Assembly (NCBI RefSeq): GCF_023101205.1
Contig: NZ_CP078078.1
Span: forward strand, 2,303,411 to 2,367,410
Length of the DNA: 64,000 nucleotides
Source: Microbacterium aurugineum
GTDB lineage: Bacteria > Actinomycetota > Actinomycetes > Actinomycetales > Microbacteriaceae
Direction of reading: 5' to 3'
This document shows, piece after piece, positions 1-64,000 of this stretch; the first letter of the stretch is position 1; each line of letters starts with the position of its first letter. The position numbers and the translations under genes are program-made. The notes below the pieces were generated by a model, which did no database searches, was not told where the DNA came from, and saw only the letters and a list, made by a program, of their open reading frames with translations.

Positions 1-73
1 CTATCGTGCCGGCCTCTCGGCCACCGTGTGCGGATGCTGAGGATATGTGCCCTGCAGGGAATGCCACGCCGCT

Positions 74-79
74 TAGAGT
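74..79 (+). promoter_or_regulatory. Leaderless -10 box for the TrhA-like gene
   Basis: TAGAGT ends exactly six bases before the GTG at 86, so transcription should start at or next to the start codon. No good -35 is visible. Confidence 0.6.
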
Positions 80-85
80 GAGCAC

Positions 86-817
86 GTGAGCACACCCGAG
101 CAGTCCGGTCCCGATGTCCCCCAGCTGCCGCTTCTCGAAGCCGCCGCCGTGGATGCTGCGGTCGATATCAAGCCGACCTGGCGCGGCTGGATCCACGCCG
201 CCACTTTCCCGGTGGCCATCGCCGCCGGCATCGTCCTGATCATCGTGGCCGACGGCGCCCCGGCGAAATGGGCGTCCGCCGTGTTCATGCTCACGTCGTT
301 GCTGCTGTTCGGCAATTCCGCCCTCTACCACCGGTTCGACTGGTCCCCCCGGGTGAAGGTCGTCCTGAAGCGGATCGACCATGCCAACATCCTGCTGCTG
401 ATCGCCGGGACCTACACCCCCCTGGCGACACTGGCGCTGCCCCCGGACAAGGGCCTGCTGCTGCTCTGCGTGGTCTGGGGCGGAACTCTGGTAGGCATCC
501 TCTTCCGCGTGTTCTGGATCAACGCCCCACGCTGGCTCTACGTCGCCCTCTACCTGCTGCTCGGCTGGGCAGCGGTGATGTACATCGTCGACCTCATGAA
601 CGCGAACTTCGCGATGATGGTGCTGGTGATCGTCGGCGGCCTCCTCTACACGGGCGGCGCCGTCGTCTACGCGCTGAAGAGGCCCAATCCGTGGCCCGGC
701 CATTTCGGCTTCCACGAGATCTTCCATGTGTGCACGGTGCTCGCGTTCCTCTGCCACTGGACCGCGTGTCTGCTCATCACCCTCGCCCCGCTGTCGCCCT
801 CGCTGGGCGCGCCGTAG
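86..817 (+). CDS. trhA: Hemolysin III / TrhA family membrane protein
   Basis: A 243-residue integral membrane protein of the hemolysin III (PAQR-like, TrhA/YqfA) family. After a hydrophilic first 30 residues there are about seven hydrophobic segments. The family's metal-site residues are recognisable: the HR pair in GNSALYHRFDW near residue 80, KRIDHANILLLIAGTYTP near 100, and the C-terminal GFHEIFHVCTVLAFLCHW with two His. The family name comes from a Bacillus cereus protein; in bacteria it is linked to membrane homeostasis, and haemolysis should not be assumed. The GTG start is chosen because a TAGAGT box sits six bases upstream, as for other leaderless genes here. It converges on the next gene with 41 bp between stops. 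Confidence 0.9.
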   Translation: MSTPEQSGPDVPQLPLLEAAAVDAAVDIKPTWRGWIHAATFPVAIAAGIVLIIVADGAPAKWASAVFMLTSLLLFGNSALYHRFDWSPRVKVVLKRIDHANILLLIAGTYTPLATLALPPDKGLLLLCVVWGGTLVGILFRVFWINAPRWLYVALYLLLGWAAVMYIVDLMNANFAMMVLVIVGGLLYTGGAVVYALKRPNPWPGHFGFHEIFHVCTVLAFLCHWTACLLITLAPLSPSLGAP

Positions 818-858
818 CCTCTGCGTGGTACGGCTCCCCATCCGCCACGCAGGGTCTC

Positions 859-1164
859 TCAGCGTGTCGGGGGGTTGTCGTCCCCGTCGCGGGTGCTCGC
901 CCCATCGGGTGAGGGCGAGTCCGGAGCGGACGTGCCGCCCTCCCCTGCGGCCGCGGCTCGCGCGGCTTCCTCAGCGTCGAGCTCTTCCCGCACCTCGTCG
1001 CGGTAACGGACCCGGCGGATGCGACGATTCATGTCCCAGATCAGCAGAATCACCGCGATCACGACGACGACGATGGCGGCGAAGCCGATGAAGCCCGGCG
1101 TGACGGCCTCCGGTGCCACGGTCATGGATGGCGTCGGCATCGGGGTCTCGGTCAGAGCGAGCAT
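859..1164 (-). CDS. Small single-pass membrane protein, function unknown
   Basis: 101 residues. One transmembrane segment (about residues 25-44, FIGFAAIVVVVIAVILLIWDM) is followed by a basic stop-transfer motif (NRRIRRVRYRDEVREEL) and an acidic, Ala/Ser/Pro-rich cytoplasmic tail. An AAAGG ribosome-binding site lies seven bases before the ATG. I recognise no domain. Such short anchored proteins are common in Microbacteriaceae beside DUF4307 genes, which here is divergent (start 1233). The coding call rests on the RBS, the clean membrane topology and the convergent arrangement with trhA. Confidence 0.7.
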   Translation of the reverse strand: MLALTETPMPTPSMTVAPEAVTPGFIGFAAIVVVVIAVILLIWDMNRRIRRVRYRDEVREELDAEEAARAAAAGEGGTSAPDSPSPDGASTRDGDDNPPTR

Positions 1165-1232
1165 GAATCGGCCTTTCGTGCGCAGGTCGCATAACCTGGT
1201 AACACCAGCCTAACGACCGGGAAGACCCACCA

Positions 1233-1619
1233 GTGACGACCGCACAGCAGCTCGACGAACGCTATGGCCGAACGCGACGGCGTCGGCTGCCGTGGATCAT
1301 CGGTGGCGCTGTCGCGCTCGTGGTCATCGGTGCCTTCAGCTGGATGACCGTATCGCAGTCGATCGCCTCGGTGGACGCCGACGACCTCGGCTTCACCCTC
1401 GTCGATGAGTACTCCGTCGATGTGAGCTTCCAGGTCACCGGCGTGCAGGGCAAGGACGTGGTGTGCGCCCTCGAAGCACTCGACGAGGAGTTCGGTGTGG
1501 TGGGCTGGAAGATCGTCGAGATCGCCGCCGGAGACAGCCACTCCCAGGCCGTCTCGGTCACCATCCCGACCGTCGCGCAGGCCACGACAGGTTTGGTGAA
1601 CACCTGCTGGGTCGCTTAG
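1233..1619 (+). CDS. DUF4307 domain-containing membrane protein
   Basis: 128 residues: a short basic N-terminus (YGRTRRRRLPW), one transmembrane helix (about residues 22-42) and an extracytoplasmic beta-rich domain of about 85 residues. This is the architecture of the actinobacterial DUF4307 family, often found next to greA as it is here. Two Cys in the exported part (VVCALEAL and NTCWVA) could form a disulfide. GTG start; the only possible RBS is a weak GGGAAG about 13 bases upstream. Function is unknown; I infer a cell-envelope role from topology alone. A strong hairpin terminator follows at 1637-1663, so it is probably not cotranscribed with greA. Confidence 0.8.
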   Translation: MTTAQQLDERYGRTRRRRLPWIIGGAVALVVIGAFSWMTVSQSIASVDADDLGFTLVDEYSVDVSFQVTGVQGKDVVCALEALDEEFGVVGWKIVEIAAGDSHSQAVSVTIPTVAQATTGLVNTCWVA

Positions 1620-1636
1620 ACTCGTGCCAGACAGAC

Positions 1637-1663
1637 GACGCCCCGGCACCGTGCCGGGGCGTC
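1637..1663 (+). terminator. Strong hairpin between DUF4307 gene and greA
   Basis: A perfect 13-bp inverted repeat (GACGCCCCGGCAC and its complement, one central base) starts 18 bases after the DUF4307 stop and is followed by TTGG. It reads as a GC-rich intrinsic terminator although the U-tract is poor. Confidence 0.7.
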
Positions 1664-1716
1664 TTGGCATATCCCCCGCAGCACGTCGGTGGGATCCCGA
1701 AAGAAGGAGCTTCGCC

Positions 1717-2205
1717 ATGTCCACCGATGCTCAGGTCCCCTTTCTCACGCAGGAGGCGTATGACCGGCTCGTCGCCGAGCTGGAGCACCTGTCGACCGTC
1801 GGTCGCGATGAGATCGCCAAGCGCATCGAGGCGGCCCGCGAAGAAGGCGACCTCAAGGAGAACGGCGGATACCACGCCGCCAAAGACGAGCAGGGCAAGC
1901 AGGAAGCCCGCATCCGCACCCTCGAGGGCCTGTTGAAGACCGCCAAGGTCGGCGAAGCTCCGGCCAGCCGCGGGATCGTCGAGCCCGGCACCGTCGTCAC
2001 GGCGCTCGTGGCCGGCGGCGAAGAGGTCTTCCTCCTCGGCAGCCGCGAGATCGCTTCCGGCGGCGACCTCGACGTCTACAGCGAGGCCAGCCCGCTGGGC
2101 CAGGCGATCCTCGGCCTCAAGGTCGGCGAGAAGTCGTCGTACGAGGCCCCGAACGGACGCAGCATCGACGTCGAGATCGTGAACGTCGAGACCTACACGG
2201 GCTGA
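1717..2205 (+). CDS. greA: Transcription elongation factor GreA
   Basis: 162 residues, the usual GreA length. GreA binds the RNA polymerase secondary channel and stimulates cleavage of backtracked transcripts. The N-terminal coiled coil (residues about 1-75) carries the conserved tip region REEGDLKENGGYHAAKDEQ, with the acidic D and E that complete the polymerase active site. The C-terminal FKBP-like domain follows (GTVVTALV, SPLGQAILGLKVGEKSSYEAP). The ATG at 1717 is selected by an AAGAAGGAGC ribosome-binding site; an upstream in-frame start would put coding sequence through the terminator hairpin. Confidence 0.97.
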   Translation: MSTDAQVPFLTQEAYDRLVAELEHLSTVGRDEIAKRIEAAREEGDLKENGGYHAAKDEQGKQEARIRTLEGLLKTAKVGEAPASRGIVEPGTVVTALVAGGEEVFLLGSREIASGGDLDVYSEASPLGQAILGLKVGEKSSYEAPNGRSIDVEIVNVETYTG

Positions 2206-2218
2206 CGCACCGTCGACG

Positions 2219-2252
2219 AGCGCCCCGCATCCTCTCGGACGCGGGGGCGCTT
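2219..2252 (+). terminator. Terminator after greA
   Basis: AGCGCCCC and GGGGCGCT pair around a loop rich in CT, starting 14 bases after the greA stop; the right arm is followed by TTCTGCG. It also sits at the 3' end of convergent ilvA. Confidence 0.6.
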
Positions 2253-2292
2253 CTGCGTGGAGGGGGGCCGCGGAGGATCCGGGCGCTCGTGC

Positions 2293-3522
2293 TCAATCCG
2301 GGACGAGGATGGGCGCGAACCCGGCGCGACGCAGCGTGTCGAGCGTGTGCTCCGAATGCTCGGGTCCCCGTGTCTCGACGCTGAGCTCCAGGATCACATC
2401 GCTGATCTGGAGTCCGTGACCGTGCCGCGTGTGCATGGCTTCGATGACGTTCGCCCCGGCTTCGGCGATGAGCTCCGACACACGAGCGAGCTGCCCCGGC
2501 CGGTCGGGGAGCGGAATCCGGATCGTCAGGTACCGGCCGGAGGCCGCGAGGCCGTGAGAGACCACGCGCTGCAACAGGAGCGGGTCGATGTTGCCGCCGG
2601 AGAGCACCGCCATCGTCGTTCCCGTTCCGGAGACCTTGCCGGCCAGGATCGCCGCCACACCCGCGGCACCGGCGGGTTCGACCACGACCTTCGCCTGCTC
2701 CAGCAGGATGAGGATGGCCCGCGCGAGATCATCGTCGGAGACGGTGACCACCTCATCGACGAGGTCTTTGATGATCTCGAAGGGGACGGCTCCCGGACGG
2801 GCGACGAGGATGCCGTCGGCGATGGTCGGACGAGTGACGATGTCGACCGGCTCCCCCGCCGCGAGCGAGGGCGGCACGGCGGCGGCGTTCTCCGCCTGGA
2901 CCCCGATGATGCGTACCGTCCGCCCGAGTTCGGCGGCTCGGGCCTTCACGGCCGCGGCGACACCCGCGATGAGCCCGCCTCCCCCGATGCCGAGGACGAC
3001 CGTGTCGACGTCCGGCGCATCCTCCAGCAGTTCGAGGCCGAGCGTTCCCTGTCCGATCACGACGTCGCGGTGGTCGAACGGGTGGATCAGCACGGCCCCG
3101 GTGCGCTCGGAGAATTCCGCCGCCAGACGCAGCGAGGTCGCGACGGTCTCCCCCTCCAGCACGACCTCTGCGCCGTACCCGCGGGTGGCGAGGAGCTTGG
3201 GCACGGGAACGCCGAGCGGCATGAAGATCGTGGCCGGGATGCCGAGGGCCTGGGCGGCGAGGGCGACACCCTGGGCATGGTTGCCCGCGGAGGCGGCGAC
3301 GACACCGCGGGAGCGCTCCTCAGCGCTCAGCCGCGACAGCCGGTACGCGGCACCGCGGATCTTGAAGGAACCCGTGCGCTGAAGATTCTCCATCTTGAGC
3401 AGGACCGTGCTGCCGTGGATGTCCGACAGCGCTCGCGACGGCAGCGTCGGCGTGTGCGAGATCACCTCAGCCAGACTCTGAGCTGCGTGCTCGAACTCGG
3501 TCAGGCTGGGGACTTCGCTCAT
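2293..3522 (-). CDS. ilvA: Threonine ammonia-lyase (threonine dehydratase) with ACT domain
   Basis: 409 residues. PLP enzyme that deaminates L-threonine to 2-oxobutanoate, the first committed step to isoleucine. The PLP lysine is K54 in GSFKIRGAAY; SAGNHAQGVALAA (near 77-89) and the GIGGGGLIAG phosphate-binding loop are intact. A C-terminal ACT domain begins at YLTIRIPLPDRPGQLARVSELI (about residue 330). The single ACT domain and about 400 residues match the shorter TdcB/YbdP-type enzyme common in actinobacteria rather than the 500-residue E. coli IlvA. The start codon overlaps the stop of the upstream AI-2E-family gene (ATGA), so translation is probably coupled. Confidence 0.95.
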   Translation of the reverse strand: MSEVPSLTEFEHAAQSLAEVISHTPTLPSRALSDIHGSTVLLKMENLQRTGSFKIRGAAYRLSRLSAEERSRGVVAASAGNHAQGVALAAQALGIPATIFMPLGVPVPKLLATRGYGAEVVLEGETVATSLRLAAEFSERTGAVLIHPFDHRDVVIGQGTLGLELLEDAPDVDTVVLGIGGGGLIAGVAAAVKARAAELGRTVRIIGVQAENAAAVPPSLAAGEPVDIVTRPTIADGILVARPGAVPFEIIKDLVDEVVTVSDDDLARAILILLEQAKVVVEPAGAAGVAAILAGKVSGTGTTMAVLSGGNIDPLLLQRVVSHGLAASGRYLTIRIPLPDRPGQLARVSELIAEAGANVIEAMHTRHGHGLQISDVILELSVETRGPEHSEHTLDTLRRAGFAPILVPD

Positions 3523-4715
3523 CGATTCCTCCGTCTCCGCTCGCGCGGTACTGTGCTCCAGATAAGGTCTCCGCTCGGGCCCGCGCCGGTGCGCCAGGAT
3601 CCCGTGCTGATGGTCACCGCCGCGACGTTGACGAAAGCCGCCAACGGTACGGCGAAGAGGGCTCCGGGGATTCCCGCGATCATCGCGCCGCCCGCGACCA
3701 CGAGGACGACGGCGAGGGGGTGCACCTTGACCGCCGAGCCCATCATGATCGGCTGCAGGATGTGCCCCTCGATCTGCTGGACGGCCAGCACGACCACGAG
3801 CATCCACAGCGCGATCCAGGGACCGTTGTAGACGAGCGCGAGGAAGACGGCCACGGCGCCGGTCACGACGGCACCGACGATCGGGATGAAGGAGCCGAGG
3901 AACACCAGGACGGCGACGGGAAGGGCGAGCGGCACCTGGAGCAGGAAGGCTCCGAGCCCGATGCCGATCGCATCGATGGTCGCCACGAACAACTGGGTGC
4001 GGGCGTAGTTCACGATCGTGGCCCAGCCGTTACGCGCGGCCCCATCGACCGCCGGCCGTGCTTTGCGCGGGAAGATCTTGACCGTCCACCGCCAGATGCC
4101 CGCACCGTCGGCGAGCAGGCAGATGAGGATGAACAGCGACAGCAGTGCGCCGGTGGCGACGTGCCCGACGGTCGTGCCGATGGCGAGAGCGCCCGTCCAG
4201 AGGGCCTGGGTCTGCTCGGTGAGGAAGTCGAGCCCCTGCTGCAGGTAGTCGGCGATCTGCGTGTCGGAGAGCTTCAGCGGCCCTTCGTGAAGCCAGACCT
4301 GGAACTGATCGAACGCCTCGGTCGATCGCGCCTGGACGTCAGGGAGCTGAGCGCGCACCTGCCAGACCACCAGCCACATCAGCCCCGTGACGACGGCGGC
4401 TGTGCCGATGAGGGAGAGCGTGATCGCCAACCAGCGCGGGACGCCGTGACGCAGCATCCACGAGAACGCCGGCCAGAGCAGAGCGGTGATGAGGATACCG
4501 ACCATGAGCGGGATGACCAGGAGCTTGAGCAACATGACCAGCCAGATGAAGACGCCGATCGCCGCCGCGATGAGCAGCAGACGCCAGGCGTAGCTCGCCG
4601 TGATCCGCAGTGGCAGCGGTACCGCCTCGTCGGCCTCGGTCGTCACGGTGCGGTCCGTGGAGACCGGGCGCGGACGGAAGAGATCTCGCAGCCGGGGTCG
4701 CTGATCCTCACTCAT
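3519..4715 (-). CDS. AI-2E/PerM family transporter
   Basis: 398 residues with about eight hydrophobic segments. The family layout is clear: two N-terminal helices (about 28-80), a third near 90-110, a soluble helical stretch (about 115-165, QVRAQLPDVQARSTEAFDQF) and a C-terminal bundle that includes the conserved FLGSFIPIVGAVVTGAVAVFLAL and QQIEGHILQPIMMGSAVKVHPLAV motifs. Members range from an autoinducer-2 exporter (TqsA) to Na+/H+ antiporters, so no substrate can be assigned. ATG start with a TAGACT box six bases upstream, so a leaderless mRNA is likely. It shares an ATGA junction with ilvA downstream, and is the likely promoter-proximal gene of that pair. Confidence 0.9.
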   Translation of the reverse strand: MSEDQRPRLRDLFRPRPVSTDRTVTTEADEAVPLPLRITASYAWRLLLIAAAIGVFIWLVMLLKLLVIPLMVGILITALLWPAFSWMLRHGVPRWLAITLSLIGTAAVVTGLMWLVVWQVRAQLPDVQARSTEAFDQFQVWLHEGPLKLSDTQIADYLQQGLDFLTEQTQALWTGALAIGTTVGHVATGALLSLFILICLLADGAGIWRWTVKIFPRKARPAVDGAARNGWATIVNYARTQLFVATIDAIGIGLGAFLLQVPLALPVAVLVFLGSFIPIVGAVVTGAVAVFLALVYNGPWIALWMLVVVLAVQQIEGHILQPIMMGSAVKVHPLAVVLVVAGGAMIAGIPGALFAVPLAAFVNVAAVTISTGSWRTGAGPSGDLIWSTVPRERRRRNR

Positions 4716-4721
4716 CGCCCA

Positions 4722-4727
4722 AGTCTA
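4722..4727 (-). promoter_or_regulatory. Leaderless -10 box for AI-2E gene/ilvA
   Basis: TAGACT on the minus strand, six bases before the ATG at 4715. Confidence 0.6.
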
Positions 4728-4792
4728 CGGTCATGCCGTATGCCGTTGGACGCATCCTTCACCGCCGGGATCGCGATGTCGGACGCCGGCGA

Positions 4793-4798
4793 TACGCT
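4793..4798 (+). promoter_or_regulatory. Leaderless -10 box for YcaQ-like gene
   Basis: TACGCT ends six bases before the GTG at 4805. Confidence 0.6.
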
Positions 4799-4804
4799 GA
4801 CGAC

Positions 4805-6061
4805 GTGACCGAATCCCTCAGCGCCACCCAGGCGCGCCGCATCGCGCTGGCCGCTCAGGGCTTCACGCGAGCGCGACCCGCGTCGGTCGCTGCGCGCCAC
4901 GTGCATCGGGTGATGGATCGTCTCGGCGTGCTGCAGATCGACTCCGTGAACGTGTTCGCGCGCTCCCACTACCTGCCGCTGTTCTCGCGTCTCGGCGACT
5001 ACGACCCCGCCCTCCTGGACCGGGTCTTCCTTTCCCGCACCACGCACTACGTCGAGTACCTGGCGCACGAGGCGACGTTCATCCCGATCGCGGACTGGCC
5101 GCTCTGGCGTTTTCGTATGGAAGACTTCCGTCGGCGCTGGGCGGACGAGGATTCCTGGCTGAGCCGCAACGCCCGCACCGTGGCGTGGGTGCAAGACGAA
5201 CTGCGCTCCCGAGGTCCGCTGCGCCCGGCCGACCTCCGCGCGGACGCGCCCCGCGAACGAGGCACCTGGTGGGACTGGGACGAGGTCAAGCTGGCGCTCG
5301 AGCACCTCTGGCGCACGGGAGACGTCGCCGTCAGTGGGCGCAAGGGCTTCGAGCGGACGTACGCCCTTGCCGAGCAGGTCATCCCCGACCCGATCCGTTC
5401 GCAGGAGGTCTCGCGCGCCGACGCGATCCTCGAGCTGACGCGCCGTGCCGCCCGCTCGAGCGGCGTCGCGACGCAGTCCGACCTCGCCGACTACTACCGG
5501 ATCCGCGATCGCGCCACGATCGCGCGATCGATCGCCGCGTTGGTCGACGAGGGTGAGCTGATCCCGGTGCAGGTCCGCGGATGGGAACGAGGCGGACGCC
5601 CGCTCCCCGCCTGGCGACACCGTGACGCCGTGCTCCCTCGCAGAGTCGACGCGGCAGCCCTGCTGACGCCGTTCGATCCGGTGGTCTGGTTCCGCGAGCG
5701 CGCTCTTCGCATCTTCGACCTCGATTACCGGATCGAGATCTACGTGCCCGCCGAGAAGCGTCGGTTCGGCTACTACTCGCTCCCGGTCCTCGTGGGCGAC
5801 CGCATCGTCGCGCGCGTCGATCTCAAGGCCGATCGCGCCACCTCCACCCTTCAGGTGCAGTCCGCCTGGTGGGAACCCCACGCCCGCCCGGAAGATGCCG
5901 ATGCGATCGCCGCCGAACTGATGCTCGCCGCGCACTGGCAGGGTCTCGAGCACGTGTCGGTGTCGGGCTGGGGCGACGCCACCGCCGAGGTGCACGGCGC
6001 ATTGGTCCGGGCCGGTGGCTCCGTCGGGCGGCACGCACATGTCAGGGAGGGCGCGACGTGA
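4805..6061 (+). CDS. Winged-helix DNA glycosylase, YcaQ/AlkX family
   Basis: 418 residues, close to E. coli YcaQ (about 410). The family unhooks interstrand crosslinks and bulky alkylated purines (Streptomyces AlkZ, E. coli YcaQ). Seen here: N-terminal LSATQARRIALAAQGF, LGVLQIDSVNVFARSHYLPLFSRLG (residues about 38-62), the HYVEYLAHEATFIP stretch, and the DPVVWFRERALRIFDLDYRIEIYVPAEKRRFGYYSLPVLVGDRIVARVDLKADR block, which contains the family's QxQ/QxD-region counterpart. GTG start with TACGCT six bases upstream indicates a leaderless mRNA. The stop overlaps the next start (GTGA). Which lesion it repairs cannot be read from sequence. Confidence 0.88.
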   Translation: MTESLSATQARRIALAAQGFTRARPASVAARHVHRVMDRLGVLQIDSVNVFARSHYLPLFSRLGDYDPALLDRVFLSRTTHYVEYLAHEATFIPIADWPLWRFRMEDFRRRWADEDSWLSRNARTVAWVQDELRSRGPLRPADLRADAPRERGTWWDWDEVKLALEHLWRTGDVAVSGRKGFERTYALAEQVIPDPIRSQEVSRADAILELTRRAARSSGVATQSDLADYYRIRDRATIARSIAALVDEGELIPVQVRGWERGGRPLPAWRHRDAVLPRRVDAAALLTPFDPVVWFRERALRIFDLDYRIEIYVPAEKRRFGYYSLPVLVGDRIVARVDLKADRATSTLQVQSAWWEPHARPEDADAIAAELMLAAHWQGLEHVSVSGWGDATAEVHGALVRAGGSVGRHAHVREGAT

Positions 6062-6972
6062 GTCGGGCTCGGTGGTGGGTGATCGGCGGAGCCGCAGGAG
6101 TCGTGCTCGTGGGTGCCGCCGTCTGGATCTGGGAGTCGACCTCAGGTTCCCCGACGCCGGAGGATGCCGCCATCAGCTATCTCCGGGCGCTCGAATCCGG
6201 TGATCCCGATGCCGTCGAGGCGACGGGAGTCGACGTCTCCACCGATGCTCTCACCGCGTTCGCCGCCGCGACCGGTGTCATCGAAGACGCCGTGGTGACA
6301 TCTGCGAGCGACGACCGACGCGCACGCGGCGGTGAAGAAGCGACCGTGGGGATCTCGTTCGTGCTCGACGGTGAGGAACACACGGCAGAGCTGTCTCTGA
6401 CGCCTGTCGGCGGACGCTGGACCGTCGACGCGTCCGGCCTGGGCACGGTGACGCCCACAACCACGATCGGCTCCTTCGTCGCGGTCGGCGAGCAGACCCT
6501 GCCGACCGCAGAGAAGGCCTCCCTGCTCCCTGCCGCCTACTCGGTCGCCCCCGCGCCGGTCGCACTGCTCGACGGCCGCAGCGCGCTGGTGGTGCTCCCC
6601 GGCGAAGAGTCGGAGCTCGCCGTGGAGGCAACGCTCCGACCGGAGGCGACGGTCGCGGCGCAGAAGCAACTCGACGACTACCTCGCGGCGTGCACAACGT
6701 CGTCGGACGCGGCACCCGAGGGGTGCGGAATCCGGATCCCGTGGGGCACCGAGTTCCGCGCGGTGTCGGAGTTCCGCTACCGCGTCGACGAGCTGCCGAC
6801 CGTGACGCTCGACGGCACCGGGTTCCGCGCCCACGGCGGGGCACTCGTCGCCACGCTGGTCGGCACCGGTCAGGACGGCGCGGCGCGCACCACGACGTAC
6901 CGCACGGATTCCTGGGGCGTGCGCGGAGACGTAACCTTCACCGACGAGGGCCTGGTGCTGTCCGTCTGGTGA
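6058..6972 (+). CDS. Membrane-anchored secreted protein, function unknown
   Basis: 304 residues. An N-terminal signal-anchor (RWWVIGGAAGVVLVGAAVWIW, about residues 5-25) precedes an extracytoplasmic region with two parts. The first, about residues 33-130 (TPEDAAISYLRALESGDPDAVEA onward), resembles the NTF2-like/DUF4878 type of exported domain. The second is beta-rich, about 140-300, with one pair of Cys (AACTTSSDAAPEGCG). The GTG start overlaps the stop of the YcaQ-like gene. No catalytic motif is visible. The lipobox is absent, so it is anchored by the helix rather than by lipid. Confidence 0.75.
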   Translation: MSRARWWVIGGAAGVVLVGAAVWIWESTSGSPTPEDAAISYLRALESGDPDAVEATGVDVSTDALTAFAAATGVIEDAVVTSASDDRRARGGEEATVGISFVLDGEEHTAELSLTPVGGRWTVDASGLGTVTPTTTIGSFVAVGEQTLPTAEKASLLPAAYSVAPAPVALLDGRSALVVLPGEESELAVEATLRPEATVAAQKQLDDYLAACTTSSDAAPEGCGIRIPWGTEFRAVSEFRYRVDELPTVTLDGTGFRAHGGALVATLVGTGQDGAARTTTYRTDSWGVRGDVTFTDEGLVLSVW

Positions 6973-7002
6973 GTGCGCTCTCCGTCGGAACTGCGCGCTC
7001 CG

Positions 7003-7569
7003 TCAGAACTGCACGCGAGGCGGCTCGGAGATCGCGCTGCTGTCGGCGACCTCGAAGAACTCGCGCTCGGTGAAGCCCAGCCCCTTCGCGAACAGGTTGT
7101 TCGGAAAAACCTTGATCTTGGTGTTGAGCTCGCGCACACCGCCGTTGTAGAACCGGCGCGCGGCTTGGATCTTGTCCTCGGTGTCGACGAGTGCCTGCTG
7201 CACCTGGAGGAAGTTGGTGCTGGCCTGCAGCTGCGGGTATGCCTCGGCGACCGCGAACAGACTGCGCAGGGCCTGTTGCAGGTGCCCCTCGGCGATGCCC
7301 GCCTCGCCGGGCCCACCGGCCGAGAGCGTCTCGGCGCGCGCACGGGTGACGTTCTCGAAGACCGCCTTCTCATGGGAGGCGTAGCCCTTGACGGTCTCGA
7401 TCAGGTTCGGGATGAGGTCGGCTCGTCGCTTCAACTGCACCGTGATCCCGCTCCACGCCTCATCGACGCGCACCTTGAGCTGCACCAACGAGTTGTACGT
7501 GGCCCACAGATAGATGCCGGCGAGCAGGATCACTCCGACAACGATCAGTACCGGCACGAGCCATTCCAT
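7003..7569 (-). CDS. LemA family protein
   Basis: 188 residues, the standard LemA length. One N-terminal transmembrane helix (about residues 4-24) is followed by a cytoplasmic-side helical bundle with family motifs: YNSLVQLKVRVDEAWSGITVQLKRRADLIPNLIETVKGYASHE and the C-terminal ARRFYNGGVRELNTKIKVFPNNLFAKGLGF. LemA proteins are often paired with HtpX or TPM-domain proteins; neither is adjacent here, so it is a stand-alone copy. RBS GGAAGG is about 13 bases upstream of ATG. The molecular role is unknown. Confidence 0.92.
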   Translation of the reverse strand: MEWLVPVLIVVGVILLAGIYLWATYNSLVQLKVRVDEAWSGITVQLKRRADLIPNLIETVKGYASHEKAVFENVTRARAETLSAGGPGEAGIAEGHLQQALRSLFAVAEAYPQLQASTNFLQVQQALVDTEDKIQAARRFYNGGVRELNTKIKVFPNNLFAKGLGFTEREFFEVADSSAISEPPRVQF

Positions 7570-7659
7570 CAGAGGCCCACCCTTCCTCGTGTTTCTCCCA
7601 TCCTAGACGCGCACCCTGCACGTGGACTGGGCGCCGACGCACTCTCCACGGACGTCGGA

Positions 7660-8973
7660 TCAGCTCCCGAGGACTCGCTCCAGGTAACGGTTCCCGAACC
7701 GGCGCTCCGGGTCGAGGCGGTCACGCAACGCGACGAAGTCCTCGAAGCGCGGGTAGCGTTCGCGCAGCGTCTCTTCGGTCAGCGTGTGGAGTTTGCCCCA
7801 GTGCGGGCGACCGCCGAACTCGAGCATGATCTCCTCCACCGCGCCGAAGTACTCGGTCGGGTCGGCCCGCCAGTACCGGTGCACGGCGATGTACGCCGTC
7901 GCGCGCCCGTGCGCCGTCGACAGCCAGCGGTCGTCGCTGGCGGCGAAGCGCACCTCGATCGGGAACTCGATCCGCCACCCGCGTCGGGCGATGAGAGCAC
8001 GCACCGCCTCGAACGCCGGCACCACGTTCTCCGCGGGGAGCGCATACTCCATCTCGCGGAATCGCACGGTGCGACTCTGGATCAGCACTCGGTGCGAGAG
8101 CTCGGTGTACTCGCGATTCCCCGTGAGCCTGACCGCGAGCCGGCTGAACGGCGGGGTGATCGCGGGAACCGCTTGTCCCGCGGCACACACCATCCGATAC
8201 ACACCGTTGGACAGGAGCGTCTCGTCGATCCACCTCCCCACGACAGGGAGCGGCTGGCGCACGGTCGACTCAGGCAGGCGGGTCTGACGCTTGGTCAGGG
8301 CGACCTCGGTGTGGGGGAACCAGTAGAACTCGAAATGATCGGACGCCGCCACCCGCTCCTCGAGCGTCTCGAGCACGTCGTCGAGCGGAGCCGGTTCATC
8401 GATCGCATGCATCACGAAGGCCGGCACGCACTGGAGCGTGACTTCGACGATGATCCCGAGCGCGCCGAGGCCGAGCGCGACGGCCGGGAGCAGCTCACTC
8501 TCGCGCTCGTCATCGATGCGGAGGAACTCGCCGTCCGCCGTGACCATCGTGACTCCGACGACCTGGGTCGCGAGCCCGCCGAACCCGGCGCCGGTGCCGT
8601 GGGTCCCGGTCGAGATGGCACCCGCGATCGACTGTCGGTCGATGTCCCCCAAGTTCTCCATCGCGAGCCCGAAGGGTGCGAGCAAGCGCGGGATCCGATG
8701 CAGCCGGGTTCCTGCGAGAAGCGTCACCCGGCCGGTTGCGGCATCCGCGGAGACGAGTCCCTGCAGATCGTCGAGCTCGAGCAGGACTCCCGGCGCCACG
8801 GCGATGCCCGTGAAACTGTGTCCGGCGCCCACCGCCTTGATGCTGAGCCCCTGCTTCACCGCAGCCAGAACCGCCCGCTGCACGCCCTCCGGGCTGCGCG
8901 GACGCTCCACACGCACGGGCCGCACCGAGGCCGAGCGGCCCCAGTTCTGCCAGGATCCGCCGATTCTCGTCAC
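7660..8973 (-). CDS. FAD-linked D-arabinono-1,4-lactone oxidase family protein
   Basis: 437 residues. VAO/PCMH-type flavoprotein with an N-terminal FAD-binding domain (VGAGHSFTGIAVAPG near residue 50; AGAISTGTHGTGAGFGGLATQVVG near 120-143) and a C-terminal ALO domain ending in the diagnostic HWGKLH (about residue 395). The canonical N-terminal FAD-linking His position is at VGAGHSFT, so covalent flavin is possible. The family includes sugar-1,4-lactone oxidases and alditol oxidases; the substrate is undetermined. Its start overlaps the stop of the upstream alanine-racemase-fold gene (ATGA), and the two genes form a tight two-gene operon. Confidence 0.9.
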   Translation of the reverse strand: MTRIGGSWQNWGRSASVRPVRVERPRSPEGVQRAVLAAVKQGLSIKAVGAGHSFTGIAVAPGVLLELDDLQGLVSADAATGRVTLLAGTRLHRIPRLLAPFGLAMENLGDIDRQSIAGAISTGTHGTGAGFGGLATQVVGVTMVTADGEFLRIDDERESELLPAVALGLGALGIIVEVTLQCVPAFVMHAIDEPAPLDDVLETLEERVAASDHFEFYWFPHTEVALTKRQTRLPESTVRQPLPVVGRWIDETLLSNGVYRMVCAAGQAVPAITPPFSRLAVRLTGNREYTELSHRVLIQSRTVRFREMEYALPAENVVPAFEAVRALIARRGWRIEFPIEVRFAASDDRWLSTAHGRATAYIAVHRYWRADPTEYFGAVEEIMLEFGGRPHWGKLHTLTEETLRERYPRFEDFVALRDRLDPERRFGNRYLERVLGS

Positions 8974-10217
8974 AGGAACGCCTTTCCCTCGCCGCGATAG
9001 GTCGGCAACTCGTCGATGATCTCCTCACCCGACACCAGGTGGTATCCGTCGATGCGCTCCGCCGGCTCGCCGCTCTTGGCGTGACGGAACCAGACCCGAT
9101 CCCCCACTCCGAGTGACCTGGCGGCAGGACCCTGCAGCGGTGTCTGCACCTCACCCGCCGCTTCGCGGGAGAGCGTGTGGAGTCCCTGTGGCCAGACGGC
9201 TCGCGGCTGGCGCGAGGCGACGGCAGGCCCGGAGGCGATCCATCCGCCGCCGAGCACGGTGGCGATGTCCGGGGCCGGGCGTCGGACGACGTCGAACGCG
9301 AATCCGGAAGCCGGCGCGGGACGGAAGGAGCGGTAGCCGTCGAACAGGTGCCCTCCGAGCAGGCCGCTGCCGGCGCTCGCCTCGGTGAGGGACTCATCGC
9401 TCCCAGTGAACTCGAGCGAACCCGTCCCCCCGCCGTTGAGGATCTCCAGAGACGCGATCGCTCCGACCGCGGCCACGATGTCCGCCCGACGCTCCCGCAG
9501 TTCGTTGCGGGAGCGCGCCTGCACCATCCGGATAAGGGGCGCGTCGGGGCCGGCGTCGTCGCCCTGCCCGGCGATCTGCGCGTCGTACATCTGCAGTCCG
9601 ACCAGCCGGAAGCCCGGGCGCGCGACGACCTTTCGGGCGAAAGCGGCCACCTCTCCCGCCGAGAACAGAGCCGAGCGACGCACACCGATGTGTCCGAGGA
9701 GCGAGGAGCGCCACGAGGCGTCGACGTCGATCGCCACTCGGATCTCCGGACGGGATCCCGGTCCGGCGACACTGTCGATCACATCGAGGTGGACGAGGTC
9801 ATCGACCATCAGCGTGATGCGCTGCGCCGCCTGCTCGTCGGCGAAGAGCTTCTCCAGCCCCGCGCGGTCCACGGTCGGGTAGCCGAGCATGATGTCGTCA
9901 TGCGTCTCAGCGAGCCAGAGCGCCTCCTCGAGCGTGAACGCGAGGATGCCCCGGAACCCGGGGAGTTTCAGCACCGCATCGAGCACTGCACGCACACGCA
10001 CCGACTTCGACGCCACGCGGATCGGAAGTCCACCGGCGCGGACCAGGAGATCCATGGCGTTGTAGCGGAGCGCTTCCCGGTCGATCACCGCGACGGGCGC
10101 CGGCAGCTGGCCCGTCACGGCGGAGAGGCGCGGCCAATAGCGGGCCGGATCCTCCCATTCGGGGGCGACCGCGAGCGCGCCGGGGGCCGGGCTCAGTTCG
10201 TCGATGAGGTCGAGCAC
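8970..10217 (-). CDS. Alanine-racemase-fold PLP protein (amino acid deaminase/aldolase type)
   Basis: 415 residues. The N-terminal alanine racemase/D-threonine aldolase barrel carries the PLP lysine in LPIRVASKSVRVRAVLDA (about residue 71) and a phosphate-binding glycine stretch LEILNGGGTGSLEFTG (about residue 260). The C-terminal half resembles the D-serine dehydratase-like domain. It is usually annotated as amino acid deaminase/aldolase; true substrate unknown. Coupled by ATGA overlap to a sugar-lactone oxidase, an arrangement I recall as conserved among actinobacteria. GTG start with TAGGGT exactly six bases upstream implies a leaderless transcript. Confidence 0.85.
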   Translation of the reverse strand: MLDLIDELSPAPGALAVAPEWEDPARYWPRLSAVTGQLPAPVAVIDREALRYNAMDLLVRAGGLPIRVASKSVRVRAVLDAVLKLPGFRGILAFTLEEALWLAETHDDIMLGYPTVDRAGLEKLFADEQAAQRITLMVDDLVHLDVIDSVAGPGSRPEIRVAIDVDASWRSSLLGHIGVRRSALFSAGEVAAFARKVVARPGFRLVGLQMYDAQIAGQGDDAGPDAPLIRMVQARSRNELRERRADIVAAVGAIASLEILNGGGTGSLEFTGSDESLTEASAGSGLLGGHLFDGYRSFRPAPASGFAFDVVRRPAPDIATVLGGGWIASGPAVASRQPRAVWPQGLHTLSREAAGEVQTPLQGPAARSLGVGDRVWFRHAKSGEPAERIDGYHLVSGEEIIDELPTYRGEGKAFL

Positions 10218-10223
10218 TCCCCC

Positions 10224-10229
10224 ACCCTA
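10224..10229 (-). promoter_or_regulatory. Leaderless -10 box for the PLP protein/lactone oxidase operon
   Basis: TAGGGT on the minus strand, six bases before the GTG at 10217. Confidence 0.6.
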
Positions 10230-10303
10230 CGGCCTCCTCGTACTCCGGATCACCCCCGACGGCACCGGGTCGCATCCTCTGACCGGGCTAGGCTGACGAG
10301 CAG

Positions 10304-10376
10304 GCCCCCGTAGCCCAATGGCAGAGGCAGGCGACTTAAAATCGCTTCAGTCTGGGTTCGAGTCCCAGCGGGGGCA
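10304..10376 (+). tRNA. tRNA-Leu (anticodon UAA)
   Basis: 73 nt. Acceptor GCCCCCG pairs with CGGGGGC and the discriminator is A. The anticodon stem GGCGA/TCGCT encloses the loop CTTAAAA, which puts TAA at positions 34-36. The T arm is CTGGG-TTCGAGT-CCCAG. The CCA end is not encoded (ACC then GC follows). The variable region is only TCAGT, five bases, not the long class II arm expected of leucine tRNAs. UUA codons are very rare at this G+C content, so this is the counterpart of bldA in Streptomyces by codon, though not by shape. Confidence 0.92.
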
Positions 10377-10382
10377 CCGCTT

Positions 10383-11048
10383 TCAGTCCTGTGCGCGTGC
10401 GAGCTTCTTCCGCTCACCCGCCGCCTCACGTATCCGACGCACGACCAGCACGACGAGGGCGATCGCGATCGCCGTGTAGACGGCGTAGTCGAGATAGCCG
10501 AGATATTGCTCCAGCTGCTCGTGCTGTGTGCCCAGGGCCGCGCCGACCCCCAGGAGCAGCGTGTTCCAGAGCCCGCTGCCGATGATCGTGAAGAGGCTGA
10601 AGGTCACCAGGTTCATGCGAGCAGCACCGGCGGGGATCGAGATGAGGCTGCGCACGCCGGGCACCATGCGCCCGACCAGCACCGTCCACGCGCCGCTGCG
10701 CACGAACCACTCGGATCCGCGCTCCAGGTCCGAGCGGCTCACCAGACGCGTCGCCGCGAGCAGACGCACCGCCCGGTGCATCCCGATCGCTGCGCCGAGG
10801 CCGTAGAGCAGGAGCGCACCGATCCACGATGCCAGCGTGCTCCAGAAGATGAGCCAGCCCAGGTTCAGCTGTCCGCTCTGGCTCAGGTACCCCGCGAACG
10901 GAAGGATCACCTCGCTCGGGATCGGCGGGATCAGCACTTCGAGGAAGACCAGAAGGCCGACGCCGAAGTCGCCGAGAGCGATGAGCACATCGGCCGCGAA
11001 CCCGGTGAGGCCGGTGAAGCCGTGATCGGTGTCGATGGACAGAAGCAT
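10383..11048 (-). CDS. dedA: DedA family membrane protein
   Basis: 221 residues with about five hydrophobic segments. DedA/SNARE-associated Golgi (VTT) proteins act as flippases or transporters for lipid carriers such as undecaprenyl phosphate and phosphatidylethanolamine. Family motifs: LEVLIPPIPSEVILPFAGYL (about residues 38-57), YGLGAAIG near 90, and the FVRSGAWTVLVGRMVPGVRSLISIPAGAARM stretch with the conserved G-R-x-x-P-x-x-R (about 125-155). Start ATG at 11048, preceded by GGGAAGG about 11 bases upstream and overlapping the stop of a 6-residue upstream ORF (TGATG). A long structured 5' leader, read as a manganese riboswitch, precedes it. Confidence 0.92.
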   Translation of the reverse strand: MLLSIDTDHGFTGLTGFAADVLIALGDFGVGLLVFLEVLIPPIPSEVILPFAGYLSQSGQLNLGWLIFWSTLASWIGALLLYGLGAAIGMHRAVRLLAATRLVSRSDLERGSEWFVRSGAWTVLVGRMVPGVRSLISIPAGAARMNLVTFSLFTIIGSGLWNTLLLGVGAALGTQHEQLEQYLGYLDYAVYTAIAIALVVLVVRRIREAAGERKKLARAQD

Positions 11049-11068
11049 CAGTGGGCGAGCCTTCCCAT
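11048..11068 (-). CDS. Possible 6-residue leader peptide ORF before dedA
   Basis: ATG at 11068 has its own GAAGGG ribosome-binding site six bases upstream and reads MGRLAH before a TGA that overlaps the dedA ATG as TGATG. The site lies inside hairpin 11069-11095. It may couple riboswitch folding to dedA translation, or be accidental. A longer in-frame version starting further upstream also exists but would overlap the aptamer. Confidence 0.35.
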   Translation of the reverse strand: MGRLAH

Positions 11069-11095
11069 GGTGGTCCCTTCGTGGAGCAGACCACC
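11069..11095 (-). promoter_or_regulatory. Expression-platform hairpin before dedA
   Basis: A 7-bp stem, GGTGGTC with GACCACC on the minus strand, with a 13-base loop, contains GAAGGG in its loop/stem and ends at the ATG of the short upstream ORF. It could hide that ribosome-binding site, so I read it as part of the riboswitch expression platform. Confidence 0.45.
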
Positions 11096-11136
11096 GGGCA
11101 TCCCCACGTCGGAGAAGACGGCAGGGGTTTCTCGGC

Positions 11137-11250
11137 GGCCCGCGATGCGGGTGCCAAGGTCTCCTCCACCCTCGCGGGCCAGCGGGCCGGAGCACATTCT
11201 CGTGCTCGTAATGACGACGACGCTGCAGACGGGAGTACTCCCCTTCGCGG
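11137..11250 (-). promoter_or_regulatory. Manganese (yybP-ykoY) riboswitch aptamer, leader of dedA
   Basis: On the minus strand, P1 forms from CCGCGA (11250-11245) and TCGCGG (11145-11140). Immediately inside P1 on the 5' side is AAGGGGAGTA, and on the 3' side GGAGACCTT within GGGTG(13-base loop)CACCC; these are the two conserved internal-loop segments of the yybP-ykoY class. GCGTCGTCGTCATTACG lies between them, also typical of actinobacterial members as I recall them. A 6-bp hairpin GAGCAC/GTGCTC (11207-11190) fits the P2 region. TCGCGGGCC can alternatively pair with GGCCCGCGA (11180-11172), and the GGAGGAGAC loop with GTCTTCTCC (11119-11111), giving plausible switching partners. No covariance search was possible. 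Confidence 0.7.
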
Positions 11251-11255
11251 TGACG

Positions 11256-11261
11256 ACACTA
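11256..11261 (-). promoter_or_regulatory. -10 box for the dedA leader
   Basis: TAGTGT on the minus strand; start of transcription would fall about 11250, exactly where the riboswitch P1 helix begins. No clear -35. Confidence 0.5.
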
Positions 11262-11313
11262 TCGGAGCACGCCTGAGCAACGCCTCGGAAACGCACAGGT
11301 GCCGAGAAAACGA

Positions 11314-11349
11314 GGAACGGCCCCGGCGCTGAGCGCACGGGGCCGTTCC
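11314..11349 (-). terminator. Terminator after ndh
   Basis: Perfect 11-bp stem GGAACGGCCCC/GGGGCCGTTCC with a 14-base loop; on the minus strand it is followed by TCGTTTTCT. It lies 20 bases past the ndh stop and separates ndh from the dedA leader. Between it and the dedA -10 box I see nothing further. Confidence 0.85.
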
Positions 11350-11369
11350 GCAGACGCGAGAGCGCCCGA

Positions 11370-12899
11370 CTACTTCGCCGAAGCCTCGACGGGTTCAGCG
11401 GCCTTCTTCGCGGGAGCCTTCTTGGCGGGAGCCTTCTTGGTCGCCGGCTTCTTCGCCTCCGGCTCACCGTCGGCGTCGGAAACCTTGGCCGCAGACTTCT
11501 TGACGGGAGGCTCGGACTTCGCGGCCGGAGCCGTGTCCGCAGCCGGCGCCGCGGGAGCAGCCGGACGCGGGCGGGCGGCGAACTCCTCGAACACGTAACG
11601 CGGGTTCTGCACGGTCTCGAGGTTCACCAGGTCGCGGCCCAGCCACAGGTTGTTCCACCAGCCCCAGATCACGCGGAACTTGCGCTCCCACGTCGGCATC
11701 GCGAGGCCGTGGTAGCCACGGTGCGCGACCCAGGCCACGAAGCCCTTGAGGGCGATCTTGCCGGACTGGAAGACACCGTTGTAGAGGCCGAGGCCCGCGA
11801 CGGCGCCCAGGTTCTTGTGGAAGTACTCCTTGGGGTTCTCTCCGCGCAGGACGGCGACGAGGTTCTTGGCGAGGAGCTTCGCCTGACGGACCGCGTGCTG
11901 AGCGTTCGGCACGCAGAAGCCGCCGACTCCCCCGCCGGAGAGGTCGGGCACAGCGGACACGTCACCCGCGGCCCAGGCACCCTCGACGAAGGCCTCGGGG
12001 GTACCGACGCGCAGATCGGCGCGGGTCTGGATGCGACCGCGCTCCTCGACGGGAAGGTCTCCGCCCCGCACCACCGTCGGGTTGGCCATGACACCGGCGG
12101 TCCACACGATGACGTCGGTCGGGATGACCTCGCCCGTGGAGAGCTCGACGTTGCCGTCGATCGCCCCGGTGACCTGGGTGTCGAGGTGCACGTTGGCACC
12201 ACGCTTGGCGAGGTCCTTCAGCACCCACTCGCTGGTCTTCAGCGAGACCTCGGGCATGATGCGCCCCATGGCCTCGATGAGGTGGAAGTGCGTGTCCTCG
12301 AAGCTCAGCTGCGGGTACTTGCCGACGAGCGAGGAGGCGAGCGAGCGCAGCTCCGCGAACACCTCGATGCCGGCGAAACCGCCACCGACGACGACGACGG
12401 ACAGCAGGCGGTCGCGCTCCGGGCCGGCCGGCAGCGACGCCGCCTTGTCGAAGTTCGACATCACCTTGTCGCGGATCGCGACGGCTTCCTCGATCGTCTT
12501 CAGCCCGATCGCGTTGTCGGCGATCCCGGGAATCGGGAACGTGCGCGATACCGCTCCGGCGGTGACGACGATCTGGTCGTACGCGAACTCGTACGGCTCG
12601 CCCACGGGCGGCGTGATCGTCGCGACCTTCTGCGCGTGGTTGATGTTCGTCACCTTCGCGGTGAGGACGTGCGTGCGCTTGAGGTGACGACGGTGGGCGA
12701 CCACCGAGTGCCGCGCTTCGATCGAACCGGCGGCGACCTCGGGGAGGAACGGCTGGTAGGTCATGTACGGCAGCGGGTCGACCATCGTGACGTCGGCCTC
12801 ACCCTTGCGCAGGTGCTTCTCGAGCTTCCACGCAGTGTAGAAACCTGCGTACCCTCCGCCGACGATCAGAATCTTGGGCACAGTGCTGTTCTGAGGCAC
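11370..12899 (-). CDS. ndh: Type II NADH dehydrogenase (NDH-2) with a Lys/Ala-rich C-terminal tail
   Basis: About 509 residues. A non-pumping FAD enzyme passing electrons from NADH to menaquinone. FAD-binding motif ILIVGGGYAGFYTAWKLEKHL at the N-terminus; NAD(P)-binding SVVVVGGGFAGIEVFAELRSL near residue 165; a third dinucleotide-site signature WAAGDVSAVPD near 310; and a membrane-associating C-terminal helix region (PTWERKFRVIWGWWNNLWLGRDL). The last 70 or so residues are unusual: Pro/Ala-rich, then APAKKAPAKKA-type lysine repeats. The GTG at 12899 is chosen because GGAG lies ten bases upstream; GTG at 12881 would also keep the dinucleotide fold but lacks an RBS. It starts 7 bases after the protease gene's stop. 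Confidence 0.92.
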   Translation of the reverse strand: MPQNSTVPKILIVGGGYAGFYTAWKLEKHLRKGEADVTMVDPLPYMTYQPFLPEVAAGSIEARHSVVAHRRHLKRTHVLTAKVTNINHAQKVATITPPVGEPYEFAYDQIVVTAGAVSRTFPIPGIADNAIGLKTIEEAVAIRDKVMSNFDKAASLPAGPERDRLLSVVVVGGGFAGIEVFAELRSLASSLVGKYPQLSFEDTHFHLIEAMGRIMPEVSLKTSEWVLKDLAKRGANVHLDTQVTGAIDGNVELSTGEVIPTDVIVWTAGVMANPTVVRGGDLPVEERGRIQTRADLRVGTPEAFVEGAWAAGDVSAVPDLSGGGVGGFCVPNAQHAVRQAKLLAKNLVAVLRGENPKEYFHKNLGAVAGLGLYNGVFQSGKIALKGFVAWVAHRGYHGLAMPTWERKFRVIWGWWNNLWLGRDLVNLETVQNPRYVFEEFAARPRPAAPAAPAADTAPAAKSEPPVKKSAAKVSDADGEPEAKKPATKKAPAKKAPAKKAAEPVEASAK

Positions 12900-12906
12900 A
12901 GAAGAA

Positions 12907-14214
12907 CTACTCCTCGGAGTCGGGGATTTGGCGTACGGGAACGCGCGCCGATCGGATGCGCCGGGCAGCTGCGGTGACGCCAAGCGCTATCAGGATACCA
13001 GGGACCGTGAGCGCAATGAGCGGCAGGGTACCGTAACGCAACGAATCAGCGCTGGGAAGCAACGGTGAACCCGCCTCGCTGGGCGCGTCCGCGGCCGGGA
13101 GAGGCGGCACGGCGACCGGTGTGACGGACGCCTCGGGTTCCGGTTTCGCCTCCGCGCGGCGGAACCACCGGATCCATTCGGCGAGATCGCCCATCGGGTT
13201 CTCGGTCACCGGCGCGATGTCCGCGGAGATCGCCGCCGCCGCATCCACGAGCCCGTAGCCGTAGAGCGGATCCCGCGGCTTGACGGCATCCGGAACCGGG
13301 ATGGCGGTCTGGATGATGCGGTTGATCACGTCGATCGCCTTGATGTCGGGGTGCGCCGAACGGATCAGCGCTGCGACGCCGGCGACGATGGGGGCCGCGC
13401 CGCTCGTTCCGCGCCAGGGCTGGACCGTCCCGTCGGCCGAGACGCCGATCAAGCCCTCGCTGGGCGCCGAGATGCCAATCGTGATGCCCTGCGTGGAGGC
13501 CTCGACACTCGCCGTACCCGTCTGGTCCACCCCGCCGACCGTGAGCACACCGGGGATCGTGGCCGGGGCGCCGATGATGTTCGTCCCGCTCCCCCTGTTC
13601 CCCGCAGCGACGACCACGACGACGTCGTGCTCGAAGGCGTAGAGGAACGCATCGTCCCAGCTCTCGTCCCAATCCAGCGTGTTCGTCGTGAAGGAGAGGT
13701 TGATGATGTCGGCGCCGTTGTCGACGGCCCAGCGCATGCCCTTCGCGACCTGCTCCGTGAACGGGACGGCCGCCGCCGCACCGAAGCCCACCGAGATCGA
13801 CAGCAGGTTCGCCTCGGGCGCCACACCGATCATGCCGGTGCCGTCCGCCGCGCCGCGCCCCGCCGCGAGCGACGCCACCCAGGAGCCGTGGTTGCCGTCG
13901 ACCGCGCCCAGCGGTGTGCGTCCGTCCGGAGTTCCCGCGCCGGAAACGTCGGTCCCGCCCACCACGGCATCGCCGAACACCTGCGGCACCTTGCCGATGC
14001 CCGTGTCGATCACGGCGATCGTCACGCCCTCGCCCCGTGTGGTCTGCCAGGCCTCGCGGATCCGCGCTCCGTCGAGCCAGTACTCCGACGCACGCGTCGG
14101 GTCGGCCGGATCATCCGGGATCGGCGGCGGGGTCGCGGAGGCTCCGAGGAGCAGGACGGAGGCCGCGACCACCACGATGGCGGCAGCGCTGCGGAACGTC
14201 CGACGCACGGTCAT
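12907..14214 (-). CDS. Mycosin-like S8 subtilisin-family protease, membrane-anchored
   Basis: 435 residues. Signal peptide (about 1-27, AAAIVVVAASVLLLGASA), an S8 domain with catalytic D70 (VIDTG), H109 (GNHGSWVA) and S271 (RGTSGAAP) and the oxyanion N206 (AAGNRGSG), a Pro/Ala-rich linker (about 350-390), one transmembrane helix (about 397-420, LPLIALTVPGILIALGVTAAA) and a short basic cytoplasmic tail. This is the layout of MycP-type mycosins of type VII secretion systems. No ESX gene lies in the window. The S is in GTSGAAP, where most subtilisins have GTSMAAP. The start overlaps the DUF501 gene's stop (ATGA). Confidence 0.9.
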   Translation of the reverse strand: MTVRRTFRSAAAIVVVAASVLLLGASATPPPIPDDPADPTRASEYWLDGARIREAWQTTRGEGVTIAVIDTGIGKVPQVFGDAVVGGTDVSGAGTPDGRTPLGAVDGNHGSWVASLAAGRGAADGTGMIGVAPEANLLSISVGFGAAAAVPFTEQVAKGMRWAVDNGADIINLSFTTNTLDWDESWDDAFLYAFEHDVVVVVAAGNRGSGTNIIGAPATIPGVLTVGGVDQTGTASVEASTQGITIGISAPSEGLIGVSADGTVQPWRGTSGAAPIVAGVAALIRSAHPDIKAIDVINRIIQTAIPVPDAVKPRDPLYGYGLVDAAAAISADIAPVTENPMGDLAEWIRWFRRAEAKPEPEASVTPVAVPPLPAADAPSEAGSPLLPSADSLRYGTLPLIALTVPGILIALGVTAAARRIRSARVPVRQIPDSEE

Positions 14215-14753
14215 TCCGGGAGAGCCGCCTCTTCACGTGTGGCGGCGCCGGGGTCCTCACACCGGCAGACCGTCGGGGACCACGACGAGCGCGACAGCGC
14301 GGCGTCGCCGATGGGGTTCACTCCAGGGCCCGCCGCGAGAGCGTGTCCGGCGAGCGCATGGAGGCACTTCACGCGCGTCGGCATGCCTCCGGCGGAGATG
14401 CCGTCGATCTCGGGGACCTCTCCGAACCGCGTGCGGTCGCCGAGGTAGGCCTGATGGGCGGCGAGGTAGGCCGCGGCCACCTCCTCGTCGTCGACGAGCA
14501 GGGCGGCGAGCTCCGGCATCACCTGCGTGGCTTCGAGCGTCGACATGGCCGCGGTCGCTGCCGGGTGGGTCAGGTAATAGAAGGTCGGGAACGGAGTGCC
14601 GTCCGGAAGACGGGGGGTCGTGGCGACCACCGTCGGGTTGCCGCAGGCGCACCGGGCGGCGATGCCCACCACACCCCGAGCGGGACGGCCGAGCTGGGCC
14701 GATACGACGGCGAGTTCGGCGGGAGTGGGGGCGGGGAACGGCGGCGTGGTCAC
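14211..14753 (-). CDS. DUF501 domain-containing protein
   Basis: 180 residues matching the actinobacterial DUF501 family that lies next to ftsB and eno: VSAQLGRPARGVVGIAARCACGNPTVVATTPRLPDGTPFPTFYYLTHPAATAAMSTLEA and later GISAGGMPTRVKCLHALAGHALAAGPGVNPIGD. The pairs Cys-Ala-Cys (residues about 35-37) and C-x-x-L-H-x-x-x-x-H (near 130) could bind metal; this is inference. Enzymatic role unknown. GTG start with TACGCT six bases upstream suggests its own leaderless promoter inside the eno-ftsB cluster. Confidence 0.88.
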   Translation of the reverse strand: MTTPPFPAPTPAELAVVSAQLGRPARGVVGIAARCACGNPTVVATTPRLPDGTPFPTFYYLTHPAATAAMSTLEATQVMPELAALLVDDEEVAAAYLAAHQAYLGDRTRFGEVPEIDGISAGGMPTRVKCLHALAGHALAAGPGVNPIGDAALSRSSWSPTVCRCEDPGAATREEAALPE

Positions 14754-14759
14754 CTCTCC

Positions 14760-14765
14760 AGCGTA
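14760..14765 (-). promoter_or_regulatory. Leaderless -10 box for DUF501-protease-ndh
   Basis: TACGCT on the minus strand, six bases before the GTG at 14753. Confidence 0.55.
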
Positions 14766-14800
14766 CGGGAGCCGCCCGAGAAGATGCTCGACGCGACCCC

Positions 14801-15355
14801 TCAGCGAGCCACCGCCGCCGTGTCGCTCAGGCCCGTCGAGACGAGCGTGCGCAACAGGTGCGGCATCCAGTCCGCGGGCTTCTCCTGGATGGTGTCGCTG
14901 ACCGGCGCCTGCTCACGAGGCAGCGCGGAGGGATCGAGATCGTTGTCGATCAGGTACACGACCTCCCCCGGCTTCACGTAGTACAACCGTTCCCGAGCCT
15001 GGGTGGTGATGTAGGCGGGGTCGTTCCAGCGGTCCCGCTCTGCGATGAGCGCCGAGATCTCGTCCTCGCTCACCTGCACGGAGGCCTCGAGCGCCGCGAT
15101 CTTCTGGCGCTGATCGATGAAGGTGCCGAGCGTGGGCACGAGGACCCACGCGCCGAGCACCACCAGCGAGAGCATGATGACGGAGAAGGCGGACAGACGG
15201 ATACCCGCCGCCCATTCGCGGACGTCGACACGCGGAGCGGAGCCACGCGTCGACCTCGATGCGGACGCGGACTTCGGCTTCGTGGCCGACTTCCCCGTCG
15301 TCCGCGGAGTCTTCGGCGCGGGAGACGCCGAAGGAGGAGCCGGTCGTCGTACCAC
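14801..15355 (-). CDS. ftsB: FtsB/DivIC-type septum formation initiator
   Basis: 184 residues. A 50-residue basic Ser/Ala/Pro/Lys-rich cytoplasmic tail, one transmembrane helix (about residues 53-75, LSAFSVIMLSLVVLGAWVLVPTL), a short coiled coil (FIDQRQKIAALEASVQVSEDEISALIAERDRWND) and a conserved periplasm-side segment PAYITTQARERLYYVKPGEVVYLI, the DivIC/FtsB signature. It helps assemble the divisome with FtsL and FtsQ. An AAGGAGGAGCC ribosome-binding site precedes the GTG. Its place after eno is the usual actinobacterial order. Confidence 0.93.
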   Translation of the reverse strand: MVRRPAPPSASPAPKTPRTTGKSATKPKSASASRSTRGSAPRVDVREWAAGIRLSAFSVIMLSLVVLGAWVLVPTLGTFIDQRQKIAALEASVQVSEDEISALIAERDRWNDPAYITTQARERLYYVKPGEVVYLIDNDLDPSALPREQAPVSDTIQEKPADWMPHLLRTLVSTGLSDTAAVAR

Positions 15356-15435
15356 GGCTCCTCCTTCGTCGTGCTGCCCGGCGGGTCGTTCCTACATCCT
15401 CCGCCGGACGAGATATCTCGCTGTCTCGGCTGCGC

Positions 15436-16731
<1,296 letters not shown>

Positions 16732-16828
16732 TCAGGGGGAAAACGTGGTGTGGAGCGTCGTCGATCCGCGCCCAGTCTAGCCCGCGCTCCTCACCGGCCC
16801 AGGGACTCTTTCCTCCCGGTACGCGCGG

Positions 16829-17488
16829 TCAGACCACGACCGCGATCGCGAAGCCGTCCCAGCCCTTGACCCCGACGGTCTGCAGCGCCGTGGCGTCGAA
16901 GCGCGGATCCTCCCCGAGCATCCGGAGTCCGTCACGGGTGCCGACCACCTTCGGGTCGACGGCGTCCTCACGCACGATCTCCCCCTCGCGCCCGATGTTG
17001 TCCAGCACGATCACGGTTCCCGCGTGCCCGAGCTTCGCCGCCCAGTCGAGGTAGATCGTGTTGGACTCCTTGTCGGCGTCGATGAACACCAGATCGAAAC
17101 CGCCGACCAGGCTCGGGAGCACGTCCGCTCCCCTGCCCACCCGGATGTCGACGCGATCGCCGACGCCCGCCGCGTCGATGCTCGCCCGGGCGACGGCGGC
17201 GTTGTCGGGCTCCGCCTCGACCGTCACCACCCGCCCCTCGGGCCCGACGGCGCGAGCGAGCCAGATCGTGGAGTAGCCGCCGAGCGTGCCGATCTCGAGC
17301 ACCCGTCGCGCGCCGCTGATCCGGACGAGGAGGTTCAGCAGCTTGCCCGCCACGGGCGCGACCTCGATCTCGGGCAGACCCGCCGCCCGCTGGGCCGTGA
17401 GCGCCGCCTCGAGGTGGGCATCGGAGCCGATCAGTGTGTCGGCGAGGAACGAATCGGTCTGCGACCAGGCCGCGGGAGTGGATTCCAT
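16829..17488 (-). CDS. SAM-dependent O-methyltransferase (family 3, COMT-like)
   Basis: 219 residues. AdoMet-binding motif I is VLEIGTLGGYSTIWLARAV (about residues 60-78); the acidic residue after beta-2 is in VVTVEAEPDNAAVA; DLVFIDADKESNTIYLDWA contains the metal-binding Asp and the YxxY-like element; VLDNIGREGEIV supplies the second metal-site D-N. This matches Mg-dependent caffeoyl-CoA OMT-like enzymes of bacteria (Rv0187-type), whose native substrates are usually unknown catechols. Start uncertain: ATG at 17488 (chosen) or TTG at 17500, which has GAGG better spaced. It lies alone between eno and the CPBP module. Confidence 0.85.
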   Translation of the reverse strand: MESTPAAWSQTDSFLADTLIGSDAHLEAALTAQRAAGLPEIEVAPVAGKLLNLLVRISGARRVLEIGTLGGYSTIWLARAVGPEGRVVTVEAEPDNAAVARASIDAAGVGDRVDIRVGRGADVLPSLVGGFDLVFIDADKESNTIYLDWAAKLGHAGTVIVLDNIGREGEIVREDAVDPKVVGTRDGLRMLGEDPRFDATALQTVGVKGWDGFAIAVVV

Positions 17489-17519
17489 GCCCTCAGCCAA
17501 CCCCCGACGCCTCGGCCCG

Positions 17520-18467
17520 TCAAGGCTGCGGCGGGGAGAGCCGGGGTGCCGGAGCGGCGAGTTCCGGCTGCGTGCGGAACTGCCCGGTCAGCGCGAGCAC
17601 GACCGCGACGAGGAGGAGCACGATCCACCCGGCGAGCCCGAGCGGCCCGGCGAGAGCCATGTCCGGCTGCGAGGCGGCGAAGATCAGCACGAGTCCGGCG
17701 GCGGCATTGAGCGATCCGTGCGCGATCACGGCGGGCCACACCGACCCCGAGCGCAGACGCAGCCACCCGAACAGGACACCCCAGGCGACGCATCCGCCGA
17801 TCATGAGCACCACGCCCAGGATGTCGGTGCGCCCGAAGTTGTACCCGAGCAGGATGATCGGGCTGTGCCAGGCGCCCCAGATCACACCGCTCAGGATCAG
17901 GGCGGGCCAGGTCCCGAGCGGGCGCAGCGCCGGCAGCAGCCAGCCCCGCCAGCCGAGCTCCTCGCCGAACGCGAAGAAGCTGTTGATCAACGCACCGACC
18001 GGGATCGCGGCGATCTGCGCGAACACGAGGATTCCGACCGGGGGCAACGGCGTGCCGGCCGGGACGGCCTTCTCGAGTTCGGCGGCGAAGGCGGGGAAGG
18101 TCGGGTCGAACTGCACGAAGCCGAACGCCGCCGCCACGAGGAGGCTCGCTCCGACCAGGAGGGGCGGAACCAGCCATCCGACGACGATGAGCCATACGAC
18201 GCGCTTCGCGGGACGCAGCGGCCAGAGTCCGAGGAACCGGGCGCGCCCACCCCGACCGGGAACCCCCATCGCGAAGGTCACGATGACCGCGGCGACCGCC
18301 GGAGTGCACATCATCAGCGGGAGCAGCACGACGGTCAGCGGTTCGGCGAGTCCGTCACCGAGCCACAGCGGCAGCGCCACCAGCCACGCCAGGGCGAAGG
18401 CCACGACGACGAAGAGAAGGACGGCGGCCCAGGGCACGCGCCGCAGTTGTGGAGTGGAGTCGATCAT
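17520..18467 (-). CDS. CPBP family intramembrane glutamic protease
   Basis: 315 residues, about eight transmembrane segments. The ABI/CAAX motif is intact: the E-E-x-x-x-R element in FAFGEELGWRGWLLPAL (about residue 180), and the second motif with catalytic His in IWGAWHSPIILLGYNFG (about 210-226), plus HGSLNAAAG near 265. Bacterial members act as immunity or signal-processing membrane proteases; the substrate is unknown. The ATG at 18467 overlaps the stop of the DUF1648 gene (ATGA), so it is the third gene of the GntR-DUF1648-CPBP operon. Confidence 0.88.
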   Translation of the reverse strand: MIDSTPQLRRVPWAAVLLFVVVAFALAWLVALPLWLGDGLAEPLTVVLLPLMMCTPAVAAVIVTFAMGVPGRGGRARFLGLWPLRPAKRVVWLIVVGWLVPPLLVGASLLVAAAFGFVQFDPTFPAFAAELEKAVPAGTPLPPVGILVFAQIAAIPVGALINSFFAFGEELGWRGWLLPALRPLGTWPALILSGVIWGAWHSPIILLGYNFGRTDILGVVLMIGGCVAWGVLFGWLRLRSGSVWPAVIAHGSLNAAAGLVLIFAASQPDMALAGPLGLAGWIVLLLVAVVLALTGQFRTQPELAAPAPRLSPPQP

Positions 18468-19522
18468 GACGTCGCCTTTCCGGTGTCGGTGGGCATCGTG
18501 CCCGATGTTCGCGTGCGGTCGACATACGCCTGCAGCAGTGCGGCCGCCTCCTCTGCGCCGTCGATCGTCACGAGGAAGGGACGTCGACCGCGGCGCGAGA
18601 CCTCGATCGCCGGCCCCCGGCGCAGGACGATACCCGAACGGCCGTCGACGGCGACGCGCCATCCCCATCCACCGAACTCACCGAACGGCGAGATGTCGAC
18701 GGCGCGCGCCGACTCGACCTCGTCGAGCGGGACACGGACCCGCGGCCACCCCAGGAGCGCCCGCGCAGCGAAGCCCTCCGGCGTGATCATGACGCGGAAG
18801 GAGGCCGTGGCCGCCAGCGAGAGGCCCACGACGAGCACCACGAGAGCGACGATCCCTCCTCCCTCGGTTCCGGTCCCGAGCAGGTACGCGGCGAGCGCGA
18901 CGAGTCCGAGCAGCACGACGAGGAGGAAGGCGACCACACCGCGGGGCATGCTCGTCGTGGCGATCCACACGACGCGTTCCCCCTTCTCGATGTGCACGGC
19001 GTACCGCGGCTCGAGCGTGCGGCCCCGGGGAGCGCGGACGCGAGGCTGCACGGCCCAGGCCGCTCCGGCGACGACGAGGAGCGCGACGAAGGAAACGGCG
19101 ACGACACCGCCGATGCCGGGGATTTCGGAGGACTCGGACAGATCGCGCTGGATCGCGAGCGACCCGACGCTCGTGACCGCGGCGAAGGCCGCCATCCCGG
19201 CGGCGAGCGCACCCATCAGCCGCGCTGCGCCGCCCCAGTGCGACCCGACCGCGACGAGTGTCGTGACGACCATCAGTGCGGGGATCCCGAGGCCCACCCC
19301 GAGCAGAAGCCAGAGATACGTGGCCGCGGGTCCGAACCCGTCGGCGCCGTCGACACCCCAGTGGGTCGCGACCTGCTCCGGAAGCGACGGCAACCAGGAG
19401 AGCAGCACCACCAGCGCCACCGTCGTGATCACGATCGGCACGAGCGCGGCGACGACGACGAACATCCGTCGGGCGCGCTTCAGGAGCGGCGGTGGCGTGC
19501 GGGTGAGGTCGTAGGTGGTCAT
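18464..19522 (-). CDS. DUF1648 domain-containing membrane protein
   Basis: 352 residues. The N-terminal segment contains the DUF1648 signature LPSLPEQVATHWGVDGADGFGPAATYL (about residues 45-71), between hydrophobic helices; there are about six transmembrane segments in all. A C-terminal soluble, PH-like beta domain (about 265-340, FRVMITPEGFAARALLGWPRVRVPLDEVESARAVD...) resembles the bPH/DUF5808-type tail of such proteins. It overlaps its neighbours on both sides by ATGA. GntR-DUF1648 gene pairs resemble the SdpI/YtrA type of membrane-stress or immunity modules; that function is inferred. Confidence 0.82.
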   Translation of the reverse strand: MTTYDLTRTPPPLLKRARRMFVVVAALVPIVITTVALVVLLSWLPSLPEQVATHWGVDGADGFGPAATYLWLLLGVGLGIPALMVVTTLVAVGSHWGGAARLMGALAAGMAAFAAVTSVGSLAIQRDLSESSEIPGIGGVVAVSFVALLVVAGAAWAVQPRVRAPRGRTLEPRYAVHIEKGERVVWIATTSMPRGVVAFLLVVLLGLVALAAYLLGTGTEGGGIVALVVLVVGLSLAATASFRVMITPEGFAARALLGWPRVRVPLDEVESARAVDISPFGEFGGWGWRVAVDGRSGIVLRRGPAIEVSRRGRRPFLVTIDGAEEAAALLQAYVDRTRTSGTMPTDTGKATS

Positions 19523-19917
19523 GGCGAGTCCTCCTCGCGACGGTCGGAGTGGTCGAGGTCGGAGCGGACCTCTCGATGGGAGCGCACGATGCCCGCGAGC
19601 GTATCGGCCGAGACACCGAGCGCAGCGGCGCGGCGCACCAGGTCGTCGATGTCATGGGCGAGTTCGGCGAGCGGTGCCGCCGACGCCGCGATGACCGCCC
19701 CTCGGCCCCGGCGCAGGTCGACGAGCCCTTCGTCGCGCAGCCGCTGGTAGGCGTGGAGCACGGTGTGCTGATTGATCGACAGCGCTTCGGCGACATCGCG
19801 CGCCGCGGGGAGCCGGTCCCCGGGGGCCAGGACGCCGGCGAGGATGTCGGAGCGGACGGAGGTCGCCACCTGGTCGTACAGCGCACGAGGGCTGTCGACA
19901 TCGACACGGATGAGCAT
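19519..19917 (-). CDS. GntR family regulator, YtrA subfamily
   Basis: 132 residues. Winged helix-turn-helix from residue 5 to about 70: LYDQVATSVRSDILAGVLAPGDRLPAARDVAEALSINQHTVLHAYQRLRDEGLVDLRRGRGAVI. The small all-helical C-terminal part (about 60 residues) is the short effector/dimer domain of the YtrA group, which typically regulates adjacent membrane genes, as here (DUF1648 and CPBP downstream, both overlapping). RBS AGGAG lies about 14 bases before ATG. A palindrome overlapping its own -10 (19939-19962) suggests autorepression. Confidence 0.9.
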   Translation of the reverse strand: MLIRVDVDSPRALYDQVATSVRSDILAGVLAPGDRLPAARDVAEALSINQHTVLHAYQRLRDEGLVDLRRGRGAVIAASAAPLAELAHDIDDLVRRAAALGVSADTLAGIVRSHREVRSDLDHSDRREEDSP

Positions 19918-19938
19918 GCGGCCCCCTCTCCTCGAATC

Positions 19939-19975
19939 TCTAGTTATTCTATGCGAACTAGAACAACTGTCACAA
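19939..19975 (-). promoter_or_regulatory. GntR/YtrA operator and promoter
   Basis: TCTAGTT and AACTAGA form a perfect 7-bp inverted repeat with a 10-base centre (19939-19962). On the minus strand the -10 TAGAAT (19951-19946) lies inside it, with -35 TTGTGA (19975-19970) and an 18-base spacer. This is the expected layout for autorepression of the GntR-DUF1648-CPBP operon. Confidence 0.75.
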
Positions 19976-20024
19976 TCCTCCACACGTCTTTGTCGCTCTC
20001 GGAGCGGTACTCCACACTGACCTC

Positions 20025-20495
20025 ATGCGCATCACTCCCCGCCGTCTCGCGATCGGTATGAGCCTGTGGATCCCCAATCTCTTCAGCGGAATCCGCATCC
20101 GCCGCTTCAGTGAGGACTGGACGCACGCCACCGTGGAACTGCACGTCAACGTCTTCACCCGCAACTACGTCAAGACCGCGTTCGGCGGCTCGATGTCGGC
20201 GATGACCGACCCGTACTTCTTCATGCTGGTGATGCACCAGCTCGGCCGCGACCATGTCGTGTGGGACACGCGCGGCGAGATCGAGTTCCTCAAGCCGGGA
20301 CGAGGCGTGCTCACGGCCGAGTTCGAGGTGTCGAAGGAGAAGGCCGAGGAGATCCGCGAGCGTGCGCGAGGCGGAGCCAAGGTGCTCGAGTGGTTCGAGA
20401 CGGTCATCACCGACCGCGAGGGCGACATCGTCGCGAAGGTGCGCCGCGAGGTCTACATCCGCGAGAAGAAGCGGGTCACCGCCGCACGGAGCTGA
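20025..20495 (+). CDS. DUF4442 (hotdog-fold) domain protein
   Basis: 156 residues. Matches DUF4442, a putative thioesterase-like hotdog family: NLFSGIRIRRFSEDWTHATVELHVNVFTRNYVKTAFGGSMSAMTDPYFFMLVMHQLGRDHVVWDTRGEIEFLKPGRG. The N-R-N-Y-x-x-T-x-F-G-G-S-M block is the family's most conserved part. No catalytic proof. A CACACT hexamer sits six bases before the ATG, so a leaderless start is possible. It is followed by an APC permease after 43 bases, possibly with its own start site. Confidence 0.85.
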   Translation: MRITPRRLAIGMSLWIPNLFSGIRIRRFSEDWTHATVELHVNVFTRNYVKTAFGGSMSAMTDPYFFMLVMHQLGRDHVVWDTRGEIEFLKPGRGVLTAEFEVSKEKAEEIRERARGGAKVLEWFETVITDREGDIVAKVRREVYIREKKRVTAARS

Positions 20496-20538
20496 CCGCC
20501 GTCACCCGCCGTTCACCGTCGCATGCCACGATGACGGG

Positions 20539-21762
20539 ATGCCCCTCGCTCGTCGCCTGACGCTCACGGACGCCGTCGCCATCGGCCTGGGTTCCATGAT
20601 CGGTGCCGGCGTGTTCGCGGTGTGGGCACCGGCGATCGGCGTCGCGGGAAGCGGAGTCTTCGTCGCACTCGCCATCGCCGCCGTCGTCGCGTACTGCAAT
20701 GCCACATCATCGGCGCAGCTCGCCGCTGCCCATCCTGTCGCCGGCGGGACCTACGCCTATGCACGCGCGGAGATCGGCCCCTGGTGGGGCTTCGTCGCCG
20801 GCTGGAGCTTCGTGATCGGCAAGATCGCCAGCTGCGCCGCCATGGCGATGACGTTCGCCGCCTATGCCGCCCCCGAAGGATGGACCGTTCCGGTGGCGGT
20901 CACCGCGGTCGCCGCGCTCGCGATCGTGAACTGCCTCGGCGTCACGCGCACCGCGATGCTCACGCGCGTGCTGGTCGTCTGCTCGCTCCTCGGGATCGCG
21001 GTCGCGGTCGGGTTCGGGTTCGGCGCCGGCGCGATCACCAGCGCGGCTCCGCTGCCCGACGCCACGGCGTACGGCGTGTTGCAGGGGGCTGGCCTGCTGT
21101 TCTTCGCCTTCGCCGGTTACGCCCGCATCGCGACGATGGGTGAAGAGGTGGTCGACCCCGCGCGCACCATCCCCCGTGCCATCGTGGTCGCGCTGGGCGG
21201 TGCCGTCGTCGTCTACCTGCTCGTGGCAGTCGTGGTGGTCCTCGTGCTCGGCGCCGACGCGGCGGAGTCGACCGCTCCCCTCGTCGACGTGCTCGTGGCG
21301 ACCGGATGGCCCGCGCTCACGCCGATCGTGCGCGTGGCCGCCGCGGCCGCCTCACTCGGAGCCCTCCTCGCGCTGCTGACCGGTATCGGACGCACCACGC
21401 TGGCCATGGCACGGGAGAGCGACGTGCCGAGGTTCCTGGCGAAGATCGATCAGCGCCATCAGGTGCCGCAGCGCGCAGAGATCGTGATCGCGATCGCCGT
21501 GATCGCGATCGTCCTCGTCGCTGATCTCCGCGACGCCATCGGGTTCTCGTCGTTCGGAGTGCTCCTGTACTACCTCATCGCGAATGCGGCCGCCTTCCGA
21601 CAGGCCGGAAGCGCTCGCCGCTACCCCCGCGCGCTGCAGGTGCTCGGGGCACTCGGCTGCCTCCTGCTGGTGAACACGCTTCCCGTGCTCGCCTCGCTCA
21701 TCGGAGCAGCAGTGGTCCTCCTCGGCGTCGCCTATCGGCTGGTGCGTCTGCGCGTCTCCTGA
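20539..21762 (+). CDS. APC family amino acid permease
   Basis: 407 residues with 11-12 hydrophobic segments. The helix-1 substrate motif is IGLGSMIGAGVFAVWAP (about residues 14-30), followed by GTYAYARAEIGPWWGFVAGWSFVIGKIASCAAMA and the later FAFAGYARIATMGEEVVDPARTIPRAI, all typical of the amino acid-polyamine-organocation superfamily (PF13520). The substrate cannot be named. It is shorter than many members, missing the extra C-terminal helices. The start is chosen at 20539 because other in-frame upstream codons run into a stop; CACGAT lies six bases upstream. Confidence 0.88.
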   Translation: MPLARRLTLTDAVAIGLGSMIGAGVFAVWAPAIGVAGSGVFVALAIAAVVAYCNATSSAQLAAAHPVAGGTYAYARAEIGPWWGFVAGWSFVIGKIASCAAMAMTFAAYAAPEGWTVPVAVTAVAALAIVNCLGVTRTAMLTRVLVVCSLLGIAVAVGFGFGAGAITSAAPLPDATAYGVLQGAGLLFFAFAGYARIATMGEEVVDPARTIPRAIVVALGGAVVVYLLVAVVVVLVLGADAAESTAPLVDVLVATGWPALTPIVRVAAAAASLGALLALLTGIGRTTLAMARESDVPRFLAKIDQRHQVPQRAEIVIAIAVIAIVLVADLRDAIGFSSFGVLLYYLIANAAAFRQAGSARRYPRALQVLGALGCLLLVNTLPVLASLIGAAVVLLGVAYRLVRLRVS

Positions 21763-21770
21763 TCCTGATC

Positions 21771-22565
21771 TCAGAGGCTCGACTCGGCGCGGTACACCCG
21801 CGGCGCAATGCCCAGAACCGACTGGAAGTCGCGGGTGAGATGGGCATGGTCGGAGTACCCGAGGTCGGCCGCGATCGAGGCGAGGTCGACGCCCGGCTGA
21901 TCCCGGACGCGCTGCGCCGCCTCCTGCAGACGCCGTCGCCGGATCATCGCGGCCGGCGAGATGCCCACATGACGATGCGTCATCCGCTGCAGGGTCCGCA
22001 CGGAGACCCCCAGGCGCGTCGCCGCCTCCTCCGGCGTGAGCACCGCCGCGTCGTCCATCAGCACGTCCGTCAACGCGTTCGCCTGCCGGTCGGGCTCGCT
22101 CACCGCCCCGACCCGATCCGCGAGCCACCGTGCGAAGACCTCCACCGCTCGTTCCCGGCGCCCGTCGCCCGAGTCCATCGCGGCCACCACGTCGTGGCGG
22201 AGCGCGGCCACCGCGCTCTCGGGTGCGGTCAGTGCGCGCTCGCCGTCGATCAACGCAGCCGGGTCGTCGATCAGCGCGGCCACCGCGGCGGGGCGCAGCA
22301 GGGCACCGACCGCCCAGCCTCGCCCTCGCAGGTCGCGGTGGGAGACGCGGGTCGTGACACCGGACAGCATCACGGCATCGGCATCCACGACGAGGTTGAG
22401 TGCGGGGTAGGCCACCATCTCTTGCCGCGATGAGCGCCCGGCGGCGATGTCCCACTCCGGGATCCAGAACCACACGACCAGCTCCGCGACCTCCGCCGGC
22501 GCGGGCAGCCGATGGAATTCCGGGAGCCGCGCCGGATAGAGCACGCCACGAGTCGGATTCACCAT
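21771..22565 (-). CDS. AraC family transcriptional regulator
   Basis: 264 residues. N-terminal beta-rich domain (YPARLPEFHRLPAPAEVAELVVWFWIPEWDIAAG, the DUF6597-type sensor seen in many actinobacterial AraC regulators). The C-terminal AraC DNA-binding domain (about 170-260) has the first helix-turn-helix in EEAATRLGVSVRTLQRMTHRHVGISPAAMI and the second in DLASIAADLGYSDHAHLTRDFQSVLGIAPRVYR. ATG at 22565 with TACCCT six bases upstream, so leaderless; divergent from the VOC-family gene, which is its most likely target. Convergent with the APC permease, 8 bases between stops. Confidence 0.92.
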   Translation of the reverse strand: MVNPTRGVLYPARLPEFHRLPAPAEVAELVVWFWIPEWDIAAGRSSRQEMVAYPALNLVVDADAVMLSGVTTRVSHRDLRGRGWAVGALLRPAAVAALIDDPAALIDGERALTAPESAVAALRHDVVAAMDSGDGRRERAVEVFARWLADRVGAVSEPDRQANALTDVLMDDAAVLTPEEAATRLGVSVRTLQRMTHRHVGISPAAMIRRRRLQEAAQRVRDQPGVDLASIAADLGYSDHAHLTRDFQSVLGIAPRVYRAESSL

Positions 22566-22571
22566 GGGGCC

Positions 22572-22577
22572 AGGGTA
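22572..22577 (-). promoter_or_regulatory. Leaderless -10 box for the AraC regulator
   Basis: TACCCT on the minus strand, six bases before the ATG at 22565. Confidence 0.6.
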
Positions 22578-22640
22578 GGCGCTGCCACCGACGTGCGGAG
22601 GTTGTCGCGGATCTTCAAGCCATGGTCCGCCCGCGGGACG

Positions 22641-22646
22641 TACCGT
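22641..22646 (+). promoter_or_regulatory. Leaderless -10 box for the VOC gene
   Basis: TACCGT ends six bases before the ATG at 22653; the divergent AraC promoter is 64 bases away. Confidence 0.6.
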
Positions 22647-22652
22647 GGCGAC

Positions 22653-23192
22653 ATGAGCGACGACACCTCCACGACAGCCACCCCGACCACCGGCGCCACC
22701 GGCACCCACACCACCGACGGCCGCCCGCACGGGGCCACCTCCCTCACCCCGTTCCTGGCGATCCGAGGCGCGAAGCAGGCGATCGACTTCTATCGCGACG
22801 TGTTCGGCGCGCGGGTCGTCGACGTCACCGAGTTCGGCGGCGTCGTCGTGCACGCCGACCTCGACTTCGGGCTGGGCCGTCTCCAGCTGGGCGAACCGAA
22901 TCCGGAGTACCACCTCGTCCGCGCACCTGAGGGCGATGACGACTGCTACTCGATGGGTCTCTACGTCTCCGACGTCGACACCGTCGTCGAGAAGGCCGTG
23001 GTCGCCGGAGCCACCGTGCGCGAAGCACCGGCCCTCTTCGTCTCCGGCGATCGGTTCGCCAGCATCCGCGATCCGTTCGGCGTGCGCTGGTCCGTCATGA
23101 CGCGCGTAGAGGACATCTCCGAGGAAGAGAGCAGCCGACGGGTCGCGGAATGGGCGGCATCGTTCAGCGAGGCTCCCGCCGACGCGAGCTGA
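22653..23192 (+). CDS. VOC superfamily (glyoxalase/bleomycin-resistance-fold) protein
   Basis: 179 residues: a Thr-rich, disordered first 28 residues, then a VOC domain of the PhnB/YnjC type: LTPFLAIRGAKQAIDFYRDVFGARVVDVTEF, LYVSDVDTVVEKAVVAGATV and RFASIRDPFGVRWSVMTRVEDIS. The DPFGxxW motif is characteristic. Enzyme or antibiotic-binding activity is unproven. Divergent from an AraC regulator, which may control it. Its last 29 bases overlap the convergent SGNH hydrolase gene. Confidence 0.88.
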   Translation: MSDDTSTTATPTTGATGTHTTDGRPHGATSLTPFLAIRGAKQAIDFYRDVFGARVVDVTEFGGVVVHADLDFGLGRLQLGEPNPEYHLVRAPEGDDDCYSMGLYVSDVDTVVEKAVVAGATVREAPALFVSGDRFASIRDPFGVRWSVMTRVEDISEEESSRRVAEWAASFSEAPADAS

Positions 23193-23967
23193 GCGACCGC
23201 TCCGCCGCCCGGCACACGGCGGGTGTCAGGGCCTCGGCCGTACGTCGGTAACCCAGGGCACTCGGGTGGAACCGGTCCAGGCTGAACATCGTCTCCGGCT
23301 CGTCGAAGAACATCGGCCCCACCGCGCGACGCAGATCGACCGCCTCCGCGCCTGCCTGTCGCGCCGTCTCGTCCTGGATCTCGGCGAGGCGGCGCGACAG
23401 GCTCGACGCGATCCGACGGAGGGGCTGCGGCACCGGGCGCAACGCCCCGAGGTCGGGGCACGTGCCCACGACGACCTCGACCCCGAGCGCGCTCAGCCTG
23501 CGGATCGTCTCCTGCAGGTGCTGCGCCGACAGCGCCACGGGCAGCCGGTGCGTCACATCGTTGCCGCCCACCACGATCACCGCGACATGCGGACGGTACC
23601 CGGTGGGGAGGGCATCGAGCTGAGCAGTCAGGTCGGGTGACTCCGAGCCGACGACCGCCGCCGTACGCAGCCGCACCGGACGGTGCATCCGGCGTCCGAT
23701 CGCCTTCGCCAGACGCCCGCCGAGCGTCTCCTTGCGATGCTCGGCCCCGAGACCGGCGGCGATGGAGTCGCCGAGCATCAGCAGATCGAGCGGTTCCCCG
23801 TCGAGCGCGCCACGCCAGACGCGATCCGCATCGAGCGACTCCTCCCCCAGCGGCTTGCCGATGCGCTTCCGTGCGAGCGCAGCCTGCTGCACGAGCACCA
23901 GACGGACGGATGCCGCCACCGTCACGGCGATCAGCGCCGCGAGCATCACGAGACGGAACCGGCTCAT
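23164..23967 (-). CDS. Membrane-anchored SGNH/GDSL hydrolase
   Basis: 267 residues. N-terminal signal-anchor (FRLVMLAALIAVTVAASVRLVLV) and an SGNH domain: block I LLMLGDSIAAGLGAEH (catalytic Ser, about residue 72), block III VGGNDVTHRLP (Gly, Asn), and block V SLDRFHPSALGYRRTAEAL (catalytic D-x-x-H). It should be an extracytoplasmic esterase or lipase. The ATG at 23967 is chosen; a GTG at 23997 would add ten residues without any RBS. Its 3' end overlaps the VOC gene by 29 bp. Confidence 0.88.
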   Translation of the reverse strand: MSRFRLVMLAALIAVTVAASVRLVLVQQAALARKRIGKPLGEESLDADRVWRGALDGEPLDLLMLGDSIAAGLGAEHRKETLGGRLAKAIGRRMHRPVRLRTAAVVGSESPDLTAQLDALPTGYRPHVAVIVVGGNDVTHRLPVALSAQHLQETIRRLSALGVEVVVGTCPDLGALRPVPQPLRRIASSLSRRLAEIQDETARQAGAEAVDLRRAVGPMFFDEPETMFSLDRFHPSALGYRRTAEALTPAVCRAAERSLSSRRREPR

Positions 23968-24039
23968 GACCCGATTCGACCCGATCACCGTGAACACGGC
24001 GTGAACGGCCCGACGCCGCTCTCGTGCCCCGGGCAGGCA

Positions 24040-25317
24040 TCAGGAGAGCGGCTTGACCTCCAGGTCGCCCGCGCCTGCCGTGACCATCGCGAAAGCCGTG
24101 TAGCCGTCGGCCGCCGACCGCTCGAGCAGCGCCTTCACGTTCTTCGTCCGTCGCTCCAGCCGCACGCGGGTGCCCTCGGCGATCAGCGCGGCCTTCTGCC
24201 GGACCAGCTCCTGCACCGGGACGTCCGCATCGTGGATCAGGACCACGGCCTGCGCCACGGTGCCCTTCTCCTCGGCGATCAGGTCGACGAGACGCTCGAA
24301 CCCGAGCGAGAACCCGACCGCCGGAACCTGCTGGCCGAGGAACCGCCCGATCATGCCGTCGTAGCGCCCGCCGCCGCCGAGCGAGTATCCGACGGAGGGG
24401 TGCGCGAGCTCGAAGATCGTGCCCGTGTAGTAGCCCATGCCACGCACGAGGAACGGGTCGAACACGAGCGGGATGTCGGACTGCCCCCGCCCCGCTGCGA
24501 CCGCCTCGCCGATGCCGACCAGGTGCTCGACGAGCTCGACGGGTGCGCCCTCGGGCAGCGCCTTGCGGATCTGCCGCTCCCCGAACGGGTGGTACTCCAT
24601 CGTCTGCGGGCGCTGCAGGAAAGCTTCGAAGGCGTCGGCGGCGGCCGCGGAAGCGCTGCGCTCGCGCAGCTCCGCGGCGACCCCCTCCGGGCCGATCTTG
24701 TCGAGCTTGTCGATCGTGATGAGCACCCCGGGGCGCTCCTCGGCCGTGAAGCCGAAGCTGTCCAGGATCCAGTCCAGCACCCGGCGGTCGTTGATCCGCA
24801 CGGTCGCGCCGTCCAGTCCGAGCGCGTCCACGGCGTCGAGGGAGGCGACCATCAGCTCCGCCTCGGCCCGCGAGGAGTCGTCACCCATGATGTCGATGTC
24901 GCACTGGACGAACTGCCGATAGCGCCCCTTCTGCGGCCGCTCCGCGCGCCACACCGGGCCGATCTGGATCGACCGGAAGACGGTGGGGAGCTGGCCGCGG
25001 TTGCTCGCGTAGAAGCGTGCGAGCGGCACGGTCAGGTCGTAGCGGAGACCGAGGTCCGAGAGCGCGGCGGGGTCGTCTGCAGCGGCCCGGATCGCGTCGG
25101 CATCGAGGCCGCGGCGGAGGATGTTGTACGAGAGCTTCTCGTTGTCGCCGCCGATCCCGGCATGGAGGCGATCGTAGTCCTCGACGACGGGCGTCTCGAT
25201 CTCGTCGAAGCCGTGCGCGAGGTAGCGCTCGCGGATGACGGAGAGGACCCGCTCACGGCGGGCCTTGTCGGCGGGGAGGATGTCGCGCATACCGCGCGGC
25301 GGGTTCACAGTAGCCAC
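24040..25317 (-). CDS. hisS: Histidine--tRNA ligase
   Basis: 425 residues. Class II synthetase. Motif 1 region starts at PPRGMRDILPADKARRERVL; motif 2 VFRSIQIGPVWRAERPQKGRYRQFVQCDIDIMG (about residues 110-142) includes the class-conserved Arg; histidine-A motif is GMGYYTGTIFEL (about 285); motif 3 is AVGFSLGFERLVDLI (about 328-342); a C-terminal anticodon-binding domain follows. GTG start. It is the last of a close run nhaA-mazG-hisS (37 and 46 bases between genes), though it probably also has its own promoter. Confidence 0.97.
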   Translation of the reverse strand: MATVNPPRGMRDILPADKARRERVLSVIRERYLAHGFDEIETPVVEDYDRLHAGIGGDNEKLSYNILRRGLDADAIRAAADDPAALSDLGLRYDLTVPLARFYASNRGQLPTVFRSIQIGPVWRAERPQKGRYRQFVQCDIDIMGDDSSRAEAELMVASLDAVDALGLDGATVRINDRRVLDWILDSFGFTAEERPGVLITIDKLDKIGPEGVAAELRERSASAAAADAFEAFLQRPQTMEYHPFGERQIRKALPEGAPVELVEHLVGIGEAVAAGRGQSDIPLVFDPFLVRGMGYYTGTIFELAHPSVGYSLGGGGRYDGMIGRFLGQQVPAVGFSLGFERLVDLIAEEKGTVAQAVVLIHDADVPVQELVRQKAALIAEGTRVRLERRTKNVKALLERSAADGYTAFAMVTAGAGDLEVKPLS

Positions 25318-25363
25318 GGGTCCATCTTCCCAGGTCGGCCCGAGGGTCCGTGCGCCCGGACGA

Positions 25364-26032
25364 TCAGGAGGCCGCTTCGGCCGCTCTCACGTCGTCCTCG
25401 AGCACGCGCAGGCGCTCGCGGAGTGCGCGCTCCGCATCCCACCCTGCGACGCGGGCCGTAGCCACCAGCGCGAGCAGTGCGTCACCGAGTTCGGCTTCCG
25501 ATGCCGGAACGTCAGCCTTGTCGCCGGGTTCGACCGCCACCTCCACCTGAGCGGCGCGGCCGACCAGTTTCTGGGCGAGGGCGAGTGCCGGCATCCCCCG
25601 CGGCACGCCGTCGAGCACGCTGCGGCGGGTGCGCTTCTCCGCGGCCTTCGCCGCGTTCCAGTGCACGAGCACCTGCTCCGGGGTCTCGGCGACCTCACCG
25701 GCGAAGACATGCGGATGCCGGCGCACCATCTTCTCGGTGAGCGTCCGTGCCACGTCGTCGATGTCGAACGGATCCTCGGGGTCCTGCGCGGCTATCGCCG
25801 CGTGGAACAGCACCTGCCAGAGCAGATCGCCCAGCTCCTCGCGCAGATCGTCCCGGGTGCCAGTCTCGACCGCGTCGATCACCTCGTGCGATTCCTCGAT
25901 CAGATACGGCACCAGGTCCTGGTGCGTGATGCGCTGCGACCAGACGCAACGCGCGCGCACCTCCCGCATGGTCTCGGCAGCGGCGCGGAGCGGATCGTCC
26001 ACCCCGGCACCGGGCTCAGGATGAGAGCTCAT
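25364..26032 (-). CDS. mazG: MazG-family nucleotide pyrophosphohydrolase
   Basis: 222 residues. One MazG domain of the all-alpha NTP-PPase superfamily: VWSQRITHQDLVPYLIEESHEVIDAVETGTRDDLREELGDLLWQVLFHAAIA, with the E-E-x-x-E (about residues 47-51) and E-x-x-D (about 66-69) metal ligands. A second half (KMVRRHPHVFAGEVAETPEQVLVHWNAAKAAEK) matches the typical MazG middle region. E. coli MazG has two tandem catalytic domains; here only the N-terminal one keeps the motif. It hydrolyses non-canonical NTPs in house-cleaning. Excellent RBS AAGGAGG five bases before the ATG. Confidence 0.92.
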   Translation of the reverse strand: MSSHPEPGAGVDDPLRAAAETMREVRARCVWSQRITHQDLVPYLIEESHEVIDAVETGTRDDLREELGDLLWQVLFHAAIAAQDPEDPFDIDDVARTLTEKMVRRHPHVFAGEVAETPEQVLVHWNAAKAAEKRTRRSVLDGVPRGMPALALAQKLVGRAAQVEVAVEPGDKADVPASEAELGDALLALVATARVAGWDAERALRERLRVLEDDVRAAEAAS

Positions 26033-26069
26033 GCGTCCTCCTTCGAACAGAGCGGAACCGGCTCCGCGC

Positions 26070-27248
26070 TCAGGACGAGGCGGATGCGGTGCGACGGTAC
26101 CAGCGCGCACGCAACGACACGATGAGCGCAGAAAGCAGAAGGGCGATCAACGACCCGACGAGCACGCCGAGGATCGCCTGGTCCCGGATACCGCGATCGT
26201 CGGCGAACGCGAGATTCGCCAACAGCAGCGACACGGTGAACCCGATCCCGCCGAGCGCCCCGGCCGCGAGGATGTCGGCGAACGGCAGCGCCGGATCCGA
26301 GCCCTTCGGACGGATGTGCATCGCAAGCCAGCCGAACAGCGAGATCCCGATGATCTTGCCGACCGGCAACGCGACCACGATCCCCCAGAAGGCCGGAGAG
26401 AGCTGCGTGGGCGAGAGGGCGGGGATCACCACGAACGCCGCGACGAAGGCGAAGATCGGAAGGATCACCCCGTTCACGGACGGCTCGAGCGCGTGACGCG
26501 TGCGGGCGGCCGGAACCGGAGCCATGACGAGCCCCAGCAGCACACCGGCGATCGTGGCGTGGATGCCCGACGAAGCCACGAGGCCCCACGTCACGACACC
26601 GACCACGACCATCGCGACGGCGATCAGCGGGTGCCCCTTCGCATGCAGGAAGCGGCTGAGGGCCCAGAACACGGCGACCCCCACGACCGCGAGGCCGAGC
26701 AGCAGCCACTGCACGTCGCCGGCGAAGAGGACCGCGATGAAGATGATGCCGATGATGTCATCGAGGATCGCGAGGGCGAGCAGGAAGACGCGCACACGAG
26801 ACGGCAGACCCTTCCCGAACATCGCCAGCACACCGAGGGCGAAAGCGATGTCGGTCGCGGTCGGAATGGGCCACCCCGAAGACGTCGAGCTGTCTCCCCC
26901 GGCGATCAGCAGGTACACCGCGATCGGGACCAGGACACCGCCGGTCGCCGCGATCGCGGGCTGCACGGCCTTGCGCAGGGAATCGAGCTCGCCGTGGGTG
27001 AGTTCGTGGCGCAGCTCGATGGCGACCACGAGGAAGAAGACCGCGAGGAGTCCGTCCGACACCCAGTGCTCGATCGACAGGTCGAGGTCGGTCCCCGGCA
27101 CCGCGATGTGGAAGTCGAGGAATGTGGCCAACGGATCGTGCGTGGGCAGGTTCGCGAGCAACAAGCCGAGACCGGCCGCGAGGAGGAGGAGGACGGCGGG
27201 GAACTGCTGCCCGCGGAGGGGGTTCGCTGAGATGCGCATCCGTCCCAT
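26070..27248 (-). CDS. nhaA: NhaA-type Na+/H+ antiporter
   Basis: 392 residues with about 12 hydrophobic segments. Family motifs: FLDFHIAVP, GLLAVFFLVVAIELRHELTHGEL (about residues 66-88), TDIAFALGVLAMFGKGLPSRVRVFLLALAILDDIIGIIFIAVLF with the paired Asp of the ion-binding site (D-D at about 157-158), and GIHATIAGVLLGL. The K300-equivalent region (VALPVGKIIGISLFGW) is present. Start uncertain among ATG 27248 and ATG 27239; neither has a good RBS. It diverges from ppc. It maintains sodium and pH balance. Confidence 0.92.
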   Translation of the reverse strand: MGRMRISANPLRGQQFPAVLLLLAAGLGLLLANLPTHDPLATFLDFHIAVPGTDLDLSIEHWVSDGLLAVFFLVVAIELRHELTHGELDSLRKAVQPAIAATGGVLVPIAVYLLIAGGDSSTSSGWPIPTATDIAFALGVLAMFGKGLPSRVRVFLLALAILDDIIGIIFIAVLFAGDVQWLLLGLAVVGVAVFWALSRFLHAKGHPLIAVAMVVVGVVTWGLVASSGIHATIAGVLLGLVMAPVPAARTRHALEPSVNGVILPIFAFVAAFVVIPALSPTQLSPAFWGIVVALPVGKIIGISLFGWLAMHIRPKGSDPALPFADILAAGALGGIGFTVSLLLANLAFADDRGIRDQAILGVLVGSLIALLLSALIVSLRARWYRRTASASS

Positions 27249-27359
27249 CGTATGGTCCCGGATCACCCCGCGGTCCCCGTGCCTTCCGCGATCCGCGCTC
27301 CGCGGTCAGGCGTCCGTCCGGCGCCCGTCATGCGTGCAGAACACCCTCGGCGTGCGGGA

Positions 27360-27365
27360 TACTCT
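27360..27365 (+). promoter_or_regulatory. Leaderless -10 box for ppc
   Basis: TACTCT ends six bases before the GTG at 27372. Confidence 0.6.
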
Positions 27366-27371
27366 CGAAGT

Positions 27372-30065
27372 GTGACCCCCGCACACTCCTTCTCCGAACC
27401 CACGAACACCGAGGCGATCCGCGTGATCGGCCGTTTCGAAGCCGGCCGCGGCATCCCCGATGCCATGCGCACCGACGTCAGGATGCTCGGGCAGCTGCTC
27501 GGGCAGGTACTGCGCGAAGCCGGCGGCGACGGACTCTTCGAAGACGTCGAACGCCTCCGGCTCGCCACGATCCAGGCCTACGACCAGGAGACCCCCGACG
27601 CATTCGAACGCGCCGCGGCGATCGCCGAGTCGTTCACGGTCGCCCGCGCCGACGAGGTCGCGCGCGCGTTCACCTGCTACTTCCACCTGGTGAACCTCGC
27701 CGAGGAGCACCAACGCGTGCGCGTGCTGCGCGAGCGCGCAGGGCAGCCAGGACGCGAGGATGCCGCCGACACCGTCGCGACCGCATACGCGCGACTGCGG
27801 ACCGAGGTCGGCGACGACGAGGCGCGCCGCCGCCTCGAAGGCCTCCGCTTCCACCCGGTCTTCACCGCGCATCCGACCGAGGCCCGCCGCCGCGCGGTCT
27901 CGTCGAGCATCCGTCGCCTGTCCGAACTCCTCACGCAGCACGACGCAGCGAGCGAGGGCGGCTCGGAGGAGCACCGTGCTCGCCGACGTATGCTGGAGGA
28001 GATCGACACGCTCTGGCGCACGGCTCCCCTGCGGTCGCAGAAGCCGTCCCCGACCGACGAGGTCCGCACCGTGATGGGCGTGTTCGACGAGACGCTGTTC
28101 ACGACCGTGCCGCACGTCTATCGCCGCATCGATGACGCCCTGCGCGGCGAGGAATCCGGCGCCAGCGCCCCGGTCGTGCCCGCGTTCGTGCGGATCGGCT
28201 CGTGGGTGGGCGGCGATCGGGACGGCAACCCGTTCGTCACCGCCTCCGTGACCCGCGAAGCCTCGCAGATCGCCGCCGACCATGTGCTGCGCGGCCTCGA
28301 GCGCGCGCTCGAGCGGATCGGTCGTGCACTCACGCTCTCGGCGGACGACACCCCGCCGAGCGCCGACGTCACGGCACTGTGGGACCGCTTCGCGGCCGGA
28401 GACCCCGAGCTGGCCGCGGAACTCGCGACCCGCTCGCCGGACGAGCCCCACCGTCGCGTGCTGCTGGTGATGGCGCGCCGCATCGCCGCCACCCGTCAGG
28501 GCGATGGTGCACGGGCCTACGCCCGCCCCGAAGAGCTTCTCGCCGATCTGCGGGCCGTGCAGTCGTCGCTCGCGGATGCCGGCGCGAAGCGTCACGCATT
28601 CGGCGGCGTGCAGCACCTGATCTGGCAGGTGGAGACCTACGGTTTCCACCTGACCGAGCTCGAGGTGCGTCAGCACTCGCAGGTGCACGCCAAGGCGCTG
28701 GCCGAGCTGGACGCCGGCGAGGCTCTCAGCGCCCAGACCGAGGAGGTGCTGGAGGTCTTCCGCGCGATCGCGGACATCCAGCGCGATCGCGGTGTGCGGG
28801 CCGCGGGGCGCTACGTCGTCTCGTTCACCCAGGCCGCCTCTGATCTCGCCAACGTGCATCGCCTCGCGCGGTACGCCCTGGGCGACGACGCCCCGGTGCT
28901 CGACGTGGTCCCGCTGTTCGAGACGTTCGCCGATCTGCAGGCCGCGCCGGGCATCCTCGCCGAAGCCGTGACGTTCCCGGAGTTCCGCGAACGCATGGCC
29001 GCCACGGGCAACCGCCTCGAAGTCATGCTCGGCTACTCGGACTCGTCCAAGGACGTCGGTCCGGTCGCCGCGAACCTGGCCCTGTACGAGGCGCAGGAGA
29101 AGATCGCCCGCTGGGCGCAGGAGTCCGGCATCGTCCTGACGCTCTTCCACGGTCGCGGCGGCGCCCTCGGCCGCGGTGGAGGGCCTGCGAACTCCGCCAT
29201 CCTCGCGCAGCCGCCGCACTCGGTGGACGGTCGGTTCAAGCTCACCGAGCAGGGCGAGGTCATCTTCGCGCGCTACGGCGAGCCCGCCATCGCGATGCGG
29301 CACATCGACCAGGTCGCCGCCGCGACGTTGCTGGCGTCCTCCCCCACGGAGGAAGCGCGCACCAGCCGCGCCGCCGAGCGCTACGCCGAGATCGCCGCGA
29401 TCATGGACGCCGCCTCGCGGGAGCGCTTCTTCTCACTCGTGAAGGCGGACGGCTTCGCCCCGTGGTTCGCCACCGTGACGCCGCTCGAGGAGATCGGCCT
29501 GCTCGCACTCGGGTCCCGCCCCGCACGCCGAGGACTCTCGGTCGAGTCGCTGGAAGATCTGCGGGCGATCCCGTGGGTGTTCGCGTGGACGCAGGCGCGC
29601 ATCAACCTCGCGGGCTGGTTCGGGCTCGGCACCGCACTGGACGCCGTCGGCGATGAGGAGCTCCTTGCCGAGGCGTACCGCGAGTGGCCGCTGCTGCACA
29701 CGATGATCGACAACGTGGCGATGAGCCTGGCCAAGACGGATGAGCGCATCGCCCGGGAGTATCTCGCCCTCGGCGACCGGGACGACCTCGCTCAGCTCGT
29801 CCTCGATGAGCTGGCGACCACGCGGCGCTGGGTGATCCGGCTCACCGGCGGCGACAGCCTCCTGGAGAACAAGCCGGTCCTGCAACGCGCCGTGCAGCTG
29901 CGCAGCCCCTACGTGGATGCGCTCTCGCTCCTGCAGTTGCGTGCACTGCGCGCGCTGCGCTCCGCGGACGAGGAGCCGACGGGCTCGGGAGCCGACGCCG
30001 AACAGCAGCGGCTGCTCCTGCTCTCGGTGAGTGGAGTCGCCGCCGGCCTGCAGAACACCGGGTGA
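27372..30065 (+). CDS. ppc: Phosphoenolpyruvate carboxylase
   Basis: 897 residues, normal for bacterial PEPC. Carboxylates phosphoenolpyruvate to oxaloacetate, refilling the TCA cycle. Active-site His motif VFTAHPTEARRRAV (about residue 138); GDRDGNPFVT (about 247); the catalytic MLGYSDSSKDVG (about 547); the glycine-rich LFHGRGGALGRGGGP (about 590), and the conserved C-terminal QNTG carboxylate. The start is GTG at 27372 rather than upstream codons because TACTCT is six bases before it. gdhA follows in the same direction after 132 bases but has its own -10 and leader. Confidence 0.97.
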   Translation: MTPAHSFSEPTNTEAIRVIGRFEAGRGIPDAMRTDVRMLGQLLGQVLREAGGDGLFEDVERLRLATIQAYDQETPDAFERAAAIAESFTVARADEVARAFTCYFHLVNLAEEHQRVRVLRERAGQPGREDAADTVATAYARLRTEVGDDEARRRLEGLRFHPVFTAHPTEARRRAVSSSIRRLSELLTQHDAASEGGSEEHRARRRMLEEIDTLWRTAPLRSQKPSPTDEVRTVMGVFDETLFTTVPHVYRRIDDALRGEESGASAPVVPAFVRIGSWVGGDRDGNPFVTASVTREASQIAADHVLRGLERALERIGRALTLSADDTPPSADVTALWDRFAAGDPELAAELATRSPDEPHRRVLLVMARRIAATRQGDGARAYARPEELLADLRAVQSSLADAGAKRHAFGGVQHLIWQVETYGFHLTELEVRQHSQVHAKALAELDAGEALSAQTEEVLEVFRAIADIQRDRGVRAAGRYVVSFTQAASDLANVHRLARYALGDDAPVLDVVPLFETFADLQAAPGILAEAVTFPEFRERMAATGNRLEVMLGYSDSSKDVGPVAANLALYEAQEKIARWAQESGIVLTLFHGRGGALGRGGGPANSAILAQPPHSVDGRFKLTEQGEVIFARYGEPAIAMRHIDQVAAATLLASSPTEEARTSRAAERYAEIAAIMDAASRERFFSLVKADGFAPWFATVTPLEEIGLLALGSRPARRGLSVESLEDLRAIPWVFAWTQARINLAGWFGLGTALDAVGDEELLAEAYREWPLLHTMIDNVAMSLAKTDERIAREYLALGDRDDLAQLVLDELATTRRWVIRLTGGDSLLENKPVLQRAVQLRSPYVDALSLLQLRALRALRSADEEPTGSGADAEQQRLLLLSVSGVAAGLQNTG

Positions 30066-30110
30066 CCGGCGCCCCGCCTGCCGCGTGCGTCGCCCACGAT
30101 GGACCGCCGC

Positions 30111-31568
<1,458 letters not shown>

Positions 31569-31589
31569 TCCCTCGCACCCTCCGTTCCG

Positions 31590-31637
31590 GTCGCGATAAG
31601 TCACCGTTTCGGCTGATTTCGGCTGACATATCGCGAC
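31590..31637. repeat. Intergenic palindrome containing a 10-bp tandem repeat
   Basis: GTCGCGATA (31590-31598) pairs with TATCGCGAC (31629-31637). Inside, TTTCGGCTGA occurs twice in tandem (31607-31616, 31617-31626). It lies between the convergent gdhA and carbonic-anhydrase-like genes; a terminator role or a dispersed palindromic repeat are both possible. Confidence 0.6.
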
Positions 31638-31668
31638 GGGAAGGGCTCGTGAGGGACCGCGCCGGCGG

Positions 31669-32295
31669 TCAGGAGCGGTGGGGGCGGCGGTGTGCGTCGT
31701 CGAGATGCACGTCCTGCGCATGCCGCGCGAGGGAGCTGCCGTAGCGCTCGGTGAGCTGCACCATCAGGTCGGGGGTGTCCCGGTCGACGCCGAAGACGTG
31801 CCCGGGGAAGTCGAGGTCGGGCTGGGCGGCCGCGATGTCGTCCTCACGGTCCGGCGAGAAGAGCTGCACCGGATCACCGACCGCCACCCAGCCGATCGGG
31901 ACCACCGTGCCTTCGGGCAGGACGGCGCGACGGAGGACGATCGCGTTGACGCGTACCTCGCAGCGCGCCCCCACCAGGGAACCGTTGAACAGACGCGACC
32001 CCGAGGCGAGGAACGTCTCCTCACCCACGGTCGCGCCCGCGATGCTCGACAGTGTGCCGATCAGGGTGTGCGCGCCGATGTGCACCGCGTTCGCGGCGGT
32101 CGCCCGGATGAGCGCATTCTCCATCACGATCACGTGCTCGCCGAGAGTGATCGCTCCTCCTTCGGCCGTGATCACGGCGCCGTGCAGCACCTGGCAGCCC
32201 GGCCCGATCTCCACGTCGCCCGAGACGACGGCGGTGGGGGCGATGACGGCGGTGTCATGGATGCGGGGCCGAGCCCCGAGGTGCTCGTACAACAT
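31669..32295 (-). CDS. Gamma-carbonic-anhydrase-like left-handed beta-helix protein
   Basis: 208 residues. Hexapeptide-repeat (LbH) fold: IHDTAVIAPTAVVSGDVEIGPGCQVLHGAVITAEGGAITLGEHVIVMENALIRATAANAVHIGAHTLIGTLSSIAGATVGEETFLASGSRLFNG, close to the YrdA/PaaY/gamma-CA group. The three zinc His of Cam-type enzymes are not all apparent: one His is in NAVHIGAHT, but the usual H-x4-H pattern is altered, so catalysis is doubtful; an acyltransferase role is an alternative. ATG with TAGTCT six bases upstream. A 40-residue acidic/His tail follows the helix. Confidence 0.82.
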   Translation of the reverse strand: MLYEHLGARPRIHDTAVIAPTAVVSGDVEIGPGCQVLHGAVITAEGGAITLGEHVIVMENALIRATAANAVHIGAHTLIGTLSSIAGATVGEETFLASGSRLFNGSLVGARCEVRVNAIVLRRAVLPEGTVVPIGWVAVGDPVQLFSPDREDDIAAAQPDLDFPGHVFGVDRDTPDLMVQLTERYGSSLARHAQDVHLDDAHRRPHRS

Positions 32296-32301
32296 GCGGC
32301 C

Positions 32302-32307
32302 AGACTA
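32302..32307 (-). promoter_or_regulatory. Leaderless -10 box for the beta-helix protein
   Basis: TAGTCT on the minus strand, six bases before the ATG at 32295. Confidence 0.6.
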
Positions 32308-32330
32308 GTACCGCCGCCGGTCGCCGCGCG

Positions 32331-35300
32331 CTACTCGGCCGCGACCGGCTCGGGGAAGATCGCGGTGAACAGCTGTCCGACCCACTCGAGCAGCTGTGCA
32401 TCGGGCAGCGGCTCGAGACCGACGCCGACCGCTGCGGGAACCATGGGCATCGGCACGACCAGCGCCTCTCCCCCGGCCACGAGCTTCGCCTTCGGATACA
32501 GTCGCTGCAACCGCACCTTGATCGAGTCTTCGAGGCGTGCGGGCGCGATGCGCAGGTTCGACCCCATCACGACCACATCCGTGAGCCCGGCGCGGGCGGC
32601 ACGGCGCCGCAGACGCGAGACCGCGACCAGGCCCTCCACCTCTTCCGGCGGTGTGCCGTAGCGGTCGACGAGCTCCTCGATCACGAGGTCGATGGCCTCG
32701 TCCTTCGCCGTCGCCGCCGAGGCCGCCGAGAGCTTCTGATAGGCCTCGAGTCGCAGACGCTCGCTGTCGATGTAGTACTCGGGGATGCGCGCATCGAGCG
32801 GCAACTCCAGTCGCAGCTCCTGTCCGGTCTCGACCTCGTCGCCGCGGAAGGTCGCCACGGCCTCGCCGATCATGCGCAGGTACAGGTCGAATCCGACGCC
32901 GGCGATGTGTCCGGCCTGCTCGGCACCGAGGAGGTTGCCCGCCCCACGCAGTTCGAGGTCTTTCAGCGCGACCTGCATGCCGGAGCCGAGGTCGTTGTTG
33001 ACCGCGATCGTCTGCAGACGGTCTGCCGCGGTCTCGGAGAGCGGCTTGGTCTCGTCGTAGAGGAAGTACGCGTACGCGCGCTCGCGCCCTCGTCCGACAC
33101 GACCTCGAAGCTGGTGCAGCTGGCTGAGCCCGTACTTGTCGGCGCGGTCGATGATGATCGTGTTCGCGTTGGCGATGTCGAGGCCGGTCTCGATGATGGT
33201 CGTCGAGACGAGGACGTCGAACTTGCGCTCCCAGAAGTCGTCGACGACCTGTTCGAGCTGGTGCTCGCCCATCTGTCCGTGGGCGACGGCGATGCGGGCC
33301 TCCGGCACGAGTTCGGCGAGCTCGCTCGCCACGCGCTGGATGGACTGCACGCGGTTGTGCACGAAGAAGATCTGCCCCTCGCGCAGGATCTCACGTCGGA
33401 TCGCGGCGGCCATCTGCTTGTCGCTGCGGGGACCGACGAACGAGAGGATCGGATGACGGTCCTCGGGCGGAGTCGCCAGCGTCGACATCTCCCGGATGCC
33501 CGTGACCGCCATCTCGAGCGTGCGCGGGATGGGAGTGGCACTCATGGCGAGGATGTCGACGTTGGTCTTCATCTTCTTGAGCGCGTCCTTGTGCTCGACC
33601 CCGAACCGCTGCTCCTCGTCGATGATCATGAGGCCGAGATCCTTGAACATCACCTGATCGGTGAGGATGCGGTGGGTGCCGATCACCATGTCGACCGAGC
33701 CCTCCAACAGCCCCTGGAGGGTGAGCCGGGCTTCCTTGTCGGTCTGGAAGCGCGACAACGGCCGCACCTTGACCGGGAATCCGGCGAAGCGCTCGGTGAA
33801 GGTCTCGAGGTGCTGCTTCACGAGAAGGGTGGTGGGCACGAGCATCGCGACCTGCTTGCCGTCCTGGATCGCCTTGAAGGCGGCACGGACGGCGACCTCG
33901 GTCTTGCCGAATCCGACGTCCCCCGAGAGCAGCCGGTCCATCGGGATCGGCCGCTCCATGTCGGCCTTGATCTCGTCGATGGTCTGCAGCTGGTCCTGGG
34001 TCTCGGCGAACGGGAACGCCTCCTCCAGCTCGCGCTGCCACGGCGTGTCCGGACCGAAGGCGTGTCCCTTGGCGCTCATGCGCGCGGAGTAGAGCTTCAC
34101 GAGCTCGACGGCGATGTCGCGGACCGCCTTGCGCGCCTTGCCCTTGGCCTGCGACCAGTCGCTTCCGCCCATCTTCGAGAGCGTGGGCGCTTCGCCGCCG
34201 ACGTACTTCGAGAGCAGGTCGAGCTGGTCGGTCGGCACGAAGAGCTTGTCGCCCGGGTAGCCGCGTTTGGACGGTGCGTACTCGAGCACGAGGTAGTCGC
34301 GGACCGACTTGGCGGCATTGCGTCCCCCGGTCGACACCTCCCGCTGCGTCATCTCGACGAACCGGCCGATGCCGTGCGTGGCGTGCACGACGAAGTCGCC
34401 CTGCTTGAGCTGGAGCGGATCGACGACGTTCTTGCGGCGGGAGGCGAGCTTCTTGACGACGCGCTGGTCGCCGCCGATCGTGCGGCCGTAGAACTCGTTG
34501 TCGGTGAGGACCGCGAGCTTCGCCTCCTCGATCTGGAAGCCCGCTTCGACCGAACCTGTGACGAGTGTCGCGACACCGGGCTCCGGCGCCTCGTCGAGCG
34601 TCTCGAGCACGCGGGCGGCCAGGCCCCGGTCTGCGAGGACGTCGCGTGCACGATCGACCAGTCCGTGACCGGCGGCGATCACGACCACGCGCCATCCGTC
34701 GGTCACCTTCGCCTCGACGAAGGAGATGGCCCCGTCGACGTTGCCGTGGAAGGAGGGGATGACGGCGGCGCCGAGGTTGGTCGCCTCCACCTCGCCCTCG
34801 CCGAGGCCGGCGCCGAACGGGCTGAGCCGCCACCACACGCCGCCGCGGTCGCGCACGACCTCCCGGAGCTCGGCGATCGTCAGGAAATCCCCGGCCCCCA
34901 GATCGATGGGCGCGGAAGCGCCGGAGGTGGCCGCGCTCCAGGCGGCGTCGAGGAACTCGCGGTTCGTGTCGCCCAGGGTGATGGCACGTGCGCTCGCGCG
35001 CTCGGGATCGATGACCGCCGTCGCGCTCCCGGCCGGCAGGTACTCGGCCAACGACTTCAAGGGTCCGGCGACGGCGGGGAGCAGCGACTCCATCCCCTCG
35101 ACCGGGATCCCCTCGGCCATCTTCTCGAGCATGCCGGAGATCGCGGGGAAACCGCCGATCAGCGCGCGGGCGCGTTCGCGGACGTCGGCTGTGAGCAGCA
35201 GTTCACGGGTCGGAGGAAGGTCGACGCTCGGGACATCGCCCGGAAGCGAACGCTGGTCGGCCACCGAGAAGGCCCGGATCTGATCGATCTCGTCGCCGAA

Positions 35301-35906
35301 GAACTCCACGCGGTAGGGATGCTCGGACGTGGGCGGGAACACGTCGAGGATGCCCCCGCGCACCGCGAACTCTCCGCGCCGCGACACCATGTCGACGCGC
35401 GAGTACGCCCGCTCGACGAGCTGCTCCACCACGCGGTCGAGTTCGTGGCCCCGACTGCCGACCAGGAGCTCGAGCGGCGCGATCTCGCCGAGGTTCCCTG
35501 CGATCGGCTGCAGCGCGGCGCGGACGGACGCGACCACGATCAACGGGTGGTCGCCCGACCACTCCGCGATCCGACGCAGCGTCTGCAGCCGCTGACCGAC
35601 GGTGTCGGGGCTCGGGCTGAGGCGCTCGTGCGGCAGCGTCTCCCACGCGGGGAAGGTGAGGATGTCGGCATCGGGCATGTAGGCGTGCATCGCCAGCGCC
35701 AGACTCTCCGCCCGGCGACCGGTGGGCACGACCGCGAGAAGAGCGGCCGGATGTCCCGCCGCGGTCCGTCGAGCCAGCAAACCGGCCAGAGTCGGCGCGT
35801 CGAGCCCGTCGACCAGGCCGAGGTCGGCGTCGGTGCGCGCCCAGCTGAGGGCGTCACGGTACAGAGACGCCTCTTCCAAGGCGCGCAGAATCCCCGGAAC
35901 AGTCAC
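32331..35906 (-). CDS. mfd: Transcription-repair coupling factor
   Basis: 1191 residues, normal length. Mfd removes RNA polymerase stalled at DNA lesions and recruits UvrA. N-terminal UvrB-like domain (about residues 1-350, with [26 protein letters not shown]), RNA polymerase-interacting CarD-like domain (about 505-600, [25 protein letters not shown]), RecG-like translocase with Walker A [19 protein letters not shown] (about 665), [15 protein letters not shown] Walker B region, [15 protein letters not shown], and [21 protein letters not shown] motif VI, ending in the TRCF C-terminal domain (about 1010-1120). GTG start with TAGTCT six bases upstream: leaderless. Confidence 0.98.
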   Translation of the reverse strand: [1191 protein letters not shown]

Positions 35907-35912
35907 CGGACA

Positions 35913-35918
35913 AGACTA
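35913..35918 (-). promoter_or_regulatory. Leaderless -10 box for mfd
   Basis: TAGTCT on the minus strand, six bases before the GTG at 35906. Confidence 0.6.
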
Positions 35919-35970
35919 GTCGCGCCCACGGACACTCCCGCCGCCGTCCGACGACGAGCGCTCACCTGCG

Positions 35971-35976
35971 TAGGCT
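35971..35976 (+). promoter_or_regulatory. Leaderless -10 box for the GNAT gene
   Basis: TAGGCT ends six bases before the ATG at 35983. Confidence 0.6.
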
Positions 35977-35982
35977 GTCGGG

Positions 35983-36546
35983 ATGGAATCCGTCGTGCTG
36001 ACCACCGAACGTCTCGTCCTTCATGCTCCGACGGATGCCGACGTCGATGCCATCACCGACGCGTGCCAGGACCCCGAACTCCCCCGCTGGACCACGGTGC
36101 CGAGCCCGTACTCGCGCGAGGATGCGGAGGGCTTCGTGCGCCTGGTGACCGAGCACTGGAACGCGGGAACAGAGGCCGTGTGGGGCGTCTACGCGGACGG
36201 CGGGCTCGTGGGCATGATCGGTCTCCACAACAGGACCGACCACTTCACGGGCGCGACGGCCGAACTCGGCTACTGGGTCGAGGCCTCCGCGCGCGGCAAG
36301 GGCTACCTCGTCGAAGCGGCCCATGCCGTGATCGACTGGGGGTTCACCGATCTCGGCCTCGCCCGCATCCGGTGGCAGGCCGTGGTGGGGAACGTCCCTT
36401 CCGCACGGGCCGCGCGCGCTCTCGGCTTCCGCTACGAAGGTCTGCAGCGCCAGGCGCTGACCAGCCAGCGCGGCCGTGACGACGGGTGGATCGCGGGGCT
36501 GCTGCCCGACGACGACCGCACCCCGGTGGACTGGCCGGTGCTCTGA
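35983..36546 (+). CDS. GNAT acetyltransferase, RimJ/RimL type
   Basis: 187 residues. Typical RimJ/RimL-like N-acetyltransferase: VVLTTERLVLHAPTDADVDAI at the N-terminus; acetyl-CoA-binding motif A ELGYWVEASARGKGYLVEAAHAVIDWGFTDLGLARIRWQAVVGNVPSARAARALGFRYEG (about residues 91-150), with the R-G-K-G-Y pyrophosphate loop. Substrate unknown (protein N-terminus or small amine). Diverges from mfd with 76 bases between the start codons. A 49-base gap leads to the glycosylase gene. Confidence 0.9.
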   Translation: MESVVLTTERLVLHAPTDADVDAITDACQDPELPRWTTVPSPYSREDAEGFVRLVTEHWNAGTEAVWGVYADGGLVGMIGLHNRTDHFTGATAELGYWVEASARGKGYLVEAAHAVIDWGFTDLGLARIRWQAVVGNVPSARAARALGFRYEGLQRQALTSQRGRDDGWIAGLLPDDDRTPVDWPVL

Positions 36547-36595
36547 GGGCCGCCCGCCGGGTGACAGTGTCGGCGGCCGGTGACAGGATGAACGC

Positions 36596-37459
36596 ATGCC
36601 GGAGATGCCGGAAGTCCAGGGCCTGACCACCTTCCTCGACGAGCGCGCCGTGGGGCGGACGATCACGCGGGCGACCGTCGCCGCCATCGCCGCGCTCAAG
36701 ACCTACGACCCACCGATCACTGCGCTGCAGGGACGCACGATCACGGCCTGCGCTCGGCTCGGCAAATTCGTGGTGCTCTCGTGCGGCGACGACCTGCACC
36801 TCGTGTTCCACCTCGCGAAGGCGGGGTGGCTCCGGTGGTACGACGCGCTGCCGACCACGCTCCTCAAGCCGGGCAAGTCCCCCATCGCGCTGCGCATCGC
36901 ACTCGACGACGGCAGCGGCTTCGATCTCACGGAGGCCGGGACGAAGAAGTCGCTCGCCGTCTCCGTGGTCCGCGACCCGCAGGAGGTCCCCGGCATCGCG
37001 CGGCTCGGGCCCGACCCTCTCGACCCCGCGTTCACCAGAGAGGCGTTCGCGGCGTTGCTGGATGAGCGTCGGATGCAGATCAAGGGGCTGCTGCGCGACC
37101 AAGCGGTGATCGCGGGCATCGGCAACGCGTACTCCGACGAGATCCTGCACGCCGCGCGCATGTCGCCGTATGCGATCGCCGGAAAGCTGGACGATGCCGA
37201 GATCGACCGCTTGTTCGCCGCCCTGCGCGAGACGCTGACGGAAGCGATCGCCGAAGCCTCCGGCAAGCCGCCGGCCGATCTGAAAGACGCCAAGCGCCGC
37301 GGGATGCAGGTGCACGCCCGCCGCGGAGAGGCCTGCCCGGTATGCGGCGACACGGTGCGCAGCGTCTTCTTCGCCGACCGTTCGCTCGAGTACTGCCCCA
37401 CCTGCCAGACCGGCGGCAAAGTGCTCGCCGACCGGCGGCTCTCGCGGCTGCTCAAGTGA
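36596..37459 (+). CDS. Fpg/Nei family DNA glycosylase
   Basis: 287 residues. Bifunctional base-excision repair glycosylase/AP lyase fold. N-terminus MPEMPEVQ keeps the catalytic Pro2 and Glu3. The helix-two-turn-helix is in KGLLRDQAVIAGIGNAYSDEILHAARMSPY (about residues 162-191), with the conserved N-x-Y and the Asp/Glu in SDEIL. The C-terminal zinc finger is C-x2-C...C-x2-C (CPVCGDTV, CPTCQTGG). The lesion-recognition loop is too divergent to say MutM or Nei; it is one of the actinobacterial Fpg-like paralogues. A CAGGAT hexamer lies six bases before the ATG. Confidence 0.9.
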   Translation: MPEMPEVQGLTTFLDERAVGRTITRATVAAIAALKTYDPPITALQGRTITACARLGKFVVLSCGDDLHLVFHLAKAGWLRWYDALPTTLLKPGKSPIALRIALDDGSGFDLTEAGTKKSLAVSVVRDPQEVPGIARLGPDPLDPAFTREAFAALLDERRMQIKGLLRDQAVIAGIGNAYSDEILHAARMSPYAIAGKLDDAEIDRLFAALRETLTEAIAEASGKPPADLKDAKRRGMQVHARRGEACPVCGDTVRSVFFADRSLEYCPTCQTGGKVLADRRLSRLLK

Positions 37460-37481
37460 CGGCGGTGGCGAGCGGCGGGCG

Positions 37482-37525
37482 CAAGGTCCCTGTCGTGGAA
37501 TGACAAGGTCCCTGTCGTGGAATGA
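37482..37525. repeat. Perfect 22-bp tandem duplication before the riboflavin operon
   Basis: Two identical copies of a 22-bp unit beginning CAAGGTCCCTGTCG and ending GGAATGA (37482-37503 and 37504-37525) abut without spacer. They end just upstream of the expected -35 of the riboflavin promoter. Confidence 0.9.
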
Positions 37526-37546
37526 AATGCGTGCAGGCGCGTTGAG

Positions 37547-37552
37547 TACACT
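37547..37552 (+). promoter_or_regulatory. -10 box of the riboflavin operon
   Basis: TACACT; predicted start about 37559, five bases before the FMN aptamer. No consensus -35; the tandem repeat occupies the adjacent upstream region. Confidence 0.5.
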
Positions 37553-37563
37553 CAGAGCAACAA

Positions 37564-37704
37564 CGTGCTCCGGGGTCGGTGAGAATCCGAACCGGCGGTG
37601 ACAGTCCGCGAGCGTCTCGAGAGATCGGGATGCCGATCCGGTGGAACTCCGGGACCGACGGTGATGCGAGGGAGACTTCGCTAGTCCGGAAGGGAGGCAG
37701 CACG
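37564..37704 (+). promoter_or_regulatory. FMN riboswitch (RFN element)
   Basis: Closing stem CGTGCT (37564-37569) with AGCACG (37699-37704). The conserved core segments are all present: GGGGTCGGTGAGAATCCGAAC, CGGCGGTGACAGTCCGCGAG, GTGGAACTCCGGGACCGAC and AGTCCGGAAGGGAGG. A GACGCA-TCCG-TGCGTC hairpin follows (37706-37721) without a U-tract, and CCTCCG at 37736 onward can meet the ribD ribosome-binding site AGAGGAGG. I therefore infer control of translation by FMN. The 308-bp gap between the glycosylase gene and ribD is filled by the repeat, promoter and this element. Confidence 0.97.
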
Positions 37705-37768
37705 AGACGCATCCGTGCGTCCGTTCCGCCATCCCTCCGACCCCCGGAGCCTCAGAGGAGGACGACGG

Positions 37769-38812
37769 ATGGCAGTGAACGCGGCAGAGCGCGACGCGAT
37801 GGTTCGCGCGCTCCACCTCGCCGCCCGCGGACCACGAGGGGCGAACCCGCAGGTGGGCGCGGTCATCCTCTCCCCCGAAGGCAGGGTGCTCGCCGAGGGG
37901 TGGCACCAGGGCGCCGGCACCCCGCACGCCGAGGTCGACGCGCTCTCGAAGCTCGACCCGCTCGAGGCCCGCGGCGCCACGGCCGTCGTCACCCTGGAAC
38001 CCTGCAACCACACCGGCCGCACGGGTCCGTGCGCCGTCGCGCTGATCGAGGCCGGCATCGCCCGCGTCGTCTACGCACTCGACGACCCGGGCGCCGTCTC
38101 CGGTGGCGGGGCCGATCGGCTGCGTGCGTCCGGGGTCGACGTCGAGTCGGGAGAACAGGCCGAGGCCGCGCACGCCGTGATCGACGGGTGGCTCACCGCG
38201 CAGCGGCTCGGACGCCCGCACGTCACGGTCAAGTGGGCGCAGAGTCTGGACGGGCGCGCCGCTGCGGACGACGGTTCGAGCATGTGGATCACGGGCCCGG
38301 AGGCGCGCGCCGACGTGCACCGACGCCGTGCAGAGGCCGACGCCATCGCGGTCGGCACCGGCACCGTGCTCGCCGACGACCCCTCCCTCACCGCCCGCGA
38401 CGGCGACGCCCTGCTGCCCCACCAGCCGATCCCGGTGGTCATCGGCGCGCGGGTCACTCCGGACGATGCCGCAGTGCGTCGGCATCCCCACACGCCGCTG
38501 TTCTTCGACACCCATGATCTGCACGCGATCCTGGCCGATCTGCATTCCCGTGGTGTGCAGAGCCTGTTCGTCGAAGGGGGCCCGACCCTCGCCAGCGCTT
38601 TCCTCGCGGCCGGGTTCGCCGACCGCATCCTCGCGTACGTCGCGCCCGTGCTGCTCGGCGGCCGGCGACTCGCGCTGACCGACATCGGGGTCGGTTCCCT
38701 CACCGAGGCCCGGCGCCTCACCATCGACGAGTGGGTGCCCCTCGGGGGCGACCTCCTCGCGATCGCACACCCCGTGGAAGAGACCGACCCGCAGCACGAA
38801 GGAGCCGCCTGA
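37769..38812 (+). CDS. ribD: Bifunctional riboflavin deaminase/reductase RibD
   Basis: 347 residues. The N-terminal cytidine-deaminase-like domain binds zinc with H-A-E in GTPHAEVDAL (about residue 52) and the cysteines in LEPCNHTGRTGPC (about 79-91). The C-terminal reductase domain (about 145-345) has VTVKWAQSLDGRAAADDGSSMWITGPEARADVHRRRAEADAIAVGTGTVLADDP. It carries out the deamination and side-chain reduction steps after GTP cyclohydrolase II. RBS GAGGAGG is about nine bases before the ATG. The stop overlaps ribE (TGATG). Confidence 0.97.
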   Translation: MAVNAAERDAMVRALHLAARGPRGANPQVGAVILSPEGRVLAEGWHQGAGTPHAEVDALSKLDPLEARGATAVVTLEPCNHTGRTGPCAVALIEAGIARVVYALDDPGAVSGGGADRLRASGVDVESGEQAEAAHAVIDGWLTAQRLGRPHVTVKWAQSLDGRAAADDGSSMWITGPEARADVHRRRAEADAIAVGTGTVLADDPSLTARDGDALLPHQPIPVVIGARVTPDDAAVRRHPHTPLFFDTHDLHAILADLHSRGVQSLFVEGGPTLASAFLAAGFADRILAYVAPVLLGGRRLALTDIGVGSLTEARRLTIDEWVPLGGDLLAIAHPVEETDPQHEGAA

Positions 38813-39441
38813 TGTTCACCGGAATCATCGAGGAGATGGGCGAGATCACCGCGATCGCCCCGTCCGGAGACGGCTGGCGCCTGACCGTGCGCGCGCCCCG
38901 AGCCGCCGCGGATGCCGTGCACGGCGAGTCGATCGCCGTCTCGGGAGTCTGCCTGACCGTGGTCGGCTCGACAGCGGACACCTTCGACGCCGACGTGATG
39001 AAGCAGACGCTCGACGTCTCGGCCATCGGGTCGGCGACGGTCGGCACCCGGGTGAACATCGAGAAGGCCATGCCCGTCGGCGCCCGGCTCGGCGGTCACA
39101 TCGTCCAGGGCCATGTCGACGGCACCGGCGACGTGCTCGAGGTGCGCCCGGGGGTCGAGTGGAGCGTGCTGCGCATCAGCCTCCCCGCCGACCTCGCGCC
39201 GCTGGTCGTCGACAAGGGGTCGATCTCGGTCGACGGCACCTCGTTGACCGTGAGCGCCGTCAGCGCCCCTGCCGCCCCCTCCCCGTGGTTCGAGATCTCG
39301 CTGATCCCGGAGACCCTGGCCGCGACGACCCTCGGCGTCCGCGCCGTCGGGGACCGCGTGAACCTGGAGACCGACATCCTCGCCCGGCACGTCGAGCGCT
39401 TGCTCGCGTTCCGCGCCGCACCGGAAGGAGGCTCACGATGA
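38812..39441 (+). CDS. ribE: Riboflavin synthase, alpha chain
   Basis: 209 residues with the two-fold lumazine-binding repeat. First MFTGIIEEMGEITAI, later HGESIAVSGVCLTVV; second repeat HIVQGHVDGTGDVL...DKGSISVDGTSLTVSAV. Dismutates two 6,7-dimethyl-8-ribityllumazine into riboflavin. Coupled to ribD (TGATG) and to ribBA (ATGA). Confidence 0.97.
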   Translation: MFTGIIEEMGEITAIAPSGDGWRLTVRAPRAAADAVHGESIAVSGVCLTVVGSTADTFDADVMKQTLDVSAIGSATVGTRVNIEKAMPVGARLGGHIVQGHVDGTGDVLEVRPGVEWSVLRISLPADLAPLVVDKGSISVDGTSLTVSAVSAPAAPSPWFEISLIPETLAATTLGVRAVGDRVNLETDILARHVERLLAFRAAPEGGSR

Positions 39442-40706
39442 GCCTTTCCACGATCGCCGAGGCCCTGGCCGCACTGCGCGCCGGGCGACCCGTCCTCGTC
39501 GCCGACGACGAGAACCGTGAGAACGAAGGCGATGTCATCCTCTCGGCAGAGCTCGCGACCCCCGAGTGGGTGGCGTGGACCGTGCGCTGGTCGTCCGGAT
39601 TCATCTGCGCCCCGATGCCCGCCGACCTCGCCGATCACCTGAACCTGCCGCCGATGGTCGCCGCCAGCGAAGACGCCCGCTCCACCGCATACACCGTGAG
39701 CGTCGACGCCGCCCAGGGCGTCACGACCGGCATCAGCGCGCATGATCGCGCACACACCCTGAACGTGCTGTCGGATCCGGAGTCGACGTCGACCAGCATC
39801 ATCCGCCCCGGACACGTCCTGCCGCTCCGCGCCGTGGACGGCGGCGTGCGCGAGCGCAGCGGGCACACCGAGGCCGCTGTCGAGCTGATGAAGCTGGCCG
39901 GTCTCCGCCCCGTCGGAGCGATCGCTGAGGTCGTCGCGGAGGACGGCAGCATGATGCGCCTTCCGGGCCTGATCGAACTCGGCGCCCGCGACGGGGTGCC
40001 GGTCATCACGATCGAACAGCTCATCGACCACCTCAACGAGATCGACCCCGACGGCGCGACGCCGAGCGCGCACCGCGGTCGTCGCGTGAGCCTGCGCGCC
40101 GACGCCACGGTGCCGACGACCCACGGCAGCTTCCGATTCCTGGCGTACAAGGACCGCATCACCGGCACCGATCACATCGCCGTCGTCTCCGGTGAGCCCG
40201 GCGAGACGGCGCTCGTGCGGGTGCACTCCGAATGCCTGACGGGTGAAGCGTTCGGGTCGCTGAAGTGCGAGTGCGGTCCGCAGCTCGACTCCGCCCTGGA
40301 CGCGATCGAGAAGGAGAGCGGCGTCGTCATCTACATGCGCGGGCACGAGGGGCGCGGGATCGGGCTCATCAACAAGCTGCGCGCGTACAGCCTGCAGGAA
40401 GAGGGGCTCGACACGGTCGACGCCAACCTCGCGCTGGGTCTGCCCGCCGACGCCCGTGACTACGCGGCAGCGGCCGGGATCCTCGCCGACCTGGGTGTCT
40501 CGAAGGTGCGCCTCCTGACGAACAACACCGACAAGGTCGCACAGCTGCGCGAACTCGGCCTCGACGTCGTCGAGCAGGTACCGCTGATCGTCGGCGTCGG
40601 ACCCAACAACCACCAGTACCTGGAGACCAAGCGTGACCGGATGGGTCACATCATCGGCGAAGCAGAGCTCGCAGAAGCTCTCGCCAAGGGAGAGGACGAG
40701 AAATGA
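39438..40706 (+). CDS. ribBA: Bifunctional DHBP synthase/GTP cyclohydrolase II
   Basis: 422 residues. The N-terminal RibB domain (about 1-205) carries RPVLVADDENRENEGDVILSAE with the metal-binding Glu/Asp and HTEAAVELMKLAGLRPVGAIAEVVAEDGSMMR. The C-terminal RibA domain (about 210-420) has the zinc site HSECLTGEAFGSLKCECGPQL and the catalytic YMRGHEGRGIGLINKLRAYSLQEEGLDTVDAN. It makes both precursors, so the operon contains the whole path from GTP and ribulose 5-phosphate except the phosphatase. RBS GGAAGGAGG lies about seven bases before the ATG. Confidence 0.97.
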   Translation: MSLSTIAEALAALRAGRPVLVADDENRENEGDVILSAELATPEWVAWTVRWSSGFICAPMPADLADHLNLPPMVAASEDARSTAYTVSVDAAQGVTTGISAHDRAHTLNVLSDPESTSTSIIRPGHVLPLRAVDGGVRERSGHTEAAVELMKLAGLRPVGAIAEVVAEDGSMMRLPGLIELGARDGVPVITIEQLIDHLNEIDPDGATPSAHRGRRVSLRADATVPTTHGSFRFLAYKDRITGTDHIAVVSGEPGETALVRVHSECLTGEAFGSLKCECGPQLDSALDAIEKESGVVIYMRGHEGRGIGLINKLRAYSLQEEGLDTVDANLALGLPADARDYAAAAGILADLGVSKVRLLTNNTDKVAQLRELGLDVVEQVPLIVGVGPNNHQYLETKRDRMGHIIGEAELAEALAKGEDEK

Positions 40707-41176
40707 GCGGCGCAGGAGCACCCGAGACCGGCAACATCGACGGGCGGGGACTGAATGTCGTGATCGTGGCCGGCACCTGGCACGAGACGATCTCGAACGG
40801 CCTGATCGCCGGAGCCGAGCGTGTGCTGTCGGCAGCGCAGGCCACGCACCGACTGGTACGCGTGCCCGGATCCTTCGAGCTCGCGATCGCTGCGCAGGCG
40901 GCCTTCGCCGGTGGTGCGGATGCGGTCGTCGCGCTGGGCGTCATCATCCGCGGCGGGACCCCTCACTTCGAGTACGTGTCGGCGGCGACCACCGACGGCC
41001 TCACCCGGGTCGCGCTCGATGCCGGCAAGCCGGTCGGGTTCGGTGTGCTGACCCTCGACGACGAGCAGCAGGGACTCGACCGCGCGGGCCTCGAAGGCTC
41101 GAAGGAGGACAAGGGCGCCGAAGCTGCGGACGCTGCCCTGCGCACCGCCCTCGTGACCCGGGAGCTGCGCGGCTGA
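40703..41176 (+). CDS. ribH: 6,7-dimethyl-8-ribityllumazine synthase
   Basis: 157 residues. Motifs: VIVAGTWHETISNGLIAGAERVL, VRVPGSFELAIAAQAAF, VVALGVIIRGGTPHFEYVSAATTDGLTRVALDAGKPVGFGVLTLDDEQQGLDRAG. It condenses the ribityl pyrimidine with dihydroxybutanone phosphate. Normally His in the RGxTxHF(E/D)Y motif is catalytic, present here. ATGA overlap with ribBA. Last gene of the operon. Confidence 0.97.
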   Translation: MSGAGAPETGNIDGRGLNVVIVAGTWHETISNGLIAGAERVLSAAQATHRLVRVPGSFELAIAAQAAFAGGADAVVALGVIIRGGTPHFEYVSAATTDGLTRVALDAGKPVGFGVLTLDDEQQGLDRAGLEGSKEDKGAEAADAALRTALVTRELRG

Positions 41177-41188
41177 GGCGGGCGCGTG

Positions 41189-41266
41189 CACCTGTCGGGA
41201 GAATGACCGGACGAAGGGGCGAGACCGACGTTTCCGCCCGGCATACGTGCAGTCTCCCGACAGGTG
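41189..41266. repeat. Inverted repeat after ribH
   Basis: CACCTGTCGGGAGA (41189-41202) and its exact complement (41253-41266) flank 50 bases. It starts 13 bases after the ribH stop. It could end the riboflavin transcript, but the large loop and lack of a U-tract make a dispersed palindromic element equally likely. Nothing else is seen between 41177 and 41339. Confidence 0.65.
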
Positions 41267-41339
41267 AACACAGGCGCACGTCGATAGCCCGTGCCTGAGG
41301 TCAGCCTGCCCTTGCTAGCGCAGAAGGGCGCCGCACTCG

Positions 41340-41345
41340 TACGGT
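41340..41345 (+). promoter_or_regulatory. Leaderless -10 box for small membrane protein
   Basis: TACGGT ends six bases before the ATG at 41352. Confidence 0.6.
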
Positions 41346-41351
41346 GAGTGC

Positions 41352-41705
41352 ATGGAGACCCTCCGCCACATCGTGCTGTTCGTCCACCTCATCGGATTCG
41401 CCGTGCTCTTCGGCGCCTGGGCGGCGCAGGCGTTCGGGGGCAAGCGCCAGATCACGAAGATCATGGACTACGGCCTCGCCATCGCCGGTGTCGCGGGTCT
41501 CGCTCTCGCCGCACCGTGGGGTATCGAGTACGAGCTCAACTACGTCAAGATCGGCGTCAAGCTGGTCGTGCTGCTGATCATCGGTGCCCTGCTCGGCATC
41601 GGCTCCGCCCGTCAGAAGCGCGGCGCCGCCGTGCCGCCCGCCGTGTTCTGGCTGATCGGCATCCTGGCGCTCCTGAACGCGGGTCTCGCCGTCATCTGGC
41701 GCTGA
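41352..41705 (+). CDS. Small four-helix membrane protein, function unknown
   Basis: 117 residues with four predicted transmembrane segments (about 5-27, 40-60, 68-88, 94-114), little loop sequence and two His near the start (RHIVLFVHLIGF), reminiscent of short CopD/DUF-type haem or copper membrane proteins, though I cannot place it in a family. ATG with TACGGT six bases upstream, so probably leaderless. Its last 14 bases overlap the convergent FGGY kinase gene. Confidence 0.8.
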   Translation: METLRHIVLFVHLIGFAVLFGAWAAQAFGGKRQITKIMDYGLAIAGVAGLALAAPWGIEYELNYVKIGVKLVVLLIIGALLGIGSARQKRGAAVPPAVFWLIGILALLNAGLAVIWR

Positions 41706-43116
41706 CCGGCTCCTCCTCGTCGGCGAACAGTCGTCGTACGCGCGGCAGCAGCTGCTCGTACCTCCGCCGCACGTCGCCGTACGCGGTCGCCGCCTCGGCA
41801 TCGACCCCCACCTCCGTCCCCACCGCGACCATCGAGGTCACGGCGGCTTCCCATGTCGGGTGCATCCCCGTGCCGACCGCAGCGCAGATCGCAGCCCCGA
41901 TCCCCGCCGCGTCCTGCACGAGAGGTACGCGAACGGGCACCCCGTACACCGCAGCGAGGATGCGCAGCATGAGCATTGATCCGCTTCCACCGCCCGTGAC
42001 CAGCAGACGCCGTCGCCGCCGGCCCAGCGCCCGTCCTGCACGCGAATCCGCTGCCTCGGTCTCGATCGCGAGAGCCTCGAGGATCGCCCGATATATGTGG
42101 AACCGTCCCTGAGTGCCGTCGAAACCGACCAGCGCGCCCCGCCGCCAGGGCTCCTCGGCAGGTGCGAGCCAGTCGAGCGCGGCGACGAGCCCCCCGGCGC
42201 CGACAGGCACACTCTCGGCACCGCGATTCAGCTCGTCTTCAGTCGTCGCGGCACCGGCGTCCGACAGGAGATCACGGAACCAGCTGACGGTCCACATTCC
42301 CCGACGCACACCGCCGCTCTCGTAGAGGTAACGCCCCGGCTCCGACGCGAAATTCGTCCAGACATCGGGATGCGGCGGTAGCGGGCGATCCCCCGGGATC
42401 ATGGTGGCGACATAAGTGCCGAGCGAGAGCAGCACGTCGCCCTCGTCGCGCAGACCGGCGCCGAGGGCCTCCACGGCCTTGTCGTTCGCGGTCGCGATGA
42501 CCGGGATCCCCGCCGGGAGTCCGATGATCTCCGCAGCGGACTCCGTCAGAGTCCCCAGGACCTCACCCGGCGCGGCCAACTCGAACAGCATCGACGGCGC
42601 CATGCCCGTGCGGGCGTAGTCCTCGGCATCTTCGCTCCACTGCCAGCGCGCCGTGTCGATCGGCCAGACTCCCTGCACGTTACCGGCGGCGTCCCGCCGC
42701 TCTCCGGTGAGACGGTGCGCGAGGTAGCCCGAGGACGTCGTGACATAGACCGCATCGTCGACCTCGCGCTCGTAGGCGCGCGGGAGCCGCTCATCCATCC
42801 AGCTCATGATCGGCTGAGCGAGGGAGCCGTCAGCGCGCAGCACGGCCCGGCAGAACCGGATCGTGCACAGCCCGATGCCGTGGATCTCGGTAGTGTCTCC
42901 CCCGAACTCCGCCATCGCCCCGCGGACGGCAGCGACGATCGAGTCCCAGAGGTCGTCGTCCGGATGCTCCCAGCGGCCCGGCGCCGGCGACGCATACGGC
43001 CGCAGCCCGACGCGGGCACTCGCGTGCACGACGCCCAGACCGTCCACGATCAACACCTTGGTACTCTGGGAGCCGTTGTCGATCGCAATGACATAGCCCG
43101 TCGCTGGCGTGCTCAC
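41692..43116 (-). CDS. FGGY-family carbohydrate/polyol kinase
   Basis: 474 residues. Two-domain FGGY kinase: N-terminal phosphate-1 loop YVIAIDNGSQSTKVLIVDGLG, catalytic-region SWMDERLPRAYEREVDD, and the C-terminal ATP site LVTGGGSGSMLMLRILAAVYGVPV...DAAGIGAAICA. Together with its FAD-oxidase and SDR neighbours it resembles E. coli YgcE. The substrate is unknown; FGGY kinases act on sugars and polyols. GTG start overlaps the FAD oxidase stop (GTGA). Last gene of the ten-gene operon starting at 51858. Confidence 0.88.
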   Translation of the reverse strand: MSTPATGYVIAIDNGSQSTKVLIVDGLGVVHASARVGLRPYASPAPGRWEHPDDDLWDSIVAAVRGAMAEFGGDTTEIHGIGLCTIRFCRAVLRADGSLAQPIMSWMDERLPRAYEREVDDAVYVTTSSGYLAHRLTGERRDAAGNVQGVWPIDTARWQWSEDAEDYARTGMAPSMLFELAAPGEVLGTLTESAAEIIGLPAGIPVIATANDKAVEALGAGLRDEGDVLLSLGTYVATMIPGDRPLPPHPDVWTNFASEPGRYLYESGGVRRGMWTVSWFRDLLSDAGAATTEDELNRGAESVPVGAGGLVAALDWLAPAEEPWRRGALVGFDGTQGRFHIYRAILEALAIETEAADSRAGRALGRRRRRLLVTGGGSGSMLMLRILAAVYGVPVRVPLVQDAAGIGAAICAAVGTGMHPTWEAAVTSMVAVGTEVGVDAEAATAYGDVRRRYEQLLPRVRRLFADEEEPVSAR

Positions 43117-44597
43117 GTCCGCGGCCCCGTGTCACCATCGTCCAGCGGGTAGATGGTCCCCCGGTTCATGATCCCATGCGGATCCAGGCCGTCCTTCAGT
43201 GTCCGCAGCAACGAATAGGCGCTGCCGTGCTCCTCATGGGTCCACGGCGTCCGATACTTGCCGATACCGTGGTGATGCACCATGGACCCGCCCAGACGCA
43301 GGGCCTCTTCGACCACGATCGCGTTGAGCGGCTGATGGTACTCCGTGATCTCCTCGCGCGGCTCGCACGCGATGTCGTAGTCGTACACGAAGTAGAGATT
43401 CGTACCCGTCTGGTAACTGTGCGACGAGTGCGCGCCGAGCATCGTGAGATCCGCCGCGCGCGGGAACTCCGTGCGTGCGCGCCGCATCACGGAATCGAAG
43501 AGCTGCTCCACGCCCGACCAGTCGATCGACACCTCGGTCGTGTAGCCGAGGTGCGCCTTCTCGAGCATCTCGCGCTTCTCGGCGTCGATCTTGTCCTGTC
43601 CCCAGTTGAGGTTCTCGAACCACGCCTCGACCAGCGCGGGGTCGACCGGCTCATGCGGGATGTCAGCGAAGATCTCCTCGACACCTGCCGCAGTCGCGTC
43701 CGCGATGCCCCGTGGCCCCTCCGCCACCACCACCACGACAGCCCGGCCGTCCGCGAAGTGCGAGAAGTGCTGCGCGGCATCCTCTTCGGAGTATGCCCGC
43801 GCCACCGACGGACGGTAGCCGGCGACGATGATCTGCCGCAGACCGGCGACACCCGCCGGGAGCGAATCGACGAGATATCCGAGGAAACGATTGTTCTCCG
43901 GCTGGTACCGGAAGACCTTCACCGTAACCTCGGTGATCATGCAGAGGGCGCCCTCGTTGCCGATCACGATGTGGCGGATGTCGGGCCCGGCAGCCCGGCG
44001 CGGCACATTCTTGACCCGCACGACCTCGCCGCCGGGAAGCACCGCCTCGAGCCCCACCACCATGTCCTCGATCCCGCCGTACAGCGTGGAGAACTGGCCG
44101 ATCGACCGCGTGGCGACCAGCCCGCCCATCTGCGCGAGCGGCTTGGACTGCGGCGAGTGCCCGGTGGTGAGACCCTGTGCCCGCAGCGTGTCCTCGAGCA
44201 CCTGCAGCGGTACGCCACATTGCGCGGTGACCATCATGTCGACGGGATCGATCTCGAGAATGGCGTCCATCCGCGAGCCGTCGAGGACGATCGAATCCTC
44301 CACGATCGTCTCCAGGCCGCCCTCTGTCGCGGTGCGTCCCGTCCGCGGGACGATGTTGATGAGGTTCTCCTGCGCGAACGCAAGGATCGCCGCCACGTCC
44401 GCGGTCGAGCGCGCGTAGGCGATCGCCGTGGGAATCGGCCCGTCGAAGATCCCGTGCGCCGACGTGTACTTCTTGAATCGGTCGACGCTCGCCTCGCGTA
44501 GCGCCTGAGCGTCGGTCTCGACCTGGTCCGAGCCGAGGATATCCTGCAGCCGGGTGACGATCTCCTCACGAGAGAGCGCCGATCGTGAAGCAACCAT
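43113..44597 (-). CDS. FAD-dependent oxidase/dehydrogenase, AGPS/GlcD type
   Basis: 494 residues. PCMH-type FAD-binding domain (about residues 55-235): IVPRTGRTATEGGLETIVEDSIVLDGSRMDAILEIDPVDMMVTAQCGVPLQVLEDTLRAQGLTTGHSPQS, and a C-terminal FAD-oxidase C domain with VMHHHGIGKYRTPWT-type motif (GGSMVHHHGIGKYRTPW, about 455), the triple-His motif of alkyldihydroxyacetone-phosphate synthases. AGPS itself makes ether lipids, but bacterial homologues such as E. coli YgcU have undefined hydroxy-acid or polyol substrates. ATG start; GTGA overlap to the kinase downstream, 39 bases from the SDR upstream. Confidence 0.88.
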   Translation of the reverse strand: MVASRSALSREEIVTRLQDILGSDQVETDAQALREASVDRFKKYTSAHGIFDGPIPTAIAYARSTADVAAILAFAQENLINIVPRTGRTATEGGLETIVEDSIVLDGSRMDAILEIDPVDMMVTAQCGVPLQVLEDTLRAQGLTTGHSPQSKPLAQMGGLVATRSIGQFSTLYGGIEDMVVGLEAVLPGGEVVRVKNVPRRAAGPDIRHIVIGNEGALCMITEVTVKVFRYQPENNRFLGYLVDSLPAGVAGLRQIIVAGYRPSVARAYSEEDAAQHFSHFADGRAVVVVVAEGPRGIADATAAGVEEIFADIPHEPVDPALVEAWFENLNWGQDKIDAEKREMLEKAHLGYTTEVSIDWSGVEQLFDSVMRRARTEFPRAADLTMLGAHSSHSYQTGTNLYFVYDYDIACEPREEITEYHQPLNAIVVEEALRLGGSMVHHHGIGKYRTPWTHEEHGSAYSLLRTLKDGLDPHGIMNRGTIYPLDDGDTGPRT

Positions 44598-44636
44598 GGA
44601 ATGTGTCCTGTTCGTTGTGGGGGTCGGGTGCCGCGG

Positions 44637-45413
44637 TCAGCGGACCAGGTAGCCGCCGTCGACGGACAGCACGTGCCCGTTGACGAAGTCGGAAGCGCGG
44701 CTGGCGAGGAAGACGGTCGCGCCCATCAGGTCGGCGACGTCCCCCCACCTCCCCGCGGGTGTGTGATCGACGATGCGCTGGTTTGCCGCGGGGTCGGAGC
44801 GGGACTCCTCGGTGATCGGTGTGTTGAAGTAGCCGGGAGCGATCGCATTGACCTGGATGCCGTGGCTTCCGAGCTCGTCGGCGTAGGCCTTGGTCAGACC
44901 GGCGATGCCGTGCTTGGTCGCCGCGTAGGCCGGAGAGCCCAGACCGCCGAGGAAGGCGAAAAGCGAGGCGATGTTGATGATCTTGCCCGAGCCCTGCGGG
45001 ATCATGAGCTTCGCCGTCTCGTGCGACATCTCGAAAGCGGCCGTGAGGTTGACGGCGACCATCGGATCCCACAGTTCGCGTCCGAACTCGGTGACGTCGG
45101 CGATACGGCTGATTCCGGCGGAGTTGACCAGGATATCGACACCGCCGAGCGCGTCGACGCAGGCATCGAGAACTCGTGCCGGCGCGCCCTCCTCGGTGAT
45201 GTCGACGCGCTGCTCACGATAGCCGGCAGCGGTCCGCGCGAGGAGCGCAGCGGTCTCGCCGCCGTCGTCGAACAGCGTCGGGACGAAGACGTCGGCTCCC
45301 GCCTCGGCGAGCGCGAGCGTGAACGCCTGGCCGAGGCCGGTGTTGCCTCCCGTGACGATCGCACGCTTGCCCCGCAGGGAGAAGTGATCGAGGGAGAAAT
45401 CAGTGATGTGCAC
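44637..45413 (-). CDS. SDR-family oxidoreductase (KduD/YgcW-like)
   Basis: 258 residues. Classical short-chain dehydrogenase: NAD(P) motif AIVTGGNTGLGQAFTLALAEAG (about residues 19-40), LVNSAGISRI (about 93), catalytic S in NIASLFAFLGG, and Y-x3-K in SPAYAATKHGIAGLTKAYADEL (about 158-170), then VNAIAPGYFNTPIT. Closest by eye to 2-deoxy-gluconate/5-keto-gluconate dehydrogenases (KduD, YgcW). The GTG at 45413 has GAAGGAG about six bases upstream. Part of the ten-gene operon, 26 bases after the aldehyde dehydrogenase. Confidence 0.9.
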   Translation of the reverse strand: MHITDFSLDHFSLRGKRAIVTGGNTGLGQAFTLALAEAGADVFVPTLFDDGGETAALLARTAAGYREQRVDITEEGAPARVLDACVDALGGVDILVNSAGISRIADVTEFGRELWDPMVAVNLTAAFEMSHETAKLMIPQGSGKIINIASLFAFLGGLGSPAYAATKHGIAGLTKAYADELGSHGIQVNAIAPGYFNTPITEESRSDPAANQRIVDHTPAGRWGDVADLMGATVFLASRASDFVNGHVLSVDGGYLVR

Positions 45414-45439
45414 AGGGGCTCCTTCAGGAAGTGCGTCGT

Positions 45440-46912
45440 TCAGGCGAAGGGGTCGGAGATGCCGATATAGGTCGTCTCGAGGTACTCATCGATCCCTTCG
45501 AAACCGCCCTCGCGCCCGATACCCGACTGCTTGACACCGCCGAACGGCGCAGCCGGATTCGAGACGAGTCCGGTGTTGAGGCCGAACATGCCGGTTTCGA
45601 GCCGTTCGGCGAGGCGGAGCGCTCGGTTCAGGTCGCGTGTGTAGGCGAAGCACACCAGTCCGTACTCGCTCGCGTTCGCCAGCCGCACCGCCTCGTTCTC
45701 GTCGCGGAAGGTCGTGATCGGTGCGACCGGTCCGAAGATCTCCTCCCGCAGGATGCGTGCGTCCTGCGGGACGTCGACGAGCACGGTCGCCGGGTAGAAA
45801 AACCCGCGGCCCGACGGGACGCTGCCGCCCAGTGCGACTCGCGCGCCGTCCTCGACCGCGCCGGAGACGAGCTCGGCGACCTTTTCACGGGTCGACTCGT
45901 CGACGAGGGGACCGAGCATCGCATCCGGATCCGTTCCTCGCGCGTTCACGTAGCCGGCCATGCGATCGACGAGGCGCGAGGTGAACGCGTCGGCCACACT
46001 CTCATGTACGAGGAATCGATTCGCCGCGACGCATGCCTCGCCGCCGTTGCGCAGTTTCGCGAGCAGTGCACCCTCGACGGCAGCGTCGACATCGGCATCC
46101 TCGAACACGAGGAACGGCGCGTTGCCGCCGAGCTCCATCGACACCCGCAGCACCTGGTGCGCGGCATCGGCGATCAAGCGACGACCGACGTCGGTCGACC
46201 CCGTGAACGACAGCTTACGCAGGCGCGGATCGGTGATGAGCGGCCCGGTGACCGCGCCGGCACGGCTGGTCGAGATGACGTTGACGACCCCATCGGGCAC
46301 TCCGGCCTCGCGCAGCACTTCGGCGAACAGCAGGGCGGTGAGAGGCGTGAGCGCCGCAGGCTTGAGCACCGAGGTGCACCCGGCGGCGAGCGCGGGAGCG
46401 ATCTTGCGCGTTGCCATCGCGAGCGGGAAGTTCCAGGGCGTGATGAGCAGGCTCGGTCCGACCGGACGCTTCGCGACCAGAAGCCGGTTTCGACCGTCCG
46501 GCGCGGTCGCGTATCGCCCGGAGATGCGCGGGGCCTCCTCCGAGAACCAGCGCAGGAACTCGGCGCCGTAGGCCACCTCGGCCCGTGACTCGGCGAGGGG
46601 TTTACCCATCTCGAGTGTCATGACCAGTGCGAAGTCGTCGGCGCGCGCGGTCACGAGTTCGAAGGCGCGGCGCAGGATCTCACCGCGGACGCGCGGCGCC
46701 GTATCCGCCCAGCCGGCTTGGGCCGCCACCGCCGCATCGAGGGCTGCCATGCCGTCCTCCGCTGTCGCGTCGGCGACTTCGGCGAGCACCTCGCCGGTCG
46801 ACGGATCGTGCACCTCGAAGGTGCGACCGGAGCTGGCGGAGCGCCATTCCCCGCCGATCAGCAGACAGGTAGGCACCGAGGCGATGACCTCGGTCTCGCG
46901 AAGGGCGGTCAT
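45440..46912 (-). CDS. Aldehyde dehydrogenase, succinate-semialdehyde dehydrogenase-like
   Basis: 490 residues. ALDH superfamily with the catalytic Glu in VSMELGGNAPFLVFEDADVD (about residue 258) and catalytic Cys in RNGGEACVAANRFLVHESV (about 290), LITPWNFPLAMATRKIAPALAAGCTSVLKPA and LSFTGSTDVGRRLI cofactor motifs. GabD-like overall. In this operon it probably oxidises a semialdehyde formed by the upstream dehydrogenase. ATG start overlapping the 3-hydroxyisobutyrate-dehydrogenase-type gene (ATGA). Confidence 0.9.
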   Translation of the reverse strand: MTALRETEVIASVPTCLLIGGEWRSASSGRTFEVHDPSTGEVLAEVADATAEDGMAALDAAVAAQAGWADTAPRVRGEILRRAFELVTARADDFALVMTLEMGKPLAESRAEVAYGAEFLRWFSEEAPRISGRYATAPDGRNRLLVAKRPVGPSLLITPWNFPLAMATRKIAPALAAGCTSVLKPAALTPLTALLFAEVLREAGVPDGVVNVISTSRAGAVTGPLITDPRLRKLSFTGSTDVGRRLIADAAHQVLRVSMELGGNAPFLVFEDADVDAAVEGALLAKLRNGGEACVAANRFLVHESVADAFTSRLVDRMAGYVNARGTDPDAMLGPLVDESTREKVAELVSGAVEDGARVALGGSVPSGRGFFYPATVLVDVPQDARILREEIFGPVAPITTFRDENEAVRLANASEYGLVCFAYTRDLNRALRLAERLETGMFGLNTGLVSNPAAPFGGVKQSGIGREGGFEGIDEYLETTYIGISDPFA

Positions 46913-47862
46913 GCGGCCACCTCCCGACGCAGATCGCGGCCGAGGAGCTCCTCGTACAAGCGCACCGGGGCCATCTCCCCCGCACGGTCCCCGTAGCTCG
47001 CGCGGGCGCGTCGGAAGATCTGCTCGACGAGCGAGGACAGTTCCACGGGCATGCCCACAGAGCGGGCGAGGTCGACCGAGAGTCCCAGGTCCTTGCAGGC
47101 GAGGGCGATCGCGAAGCCCTCGTCGTAGTCCCCGTGGTCGAGGATCGACAGCACGTCACGCGAGACGAACGTGCTGTTGGCCGGGCTCGCGATGAGCGCA
47201 TCCCGCAGGACGCCGAGATCGACTCCTGCCGCGACACCGACCGACAGCACCTCGGCGGTCGCGACCAGGTGCGAGAACCACAACTGATTGATCATGAGCT
47301 TCACCGCGTATCCGGCGCCGTGTCGTCCCACGTGGAGGATCCGCTCGGGATCTCCCATCGCCTCGAAGACGGGACGCAAGCGCTCGACGTCCTCCGCCTC
47401 GCCACCCACGAAGATCTGCAGCATGCCGTTCGCCGCCCCCACCGACATCCCGCTCACGGGCGCGTCGAGCAGGTGCAGGTCTCGCCCGGTGGTCGCCGCG
47501 CGAACGCCGTCGAGCACGTCTGGCACCGAGGTGGACATGTCGATCCAGGTACCGCCGTCCGGAAGCCCGGCGACCAGTCCGTCCGGCCCCGAGGCCACGG
47601 CCTCGACGTGTTTCGGCGTTGGCAGCATCGTGATCACCAGGTCGCTGGACGCTGCGACGTCACGAGGCGTGTCCGCCCAGCGAGCGCCGCCGGCGAGCAA
47701 CTCGGACGCCGACTCGCGCCGGAGGTCGGTGACCACGAGCGGGAAACCGGCCGCCTGAAGGTTTCGGGTCATGCCGGAGCCCATGTTGCCGAGGCCGATG
47801 AACCCGACGGTGGGCCGGGTCTCGGTGTGTGCGGGGTCGAGCACAGGGGTGGGGGAACTCAT
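46909..47862 (-). CDS. Beta-hydroxyacid dehydrogenase (3-hydroxyisobutyrate dehydrogenase family)
   Basis: 317 residues. Rossmann motif TVGFIGLGNMGSGMTRNLQAAGFPLVVTDLRRE (about residues 17-50; the Asp/Arg mix makes NAD or NADP uncertain), substrate-binding LLDAPVSGMSVGAANGMLQIFVGG (about 135-158) and catalytic Lys in GAGYAVKLMINQL (about 188). Oxidises a beta-hydroxyacid to a semialdehyde, a fit with the aldehyde dehydrogenase whose gene overlaps it. ATGA overlap also with the fae-like gene upstream. Confidence 0.9.
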   Translation of the reverse strand: MSSPTPVLDPAHTETRPTVGFIGLGNMGSGMTRNLQAAGFPLVVTDLRRESASELLAGGARWADTPRDVAASSDLVITMLPTPKHVEAVASGPDGLVAGLPDGGTWIDMSTSVPDVLDGVRAATTGRDLHLLDAPVSGMSVGAANGMLQIFVGGEAEDVERLRPVFEAMGDPERILHVGRHGAGYAVKLMINQLWFSHLVATAEVLSVGVAAGVDLGVLRDALIASPANSTFVSRDVLSILDHGDYDEGFAIALACKDLGLSVDLARSVGMPVELSSLVEQIFRRARASYGDRAGEMAPVRLYEELLGRDLRREVAA

Positions 47863-48395
47863 AGGTCGTGCGTTTCCTTCGAGACGGGGGCGGCGGAGGT
47901 GAAGAAGGGGTTGCGGGGCTCGTGCCGCACGGCCAGGACCTCGTCGAGGTCGGGCAGCCCGGCGGCACCGTTGGCGAGAGCGGTGCGGATCGCCTCGCGA
48001 TTGTTCCGATAGACGGCCTCGGCATCATCGGCCGCGGGATTCACCCACACGGCCGCGATGAGCGCGTGCGTGTCCGCGGCCTCACGGGGGATCGTGCCGT
48101 CGGCGACTGCATCCGCGACGCCGGACGCGACACCCGCCTGCGCAGGGCCCCAGATGAGGAGCCCGTGCTCCTCGCTCGCCGGGGCGGCCTTGGTGACGAA
48201 CAGCGTCATCGGCTTGACCGGGAGGGACGGGCGGAGCACCGCCACGAAGGGCACGTGCCCCTGGCTGGGGCCGGCGAGGGCCGTGGCCCACGCCGTACCC
48301 GCCGGGCCTTCACGATGGCCGAGCACCGTGTTGATGTGCGCCGCGTTCGCGCCGTCCCCGACGAAGCTCTCACCGAGCTGAAGGGTCGAGACCAT
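47859..48395 (-). CDS. Formaldehyde-activating enzyme (Fae) family protein
   Basis: 178 residues. The Fae domain is clear: LGESFVGDGANAAHINTVLG (residues 7-26) with the conserved active-site His at H20, FVAVLRPSLPVKPMTLFVTKA (about 50-70), IWGPAQAGVASGVADAVADGTIPREAADTHALIAAVWVNPAADD (about 81-124), and the C-terminal NPFFTSAAP. In methylotrophs Fae condenses formaldehyde with tetrahydromethanopterin. Differences: the second His of the usual GPAQHGVA is Ala, and AHID is AHIN. No methanopterin gene is in the window, so the pterin partner (or a formaldehyde-adduct role) is unknown. ATG overlaps the stop of the binding-protein gene (TGATG). Confidence 0.88.
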   Translation of the reverse strand: MVSTLQLGESFVGDGANAAHINTVLGHREGPAGTAWATALAGPSQGHVPFVAVLRPSLPVKPMTLFVTKAAPASEEHGLLIWGPAQAGVASGVADAVADGTIPREAADTHALIAAVWVNPAADDAEAVYRNNREAIRTALANGAAGLPDLDEVLAVRHEPRNPFFTSAAPVSKETHDL

Positions 48396-49336
48396 CAGAT
48401 GAGCCCCTGATCTTCGAGCCAGTCGATCGCGATGTCTTCCGGGTCCTCCCCGTCGACGTCGGCCTTGGCGTTGAGCTCCTGCATAACCTCGGTGGTCAGT
48501 AGTGGGCTCAGCTTCGCCAGCACATCGGCGATCGCCGGATAGTCGTCCAGCGTGCTCTGCTTGAGCGTGAAGCCGCCCTGGTAGCTCGGGAAGAACTCCT
48601 TGTCATCGGCCATGACCACCAGATCGAGCGCCGGGATGCGACCATCGGTCTGGAACACCTCGCCGAAGTTGCAGTCATCGCCCTTCTGGGTCGCGGTGTA
48701 GATGACGCCGGTGTCCAGCATCGTGACGTTGGCGTCGGGTGCGTCGAACCCGTAGGCCGCCTTGAGACCGGGCCAGCCGTCGTCCCGCGTGGAGAACTCG
48801 CTCTCGATACAGAACGTCTGATCAGCGCTCGGGAGCTTCGCCACATCACTGAGAGTCTTCACACCCAGCTCGTCGGCCTCGCTCTGACGGATCGCGAAGG
48901 CATAGGTGTTGTTGAACGGGGCGGGGTCGAGCCACGCGATGCCGTTCACGGCGTCGGCCTCCTTGACCGCCTCGAACTGCGCCTCAGCGCCCTGCACCGG
49001 CGCGGTGTTGCCGTTGTAGGTGATCCAGGAGGTGCCGGTGTACTCCCAGTAGCCGAGGAACTGGTCGTTCTCGAGCGCCTGGCGCACATTGGCGGATCCG
49101 ACCAGCTTGGTGTTGGCCTCGACGTCGGCGCCGTGTGCGTTGAGCAACTCGGCCGTCATGTAAGCGAGGATGTACTGCTCGGAGAAGTCCTTGGAGCCGA
49201 TCTCTCCGGTGAGACCGTTGAGCTCGTCGCCCTGGGCGCCGGAGCCACCGCCGGAGCTGGAAGTGCAGCCGGTAAGGAGCAGGGCGCCGGCGGCGAGTGC
49301 GGCGAACGAAGCGGATGCGATGGTGCGGGTTTTCAT
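48395..49336 (-). CDS. Osmoprotectant-type ABC transporter substrate-binding lipoprotein
   Basis: 313 residues. Lipoprotein signal with lipobox LLTGC (Cys about residue 24) and a Ser/Gly linker, then an OpuAC/OsmX-type domain: GEIGSKDFSEQYILAYMTAELLNAHGADVEANTKLVGSANVRQALENDQFLGYWEYTGTSWITYNG. That class binds glycine betaine, choline, carnitine and other quaternary or zwitterionic solutes in an aromatic cage; suitable Tyr/Trp residues are seen but not mapped. ATG at 49336 with AAAGGAA seven bases upstream. Third-from-promoter group of transporter genes; it is immediately followed by fae. Confidence 0.92.
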   Translation of the reverse strand: MKTRTIASASFAALAAGALLLTGCTSSSGGGSGAQGDELNGLTGEIGSKDFSEQYILAYMTAELLNAHGADVEANTKLVGSANVRQALENDQFLGYWEYTGTSWITYNGNTAPVQGAEAQFEAVKEADAVNGIAWLDPAPFNNTYAFAIRQSEADELGVKTLSDVAKLPSADQTFCIESEFSTRDDGWPGLKAAYGFDAPDANVTMLDTGVIYTATQKGDDCNFGEVFQTDGRIPALDLVVMADDKEFFPSYQGGFTLKQSTLDDYPAIADVLAKLSPLLTTEVMQELNAKADVDGEDPEDIAIDWLEDQGLI

Positions 49337-49368
49337 TGCGGTTCCTTTCGGGAAGGGAGCGATGGAGG

Positions 49369-50160
49369 TCAGAGACCCTTGGGGCGCACGATGTCCTCCA
49401 CGACACCGGCCGCCCAGTCGATGAGCACGGCGATCGCGGCGACCAGGACCGCGCCAACGACGAGAACGGGATAGCGCTGCAGCTTGAGGCCGTTGATGAT
49501 CATGTCGCCGAGACCGCCGGCATTGATGAACGTCGCGACCGTGGCCACTCCGACGGCGAAGACGAGGGCCGTCCGAAGCCCCGCGAGGATCACGGGTGAG
49601 GCGAGCGGAAGCTCGACCCGGCACAGCACCTGGGATGAGGTCATGCCCATGCCCCGAGCCGATTCGCGGATGTTCGGATCGACCTGCGCGAGCCCGGTAA
49701 TCGTGTTCTGCAGCACGGGCAGGAAGGAATAGATGACGAGGGCGAGGAGAGCTGTCGTGAATCCGGTCTGCCAGACGATCGCGAGCAGGATCACGACCCC
49801 GATCGCCGGAGTGGCCTGCCCGATGTTGGCGATGCCGATCACGATGCCGCGGAAGACCTTCGAGCGCGATCGGCTCACGGCGATGCCGGCCGGGATGGCG
49901 AGCACGGCGACGAGGACGGAGGCGATGATCGAGAGCACGAGGTGCTCGCCGATCCGCGACGTGATGTAGCCGGCGTTGAGGGTGCGCCGTTCGATCGAGT
50001 CGAGCTCCAGGCTGGTGACCCACGCGTAGGTGAGCAGCAGCACGACGGCGACGACGATCAGCGGCATCGTTCGGCGCAGCAGCACGGGCATCCCCCGGCG
50101 CTGCACGTTCTGGGTCTGCACCACCGTGGTCGCCGAAGGGACCACCTGCGGGCCGGTCAT
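49369..50160 (-). CDS. Osmoprotectant-type ABC transporter permease
   Basis: 263 residues. Six hydrophobic segments after a 30-residue polar N-terminus. The binding-protein-dependent transport motif is ESARGMGMTSSQVLCRVELPLASPVILAGLRTALVFAVGVATVATFI (about residues 145-190), with the EAA loop typical of OpuCB/OpuCD. Pairs with the second permease (51193-51858) and the ATPase. RBS not strong. 32 bases separate it from the binding-protein gene. Confidence 0.92.
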   Translation of the reverse strand: MTGPQVVPSATTVVQTQNVQRRGMPVLLRRTMPLIVVAVVLLLTYAWVTSLELDSIERRTLNAGYITSRIGEHLVLSIIASVLVAVLAIPAGIAVSRSRSKVFRGIVIGIANIGQATPAIGVVILLAIVWQTGFTTALLALVIYSFLPVLQNTITGLAQVDPNIRESARGMGMTSSQVLCRVELPLASPVILAGLRTALVFAVGVATVATFINAGGLGDMIINGLKLQRYPVLVVGAVLVAAIAVLIDWAAGVVEDIVRPKGL

Positions 50161-50162
50161 GC

Positions 50163-51200
50163 TCAGGCCTCCTCGGCACGGCGTGCGGGCCCTTCGGCCC
50201 CGAGCGCCGCAGAGATCGCCGCCTGATCGATCGAGCCGACGGCGGTCCCACTACGCGTCACGTTGACGCGCGGGGCGCCGGTGACGACGAGCGTGTCGAG
50301 GGCCTCCCGCAGGGAGGCGTGCTCATCGACGGACGCCGCGGGTGCTGCGGTGTCCACCGCCCCGATACGGGCATCGGTCACGGGGATGAGGGCGAGCCGC
50401 TTGAGCGCGGCACCCTCTCCGATGAACGAGCGCACGTAGTCGTTGGCGGGTTCCGCGAGGATGCGCGCCGGGGTGTCGAACTGCTCGATCCGGCTGCGAT
50501 CGCTGAGCACCGCGATGCGGTCCCCCATCCGGATGGCCTCTTCGAAGTCGTGCGTGACGAAGATGATGGTCTTGCCGATGTCCGCCTGCAGCCGGAGGAA
50601 CTCGGCCTGCAGCTTCTCGCGTGTGATCGGATCGGTGGCCCCGAAAGGCTCGTCCATGAGCATGACGGGAGGGTCGGCGGCGAGCGCCCTGGCCACGCCG
50701 ACACGCTGCTGCTGACCGCCGGACAGCTGACGCGGGTAGCGCTGCGCGAACGTGCCAGGGTCGAGCTGGACGGTACGCAGGAGCTCATCGACGCGATCGG
50801 CGATCCGCGACTTCGACCACCCGAGGAGCTTCGGCACGATCGCGATGTTCTCCGCGATCGTGAAGTGCGGAAACAGACCGATCTGTTGGATGACGTATCC
50901 GATGTGCCGGCGCAGCTCGTTGCCATCCAGTGACAGCACGTCGTCGCCGTTGATGCGGATGGAACCGGAGGTGGGTTCGATGATGCGGTTGATCATCTTC
51001 ATGGTCGTGGTCTTGCCGCAGCCGCTGGGACCGACGAACATGATCAGCTCGCCCGGTTCCACGCGCATCGAGAAGTCCTCGACGGCCGGCACCTGCTGCC
51101 CCGGGTACTGCTTCGTGATGTGGTCGAGCACGATGTCGGCCCCGCCCTGCTGGGCCGCGAGCGAGGAGAGAACGCCGGTGTTCGTAGTGATGTCAGGCAC
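50163..51200 (-). CDS. Osmoprotectant-type ABC transporter ATP-binding protein
   Basis: 345 residues. Walker A FVGPSGCGKTTTMKMI (about residue 53), Q-loop VIQQIGLFPHF, signature RQLSGGQQQRVGVARAL, Walker B PVMLMDEPFGATD, and H-loop IIFVTHDFEEA. Extra C-terminal region (about 265-340) includes one CBS-like stretch (DEHASLREALDTLVVTGAPRVNVTRSG), as in OpuA/OpuC ATPases, which sense ionic strength. GTG start at 51200 with AAGGGG seven bases upstream; it overlaps the first permease gene by 8 bases. Confidence 0.92.
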   Translation of the reverse strand: MPDITTNTGVLSSLAAQQGGADIVLDHITKQYPGQQVPAVEDFSMRVEPGELIMFVGPSGCGKTTTMKMINRIIEPTSGSIRINGDDVLSLDGNELRRHIGYVIQQIGLFPHFTIAENIAIVPKLLGWSKSRIADRVDELLRTVQLDPGTFAQRYPRQLSGGQQQRVGVARALAADPPVMLMDEPFGATDPITREKLQAEFLRLQADIGKTIIFVTHDFEEAIRMGDRIAVLSDRSRIEQFDTPARILAEPANDYVRSFIGEGAALKRLALIPVTDARIGAVDTAAPAASVDEHASLREALDTLVVTGAPRVNVTRSGTAVGSIDQAAISAALGAEGPARRAEEA

Positions 51201-51858
51201 GGAGACCCCTTGAAGTGGTAAGGCGGGCGACGAGCACGAGGATGCCGTCAAGGATGAGAGCGAGGAGGATCACGACGACGGTGCCGGTGAGGGCGTAGTT
51301 GAGCGCGTTCTTCGAGCCGAGCGAGCTCAGCCCCTTGAAGATGTACTCGCCCAGTCCGGGACCGGCGACGTAAGCGGCGATCGCCGCGATGCCGACGGTG
51401 AGCTGGGCTGCCACGCGGATTCCGGTCATGATGACCGGCCACGCGATCGGGAGCTGAACCGTGAAGAGGATGCGGGTCGGCCCGAGGCCCATGCCGCGCG
51501 CCGATTCGAGCACTGCGACGGGGACTTCGCGGAGCCCCACGACGGTGTTCCGAACCACCGGGAGCAAAGAGTAAAAGACCAGTGCTACGACGGTGGGAAG
51601 CCAGCCGAGACCGAGCACTGGGCTCAGGAGAGCGAGGAGGGCGAGCGAAGGGATCGTGATAGCGACCGCTGCGGCGGTGAGGACGCTGGTCCGGGCGACA
51701 CGGCGGTCGCGGACCAGGATACCGAGACCCATTCCGATGATCGCCGCCAAGACGACCGAGATGATGACGACGACGAGGTGATCGCGGGTGAGTTCGAGGA
51801 TGTCGTCCGCACGACGTGTGAGGAAGGCCATGAGGTCTTCCCAGTTGAATCCGGACAA
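51193..51858 (-). CDS. Osmoprotectant-type ABC transporter permease, first gene of the operon
   Basis: 221 residues from the TTG at 51858. Five to six transmembrane segments, with the EAA-type loop VAVLESARGMGLGPTRILFTVQLPIAWPVIMTGIRVAAQL (about residues 110-150). The start is chosen because AGGAG lies five bases before the TTG and because the predicted promoter (-10 at 51910-51905) would place transcription start near 51898, downstream of the alternative ATG at 51924. An extended 243-residue form from 51924 is possible if an upstream promoter is used. Confidence 0.88.
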   Translation of the reverse strand: MSGFNWEDLMAFLTRRADDILELTRDHLVVVIISVVLAAIIGMGLGILVRDRRVARTSVLTAAAVAITIPSLALLALLSPVLGLGWLPTVVALVFYSLLPVVRNTVVGLREVPVAVLESARGMGLGPTRILFTVQLPIAWPVIMTGIRVAAQLTVGIAAIAAYVAGPGLGEYIFKGLSSLGSKNALNYALTGTVVVILLALILDGILVLVARLTTSRGLRA

Positions 51859-51904
51859 GGGGGCTCCTGTCTCGTCGCTGAGGCCGGTACCGGGTATGAG
51901 ATTC

Positions 51905-51932
51905 ACCGTAGCTTGCGTAACCATTTCGTCAA
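51905..51932 (-). promoter_or_regulatory. Promoter of the transporter-fae-dehydrogenase operon
   Basis: On the minus strand, -35 TTGACG (51932-51927), 16-base spacer, -10 TACGGT (51910-51905). Transcription start about 51898 gives a 40-base leader with AGGAG before TTG 51858. Confidence 0.6.
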
Positions 51933-51936
51933 ATAG

Positions 51937-51955
51937 AGTTGTCTATATGGCAACT
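51937..51955. promoter_or_regulatory. Putative IclR operator
   Basis: Imperfect palindrome AGTTGTC-TATAT-GGCAACT (one mismatch between arms) centred between the divergent starts, upstream of the operon's -35 and overlapping the region 20 bases before iclR's -10. Placement fits IclR control of both directions. Confidence 0.55.
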
Positions 51956-51963
51956 ATTGACGC

Positions 51964-51969
51964 TAAACT
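51964..51969 (+). promoter_or_regulatory. Leaderless -10 box for iclR
   Basis: TAAACT ends six bases before the GTG at 51976. Confidence 0.6.
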
Positions 51970-51975
51970 CCCGTT

Positions 51976-52827
51976 GTGACCACCACGACACCCTCAGCCC
52001 CCCGGCGCAACTCCTCCGGCCTCGGGCGCGACATCGAGATCCTCGAACTCCTCGGCGGAGACGACGCTCTTCGATCGGGCGGACTCGGCGTGTCCCAAGT
52101 CGCCCAGGCGACCGGACGTGACAAGGCCGTCGTCTCCCGTACGCTCGCGACCCTCGCCGAGACGGGGCTCGTGGAGCGCGACGAGGAGACGCTGCGGTAT
52201 CTCCTCGGGCCTCGGCTGTACGCCCTCGCCGCGCACACCGCCACCTCCACGCTCGTGCACGCCTCGCGCAGCATCCTCCGCCGCCTCGTGCAGTCAACGC
52301 GCGAGACCAGCCACCTCTGCGTGCTGCGCGGCGGCAACGTGCTGACCCTGCTGAGCGAACTCAGTCCGCACGACGTACGCACGACGGGCTGGGCCGGCAC
52401 GACGACGGCTGCCTGGCGCACCCCATCGGGCCGCGCGCTGCTGAGCGACTGGGACGACGAGTCCCTCGCCCGCTGGTACGACGACCACGGACAGGACCAG
52501 CCGCTCGTGGGGCGCTTCGACCAGGCGGATCCGTTCGGATTTCCCGTGCTCGACGCTCCCCCACCGGGAAACTCGCCCGTGGCCGACCTCGACAGCCTGC
52601 ACGCCGAGCTCGCCCGCATCCGCGAACAGGGCTACGCCCTCTCCGACGAGGAACTCGAGTTCGGAGTCGTCGCAGCGTCCGCACCCATCGTCGACTTCAC
52701 GGGTCGCATCGTCGCCGCCGTGAATGTGAGCGCGCCGAAGGCCCGCATCGGTCCCCGTCTCGACGCACTGGGAGCCCTCGTCTCCCGCGCCGCGCGCGAG
52801 CTCTCCTCCCGCCTGGGGGCGAGCTGA
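51976..52827 (+). CDS. IclR family transcriptional regulator
   Basis: 283 residues. N-terminal winged helix-turn-helix (about residues 15-75: RDIEILELLGGDDALRSGGLGVSQVAQATGRDKAVVSRTLATLAETGLVERDEETLRYLLG) and C-terminal IclR effector domain (about 95-280), ending AAVNVSAPKARIGPRLDALGALVSRAARELSSRL. The ligand pocket cannot be read. GTG start with TAAACT six bases upstream. Divergent from the ten-gene fae operon with a palindrome between, so it is the likely sensor of that pathway's substrate or intermediate. Confidence 0.92.
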   Translation: MTTTTPSAPRRNSSGLGRDIEILELLGGDDALRSGGLGVSQVAQATGRDKAVVSRTLATLAETGLVERDEETLRYLLGPRLYALAAHTATSTLVHASRSILRRLVQSTRETSHLCVLRGGNVLTLLSELSPHDVRTTGWAGTTTAAWRTPSGRALLSDWDDESLARWYDDHGQDQPLVGRFDQADPFGFPVLDAPPPGNSPVADLDSLHAELARIREQGYALSDEELEFGVVAASAPIVDFTGRIVAAVNVSAPKARIGPRLDALGALVSRAARELSSRLGAS

Positions 52828-52840
52828 CCGGCTTCTCTCC

Positions 52841-53878
52841 TCAGCGCTTCCGCGGAGGTGCCGTGCTCGCGCGCACGATGAGTTCGCAGCTCACGAGCGG
52901 CGTCTGCTGACGTCCGGTGCCGTCGAGCTCGGCGAGCAGCGCGTCCACCGCGAGAGCTCCCACGCGTTCCGGATGCTGCTGCACGGTGGTCAGGGGCGGC
53001 CACAGCTGTGCAGCGTCGGGCAGGCCGTCGAAACCGACGATGCTGACGTCGCCCGGCACCTCGCGGCCGACCTCGCGAAAGGCCCTCAGCACGCCGATCG
53101 CCATCTGGTCGTTCGCGGCGAAGACGGCGGTGACCTCGCCGCGCTCGCGCAGTTCGACACCGGCTTCGTAACCCGACGCGGCGGACCAGTCCCCCGGCAG
53201 CGGCTCCGGCACGCGACGCCCGTGCTGCTCCAGCGTCTCCCTCCAGGCCTCCCTGCGTCGCTCCGCGGAGTAGGAACGGGCGGGACCGGCGACGTGCCAG
53301 ACGGTCTCATGCCCGAGTTCGAGCAGGTGCTCGGTCGCCAAGCGGGCACCCTGCGCCTGATCCGTGTCGACGAACGGATGGGTCTCGCCGCGGTTCGAGT
53401 CGACGAACACGACGGGGAGGGCCTCGGGGATCTCGATGTCGGCCTCGTCGAGCTGGTGCGCCTCGATCACGATGATGATGCCGTCAACGGCATGCTCTTC
53501 GAGCCTCCGGAACGCACCGGCCACGGTCTCACCGGCACTCGACTCCACCGGGATGAGGGTGAGGGCATAGCCGAGCTGGGCGGCGCGCACCGCGATCGCG
53601 TCGAGCGTGCGCTGATTTCCGTACGAGCTGAACGAGAACATCACGACGCCGATGGTGCGGAAGCGTCCTGATCGCAGAGCACGCGCCGCGCTGTTGGGCC
53701 GGTAGCCGAGACGATGCATCGCGGCTTCGACGCGCTCACGGGTGGTCGCACCGACGTAGCCCCGGGCGTTCACGACGCGGGACACGGTCTGCCCTGAGAC
53801 TCCGGCCTCCCGGGCGACGTCCTCCATGGAGGGCTCACGACGACGCGTCGACGTCTCGGTCGGATGCTCTGGGCTCAC
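52841..53878 (-). CDS. LacI family regulator of beta-galactoside cluster
   Basis: 345 residues. LacI helix-turn-helix (SMEDVAREAGVSGQTVSRVVNARGYVGATTRERVEAAMHRLGYRPNSAARALRSG, about residues 17-70) and a periplasmic-binding-protein-like effector domain (IGVVMFSFSSYGNQRTLDAIAVRAAQLGY... VTAVFAANDQMAIGVLRAFREVGREVPGDVSIVGFDG). GTG at 53878 is chosen: GAGGGGATGGG precedes it and a TAGTGT box (53917-53912) would start the mRNA near 53905; the ATG at 53896 is the alternative and would lie at the edge of an operator. It probably represses the divergent ABC/GH35 genes. Confidence 0.92.
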   Translation of the reverse strand: MSPEHPTETSTRRREPSMEDVAREAGVSGQTVSRVVNARGYVGATTRERVEAAMHRLGYRPNSAARALRSGRFRTIGVVMFSFSSYGNQRTLDAIAVRAAQLGYALTLIPVESSAGETVAGAFRRLEEHAVDGIIIVIEAHQLDEADIEIPEALPVVFVDSNRGETHPFVDTDQAQGARLATEHLLELGHETVWHVAGPARSYSAERRREAWRETLEQHGRRVPEPLPGDWSAASGYEAGVELRERGEVTAVFAANDQMAIGVLRAFREVGREVPGDVSIVGFDGLPDAAQLWPPLTTVQQHPERVGALAVDALLAELDGTGRQQTPLVSCELIVRASTAPPRKR

Positions 53879-53897
53879 GATCACCCATCCCCTCATG

Positions 53898-53948
53898 TGT
53901 TGACGTTGACACACTAGCAGTCCATCGAATATGTTGACGTTGACACAC
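53898..53948. promoter_or_regulatory. Twin LacI operators and divergent promoter
   Basis: The identical 17-mer TGTTGACGTTGACACAC occurs at 53898-53914 and 53932-53948, 34 bp apart start to start. The plus-strand promoter is embedded: -35 TTGACA (53906-53911) in the first copy, -10 TATGTT (53930-53935) touching the second, spacer 18. Repressor bound to both would cover the promoter. Confidence 0.8.
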
Positions 53949-53986
53949 GGCGCAGCAAGCGCCCGGATCGTAAGAAGGACTCGTCG

Positions 53987-54904
53987 ATGACGACTGAAAT
54001 CCCCGCACCCCTGGGCGCCCCCGGCGTCCGACGGCGCGACAGGCGCGACTGGAAGGGCTGGTCCTTCGTCGGCCCGTTCATGGTCGTGTTCGCCCTGGTG
54101 TTCCTGACACCGCTCGCCTACGCGCTGTATCTCAGCTTCTTCCAGGAGAAGCTGATCGGCGGAACCGCCTTCGTCGGCCTGGACAACTACGTCCGCGCGC
54201 TCACCGACCCGCAGTTCTGGGAGGCGTTCGGCCGCGTGCTCCTCTTCCTGGTGGTGCAGGTGCCGATCATGCTCCTCCTCGCGCTCGGCGCCGCCCTCGC
54301 CCTGGACAGCGCACGCCTGCGCGGAGCGTCGTTCTTCCGCATCCTGATCTTCCTCCCCTACGCGGTTCCCGCCGTCGTCGCGGTCCTCATGTGGGGCTAC
54401 ATCTACGGCGACCAGTTCGGCCTCACCAGCAACATCAACGACTTCCTCGGCATCGACGCGATCACGCCGTTCGCCAAGGAATGGATGCTCGTCTCGATCG
54501 GCAACATCGTCACCTGGGAGTTCGTCGGCTACAACATGCTGATCTTCTACTCCTCGCTCAAGACGATCCCGACCGACATGTACGAGGCGGCCGCCCTGGA
54601 CGGCGCGGGCGCCTGGCGCACGATCTTCTCCATCAAGATCCCCTCCGTGCGCGGGGCGCTCGTGATCGCGACGATCTTCTCGATCATCGGCAGCTTCCAG
54701 CTGTTCAACGAGCCCAACATCCTGCGCCCGCTGGCTCCGAACGTGATCACCACGTTCTTCACCCCGAACATGTACGCGTACAACCTGTCGTTCGCCGGTC
54801 AGCAGTTCAACTACGCCGCGACGATCGCCATCATCATGGGCGTGATCACGGCCGTCATCGCCTACGTCGTGCAGCTGCGCGGCTCGACATCGGAGGTGCG
54901 CTGA
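53987..54904 (+). CDS. Sugar ABC transporter permease (MalF-type)
   Basis: 305 residues, six transmembrane segments. N-terminal RRRDRRDWKGWSFVGPFMVVFALVFLTPLAYALYLSFFQEKLIGG and the EAA-loop TDMYEAAALDGAGAWRTIFSIKIPSVRGALVIATIFSIIGSFQLFNEP (about 198-243). Belongs to the CUT1 family for oligosaccharides. RBS GAAGGA nine bases upstream. First structural gene of the LacI-controlled cluster; one base separates it from the second permease. Confidence 0.93.
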   Translation: MTTEIPAPLGAPGVRRRDRRDWKGWSFVGPFMVVFALVFLTPLAYALYLSFFQEKLIGGTAFVGLDNYVRALTDPQFWEAFGRVLLFLVVQVPIMLLLALGAALALDSARLRGASFFRILIFLPYAVPAVVAVLMWGYIYGDQFGLTSNINDFLGIDAITPFAKEWMLVSIGNIVTWEFVGYNMLIFYSSLKTIPTDMYEAAALDGAGAWRTIFSIKIPSVRGALVIATIFSIIGSFQLFNEPNILRPLAPNVITTFFTPNMYAYNLSFAGQQFNYAATIAIIMGVITAVIAYVVQLRGSTSEVR

Positions 54905-54905
54905 C

Positions 54906-55796
54906 ATGGCACTCCCCCTCGCCCGCCCCTCGCGCCGACGCGACGATCCGCTGAAGCCCCGCAAGTCCAACACGCTGCTGATCGTGATGGTCATCTACGC
55001 GCTGTACACGCTCGTCCCGCTGGTGTGGCTGCTCTTCAGCTCGACCAAGACGCAAGCCGGACTCTTCAGCTCCTTCGGCCTCTGGTTCGCCGACGACTTC
55101 GCGTTCTTCGACAACCTCGTCGCCACGTTCTCCTACCGCGACGGCATCTTCCTCCGCTGGCTGGGCAACACCCTGCTCTACGTGGTGGTCGGCGCCGGCG
55201 GTGCGACACTGCTCGCCACGATGGCCGGCTACGGACTCGCGAAGTTCCGCTTCCCCGGGCGGCGCGCGGTGTTCGCCGTGGTCCTCGGCGCCGTGGCGGT
55301 GCCGGGTACGGCACTGGCCGTGCCGACCTTCCTGCTCTTCAGCGAGCTCGGGCTCACGAACACGCCCTGGGCCGTGATCATCCCCTCGCTCATCAGCCCG
55401 TTCGGGCTGTACCTGATCTGGGTGTTCGCCTCCGAATCGGTGCCGACCGAACTCCTCGAGGCCGCACGCATCGACGGAGCCGGCGAGTTCCGGACGTTCT
55501 TCACGATCTCGATGCGGCTTCTCGCCCCGGGCATCGTCACGGTCGCGCTCTTCACGGTCGTCGCCACCTGGAACAACTACTTCCTGCCGCTGATCATGCT
55601 GTCGGACCCCGCCTGGTACCCCCTGACCGTCGGCCTGAACCAATGGAGCGCTCAGGCCATCGGCGCGGGATCCCAGCCGATCTACAACCTCGTGATCATG
55701 GGCTCGCTCCTCACGATCATCCCGATCGTCATCGCCTTCCTGCTGCTGCAGCGCTTCTGGCAGTCAGGTCTCACCGCGGGAAGCGTCAAGCAATAG
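54906..55796 (+). CDS. Sugar ABC transporter permease (MalG-type)
   Basis: 296 residues, six transmembrane segments. The CUT1 G-type EAA loop is VPTELLEAARIDGAGEFRTFFTISMRLLAPGIVTVALFTVVATWNNYFLPLIML (about residues 180-230). It pairs with the previous permease. No ATPase gene is present in the cluster, as is usual in actinobacteria that share an MsiK-type ATPase among CUT1 systems. Confidence 0.93.
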   Translation: MALPLARPSRRRDDPLKPRKSNTLLIVMVIYALYTLVPLVWLLFSSTKTQAGLFSSFGLWFADDFAFFDNLVATFSYRDGIFLRWLGNTLLYVVVGAGGATLLATMAGYGLAKFRFPGRRAVFAVVLGAVAVPGTALAVPTFLLFSELGLTNTPWAVIIPSLISPFGLYLIWVFASESVPTELLEAARIDGAGEFRTFFTISMRLLAPGIVTVALFTVVATWNNYFLPLIMLSDPAWYPLTVGLNQWSAQAIGAGSQPIYNLVIMGSLLTIIPIVIAFLLLQRFWQSGLTAGSVKQ

Positions 55797-55863
55797 CTCC
55801 CCGCATCTTCTGCAACACCCCCGCGATCCGATGCTGGACCGCACCTCCCGAAAGGACACAGCA

Positions 55864-57225
55864 ATGAAGCACCTTCCCTCACCGACCCGGCGCAGCCTCG
55901 CCGTGCTCGCCGCCGGAACCGTGGCAGCACTGGCGCTGGCCGGCTGCAGCACCGGTGGCACGAACGACTCCGGTTCCGGCACCGATGCGGGCTCCGGCTC
56001 CTTCGACGCCGTCGAAGCCGCCCTCGAGAAGGGCGGCGAGATCACGTACTGGTCCTGGACCCCGTCCGCCGAGGCGCAGGTCGAGGCCTTCCAGAAGGAG
56101 TACCCGAACGTCACCGTCAATCTGGTCAACGCCGGGACGAACAACGAGGAGTACACCAAGCTGCAGAACGCGATCAAGGCGGGCTCCGGCGCCCCCGACG
56201 TCGTGCAGATCGAGTACTACGCCTTCCCGCAGTTCGCCCTCACCGACGCCTTCGCCGACCTCTCGGCCTACGGGTTCGCCGACTTCGAGGACGACTACAC
56301 CGCCTCGACCTGGAACTCCGTCACGAACGGCGACGCGATCTACGGTCTGCCGCAGGACTCCGGCCCCATGGCCCTGTTCTACAACAAGACCGTGTTCGAC
56401 GCCGCGGGTGTCCCGGTGCCTACCACGTGGGACGAGTACTACGAGGCCGCCAAGAAGATCCACGCGGCGAACCCCGACGCGTACATCACCAACGACGCCG
56501 GGGACGCGGGCTTCGCGACCTCGATGATCTGGCAGGCCGGCGGAAAGCCGTTTGAGACCTCGGGCACCGACGTCACGATCGACCTGCAGGACGCGGGCTC
56601 GAAGAAGTGGACCGAGAACTGGAACCGCCTCGTCGAGGAGGACCTGATCGCGCCCTACGGCAGCTGGAGCGACGAGTGGTTCCGTGCCCTCGGCGACGGC
56701 AGCCTCGCCAGCCTCGTGATCGGCGCCTGGATGCCCGGAAACCTCATCTCGGGCGCACCCGACGGCGCAGGCGACTGGCGCGTCGCGCCCATGCCGACGT
56801 ATGACGGCACCCCGGCGAGCGCGGAGAACGGCGGTGGCGGCCAGGCCGTCACGACGCAGAGCGAGAACCCTGAGCTGGCGGCCGGCTTCCTGTGGTGGTT
56901 GAACAACTCCGAGGAGAGCATCTCGATCTTCCTCGAGAGCGGCGGGTTCCCGTCCACGACCGCCGAGCTGTCCAGCGAGGAGTTCCTCTCCGACGCTCCC
57001 GAGTACTTCGGCGGCCAGAAGATCAACGAGGTACTCGCCGCCGCGGCCGATGACGTCGTCGAAGGGTGGAGCTACCTGCCCTACCAGGTGTACGCGAACA
57101 GCATCTTCGGCGACACCGTCGGCCAGTCGTACCAGAACGGCACCGATCTGAACGACGGCTTGACCGCCTGGCAGGACGCGCTGGTCGAGTACGGCAACGC
57201 GCAGGGCTTCACCGTCAACAAGTAA
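55864..57225 (+). CDS. Sugar ABC transporter substrate-binding lipoprotein
   Basis: 453 residues. Lipoprotein signal peptide with lipobox ALAGC (Cys about 27) and a Gly/Ser/Asp linker, then a CUT1 binding protein: ITYWSWTPSAEAQVEAFQKEYPNVTVNLVNAGTNNEEYTKLQNAIKAGSGAPDVVQIEYYAFPQFAL and several aromatic residues (WQAGGKPFE, YGSWSDEWFRALGDGSLASLVIGAWMPGN). Suited to an oligosaccharide, presumably a beta-galactoside given the GH35 gene downstream. RBS AAAGGA eight bases before the ATG. Confidence 0.93.
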   Translation: MKHLPSPTRRSLAVLAAGTVAALALAGCSTGGTNDSGSGTDAGSGSFDAVEAALEKGGEITYWSWTPSAEAQVEAFQKEYPNVTVNLVNAGTNNEEYTKLQNAIKAGSGAPDVVQIEYYAFPQFALTDAFADLSAYGFADFEDDYTASTWNSVTNGDAIYGLPQDSGPMALFYNKTVFDAAGVPVPTTWDEYYEAAKKIHAANPDAYITNDAGDAGFATSMIWQAGGKPFETSGTDVTIDLQDAGSKKWTENWNRLVEEDLIAPYGSWSDEWFRALGDGSLASLVIGAWMPGNLISGAPDGAGDWRVAPMPTYDGTPASAENGGGGQAVTTQSENPELAAGFLWWLNNSEESISIFLESGGFPSTTAELSSEEFLSDAPEYFGGQKINEVLAAAADDVVEGWSYLPYQVYANSIFGDTVGQSYQNGTDLNDGLTAWQDALVEYGNAQGFTVNK

Positions 57226-57230
57226 TACCC

Positions 57231-57280
57231 GCGAGCTGTGCCGGTCCCGGATCCCCCGTCACGGGATCGGCACAGCTCGC
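57231..57280 (+). terminator. Inverted repeat between binding-protein and GH35 genes
   Basis: GCGAGCTGTGCCG (57231-57243) and its complement (57268-57280) enclose an inner GATCCC/GGGATC hairpin. It begins five bases after the stop. No U-tract, so it may stabilise the 3' end of the abundant binding-protein mRNA rather than stop transcription. Confidence 0.55.
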
Positions 57281-57302
57281 CTCATCGAAAGCACCACGAC
57301 TC

Positions 57303-59051
57303 GTGACCTCCTTCTCCCTCGGTGACACCGACTTCCTCCGCGACGGACGACCGCACCAGGTCATCTCCGGCGCGATCCACTACTTCCGCGTGCACCCGGA
57401 CCAGTGGCAGGACCGCATCCGCAAAGCCCGGCTGATGGGGTTGAACACGATCGAGACGTACGTGGCCTGGAACGCGCACGAACCGCGACGCGGCGAGTGG
57501 GACGCGAGCGGGTGGAACGATCTCGGGCGCTTCCTCGACCTGATCCACGCGGAGGGTCTGGACGCGATCGTCCGCCCCGGTCCGTACATCTGCGCGGAGT
57601 GGCACAACGGCGGGCTGCCGGTCTGGCTCACCGGTGGCACGGGTGGGCTGCGTTCCTCGGCGCCGGAGTACCTCGTGGAGGTGAGCGCGTACCTCCGCCG
57701 CGTGTACGACATCGTCGCACCGCGCCAGATCGATCGCGGCGGTCCGGTCGTGCTCGTGCAGATCGAGAACGAGTACGGAGCCTACGGCTCGGACGCGGCG
57801 TATCTCGAGACACTGGTCACGGTCACCCGCGAGGCCGGGATCACGGTGCCGCTGACGACCGTCGACCAGCCGGTCGACCGGATGCTGTCGAACGGGAGCC
57901 TCCCCGGGCTGCACAAGACCGGGTCCTTCGGCTCGCGCAGCACCGAGCGCCTCGCGACGCTGCGCCGGCATCAGCCCACCGGCCCCCTGATGTGCTCGGA
58001 GTTCTGGGACGGATGGTTCGACTGGTGGGGCGGCGTGCACCACACGACGGACGTCGCGACCACGGCCGCCGACCTGGATGCGCTCCTGGCCGCCGGTGCC
58101 TCGGTCAACATCTACATGTTCCACGGCGGCACGAACTTCGCACTCACGAACGGCGCGAACGACAAGGGACGCTATCTGCCGCTCGTGACCTCCTACGACT
58201 ACGACGCCCCGCTCGACGAGGCGGGCAACCCGACGGAGAAGTTCTTCGCCTTCCGCGACGTGATCGCGCGCCATGCGCCCGTGCCGGACGAGCTGCCCGC
58301 GAGCGCGGCCCCCGCCCCCGCGCTCGAGGTCCCCCTCGTCGCCGGTGGTGCCTGGACGACGACCGCGGGATCGGCGGAACCGACGGCCCACCCCGAGACC
58401 TTCGATGCGCTCGGACACCAGAGCGCGTTGATGCGCTACGACGTCGACCTCCCCCACGGCAACGGCGGGGTGCTCCTCGTCGACGAACTCCGGGACTTGG
58501 GCTGGGTCAGCGTCGACGGGCGCGCGGTCGGCACGATCTCCCGCACCCGCCACGACCGCGCGATCCGGATCCCCGGTGGCCGCACCCTGAGCATCCTGGT
58601 GGAGGACCAGGGGCGGGTGAACTACGACCACCGGCTCGGCGAGGAGAAGGGACTCATCGGGGCGGTCACCCTCGACGGGGCACCGCTGAGCGGATGGCGC
58701 TCCACGCCGTTGGACGTCGCCGCCATCGCCGCGGGGATCGGGAGGGACGCTGTCTCGGACGCCGAGGCAACGACTGCCGGGGACGGTCCGACCGCATGGA
58801 CCGCCGAGTTCGAGCTGGATGCCCGCGCCGATCTCTTCCTCGAAACCGCGAGCTGGAGCAAGGGCTACGCGTTCGTGAACGGGTTCTTCCTCGGCCGCTA
58901 CTGGCGCAACGGACCGCAACGCACGCTCTACGTGCCCGCCCCCGCCACCGTCGCCGGGACGAATCGCCTCGTCGTCCTGGAGCTCGAGCAGCTTATCGAG
59001 CGCCGGGCCGCTTTCGTCCCCTCACCGTCGCTCGGCGCCACGGAGGAGTGA
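57303..59051 (+). CDS. Glycoside hydrolase family 35 beta-galactosidase
   Basis: 582 residues, compact GH35. Catalytic acid/base E157 in LVQIENEYGAYG and nucleophile E233 in MCSEFWDGWFDWWGG; substrate-site features VISGAIHYFRVHPDQW, YVAWNAHEP, RPGPYICAEWHNGGLPVWL and MFHGGTNFALTNGA are intact. The C-terminal half (about 350-575) holds beta-sandwich domains ending WSKGYAFVNGFFLGRYWRNGPQRTLYVPAP. No signal peptide, so cytoplasmic hydrolysis of imported beta-galactosides. GTG start at 57303; RBS weak (GAAAG). Expressed behind a hairpin after the binding-protein gene. Confidence 0.95.
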   Translation: MTSFSLGDTDFLRDGRPHQVISGAIHYFRVHPDQWQDRIRKARLMGLNTIETYVAWNAHEPRRGEWDASGWNDLGRFLDLIHAEGLDAIVRPGPYICAEWHNGGLPVWLTGGTGGLRSSAPEYLVEVSAYLRRVYDIVAPRQIDRGGPVVLVQIENEYGAYGSDAAYLETLVTVTREAGITVPLTTVDQPVDRMLSNGSLPGLHKTGSFGSRSTERLATLRRHQPTGPLMCSEFWDGWFDWWGGVHHTTDVATTAADLDALLAAGASVNIYMFHGGTNFALTNGANDKGRYLPLVTSYDYDAPLDEAGNPTEKFFAFRDVIARHAPVPDELPASAAPAPALEVPLVAGGAWTTTAGSAEPTAHPETFDALGHQSALMRYDVDLPHGNGGVLLVDELRDLGWVSVDGRAVGTISRTRHDRAIRIPGGRTLSILVEDQGRVNYDHRLGEEKGLIGAVTLDGAPLSGWRSTPLDVAAIAAGIGRDAVSDAEATTAGDGPTAWTAEFELDARADLFLETASWSKGYAFVNGFFLGRYWRNGPQRTLYVPAPATVAGTNRLVVLELEQLIERRAAFVPSPSLGATEE

Positions 59052-59059
59052 CCCTCGAA

Positions 59060-59106
59060 TCGCGCAGACGGCTGCATCCGGTACGCAGATGCAGCCGTCT
59101 GCGCGA
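59060..59106. repeat. Perfect 18-bp inverted repeat flanked by direct CTCGAA copies
   Basis: TCGCGCAGACGGCTGCAT (59060-59077), 11-base loop, exact complement (59089-59106). CTCGAA directly abuts both ends (59054-59059 and 59107-59112). It follows the GH35 stop by eight bases and probably also terminates transcription. Confidence 0.85.
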
Positions 59107-59197
59107 CTCGAACGGGTCGCGGCGCACACAGGCAACACTCAGGAAGGCGTAAACTCGCCCAGGTCCCCGGCAGACCGGGGCTGATCGGAGAAGCGTC

Positions 59198-60658
59198 ATG
59201 AGTACTGCCACTGCGCCCGCGAATCCCCGCTCGCGCGTCATCACCGCGAGCCTGGTCGGCACCACGATCGAGTTCTACGACTTCTACGCGTATGCCACGG
59301 CGGCCGTGCTCGTCTTCCCGGTGCTGTTCTTCCCCACGGGCAACGACACCACCTCGCTCCTCTCCTCGTTCGCGGTCTTCGGCGCCGCGATGGTGGCCCG
59401 CCCGATCGGCGCCGTGGTCTTCGGGCACTTCGGCGACAGGTTCGGCCGCAAGGCCACGCTGGTGGCGTCGCTGCTGACGATGGGCATCGCGACCTTCGTG
59501 ATCGGGCTGCTGCCGACCTTCCAGCAGATCGGCTGGTGGGCGGCGCTCCTGCTGCTCATCCTGCGTCTCGCGCAGGGCTTCGCGCTCGGCGGCGAGTGGT
59601 CCGGCGCGGCGCTGGTGGCCACGGAGAACGCCCCGAAGGGCAAGCGCGCCTGGTACGGCACCTTCCCTCAGCTGGGCGCCCCGCTCGGCTTCATCATCGC
59701 CAACTTCCTCTTCCTCACGATCAACTGGCTGCTGCCGCACTCCGAGAACCCGGCCCTGAAGTCCGAGGCGTTCCTGGCGTGGGGCTGGCGCATCCCGTTC
59801 CTGTTCTCCGCGGTGATGGTCATCATCGGCCTGTGGGTGCGGCTCAAGCTCGTCGAATCCGACACCTTCAAGAAGGCCGAGACGAAGGGCGCGATCCGCA
59901 AGCTCCCCCTCGCGACCGTGTTCCGTCACCACTGGAAGCAGCTCATCCTCGGCACGTTCATCATGTTGGCGACGTATGTGCTCTTCTACCTGATGACCAA
60001 CTTCACGCTCGCGTACGGCACCAAGCCCGCGTCGCTGGAGACCGCCTCGGCCGCGGCGAAGGCAGCAGCGGAGGCGACCGGTGCCTCCTTCGACCCGAGC
60101 GAATTCGCGGCGCAGTTCTACCCGGGGCTCGGCTTCGGATACACCGACTTCGTGCTGATGCAGATCATCGGCGTGGTGTTCTTCGGCATCTTCACGCTCC
60201 TGTCCGGCCCGATCGCCGATGCGGTGGGCCGCAGGAAGCTGCTGCTGTGGGTGACCGGGGCGATCATCGTCTTCGGCTTCACCTTCAACACGTTCCTCCT
60301 CCCCGCCGTCGACCCGAAGTTCACCGGTGCGCTCGCCCAGGCGTTCCTCGTGTTCGGGTTCCTGCTGATGGGGGCCACGTTCGGCCCGATGGGCGCGCTG
60401 CTGCCGGAGCTCTTCCCGACCAACGTGCGCTACACGGGCTCGGCGATCGCCTACAACGTGTCCTCCATCCTCGGTGCGGCCGTGGCCCCGTTGATCGCCC
60501 TGTGGCTGTGGGCGCTCGGCGACGGCGCCCCGTGGCTGGTCGGCCTGTACCTGTCGGCCATGGGCGTGCTGACGTTCATCGCGCTGCTGTTGAGCCCGGA
60601 GACGAAGGACCATGACTACGACGGCGACCTCGGCGTCGCCGCCGCCGTCGAGCTCTGA
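59198..60658 (+). CDS. MFS transporter, metabolite:H+ symporter (MHS) type
   Basis: 486 residues, 12 transmembrane segments. MHS/ShiA-ProP-like features: ASLVGTTIEFYDFYAYATAAVLVFPVLFFP at helix 1, MFS motif A VVFGHFGDRFGRKATLVASLL (about 68-88), and FALGGEWSGAALVATENAPKGKRAWYGTFPQLGAPLG. Members carry alpha-ketoglutarate, shikimate, proline/betaine or other acids; the substrate is undetermined. A longer loop (about 265-305) with a polar, Ala-rich stretch precedes helix 7. RBS GGAG 11 bases upstream. The stop abuts the convergent S66 gene's stop with no gap. Confidence 0.92.
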   Translation: MSTATAPANPRSRVITASLVGTTIEFYDFYAYATAAVLVFPVLFFPTGNDTTSLLSSFAVFGAAMVARPIGAVVFGHFGDRFGRKATLVASLLTMGIATFVIGLLPTFQQIGWWAALLLLILRLAQGFALGGEWSGAALVATENAPKGKRAWYGTFPQLGAPLGFIIANFLFLTINWLLPHSENPALKSEAFLAWGWRIPFLFSAVMVIIGLWVRLKLVESDTFKKAETKGAIRKLPLATVFRHHWKQLILGTFIMLATYVLFYLMTNFTLAYGTKPASLETASAAAKAAAEATGASFDPSEFAAQFYPGLGFGYTDFVLMQIIGVVFFGIFTLLSGPIADAVGRRKLLLWVTGAIIVFGFTFNTFLLPAVDPKFTGALAQAFLVFGFLLMGATFGPMGALLPELFPTNVRYTGSAIAYNVSSILGAAVAPLIALWLWALGDGAPWLVGLYLSAMGVLTFIALLLSPETKDHDYDGDLGVAAAVEL

Positions 60659-61690
60659 TCAGTACGCGGCGGTGATCGTGCGCGCAGCGCCGTCCACGAT
60701 CATCGTCCCGCCGTAGGGCAGGATCCACTGCGGTCGGGTGTGCCCGAACGGCGGGCCGACGCAGATGACGGCGTCGGGGTTGTAGTGCGTCACGACGTCG
60801 ATCACTGCATCCCGCTGCGCCGCACGCAGCGCTGCAGCCTCGGCGGGAGACGGGTGGTATTCGAAGTCACTCACGGGCGGGCGGGCGACGACCACGGCTG
60901 CCGCAGCCGCGAGGATGCCGCGCTCCCCCAGTCCGCGCAACCACCGGGCCACCCAGCCCGCGGACGGCCGCTCCTCACTGGTCTCGAGCAGCAGGACAAC
61001 TCCTTCCAGGTCCGTCGCGCGCGGCAGCCGGTCGGCGAAGGCCAGGCCGTCGATCACCTCGAGGCAGCCGCCCCAGGTCACGCCTTCCACCCGTGATGCG
61101 GGCCCTGCCCAGGCCCACGGCTCGGTCGGGACGCGGTCGCCGAACTCGAGGAGCGCCCGGGGGTCGTGCCACCGTCGCCCGACGTCTTCCGACTCACCCG
61201 GCTCGGTGATGTCGAGCACACCACCGGTCAGGAGCAGGGCACGCAGGGAGCGCAGGTGGATGTCGTCGACGAACGGTCCGGGCCCGAGATGCACGGCGGT
61301 CGAGCCGCCGTAGTAGCCCCGAACCCCGAGGCCCCAGAGCCAGTTGAGGATGTTCGTGTTGTCGCTGTACCCGACGAACGGCTTGGGGTCGGCCACGGGC
61401 AGCGCCGGGTCGAGGTGCGGGACGACGAGGAGCTGGTCGTCTCCGCCGATCGTGGCGAGGATCGCGCGGATGCTCGGGTCGGCGAACGCCGCGTTCACGT
61501 CGGCGGCGCGGGCCTGTGGACTCGCGCCGAGCTCACGCGTGGTCGGGTACTCGATCGGGATCAGCCCCGTGAGGTCCTCGAGCCGGTGCATCGCCTGCGC
61601 GTGCAGGTCCGGCGCGACGGCCGGAGCGGCGAATGACGGGGAGAGGACCGCGACACGGTCCCCCGGGGTGAGGCGGGGTGCGGACAGCAT
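60659..61690 (-). CDS. S66 family LD-carboxypeptidase-like (MccF/LdcA) protein
   Basis: 343 residues. S66 family: GDRVAVLSPSFAAPAV at the start, ILATIGGDDQLLVVPHLD (about 83-100), the nucleophile region PKPFVGYSDNTNILNWLWGLGVRGYYGGS (Ser in GYSD, about 112), EGVTWGGCLEVI (about 195) and the Glu/His pair in LLLETSEERPS and ICVGPPFGHTRPQWILPYGG. Closer to MccF-type self-immunity peptidases than to LdcA, by eye, because of the VGYSDNT and W-rich motifs. ATG with CAGACT six bases upstream. Likely role in muropeptide recycling or peptide-nucleotide detoxification. Confidence 0.88.
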   Translation of the reverse strand: MLSAPRLTPGDRVAVLSPSFAAPAVAPDLHAQAMHRLEDLTGLIPIEYPTTRELGASPQARAADVNAAFADPSIRAILATIGGDDQLLVVPHLDPALPVADPKPFVGYSDNTNILNWLWGLGVRGYYGGSTAVHLGPGPFVDDIHLRSLRALLLTGGVLDITEPGESEDVGRRWHDPRALLEFGDRVPTEPWAWAGPASRVEGVTWGGCLEVIDGLAFADRLPRATDLEGVVLLLETSEERPSAGWVARWLRGLGERGILAAAAAVVVARPPVSDFEYHPSPAEAAALRAAQRDAVIDVVTHYNPDAVICVGPPFGHTRPQWILPYGGTMIVDGAARTITAAY

Positions 61691-61706
61691 CCGCCCAGTC
61701 TGACAC

Positions 61707-61750
61707 GTCAACAGATATTGACAGCGCGCGCAGCGTCAACGAGGATTGAC
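61707..61750 (+). promoter_or_regulatory. Two GTCAA-N6-TTGAC palindromes before the small HTH gene
   Basis: GTCAA-CAGATA-TTGAC (61707-61722) and GTCAA-CGAGGA-TTGAC (61735-61750), centres 28 bp apart. They lie between the S66 start and the HTH gene's RBS. They are probable operators; the HTH protein itself is the obvious candidate to bind. Confidence 0.8.
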
Positions 61751-61763
61751 GCAGGAGGACATC

Positions 61764-61970
61764 ATGACAATGCCGACTGCGATCGCACAGGACGACGGAA
61801 GCGAGCCGCTGGCCGCCCTGCACAGACTCGCCGAGCTGCGCACGGAGATCGCCCGCGCCGAGGAGGCCAACGTGCGCCGCGCACGGAACCTCGGATACTC
61901 CTGGCAGGCGATCGCCAGCGCCCTCGGCGTGAGCAAGCAGGCCGCGCATCGGCGATTCGGCCGCTCCTGA
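61764..61970 (+). CDS. 68-residue helix-turn-helix protein
   Basis: A short protein whose second half is a helix-turn-helix: ARNLGYSWQAIASALGVSKQAAHRRFG (about residues 40-66), preceded by a helix LAALHRLAELRTEIARAEEANVRRAR. Similar tiny HTH proteins occur in actinobacteria beside Clp-N-domain or transporter genes. Start ATG 61764 with GGAGG six bases upstream. Two perfect 5-bp-arm palindromes upstream suggest autoregulation. Function unknown. Confidence 0.8.
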   Translation: MTMPTAIAQDDGSEPLAALHRLAELRTEIARAEEANVRRARNLGYSWQAIASALGVSKQAAHRRFGRS

Positions 61971-62047
61971 TCCGCATACAGCCCCTCCATAGGATTCGTC
62001 CACGCACGAAGTACGGTCGAAGTACCATCTCCAGATAGAGGTCCCGC

Positions 62048-63934
62048 ATGTCCGGTTCGGCGACAGCACGCCGCCGCGGACGGGGCGCGCAGCCCGACGG
62101 CCCGCGCGCCACCTTCCGCCAGCTCCTCCCCTTCCTGTTCGAGCACAAGCGCACGCTGATCGTGGTCGCGGTGCTCAGCGTCGTCGGCGCCGCGACCTCG
62201 CTCGTGCAACCCCTGCTCGTGGGGCAGGTCATCGAAGCGGTGCAGTCCGATGCCGGGATCGGGATCCTCGTGTGGCTGCTGGTCGGGTTCGTGATCGTGT
62301 CGTCGATCATCTCCGGTTTCCAGCACTATCTGCTGCAGCGCACGGGAACCGCGGTCGTGTACTCGAGCCGGCGCAAGCTCATCGCGCGCATCCTGCATCT
62401 GCCCACCTCCGAGTTCGACGCCCGCCGGACCGGCGACCTCGTCTCGCGCGTGGGCACCGACACGACTCTGCTCTACGCCGTCCTCACCCAGGGGCTCGCG
62501 GACGCCGTCGGCAGTGCCGTCCTGTTCCTGGGCGCCCTGATCGCGATGCTCGTGATCGACCCCGTGCTGCTGCTGATGATCGTGCTCGTGATCGGCCTCT
62601 CGGTCACGGTCGTCGTGCTGCTGAGCGGCCGGATCCGCACGGCCTCGACCGCCCAGCAGATGAAGGTCGGCGAGCTGGCGTCCGGCGTGGAGCGGGCGAT
62701 CGGCTCGATCCGCACCATCCGCGCCTCGGGAGCTACTGAGCGCGAAGCGGACACCGTCACGACGCTCGCCTCCGAGACCTACGGCATCGGCGTGCGCATC
62801 GCCAAGATCTCCTCGCTGGTGGTCCCGGTCTCCGGCATCGCCCTGCAGCTCTCGCTTCTGGTGGTCCTCGGCGTGGGCGGGTTCCGCGTCGCCGCCGGTG
62901 CCATCACGATCGCGTCGCTGATCTCGTTCATCATGTTCCTCTTCCTGCTCGTGATGCCGTTGGCGACCACTTTCGGGGCGATCACCTCGGTGAACCAAGC
63001 GCTCGGCGCGCTCGGGCGCATCCAGGAAGTGCTCGATCTTCCCACCGAGTCGCAGGACGACGAGAAGATCGCCGCCTCGTTGCCGCGTGAGGCCGCAGCG
63101 GCGGATGCCCCGGCGATCGAGTTCCGTGACGTGCGCTTCCACTACCCCGCGAACGTGGTGGCCGCCCGCCAGGCGGCGGCGAAGGAGGCGCGATCCCTGC
63201 TCGCGGACGCCCACCTGGAATCCACCGAAGATGCTGCCGACGCCCCGCAGGACCACGAGGTGCTCCGCGGCGTGTCGTTCGCCGTCCCGCACGGCTCCCG
63301 CGTCGCCCTGGTCGGGCCCAGTGGCGCGGGCAAGAGCACGATCCTGTCGCTGATCGAGCGGTTCTACGACCCGACCGGAGGGTCGATCCGCGTGCACGGC
63401 CATGATGCCCGCACCTACCCGCGCGACGACCTGCGCGCCCACTTCGGCTACGTCGAGCAGGACGCGCCGACGCTGGCGGGCACGCTGGCCGAGAATCTGC
63501 GACTCGCGTCCCCCAACGCGACCGATGCCGACTGCGAACGCGTGCTGCGCGCCGTGAACCTGGGCGATGTGCTCGAACGCAATCCGCTCGGCATCGAGGC
63601 CCCCGTGGGCGAGGACGGCGTGATGCTGTCGGGCGGCGAGCGTCAGCGCCTCGCGATCGCCCGCGCACTGCTCACGGACGCCCCGATCCTGTTGCTCGAC
63701 GAGTCGACATCCTCCCTCGACGGCGTGAACGAGCAACGGATGCGCGAGGCCATCGACGCCGTGTCCACCGACCGCACGCTCATCGTGATCGCGCACCGCC
63801 TCTCGACAGTGGTGGACAGCGACCTGATCGTGGTGCTGCAGGATGGCGTCGTGGTCGGCCAGGGAACGCATGCGGAGCTCGTGGAGTCGACGCCCCTCTA
63901 CCGCGACCTCGCCCGCCACCAGCTGCTCGCCTGA
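62048..63934 (+). CDS. ABC exporter, fused permease and ATPase
   Basis: 628 residues. N-terminal six-helix ABC transmembrane domain (about 30-330, LIVVAVLSVVGAATSLVQPLLVGQVIEAV; EFDARRTGDLVSRVGTDTTLLY) and a C-terminal nucleotide-binding domain with Walker A ALVGPSGAGKSTILSLIERFYDP (about 425), Q-loop FGYVEQDAPTLAGTLAENL, signature LSGGERQRLAIARALLTDAP, Walker B ILLLDESTSSLD and H-loop LIVIAHRLST. An unusual insertion of about 34 mostly Ala/Glu residues sits between the A-loop Tyr (FHYPA, about 362) and the strand VLRGVSF. Homodimer likely; cargo unknown. It ends 66 bases before the end of the window; nothing is seen there. Confidence 0.92.
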   Translation: MSGSATARRRGRGAQPDGPRATFRQLLPFLFEHKRTLIVVAVLSVVGAATSLVQPLLVGQVIEAVQSDAGIGILVWLLVGFVIVSSIISGFQHYLLQRTGTAVVYSSRRKLIARILHLPTSEFDARRTGDLVSRVGTDTTLLYAVLTQGLADAVGSAVLFLGALIAMLVIDPVLLLMIVLVIGLSVTVVVLLSGRIRTASTAQQMKVGELASGVERAIGSIRTIRASGATEREADTVTTLASETYGIGVRIAKISSLVVPVSGIALQLSLLVVLGVGGFRVAAGAITIASLISFIMFLFLLVMPLATTFGAITSVNQALGALGRIQEVLDLPTESQDDEKIAASLPREAAAADAPAIEFRDVRFHYPANVVAARQAAAKEARSLLADAHLESTEDAADAPQDHEVLRGVSFAVPHGSRVALVGPSGAGKSTILSLIERFYDPTGGSIRVHGHDARTYPRDDLRAHFGYVEQDAPTLAGTLAENLRLASPNATDADCERVLRAVNLGDVLERNPLGIEAPVGEDGVMLSGGERQRLAIARALLTDAPILLLDESTSSLDGVNEQRMREAIDAVSTDRTLIVIAHRLSTVVDSDLIVVLQDGVVVGQGTHAELVESTPLYRDLARHQLLA

Positions 63935-64000
63935 CGGGCACCCCGCCCCGACCCCGGGTCCGTCTCCACGCCCAGCGCCGACACCCCCGTCCAGCGTCCA

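Follow-up and report, generated by a model that had tools for sequence, protein, structure and literature searches.

The window, by which we mean the whole stretch of 64,000 nucleotides of Microbacterium aurugineum DNA that was analysed, contains a minus-strand operon of ten genes (41692-51924), all of which are intact open reading frames, next to a divergent regulator gene. The features are as follows.

51976..52827, plus strand: divergent IclR-family regulator, 283 aa; family name taken from the initial annotation and from plasmid annotations of relatives
51938..51954, minus strand: operator-like motif GTTGCCATANNNNCAAC, between iclR and the operon
51193..51924, minus strand: OpuC/Osm-type permease A, 243 aa; PF00528 (BPD_transp_1)
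50163..51200, minus strand: ABC ATPase of the betaine/proline/choline family, 345 aa, GTG start
49369..50160, minus strand: OpuC/Osm-type permease B, 263 aa; PF00528
48395..49336, minus strand: substrate-binding lipoprotein (SBP) of the OpuAC/OsmF type, 313 aa; PF04069, 192 bits
47859..48395, minus strand: Fae-like protein, 178 aa; PF08714
46909..47862, minus strand: beta-hydroxyacid dehydrogenase (BHAD), 317 aa; PF03446 and PF14833 (NAD_binding_2/11)
45440..46912, minus strand: aldehyde dehydrogenase (ALDH), succinate-semialdehyde-dehydrogenase-like (SSADH-like), 490 aa; Aldedh
44637..45413, minus strand: SDR, YgcW-like, 258 aa, GTG start; KduD-like
43113..44597, minus strand: AGPS-like flavoprotein, YgcU-like, 494 aa; FAD_binding_4 and FAD-oxidase_C
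41692..43116, minus strand: FGGY kinase, YgcE-like, 474 aa, GTG start; PF00370/PF02782 (FGGY_N/C)

Intergenic spacing within the operon ranged from -8 to +39 nt, with -8 (permease/ATPase), +2 (ATPase/permease) and +32 nt (permease/SBP) in the importer part, -1 (SBP/Fae), -4 (Fae/BHAD) and -4 nt (BHAD/ALDH) in the middle part and +26 (ALDH/SDR), +39 (SDR/flavoprotein) and -4 nt (flavoprotein/kinase) in the distal part. These distances and the ten intact reading frames bear out the ten-gene operon proposed in the initial annotation, and the protein families named there were upheld by matches to Pfam and NCBIfam profiles. The span given there, 41692..51976, covers the operon, but its upper end is the start of iclR; the first codon of the operon lies at 51924. 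The iclR gene and the operon are separated by 51 bp, and a promoter shared by both had been claimed. Since a simple scan of 40500-53500 found no sigma-70-like promoter above chance, this claim is unsupported; instead, a shared operator-like motif was found in the gap. The sequence GTTGCCATANNNNCAAC at 51938-51954 is its sole exact match in the 3.6-Mb genome. Homologous gaps between iclR and the operon, which are related sequences, contained the operator-like core in 31 of 39 cases, compared with a mean of 0.66 in shuffles, and the site accompanied fae in six of the eight loci in which iclR faces fae and not the importer.

Gene order was surveyed in 62 Fae loci from named genomes, a comparison called for at the outset, and the operon was indeed conserved across actinobacterial genera with an order beyond chance. 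An OpuC-type importer was encoded in 34 of the 62 loci (three of these, L015, L060 and L061, from more distant lineages), a beta-hydroxyacid dehydrogenase in 38, an aldehyde dehydrogenase in 35, an iclR homologue in 39 and the trio of SDR, flavoprotein and kinase in 18. The complete gene order was retained in 12 loci, from Microbacterium, Leucobacter, Nocardioides and Umezawaea. A different form of the operon, version B, was found in 13 loci; it has the importer but not the trio, and its further genes encode an enolase-superfamily enzyme, a second ALDH and an Fe-ADH. The initial annotation knew of no pathway with this gene set, and none was found in open-licence papers, neither among the best 20 of 156 matches for Fae in actinobacteria with betaine transport, the best 20 of 119 matches listed for betaine-lipid catabolism and the best 15 of 64 matches listed for Fae homologues, nor among the matches listed for homoserine-betaine lyases; the trio, however, is the ygcW-ygcU-ygcE set of E. 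coli, itself uncharacterised. Carnitine or choline catabolism was rejected, since no recognised enzyme family of either route is present among the ten proteins.

Like OpuC/OsmF/ProX importers, the operon encodes a complete set of two permeases, a ProV-class ATPase and an OpuAC lipoprotein with conserved aromatic residues but, unlike in those systems, the importer sits inside a catabolic operon adjoining an IclR regulator. The best NCBIfam models of permease A were ProW and ChoW, with scores under their cut-offs, and the ATPase (ABC_tran) reached 310.5 bits with TIGR01186 (proV), just under the subfamily cut-off of 326.6. The best PDB relatives of the SBP were the binding proteins of acetylcholine and nicotine sensors and osmoprotection proteins. 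Y99, Y213 and Y252 of the SBP were invariant in 27 of 27 homologues and Y145 was nearly invariant in 23; these four residues may correspond to the aromatic cage of AfProX. The OpuAC-type SBP and its nearest solved relatives argue for an importer of the quaternary-ammonium class, as had been suggested.

The distal trio corresponds to the YgcW-YgcU-YgcE module, in which a related SDR, flavoprotein and FGGY kinase are linked. The SDR was 62% identical to E. coli YgcW and 57-66% identical to the SDRs of other trio loci, the flavoprotein was 61% identical to YgcU and the kinase 44% identical to YgcE; the kinase gene shares its region with the SDR and flavoprotein genes in seven annotated trio records. 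The E. coli region (with ygcP, ygcQR, ygcS and yqcE) has the trio in common with the operon and encodes a G3P-type antiterminator, YgcP, but it contains MFS carriers and ETF genes and no OpuC importer, Fae or ALDH. No function of the ygc genes was given in the literature matches listed from open-licence papers, three of which mention at least two of these genes.

The label "AGPS-type" for the flavoprotein was confirmed, as AGPS is its nearest solved relative and the AGPS residues are kept: the best PDB match, by sequence only, was guinea-pig AGPS (3e-43), Dictyostelium ADPS gave 2.4e-39, and R267, Y402 and H441-H443, the Arg, Tyr and His-His-His of the AGPS type, were invariant in 19 of 19 homologues. 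The conserved Arg and His presumably have the catalytic roles known from AGPS. Y402 aligned to residue 505 of the ADPS PDB chain, which is offset by 3 from Tyr508, described as the base of the Dictyostelium enzyme (PMC3509576). According to the same source, AGPS forms alkyl-DHAP via a flavin-DHAP adduct without net redox. A usual glycolate/lactate dehydrogenase was rejected (134 bits with TIGR00387, GlcD, against a cut-off of 568; HHHG instead of EHG). Unlike AGPS, the flavoprotein is encoded in a catabolic operon together with importer, kinase and dehydrogenases, and its relatives sometimes occur with ETF; no lipid-synthesis gene was recognised beside its gene.

The Fae-like protein matched PF08714 with 176 bits (cut-off 27) and TIGR03126 with 154 bits (cut-off 118). 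It has this family and the conserved His, H20, which we assume to be the general acid of Fae, in common with canonical Fae but differs in other conserved positions and in genomic background. Identity to canonical Fae was 34-37% in an alignment with three such proteins, and 27 positions that are more than 90% conserved in the Fae-like group carry a residue missing from these three. A 17-position signature read GEHNPHFKHWQWNPNNN in the Fae-like protein and GEHDNFLKQFQFHWYNH in canonical Fae; the former was found in 8 of 8 Fae-like proteins of Beta- and Gammaproteobacteria tested and differed from that of four canonical proteins (canonical Fae compared were three in the residue alignment and four in the signature test, besides the divergent L151). 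Mch (PF02289) is the marker of the H4MPT-dependent C1 pathway. It was absent from all 31 Fae-bearing Microbacteriaceae genomes, G000 included, by which an H4MPT-dependent role was rejected. Among 31 further Fae genomes tested, Mch was absent from 28 and present in three, all from Caballeronia/Burkholderia, and these three have a canonical fae 2 kb from mch and a separate Fae-like copy adjoining an aldo-keto-reductase-type gene (AKR). By these characters the Fae-like protein is a paralogue distinct from canonical, H4MPT-dependent Fae, and its job very likely differs from formaldehyde activation.

A further indication came from homologous clusters in which an aspartase-like C-N lyase occupies the place of Fae. 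The search for the lyase took in 15 Fae genomes. The AKRs of Fae clusters and lyase clusters were 70-73% identical, an MFS and an Opp transporter were also common to both, and in 7 of 7 AKR-bearing Pseudomonadota genomes either Fae (six) or the lyase (one) was encoded beside the AKR. Two records from Ensifer match in their Opp transporters, with 73-76% for three subunits; the gene order is lyase-ALDH2-AKR in one and AKR-Fae-ALDH in the other, and the two AKRs were just 48% identical. In Peribacillus, lyase and a BCCT transporter are fused in one open reading frame. Five lyases of such loci were compared, including two from closely related Vibrio, and all have residues altered at three positions which we take to be pocket positions of aspartase. 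In general, the clusters of lyase, ALDH and AKR or Zn-ADH (Vibrio, Ensifer, Priestia) share AKR, MFS, Opp or the trio with Fae-type clusters; unlike there, the lyase and a different ALDH replace Fae and the SSADH-like ALDH. Only Vibrio pelagius and Priestia showed trio and lyase together, and the trio was absent from the lyase genome G719 at the search threshold used. No description of the lyase clusters was found among the literature matches listed from open-licence papers. Since the lyase stands in Fae's place beside matching AKR and Opp genes, the Fae-like protein may itself act as a C-N lyase.

The closest solved relatives of the BHAD were 3-hydroxyisobutyrate and tartronate-semialdehyde enzymes, and an AKR or Zn-ADH replaces it in other Fae clusters. 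The ALDH scored 536 bits with TIGR01780 (SSADH; cut-off 646), and five Fae-linked ALDHs were 46-67% identical to it.

Gene order, the common operator-like site, the residues and the cross-genome pattern were observed directly; the pathway steps that follow are our inference from protein families, residues and the swaps of genes between clusters. The operon may serve the substrate-induced catabolism of a quaternary-ammonium compound. The most likely candidate is glyceryl-N,N,N-trimethylhomoserine, the head group left when the betaine lipid DGTS is deacylated; to this tentative reading we would give somewhat under an even chance. The IclR regulator would control the operon via one dedicated site. 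The OpuC-type importer would take up the zwitterion, the SDR is proposed to oxidise the C2 hydroxyl group of the glyceryl part and the FGGY kinase would phosphorylate its free end, yielding an alkyl-DHAP; a kinase for a polyol-like part had been predicted, and here that part is probably glyceryl. The flavoprotein is the proposed ether-cleaving enzyme, which would run the chemistry of alkyl-DHAP synthase in reverse and release DHAP and homoserine betaine. The BHAD, as the proposed homoserine-betaine dehydrogenase, would convert the latter to the semialdehyde, from which the Fae-like protein, acting as a C-N lyase, would eliminate trimethylamine at the position beta to the aldehyde. This step would replace that of the aspartase-like lyase in other bacteria, where oxidation comes first. 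Finally, the ALDH is proposed to be a fumarate-semialdehyde dehydrogenase that yields fumarate. In relatives without the trio, the substrate would be free homoserine betaine.

A quaternary-ammonium substrate is suggested by the relatives of the OpuAC-type SBP and by OpuC and BCCT transporters next to the trio in other lineages: two Enterococcus loci adjoin another OpuC importer and a Vibrio locus adjoins a BCCT transporter. These three are the only ones of 11 trio loci outside Fae loci with a quaternary-ammonium transporter within ~10 kb, which speaks against the scheme. MFS carriers were found at the trio of E. coli, its two relatives, Ilyobacter and Priestia, and no transporter was recognised near the trio in Streptomyces and two actinobacterial genomes. 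The glyceryl-ether part is suggested by the residues of the flavoprotein and by a G3P-responsive antiterminator in 6 of the 11 loci, including those of E. coli, Streptomyces and the two Enterococcus. Further points against the scheme are the absence of the trio from G719, the low identity of the Ensifer AKRs and the enolase-superfamily enzyme, second ALDH and Fe-ADH of version B, which have no place in it. Its weakest links are the substrate and the reaction of the Fae-like protein.

Alternatively, no ether might be involved and the trio might act on another polyol or hydroxyacid part, with the flavoprotein as an ETF-linked 2-hydroxyacid or polyol dehydrogenase. ETF genes were indeed found near the trio in E. 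coli, one of its relatives, Enterococcus and Ilyobacter (in the other E. coli relative only EtfB was seen), which suggests that the flavoprotein, unlike AGPS, loses electrons and which also counts against the scheme. The same holds for a divergent relative (31%) in Roseibium, left out of the 11 trio loci, whose neighbours are sugar ABC genes and genes for a xylulokinase and a glycerol dehydrogenase; the MFS carriers at the E. coli trio and the best model of the kinase, xylulokinase, albeit with a score far under the cut-off, point in this direction too. Because the flavoprotein has the AGPS-type Arg, Tyr and His-His-His and not the EHG of glycolate oxidase, and given the antiterminators, we consider this alternative somewhat unlikely.

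The initial annotation had regarded formaldehyde, or a similar aldehyde, as a direct product. An N-methylated substrate could be demethylated and the Fae-like protein could handle the formaldehyde, perhaps with tetrahydrofolate or mycothiol and not H4MPT, which would agree with its family; in 13 of 62 loci, fae is preceded by a gene for an Fe/2OG oxygenase of the HalD-like type that might act as a demethylase, an arrangement that suits a formaldehyde role and opposes our scheme, and other functions of Fae have been proposed earlier (PMC3728764). We judge this to be unlikely, and formaldehyde as direct product is unsupported: no demethylase, Rieske or C1-pathway family is among the ten proteins, Mch is absent from 31 of 31 genomes, conserved Fae residues are altered (27 positions) and an aspartase-like lyase occupies Fae's place. 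We know of no action of aspartase-like lyases on formaldehyde.

By the same logic as for DGTS, the substrate could be the DGTA head group, 2-(hydroxymethyl)-trimethyl-beta-alanine; according to PMC9892843, DGTA is a betaine lipid with an ether link that occurs in nature. The alcohol left after ether cleavage would be an analogue of 3-hydroxyisobutyrate, to be oxidised by a 3-hydroxyisobutyrate-dehydrogenase-like enzyme, which matches the closest solved relatives of the BHAD, and at the Fae step trimethylamine or formaldehyde would be lost via elimination or retro-aldol cleavage. An aspartase-like lyase, however, suits a succinyl skeleton (homoserine or aspartate betaine) and not a malonyl one, and the ALDH is SSADH-like, making DGTA rather improbable. 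That the operon simply takes up osmoprotectants and carries metabolic genes unrelated to this task is very improbable although the importer belongs to the osmoprotectant class, since gene order is constant in the 12 complete loci and the operator-like site stays with fae where iclR faces fae, a pattern on which free-standing osmoprotection was rejected.

In sum, the DGTS scheme would be a first route for the breakdown of betaine-lipid head groups, combining cleavage of the DGTS ether by reversed AGPS chemistry with elimination of trimethylamine by a Fae fold that is interchangeable with a lyase; this is possible but doubtful. No enzyme cleaving the glyceryl ether of DGTS is known according to a 2023 review. 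If the scheme is true, the same logic would supply a candidate function for ygcW-ygcU-ygcE of E. coli. Where an organism lacks H4MPT, a gene annotated as "formaldehyde-activating enzyme" may have another role. According to PMC9892843, many algae and non-flowering plants use betaine lipids in place of phosphatidylcholine; in phosphate-starved bacteria these lipids replace phospholipids (PMC10132767). The operon gives candidates for a route from betaine-lipid carbon to fumarate, DHAP and trimethylamine.

The ten-gene operon proposed in the initial annotation was borne out: all ten genes lie on the minus strand with intergenic gaps of -8 to +39 nt, and Pfam and NCBIfam searches matched the gene families that had been named. 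The host genome (3.63 Mb, one contig) has a single Fae copy.

51924 to 41692, minus strand, operon: permease A, ATPase, permease B, substrate-binding lipoprotein (SBP), Fae-like protein, beta-hydroxyacid dehydrogenase (BHAD), aldehyde dehydrogenase (ALDH), SDR, AGPS-like FAD flavoprotein, FGGY kinase
51938-51954, operator-like motif GTTGCCATATAGACAAC in the gap between iclR and the operon
51976-52827, iclR, divergent from the operon and separated from it by 51 bp
52841-55796, adjoining iclR, LacI-type-like regulator gene (minus strand) divergent from two sugar ABC permease genes in the ORF list, apparently a separate sugar uptake system

Of the 39 homologous gaps (that of the window and those of 38 loci), 31 contain the motif core TTGCCAT; the mean is 0.66 for shuffled sequences and 0.54 for random windows taken from the same loci, but the shuffle figure overstates the significance because the gap sequences are related. 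Six of the eight gaps in which iclR directly faces fae contain the core. The 17-mer pattern matched once in the host genome and once each in three of nine other genomes, at positions agreeing with the operon's, and had no match in the remaining six; a reversed control pattern gave one match (genome G603).

A scan of named genomes, which reaches close relatives only, yielded 62 Fae loci, several on contigs that stop within the cluster. An OpuC-type importer is present in 34 of them (3 from more distant lineages), BHAD in 38, ALDH in 35, iclR in 39 and the SDR/flavoprotein/kinase trio in 18; 14 have the complete set of ten genes plus iclR. The neighbourhood is conserved in relatives: gene order is as in the window in 12 complete loci (L002, L004, L005, L006, L007, L009, L010, L018, L020, L022, L025, L026) from Microbacterium, Umezawaea, Nocardioides and Leucobacter, and different in L015 and L030. 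Thirteen importer-bearing loci without the trio (L012-L014, L016, L017, L019, L024, L027-L029, L034, L048, L063) form a version B with an enolase-superfamily enzyme, a second ALDH (ALDH2) and an Fe-ADH, families assigned by checking one protein each. L039 and L045 combine version B genes with the trio and have no OpuC importer; by reading, one ORF of L039 resembles an Opp permease. Among 299 sampled Microbacteriaceae genomes, 31 contained Fae and loci were obtained for 30; in the 29 besides the window's, the SBP gene adjoins fae in 26 and iclR does so in 3. Since no Fae was found in any of the five other Microbacterium genomes of this sample, the operon is accessory. No published description of the operon or pathway was found among the matches listed.

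The suggestion that formaldehyde is a direct product was not supported and is considered improbable, because Mch, the marker of the H4MPT C1 pathway, is missing from the Fae-bearing genomes of the family and the Fae-like residues differ from canonical ones. Mch was missing from 31/31 Fae-bearing Microbacteriaceae genomes and from five plasmid records; genomes were checked for 31 of the 62 named loci, incomplete metagenome bins among them, and only three, all Caballeronia/Burkholderia, contained it. In these three, a canonical fae lies some 2 kb from mch, and a Fae-like copy sits beside an aldo-keto reductase (AKR) gene. At 27 positions more than 90% conserved in 66 Fae-like proteins, the residue occurs in none of three canonical Fae aligned (among them N22, H47, F50, H77, W82, W117, N119 and P120), while H20, K69 and Q86 are common to both. 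The eight Fae-like proteins tested from Beta- and Gammaproteobacteria share a 17-position signature with the window protein, without any difference, whereas the mch-linked copies deviate from it. A third, divergent family member in one Caballeronia genome (L151, genome G610) matches neither signature. At E <= 1e-30, 4639 of 6017 candidates from the protein search were listed as relatives, canonical Fae possibly among them.

A HalD-like Fe/2OG oxygenase gene (PF23169 match on the single protein tested) adjoins fae in 13 of the 62 loci (L031, L033, L036, L047, L049, L051, L053-L058, L062), all of them from actinobacteria that are uncultured or were assembled from metagenomes. No OpuC importer was seen in these loci, several of which are on short contigs, and only L055 has an ALDH2-like gene.

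The trio has counterparts in E. coli: the SDR shares 62% identity with YgcW, the flavoprotein 61% with YgcU and the kinase 44% with YgcE. The best solved relatives of the flavoprotein are alkyl-DHAP synthases (3e-43), with which it shares Arg, Tyr and His-His-His, invariant in 19/19, whereas glycolate oxidase has EHG in place of the last. AGPS chemistry runs through a flavin-DHAP adduct in which a Tyr serves as base, without net redox change (PMC3509576). At E <= 1e-100, even samples contained few close relatives (3/296 Actinomycetota, host included, and 2/398 Pseudomonadota); at least 3932 came from the protein search. Beyond the Fae loci, eleven further trio loci were examined. A G3P-responsive antiterminator lies in the region in six (E. 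coli, two relatives, Streptomyces, two Enterococcus), a quaternary-ammonium transporter in three (OpuC in two Enterococcus, BCCT in Vibrio) and MFS carriers instead in five (E. coli and relatives, Ilyobacter, Priestia); no transporter was recognised in Streptomyces and two actinobacterial genomes, the latter two labelled solely by BLAST against an in-house reference set. ETF genes are near the trio in E. coli, one relative, Enterococcus and Ilyobacter; in the other E. coli relative only EtfB was seen. These counts omit a twelfth locus, from Roseibium, which is divergent (31%) and has xylulokinase and sugar ABC genes as neighbours.

In some clusters an aspartase-like C-N lyase occupies the position of Fae. 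A stretch of ~14 kb in Vibrio pelagius contains BCCT, the trio, lyase, ALDH and AKR, and Priestia has the trio with lyase, ALDH, Zn-ADH and MFS no more than 10 kb away. The Vibrio AKR is 70-73% identical to that of Caballeronia Fae-AKR-ALDH clusters. Eleven other plasmid records have it at 60-80%: eight Caballeronia/Burkholderia, in each of which fae adjoins AKR by coordinates, and three Ensifer, of which the one examined reads lyase-ALDH-AKR-Opp. Three more have it at 46-48% (two Neorhizobium and Ensifer L100). In L100 the order is AKR (48%)-Fae-ALDH and then Opp subunits, which match three of the four in the lyase-bearing Ensifer at 73-76% identity. At E <= 1e-110, AKR occurs in 7/398 Pseudomonadota genomes, adjoined by Fae in six and by the lyase in one (G719, without Fae, and without the trio at the threshold used). 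Two Proteobacteria have a Fae-adjoining MFS with 65% identity to the Priestia MFS, and one of the two (G787) has the trio as well. Fifteen Fae-bearing genomes yielded no close match to the Vibrio lyase; the best score (199 bits, 29-33% identity) is at the level expected of an aspartase or fumarase. Scores are 351 for the Ensifer lyase and 277 for the Priestia lyase, and the dividing line is narrow because a second Priestia protein reaches 211. Ile, Ala/Ser and Cys replace Thr, Asn and Gln of E. coli aspartase in five lyases (Ensifer, two close Vibrio relatives, Priestia, Peribacillus), positions that presumably touch the amino group; two more distant lyases, with no AKR or trio seen nearby, keep the aspartase residues. 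By score, the ALDHs fall into Fae-linked and lyase-linked groups, with version B ALDH2 nearer the latter. On a Peribacillus plasmid (L119:11986-14556), an 856-aa ORF joins a shortened lyase and a BCCT transporter in one frame.

Lyase clusters may convert homoserine betaine via the semialdehyde to aspartate betaine and then to fumarate and trimethylamine, a route that fits since they combine an aspartase-type lyase with aldehyde and alcohol dehydrogenases and, in some, quaternary-ammonium transport. Fae clusters would perform the same conversion with elimination preceding oxidation: the Fae-like protein would act on the semialdehyde, the boldest step of the scheme, and the SSADH-like ALDH would then make fumarate. 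Homoserine betaine occurs naturally as an osmolyte (PMC5864184, PMC13403184). A different quaternary-ammonium route may exist on plasmids of Paracoccus, Shinella and Ancylobacter (L108, L110, L111), where related OpuC importers adjoin a nitrilase-family hydrolase gene, accompanied in some cases by genes for acyl-CoA dehydrogenase, MmgE/PrpD or a ring-hydroxylating dioxygenase.

The trio, in turn, might remove a glyceryl ether such as links the head group of the betaine lipid DGTS, whose ether-breaking enzyme is described as unknown (PMC9892843). The ETF genes adjoining the trio, the MFS carriers at five of the 11 non-Fae loci, the sugar context of the divergent relative, the extra version B enzymes and the HalD-like oxygenase preceding fae in 13 loci speak against the proposed scheme. 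Glyceryl-homoserine-betaine, the DGTS head group, is a plausible but tentative candidate substrate, and a conserved operon for the catabolism of a quaternary-ammonium compound is likely.
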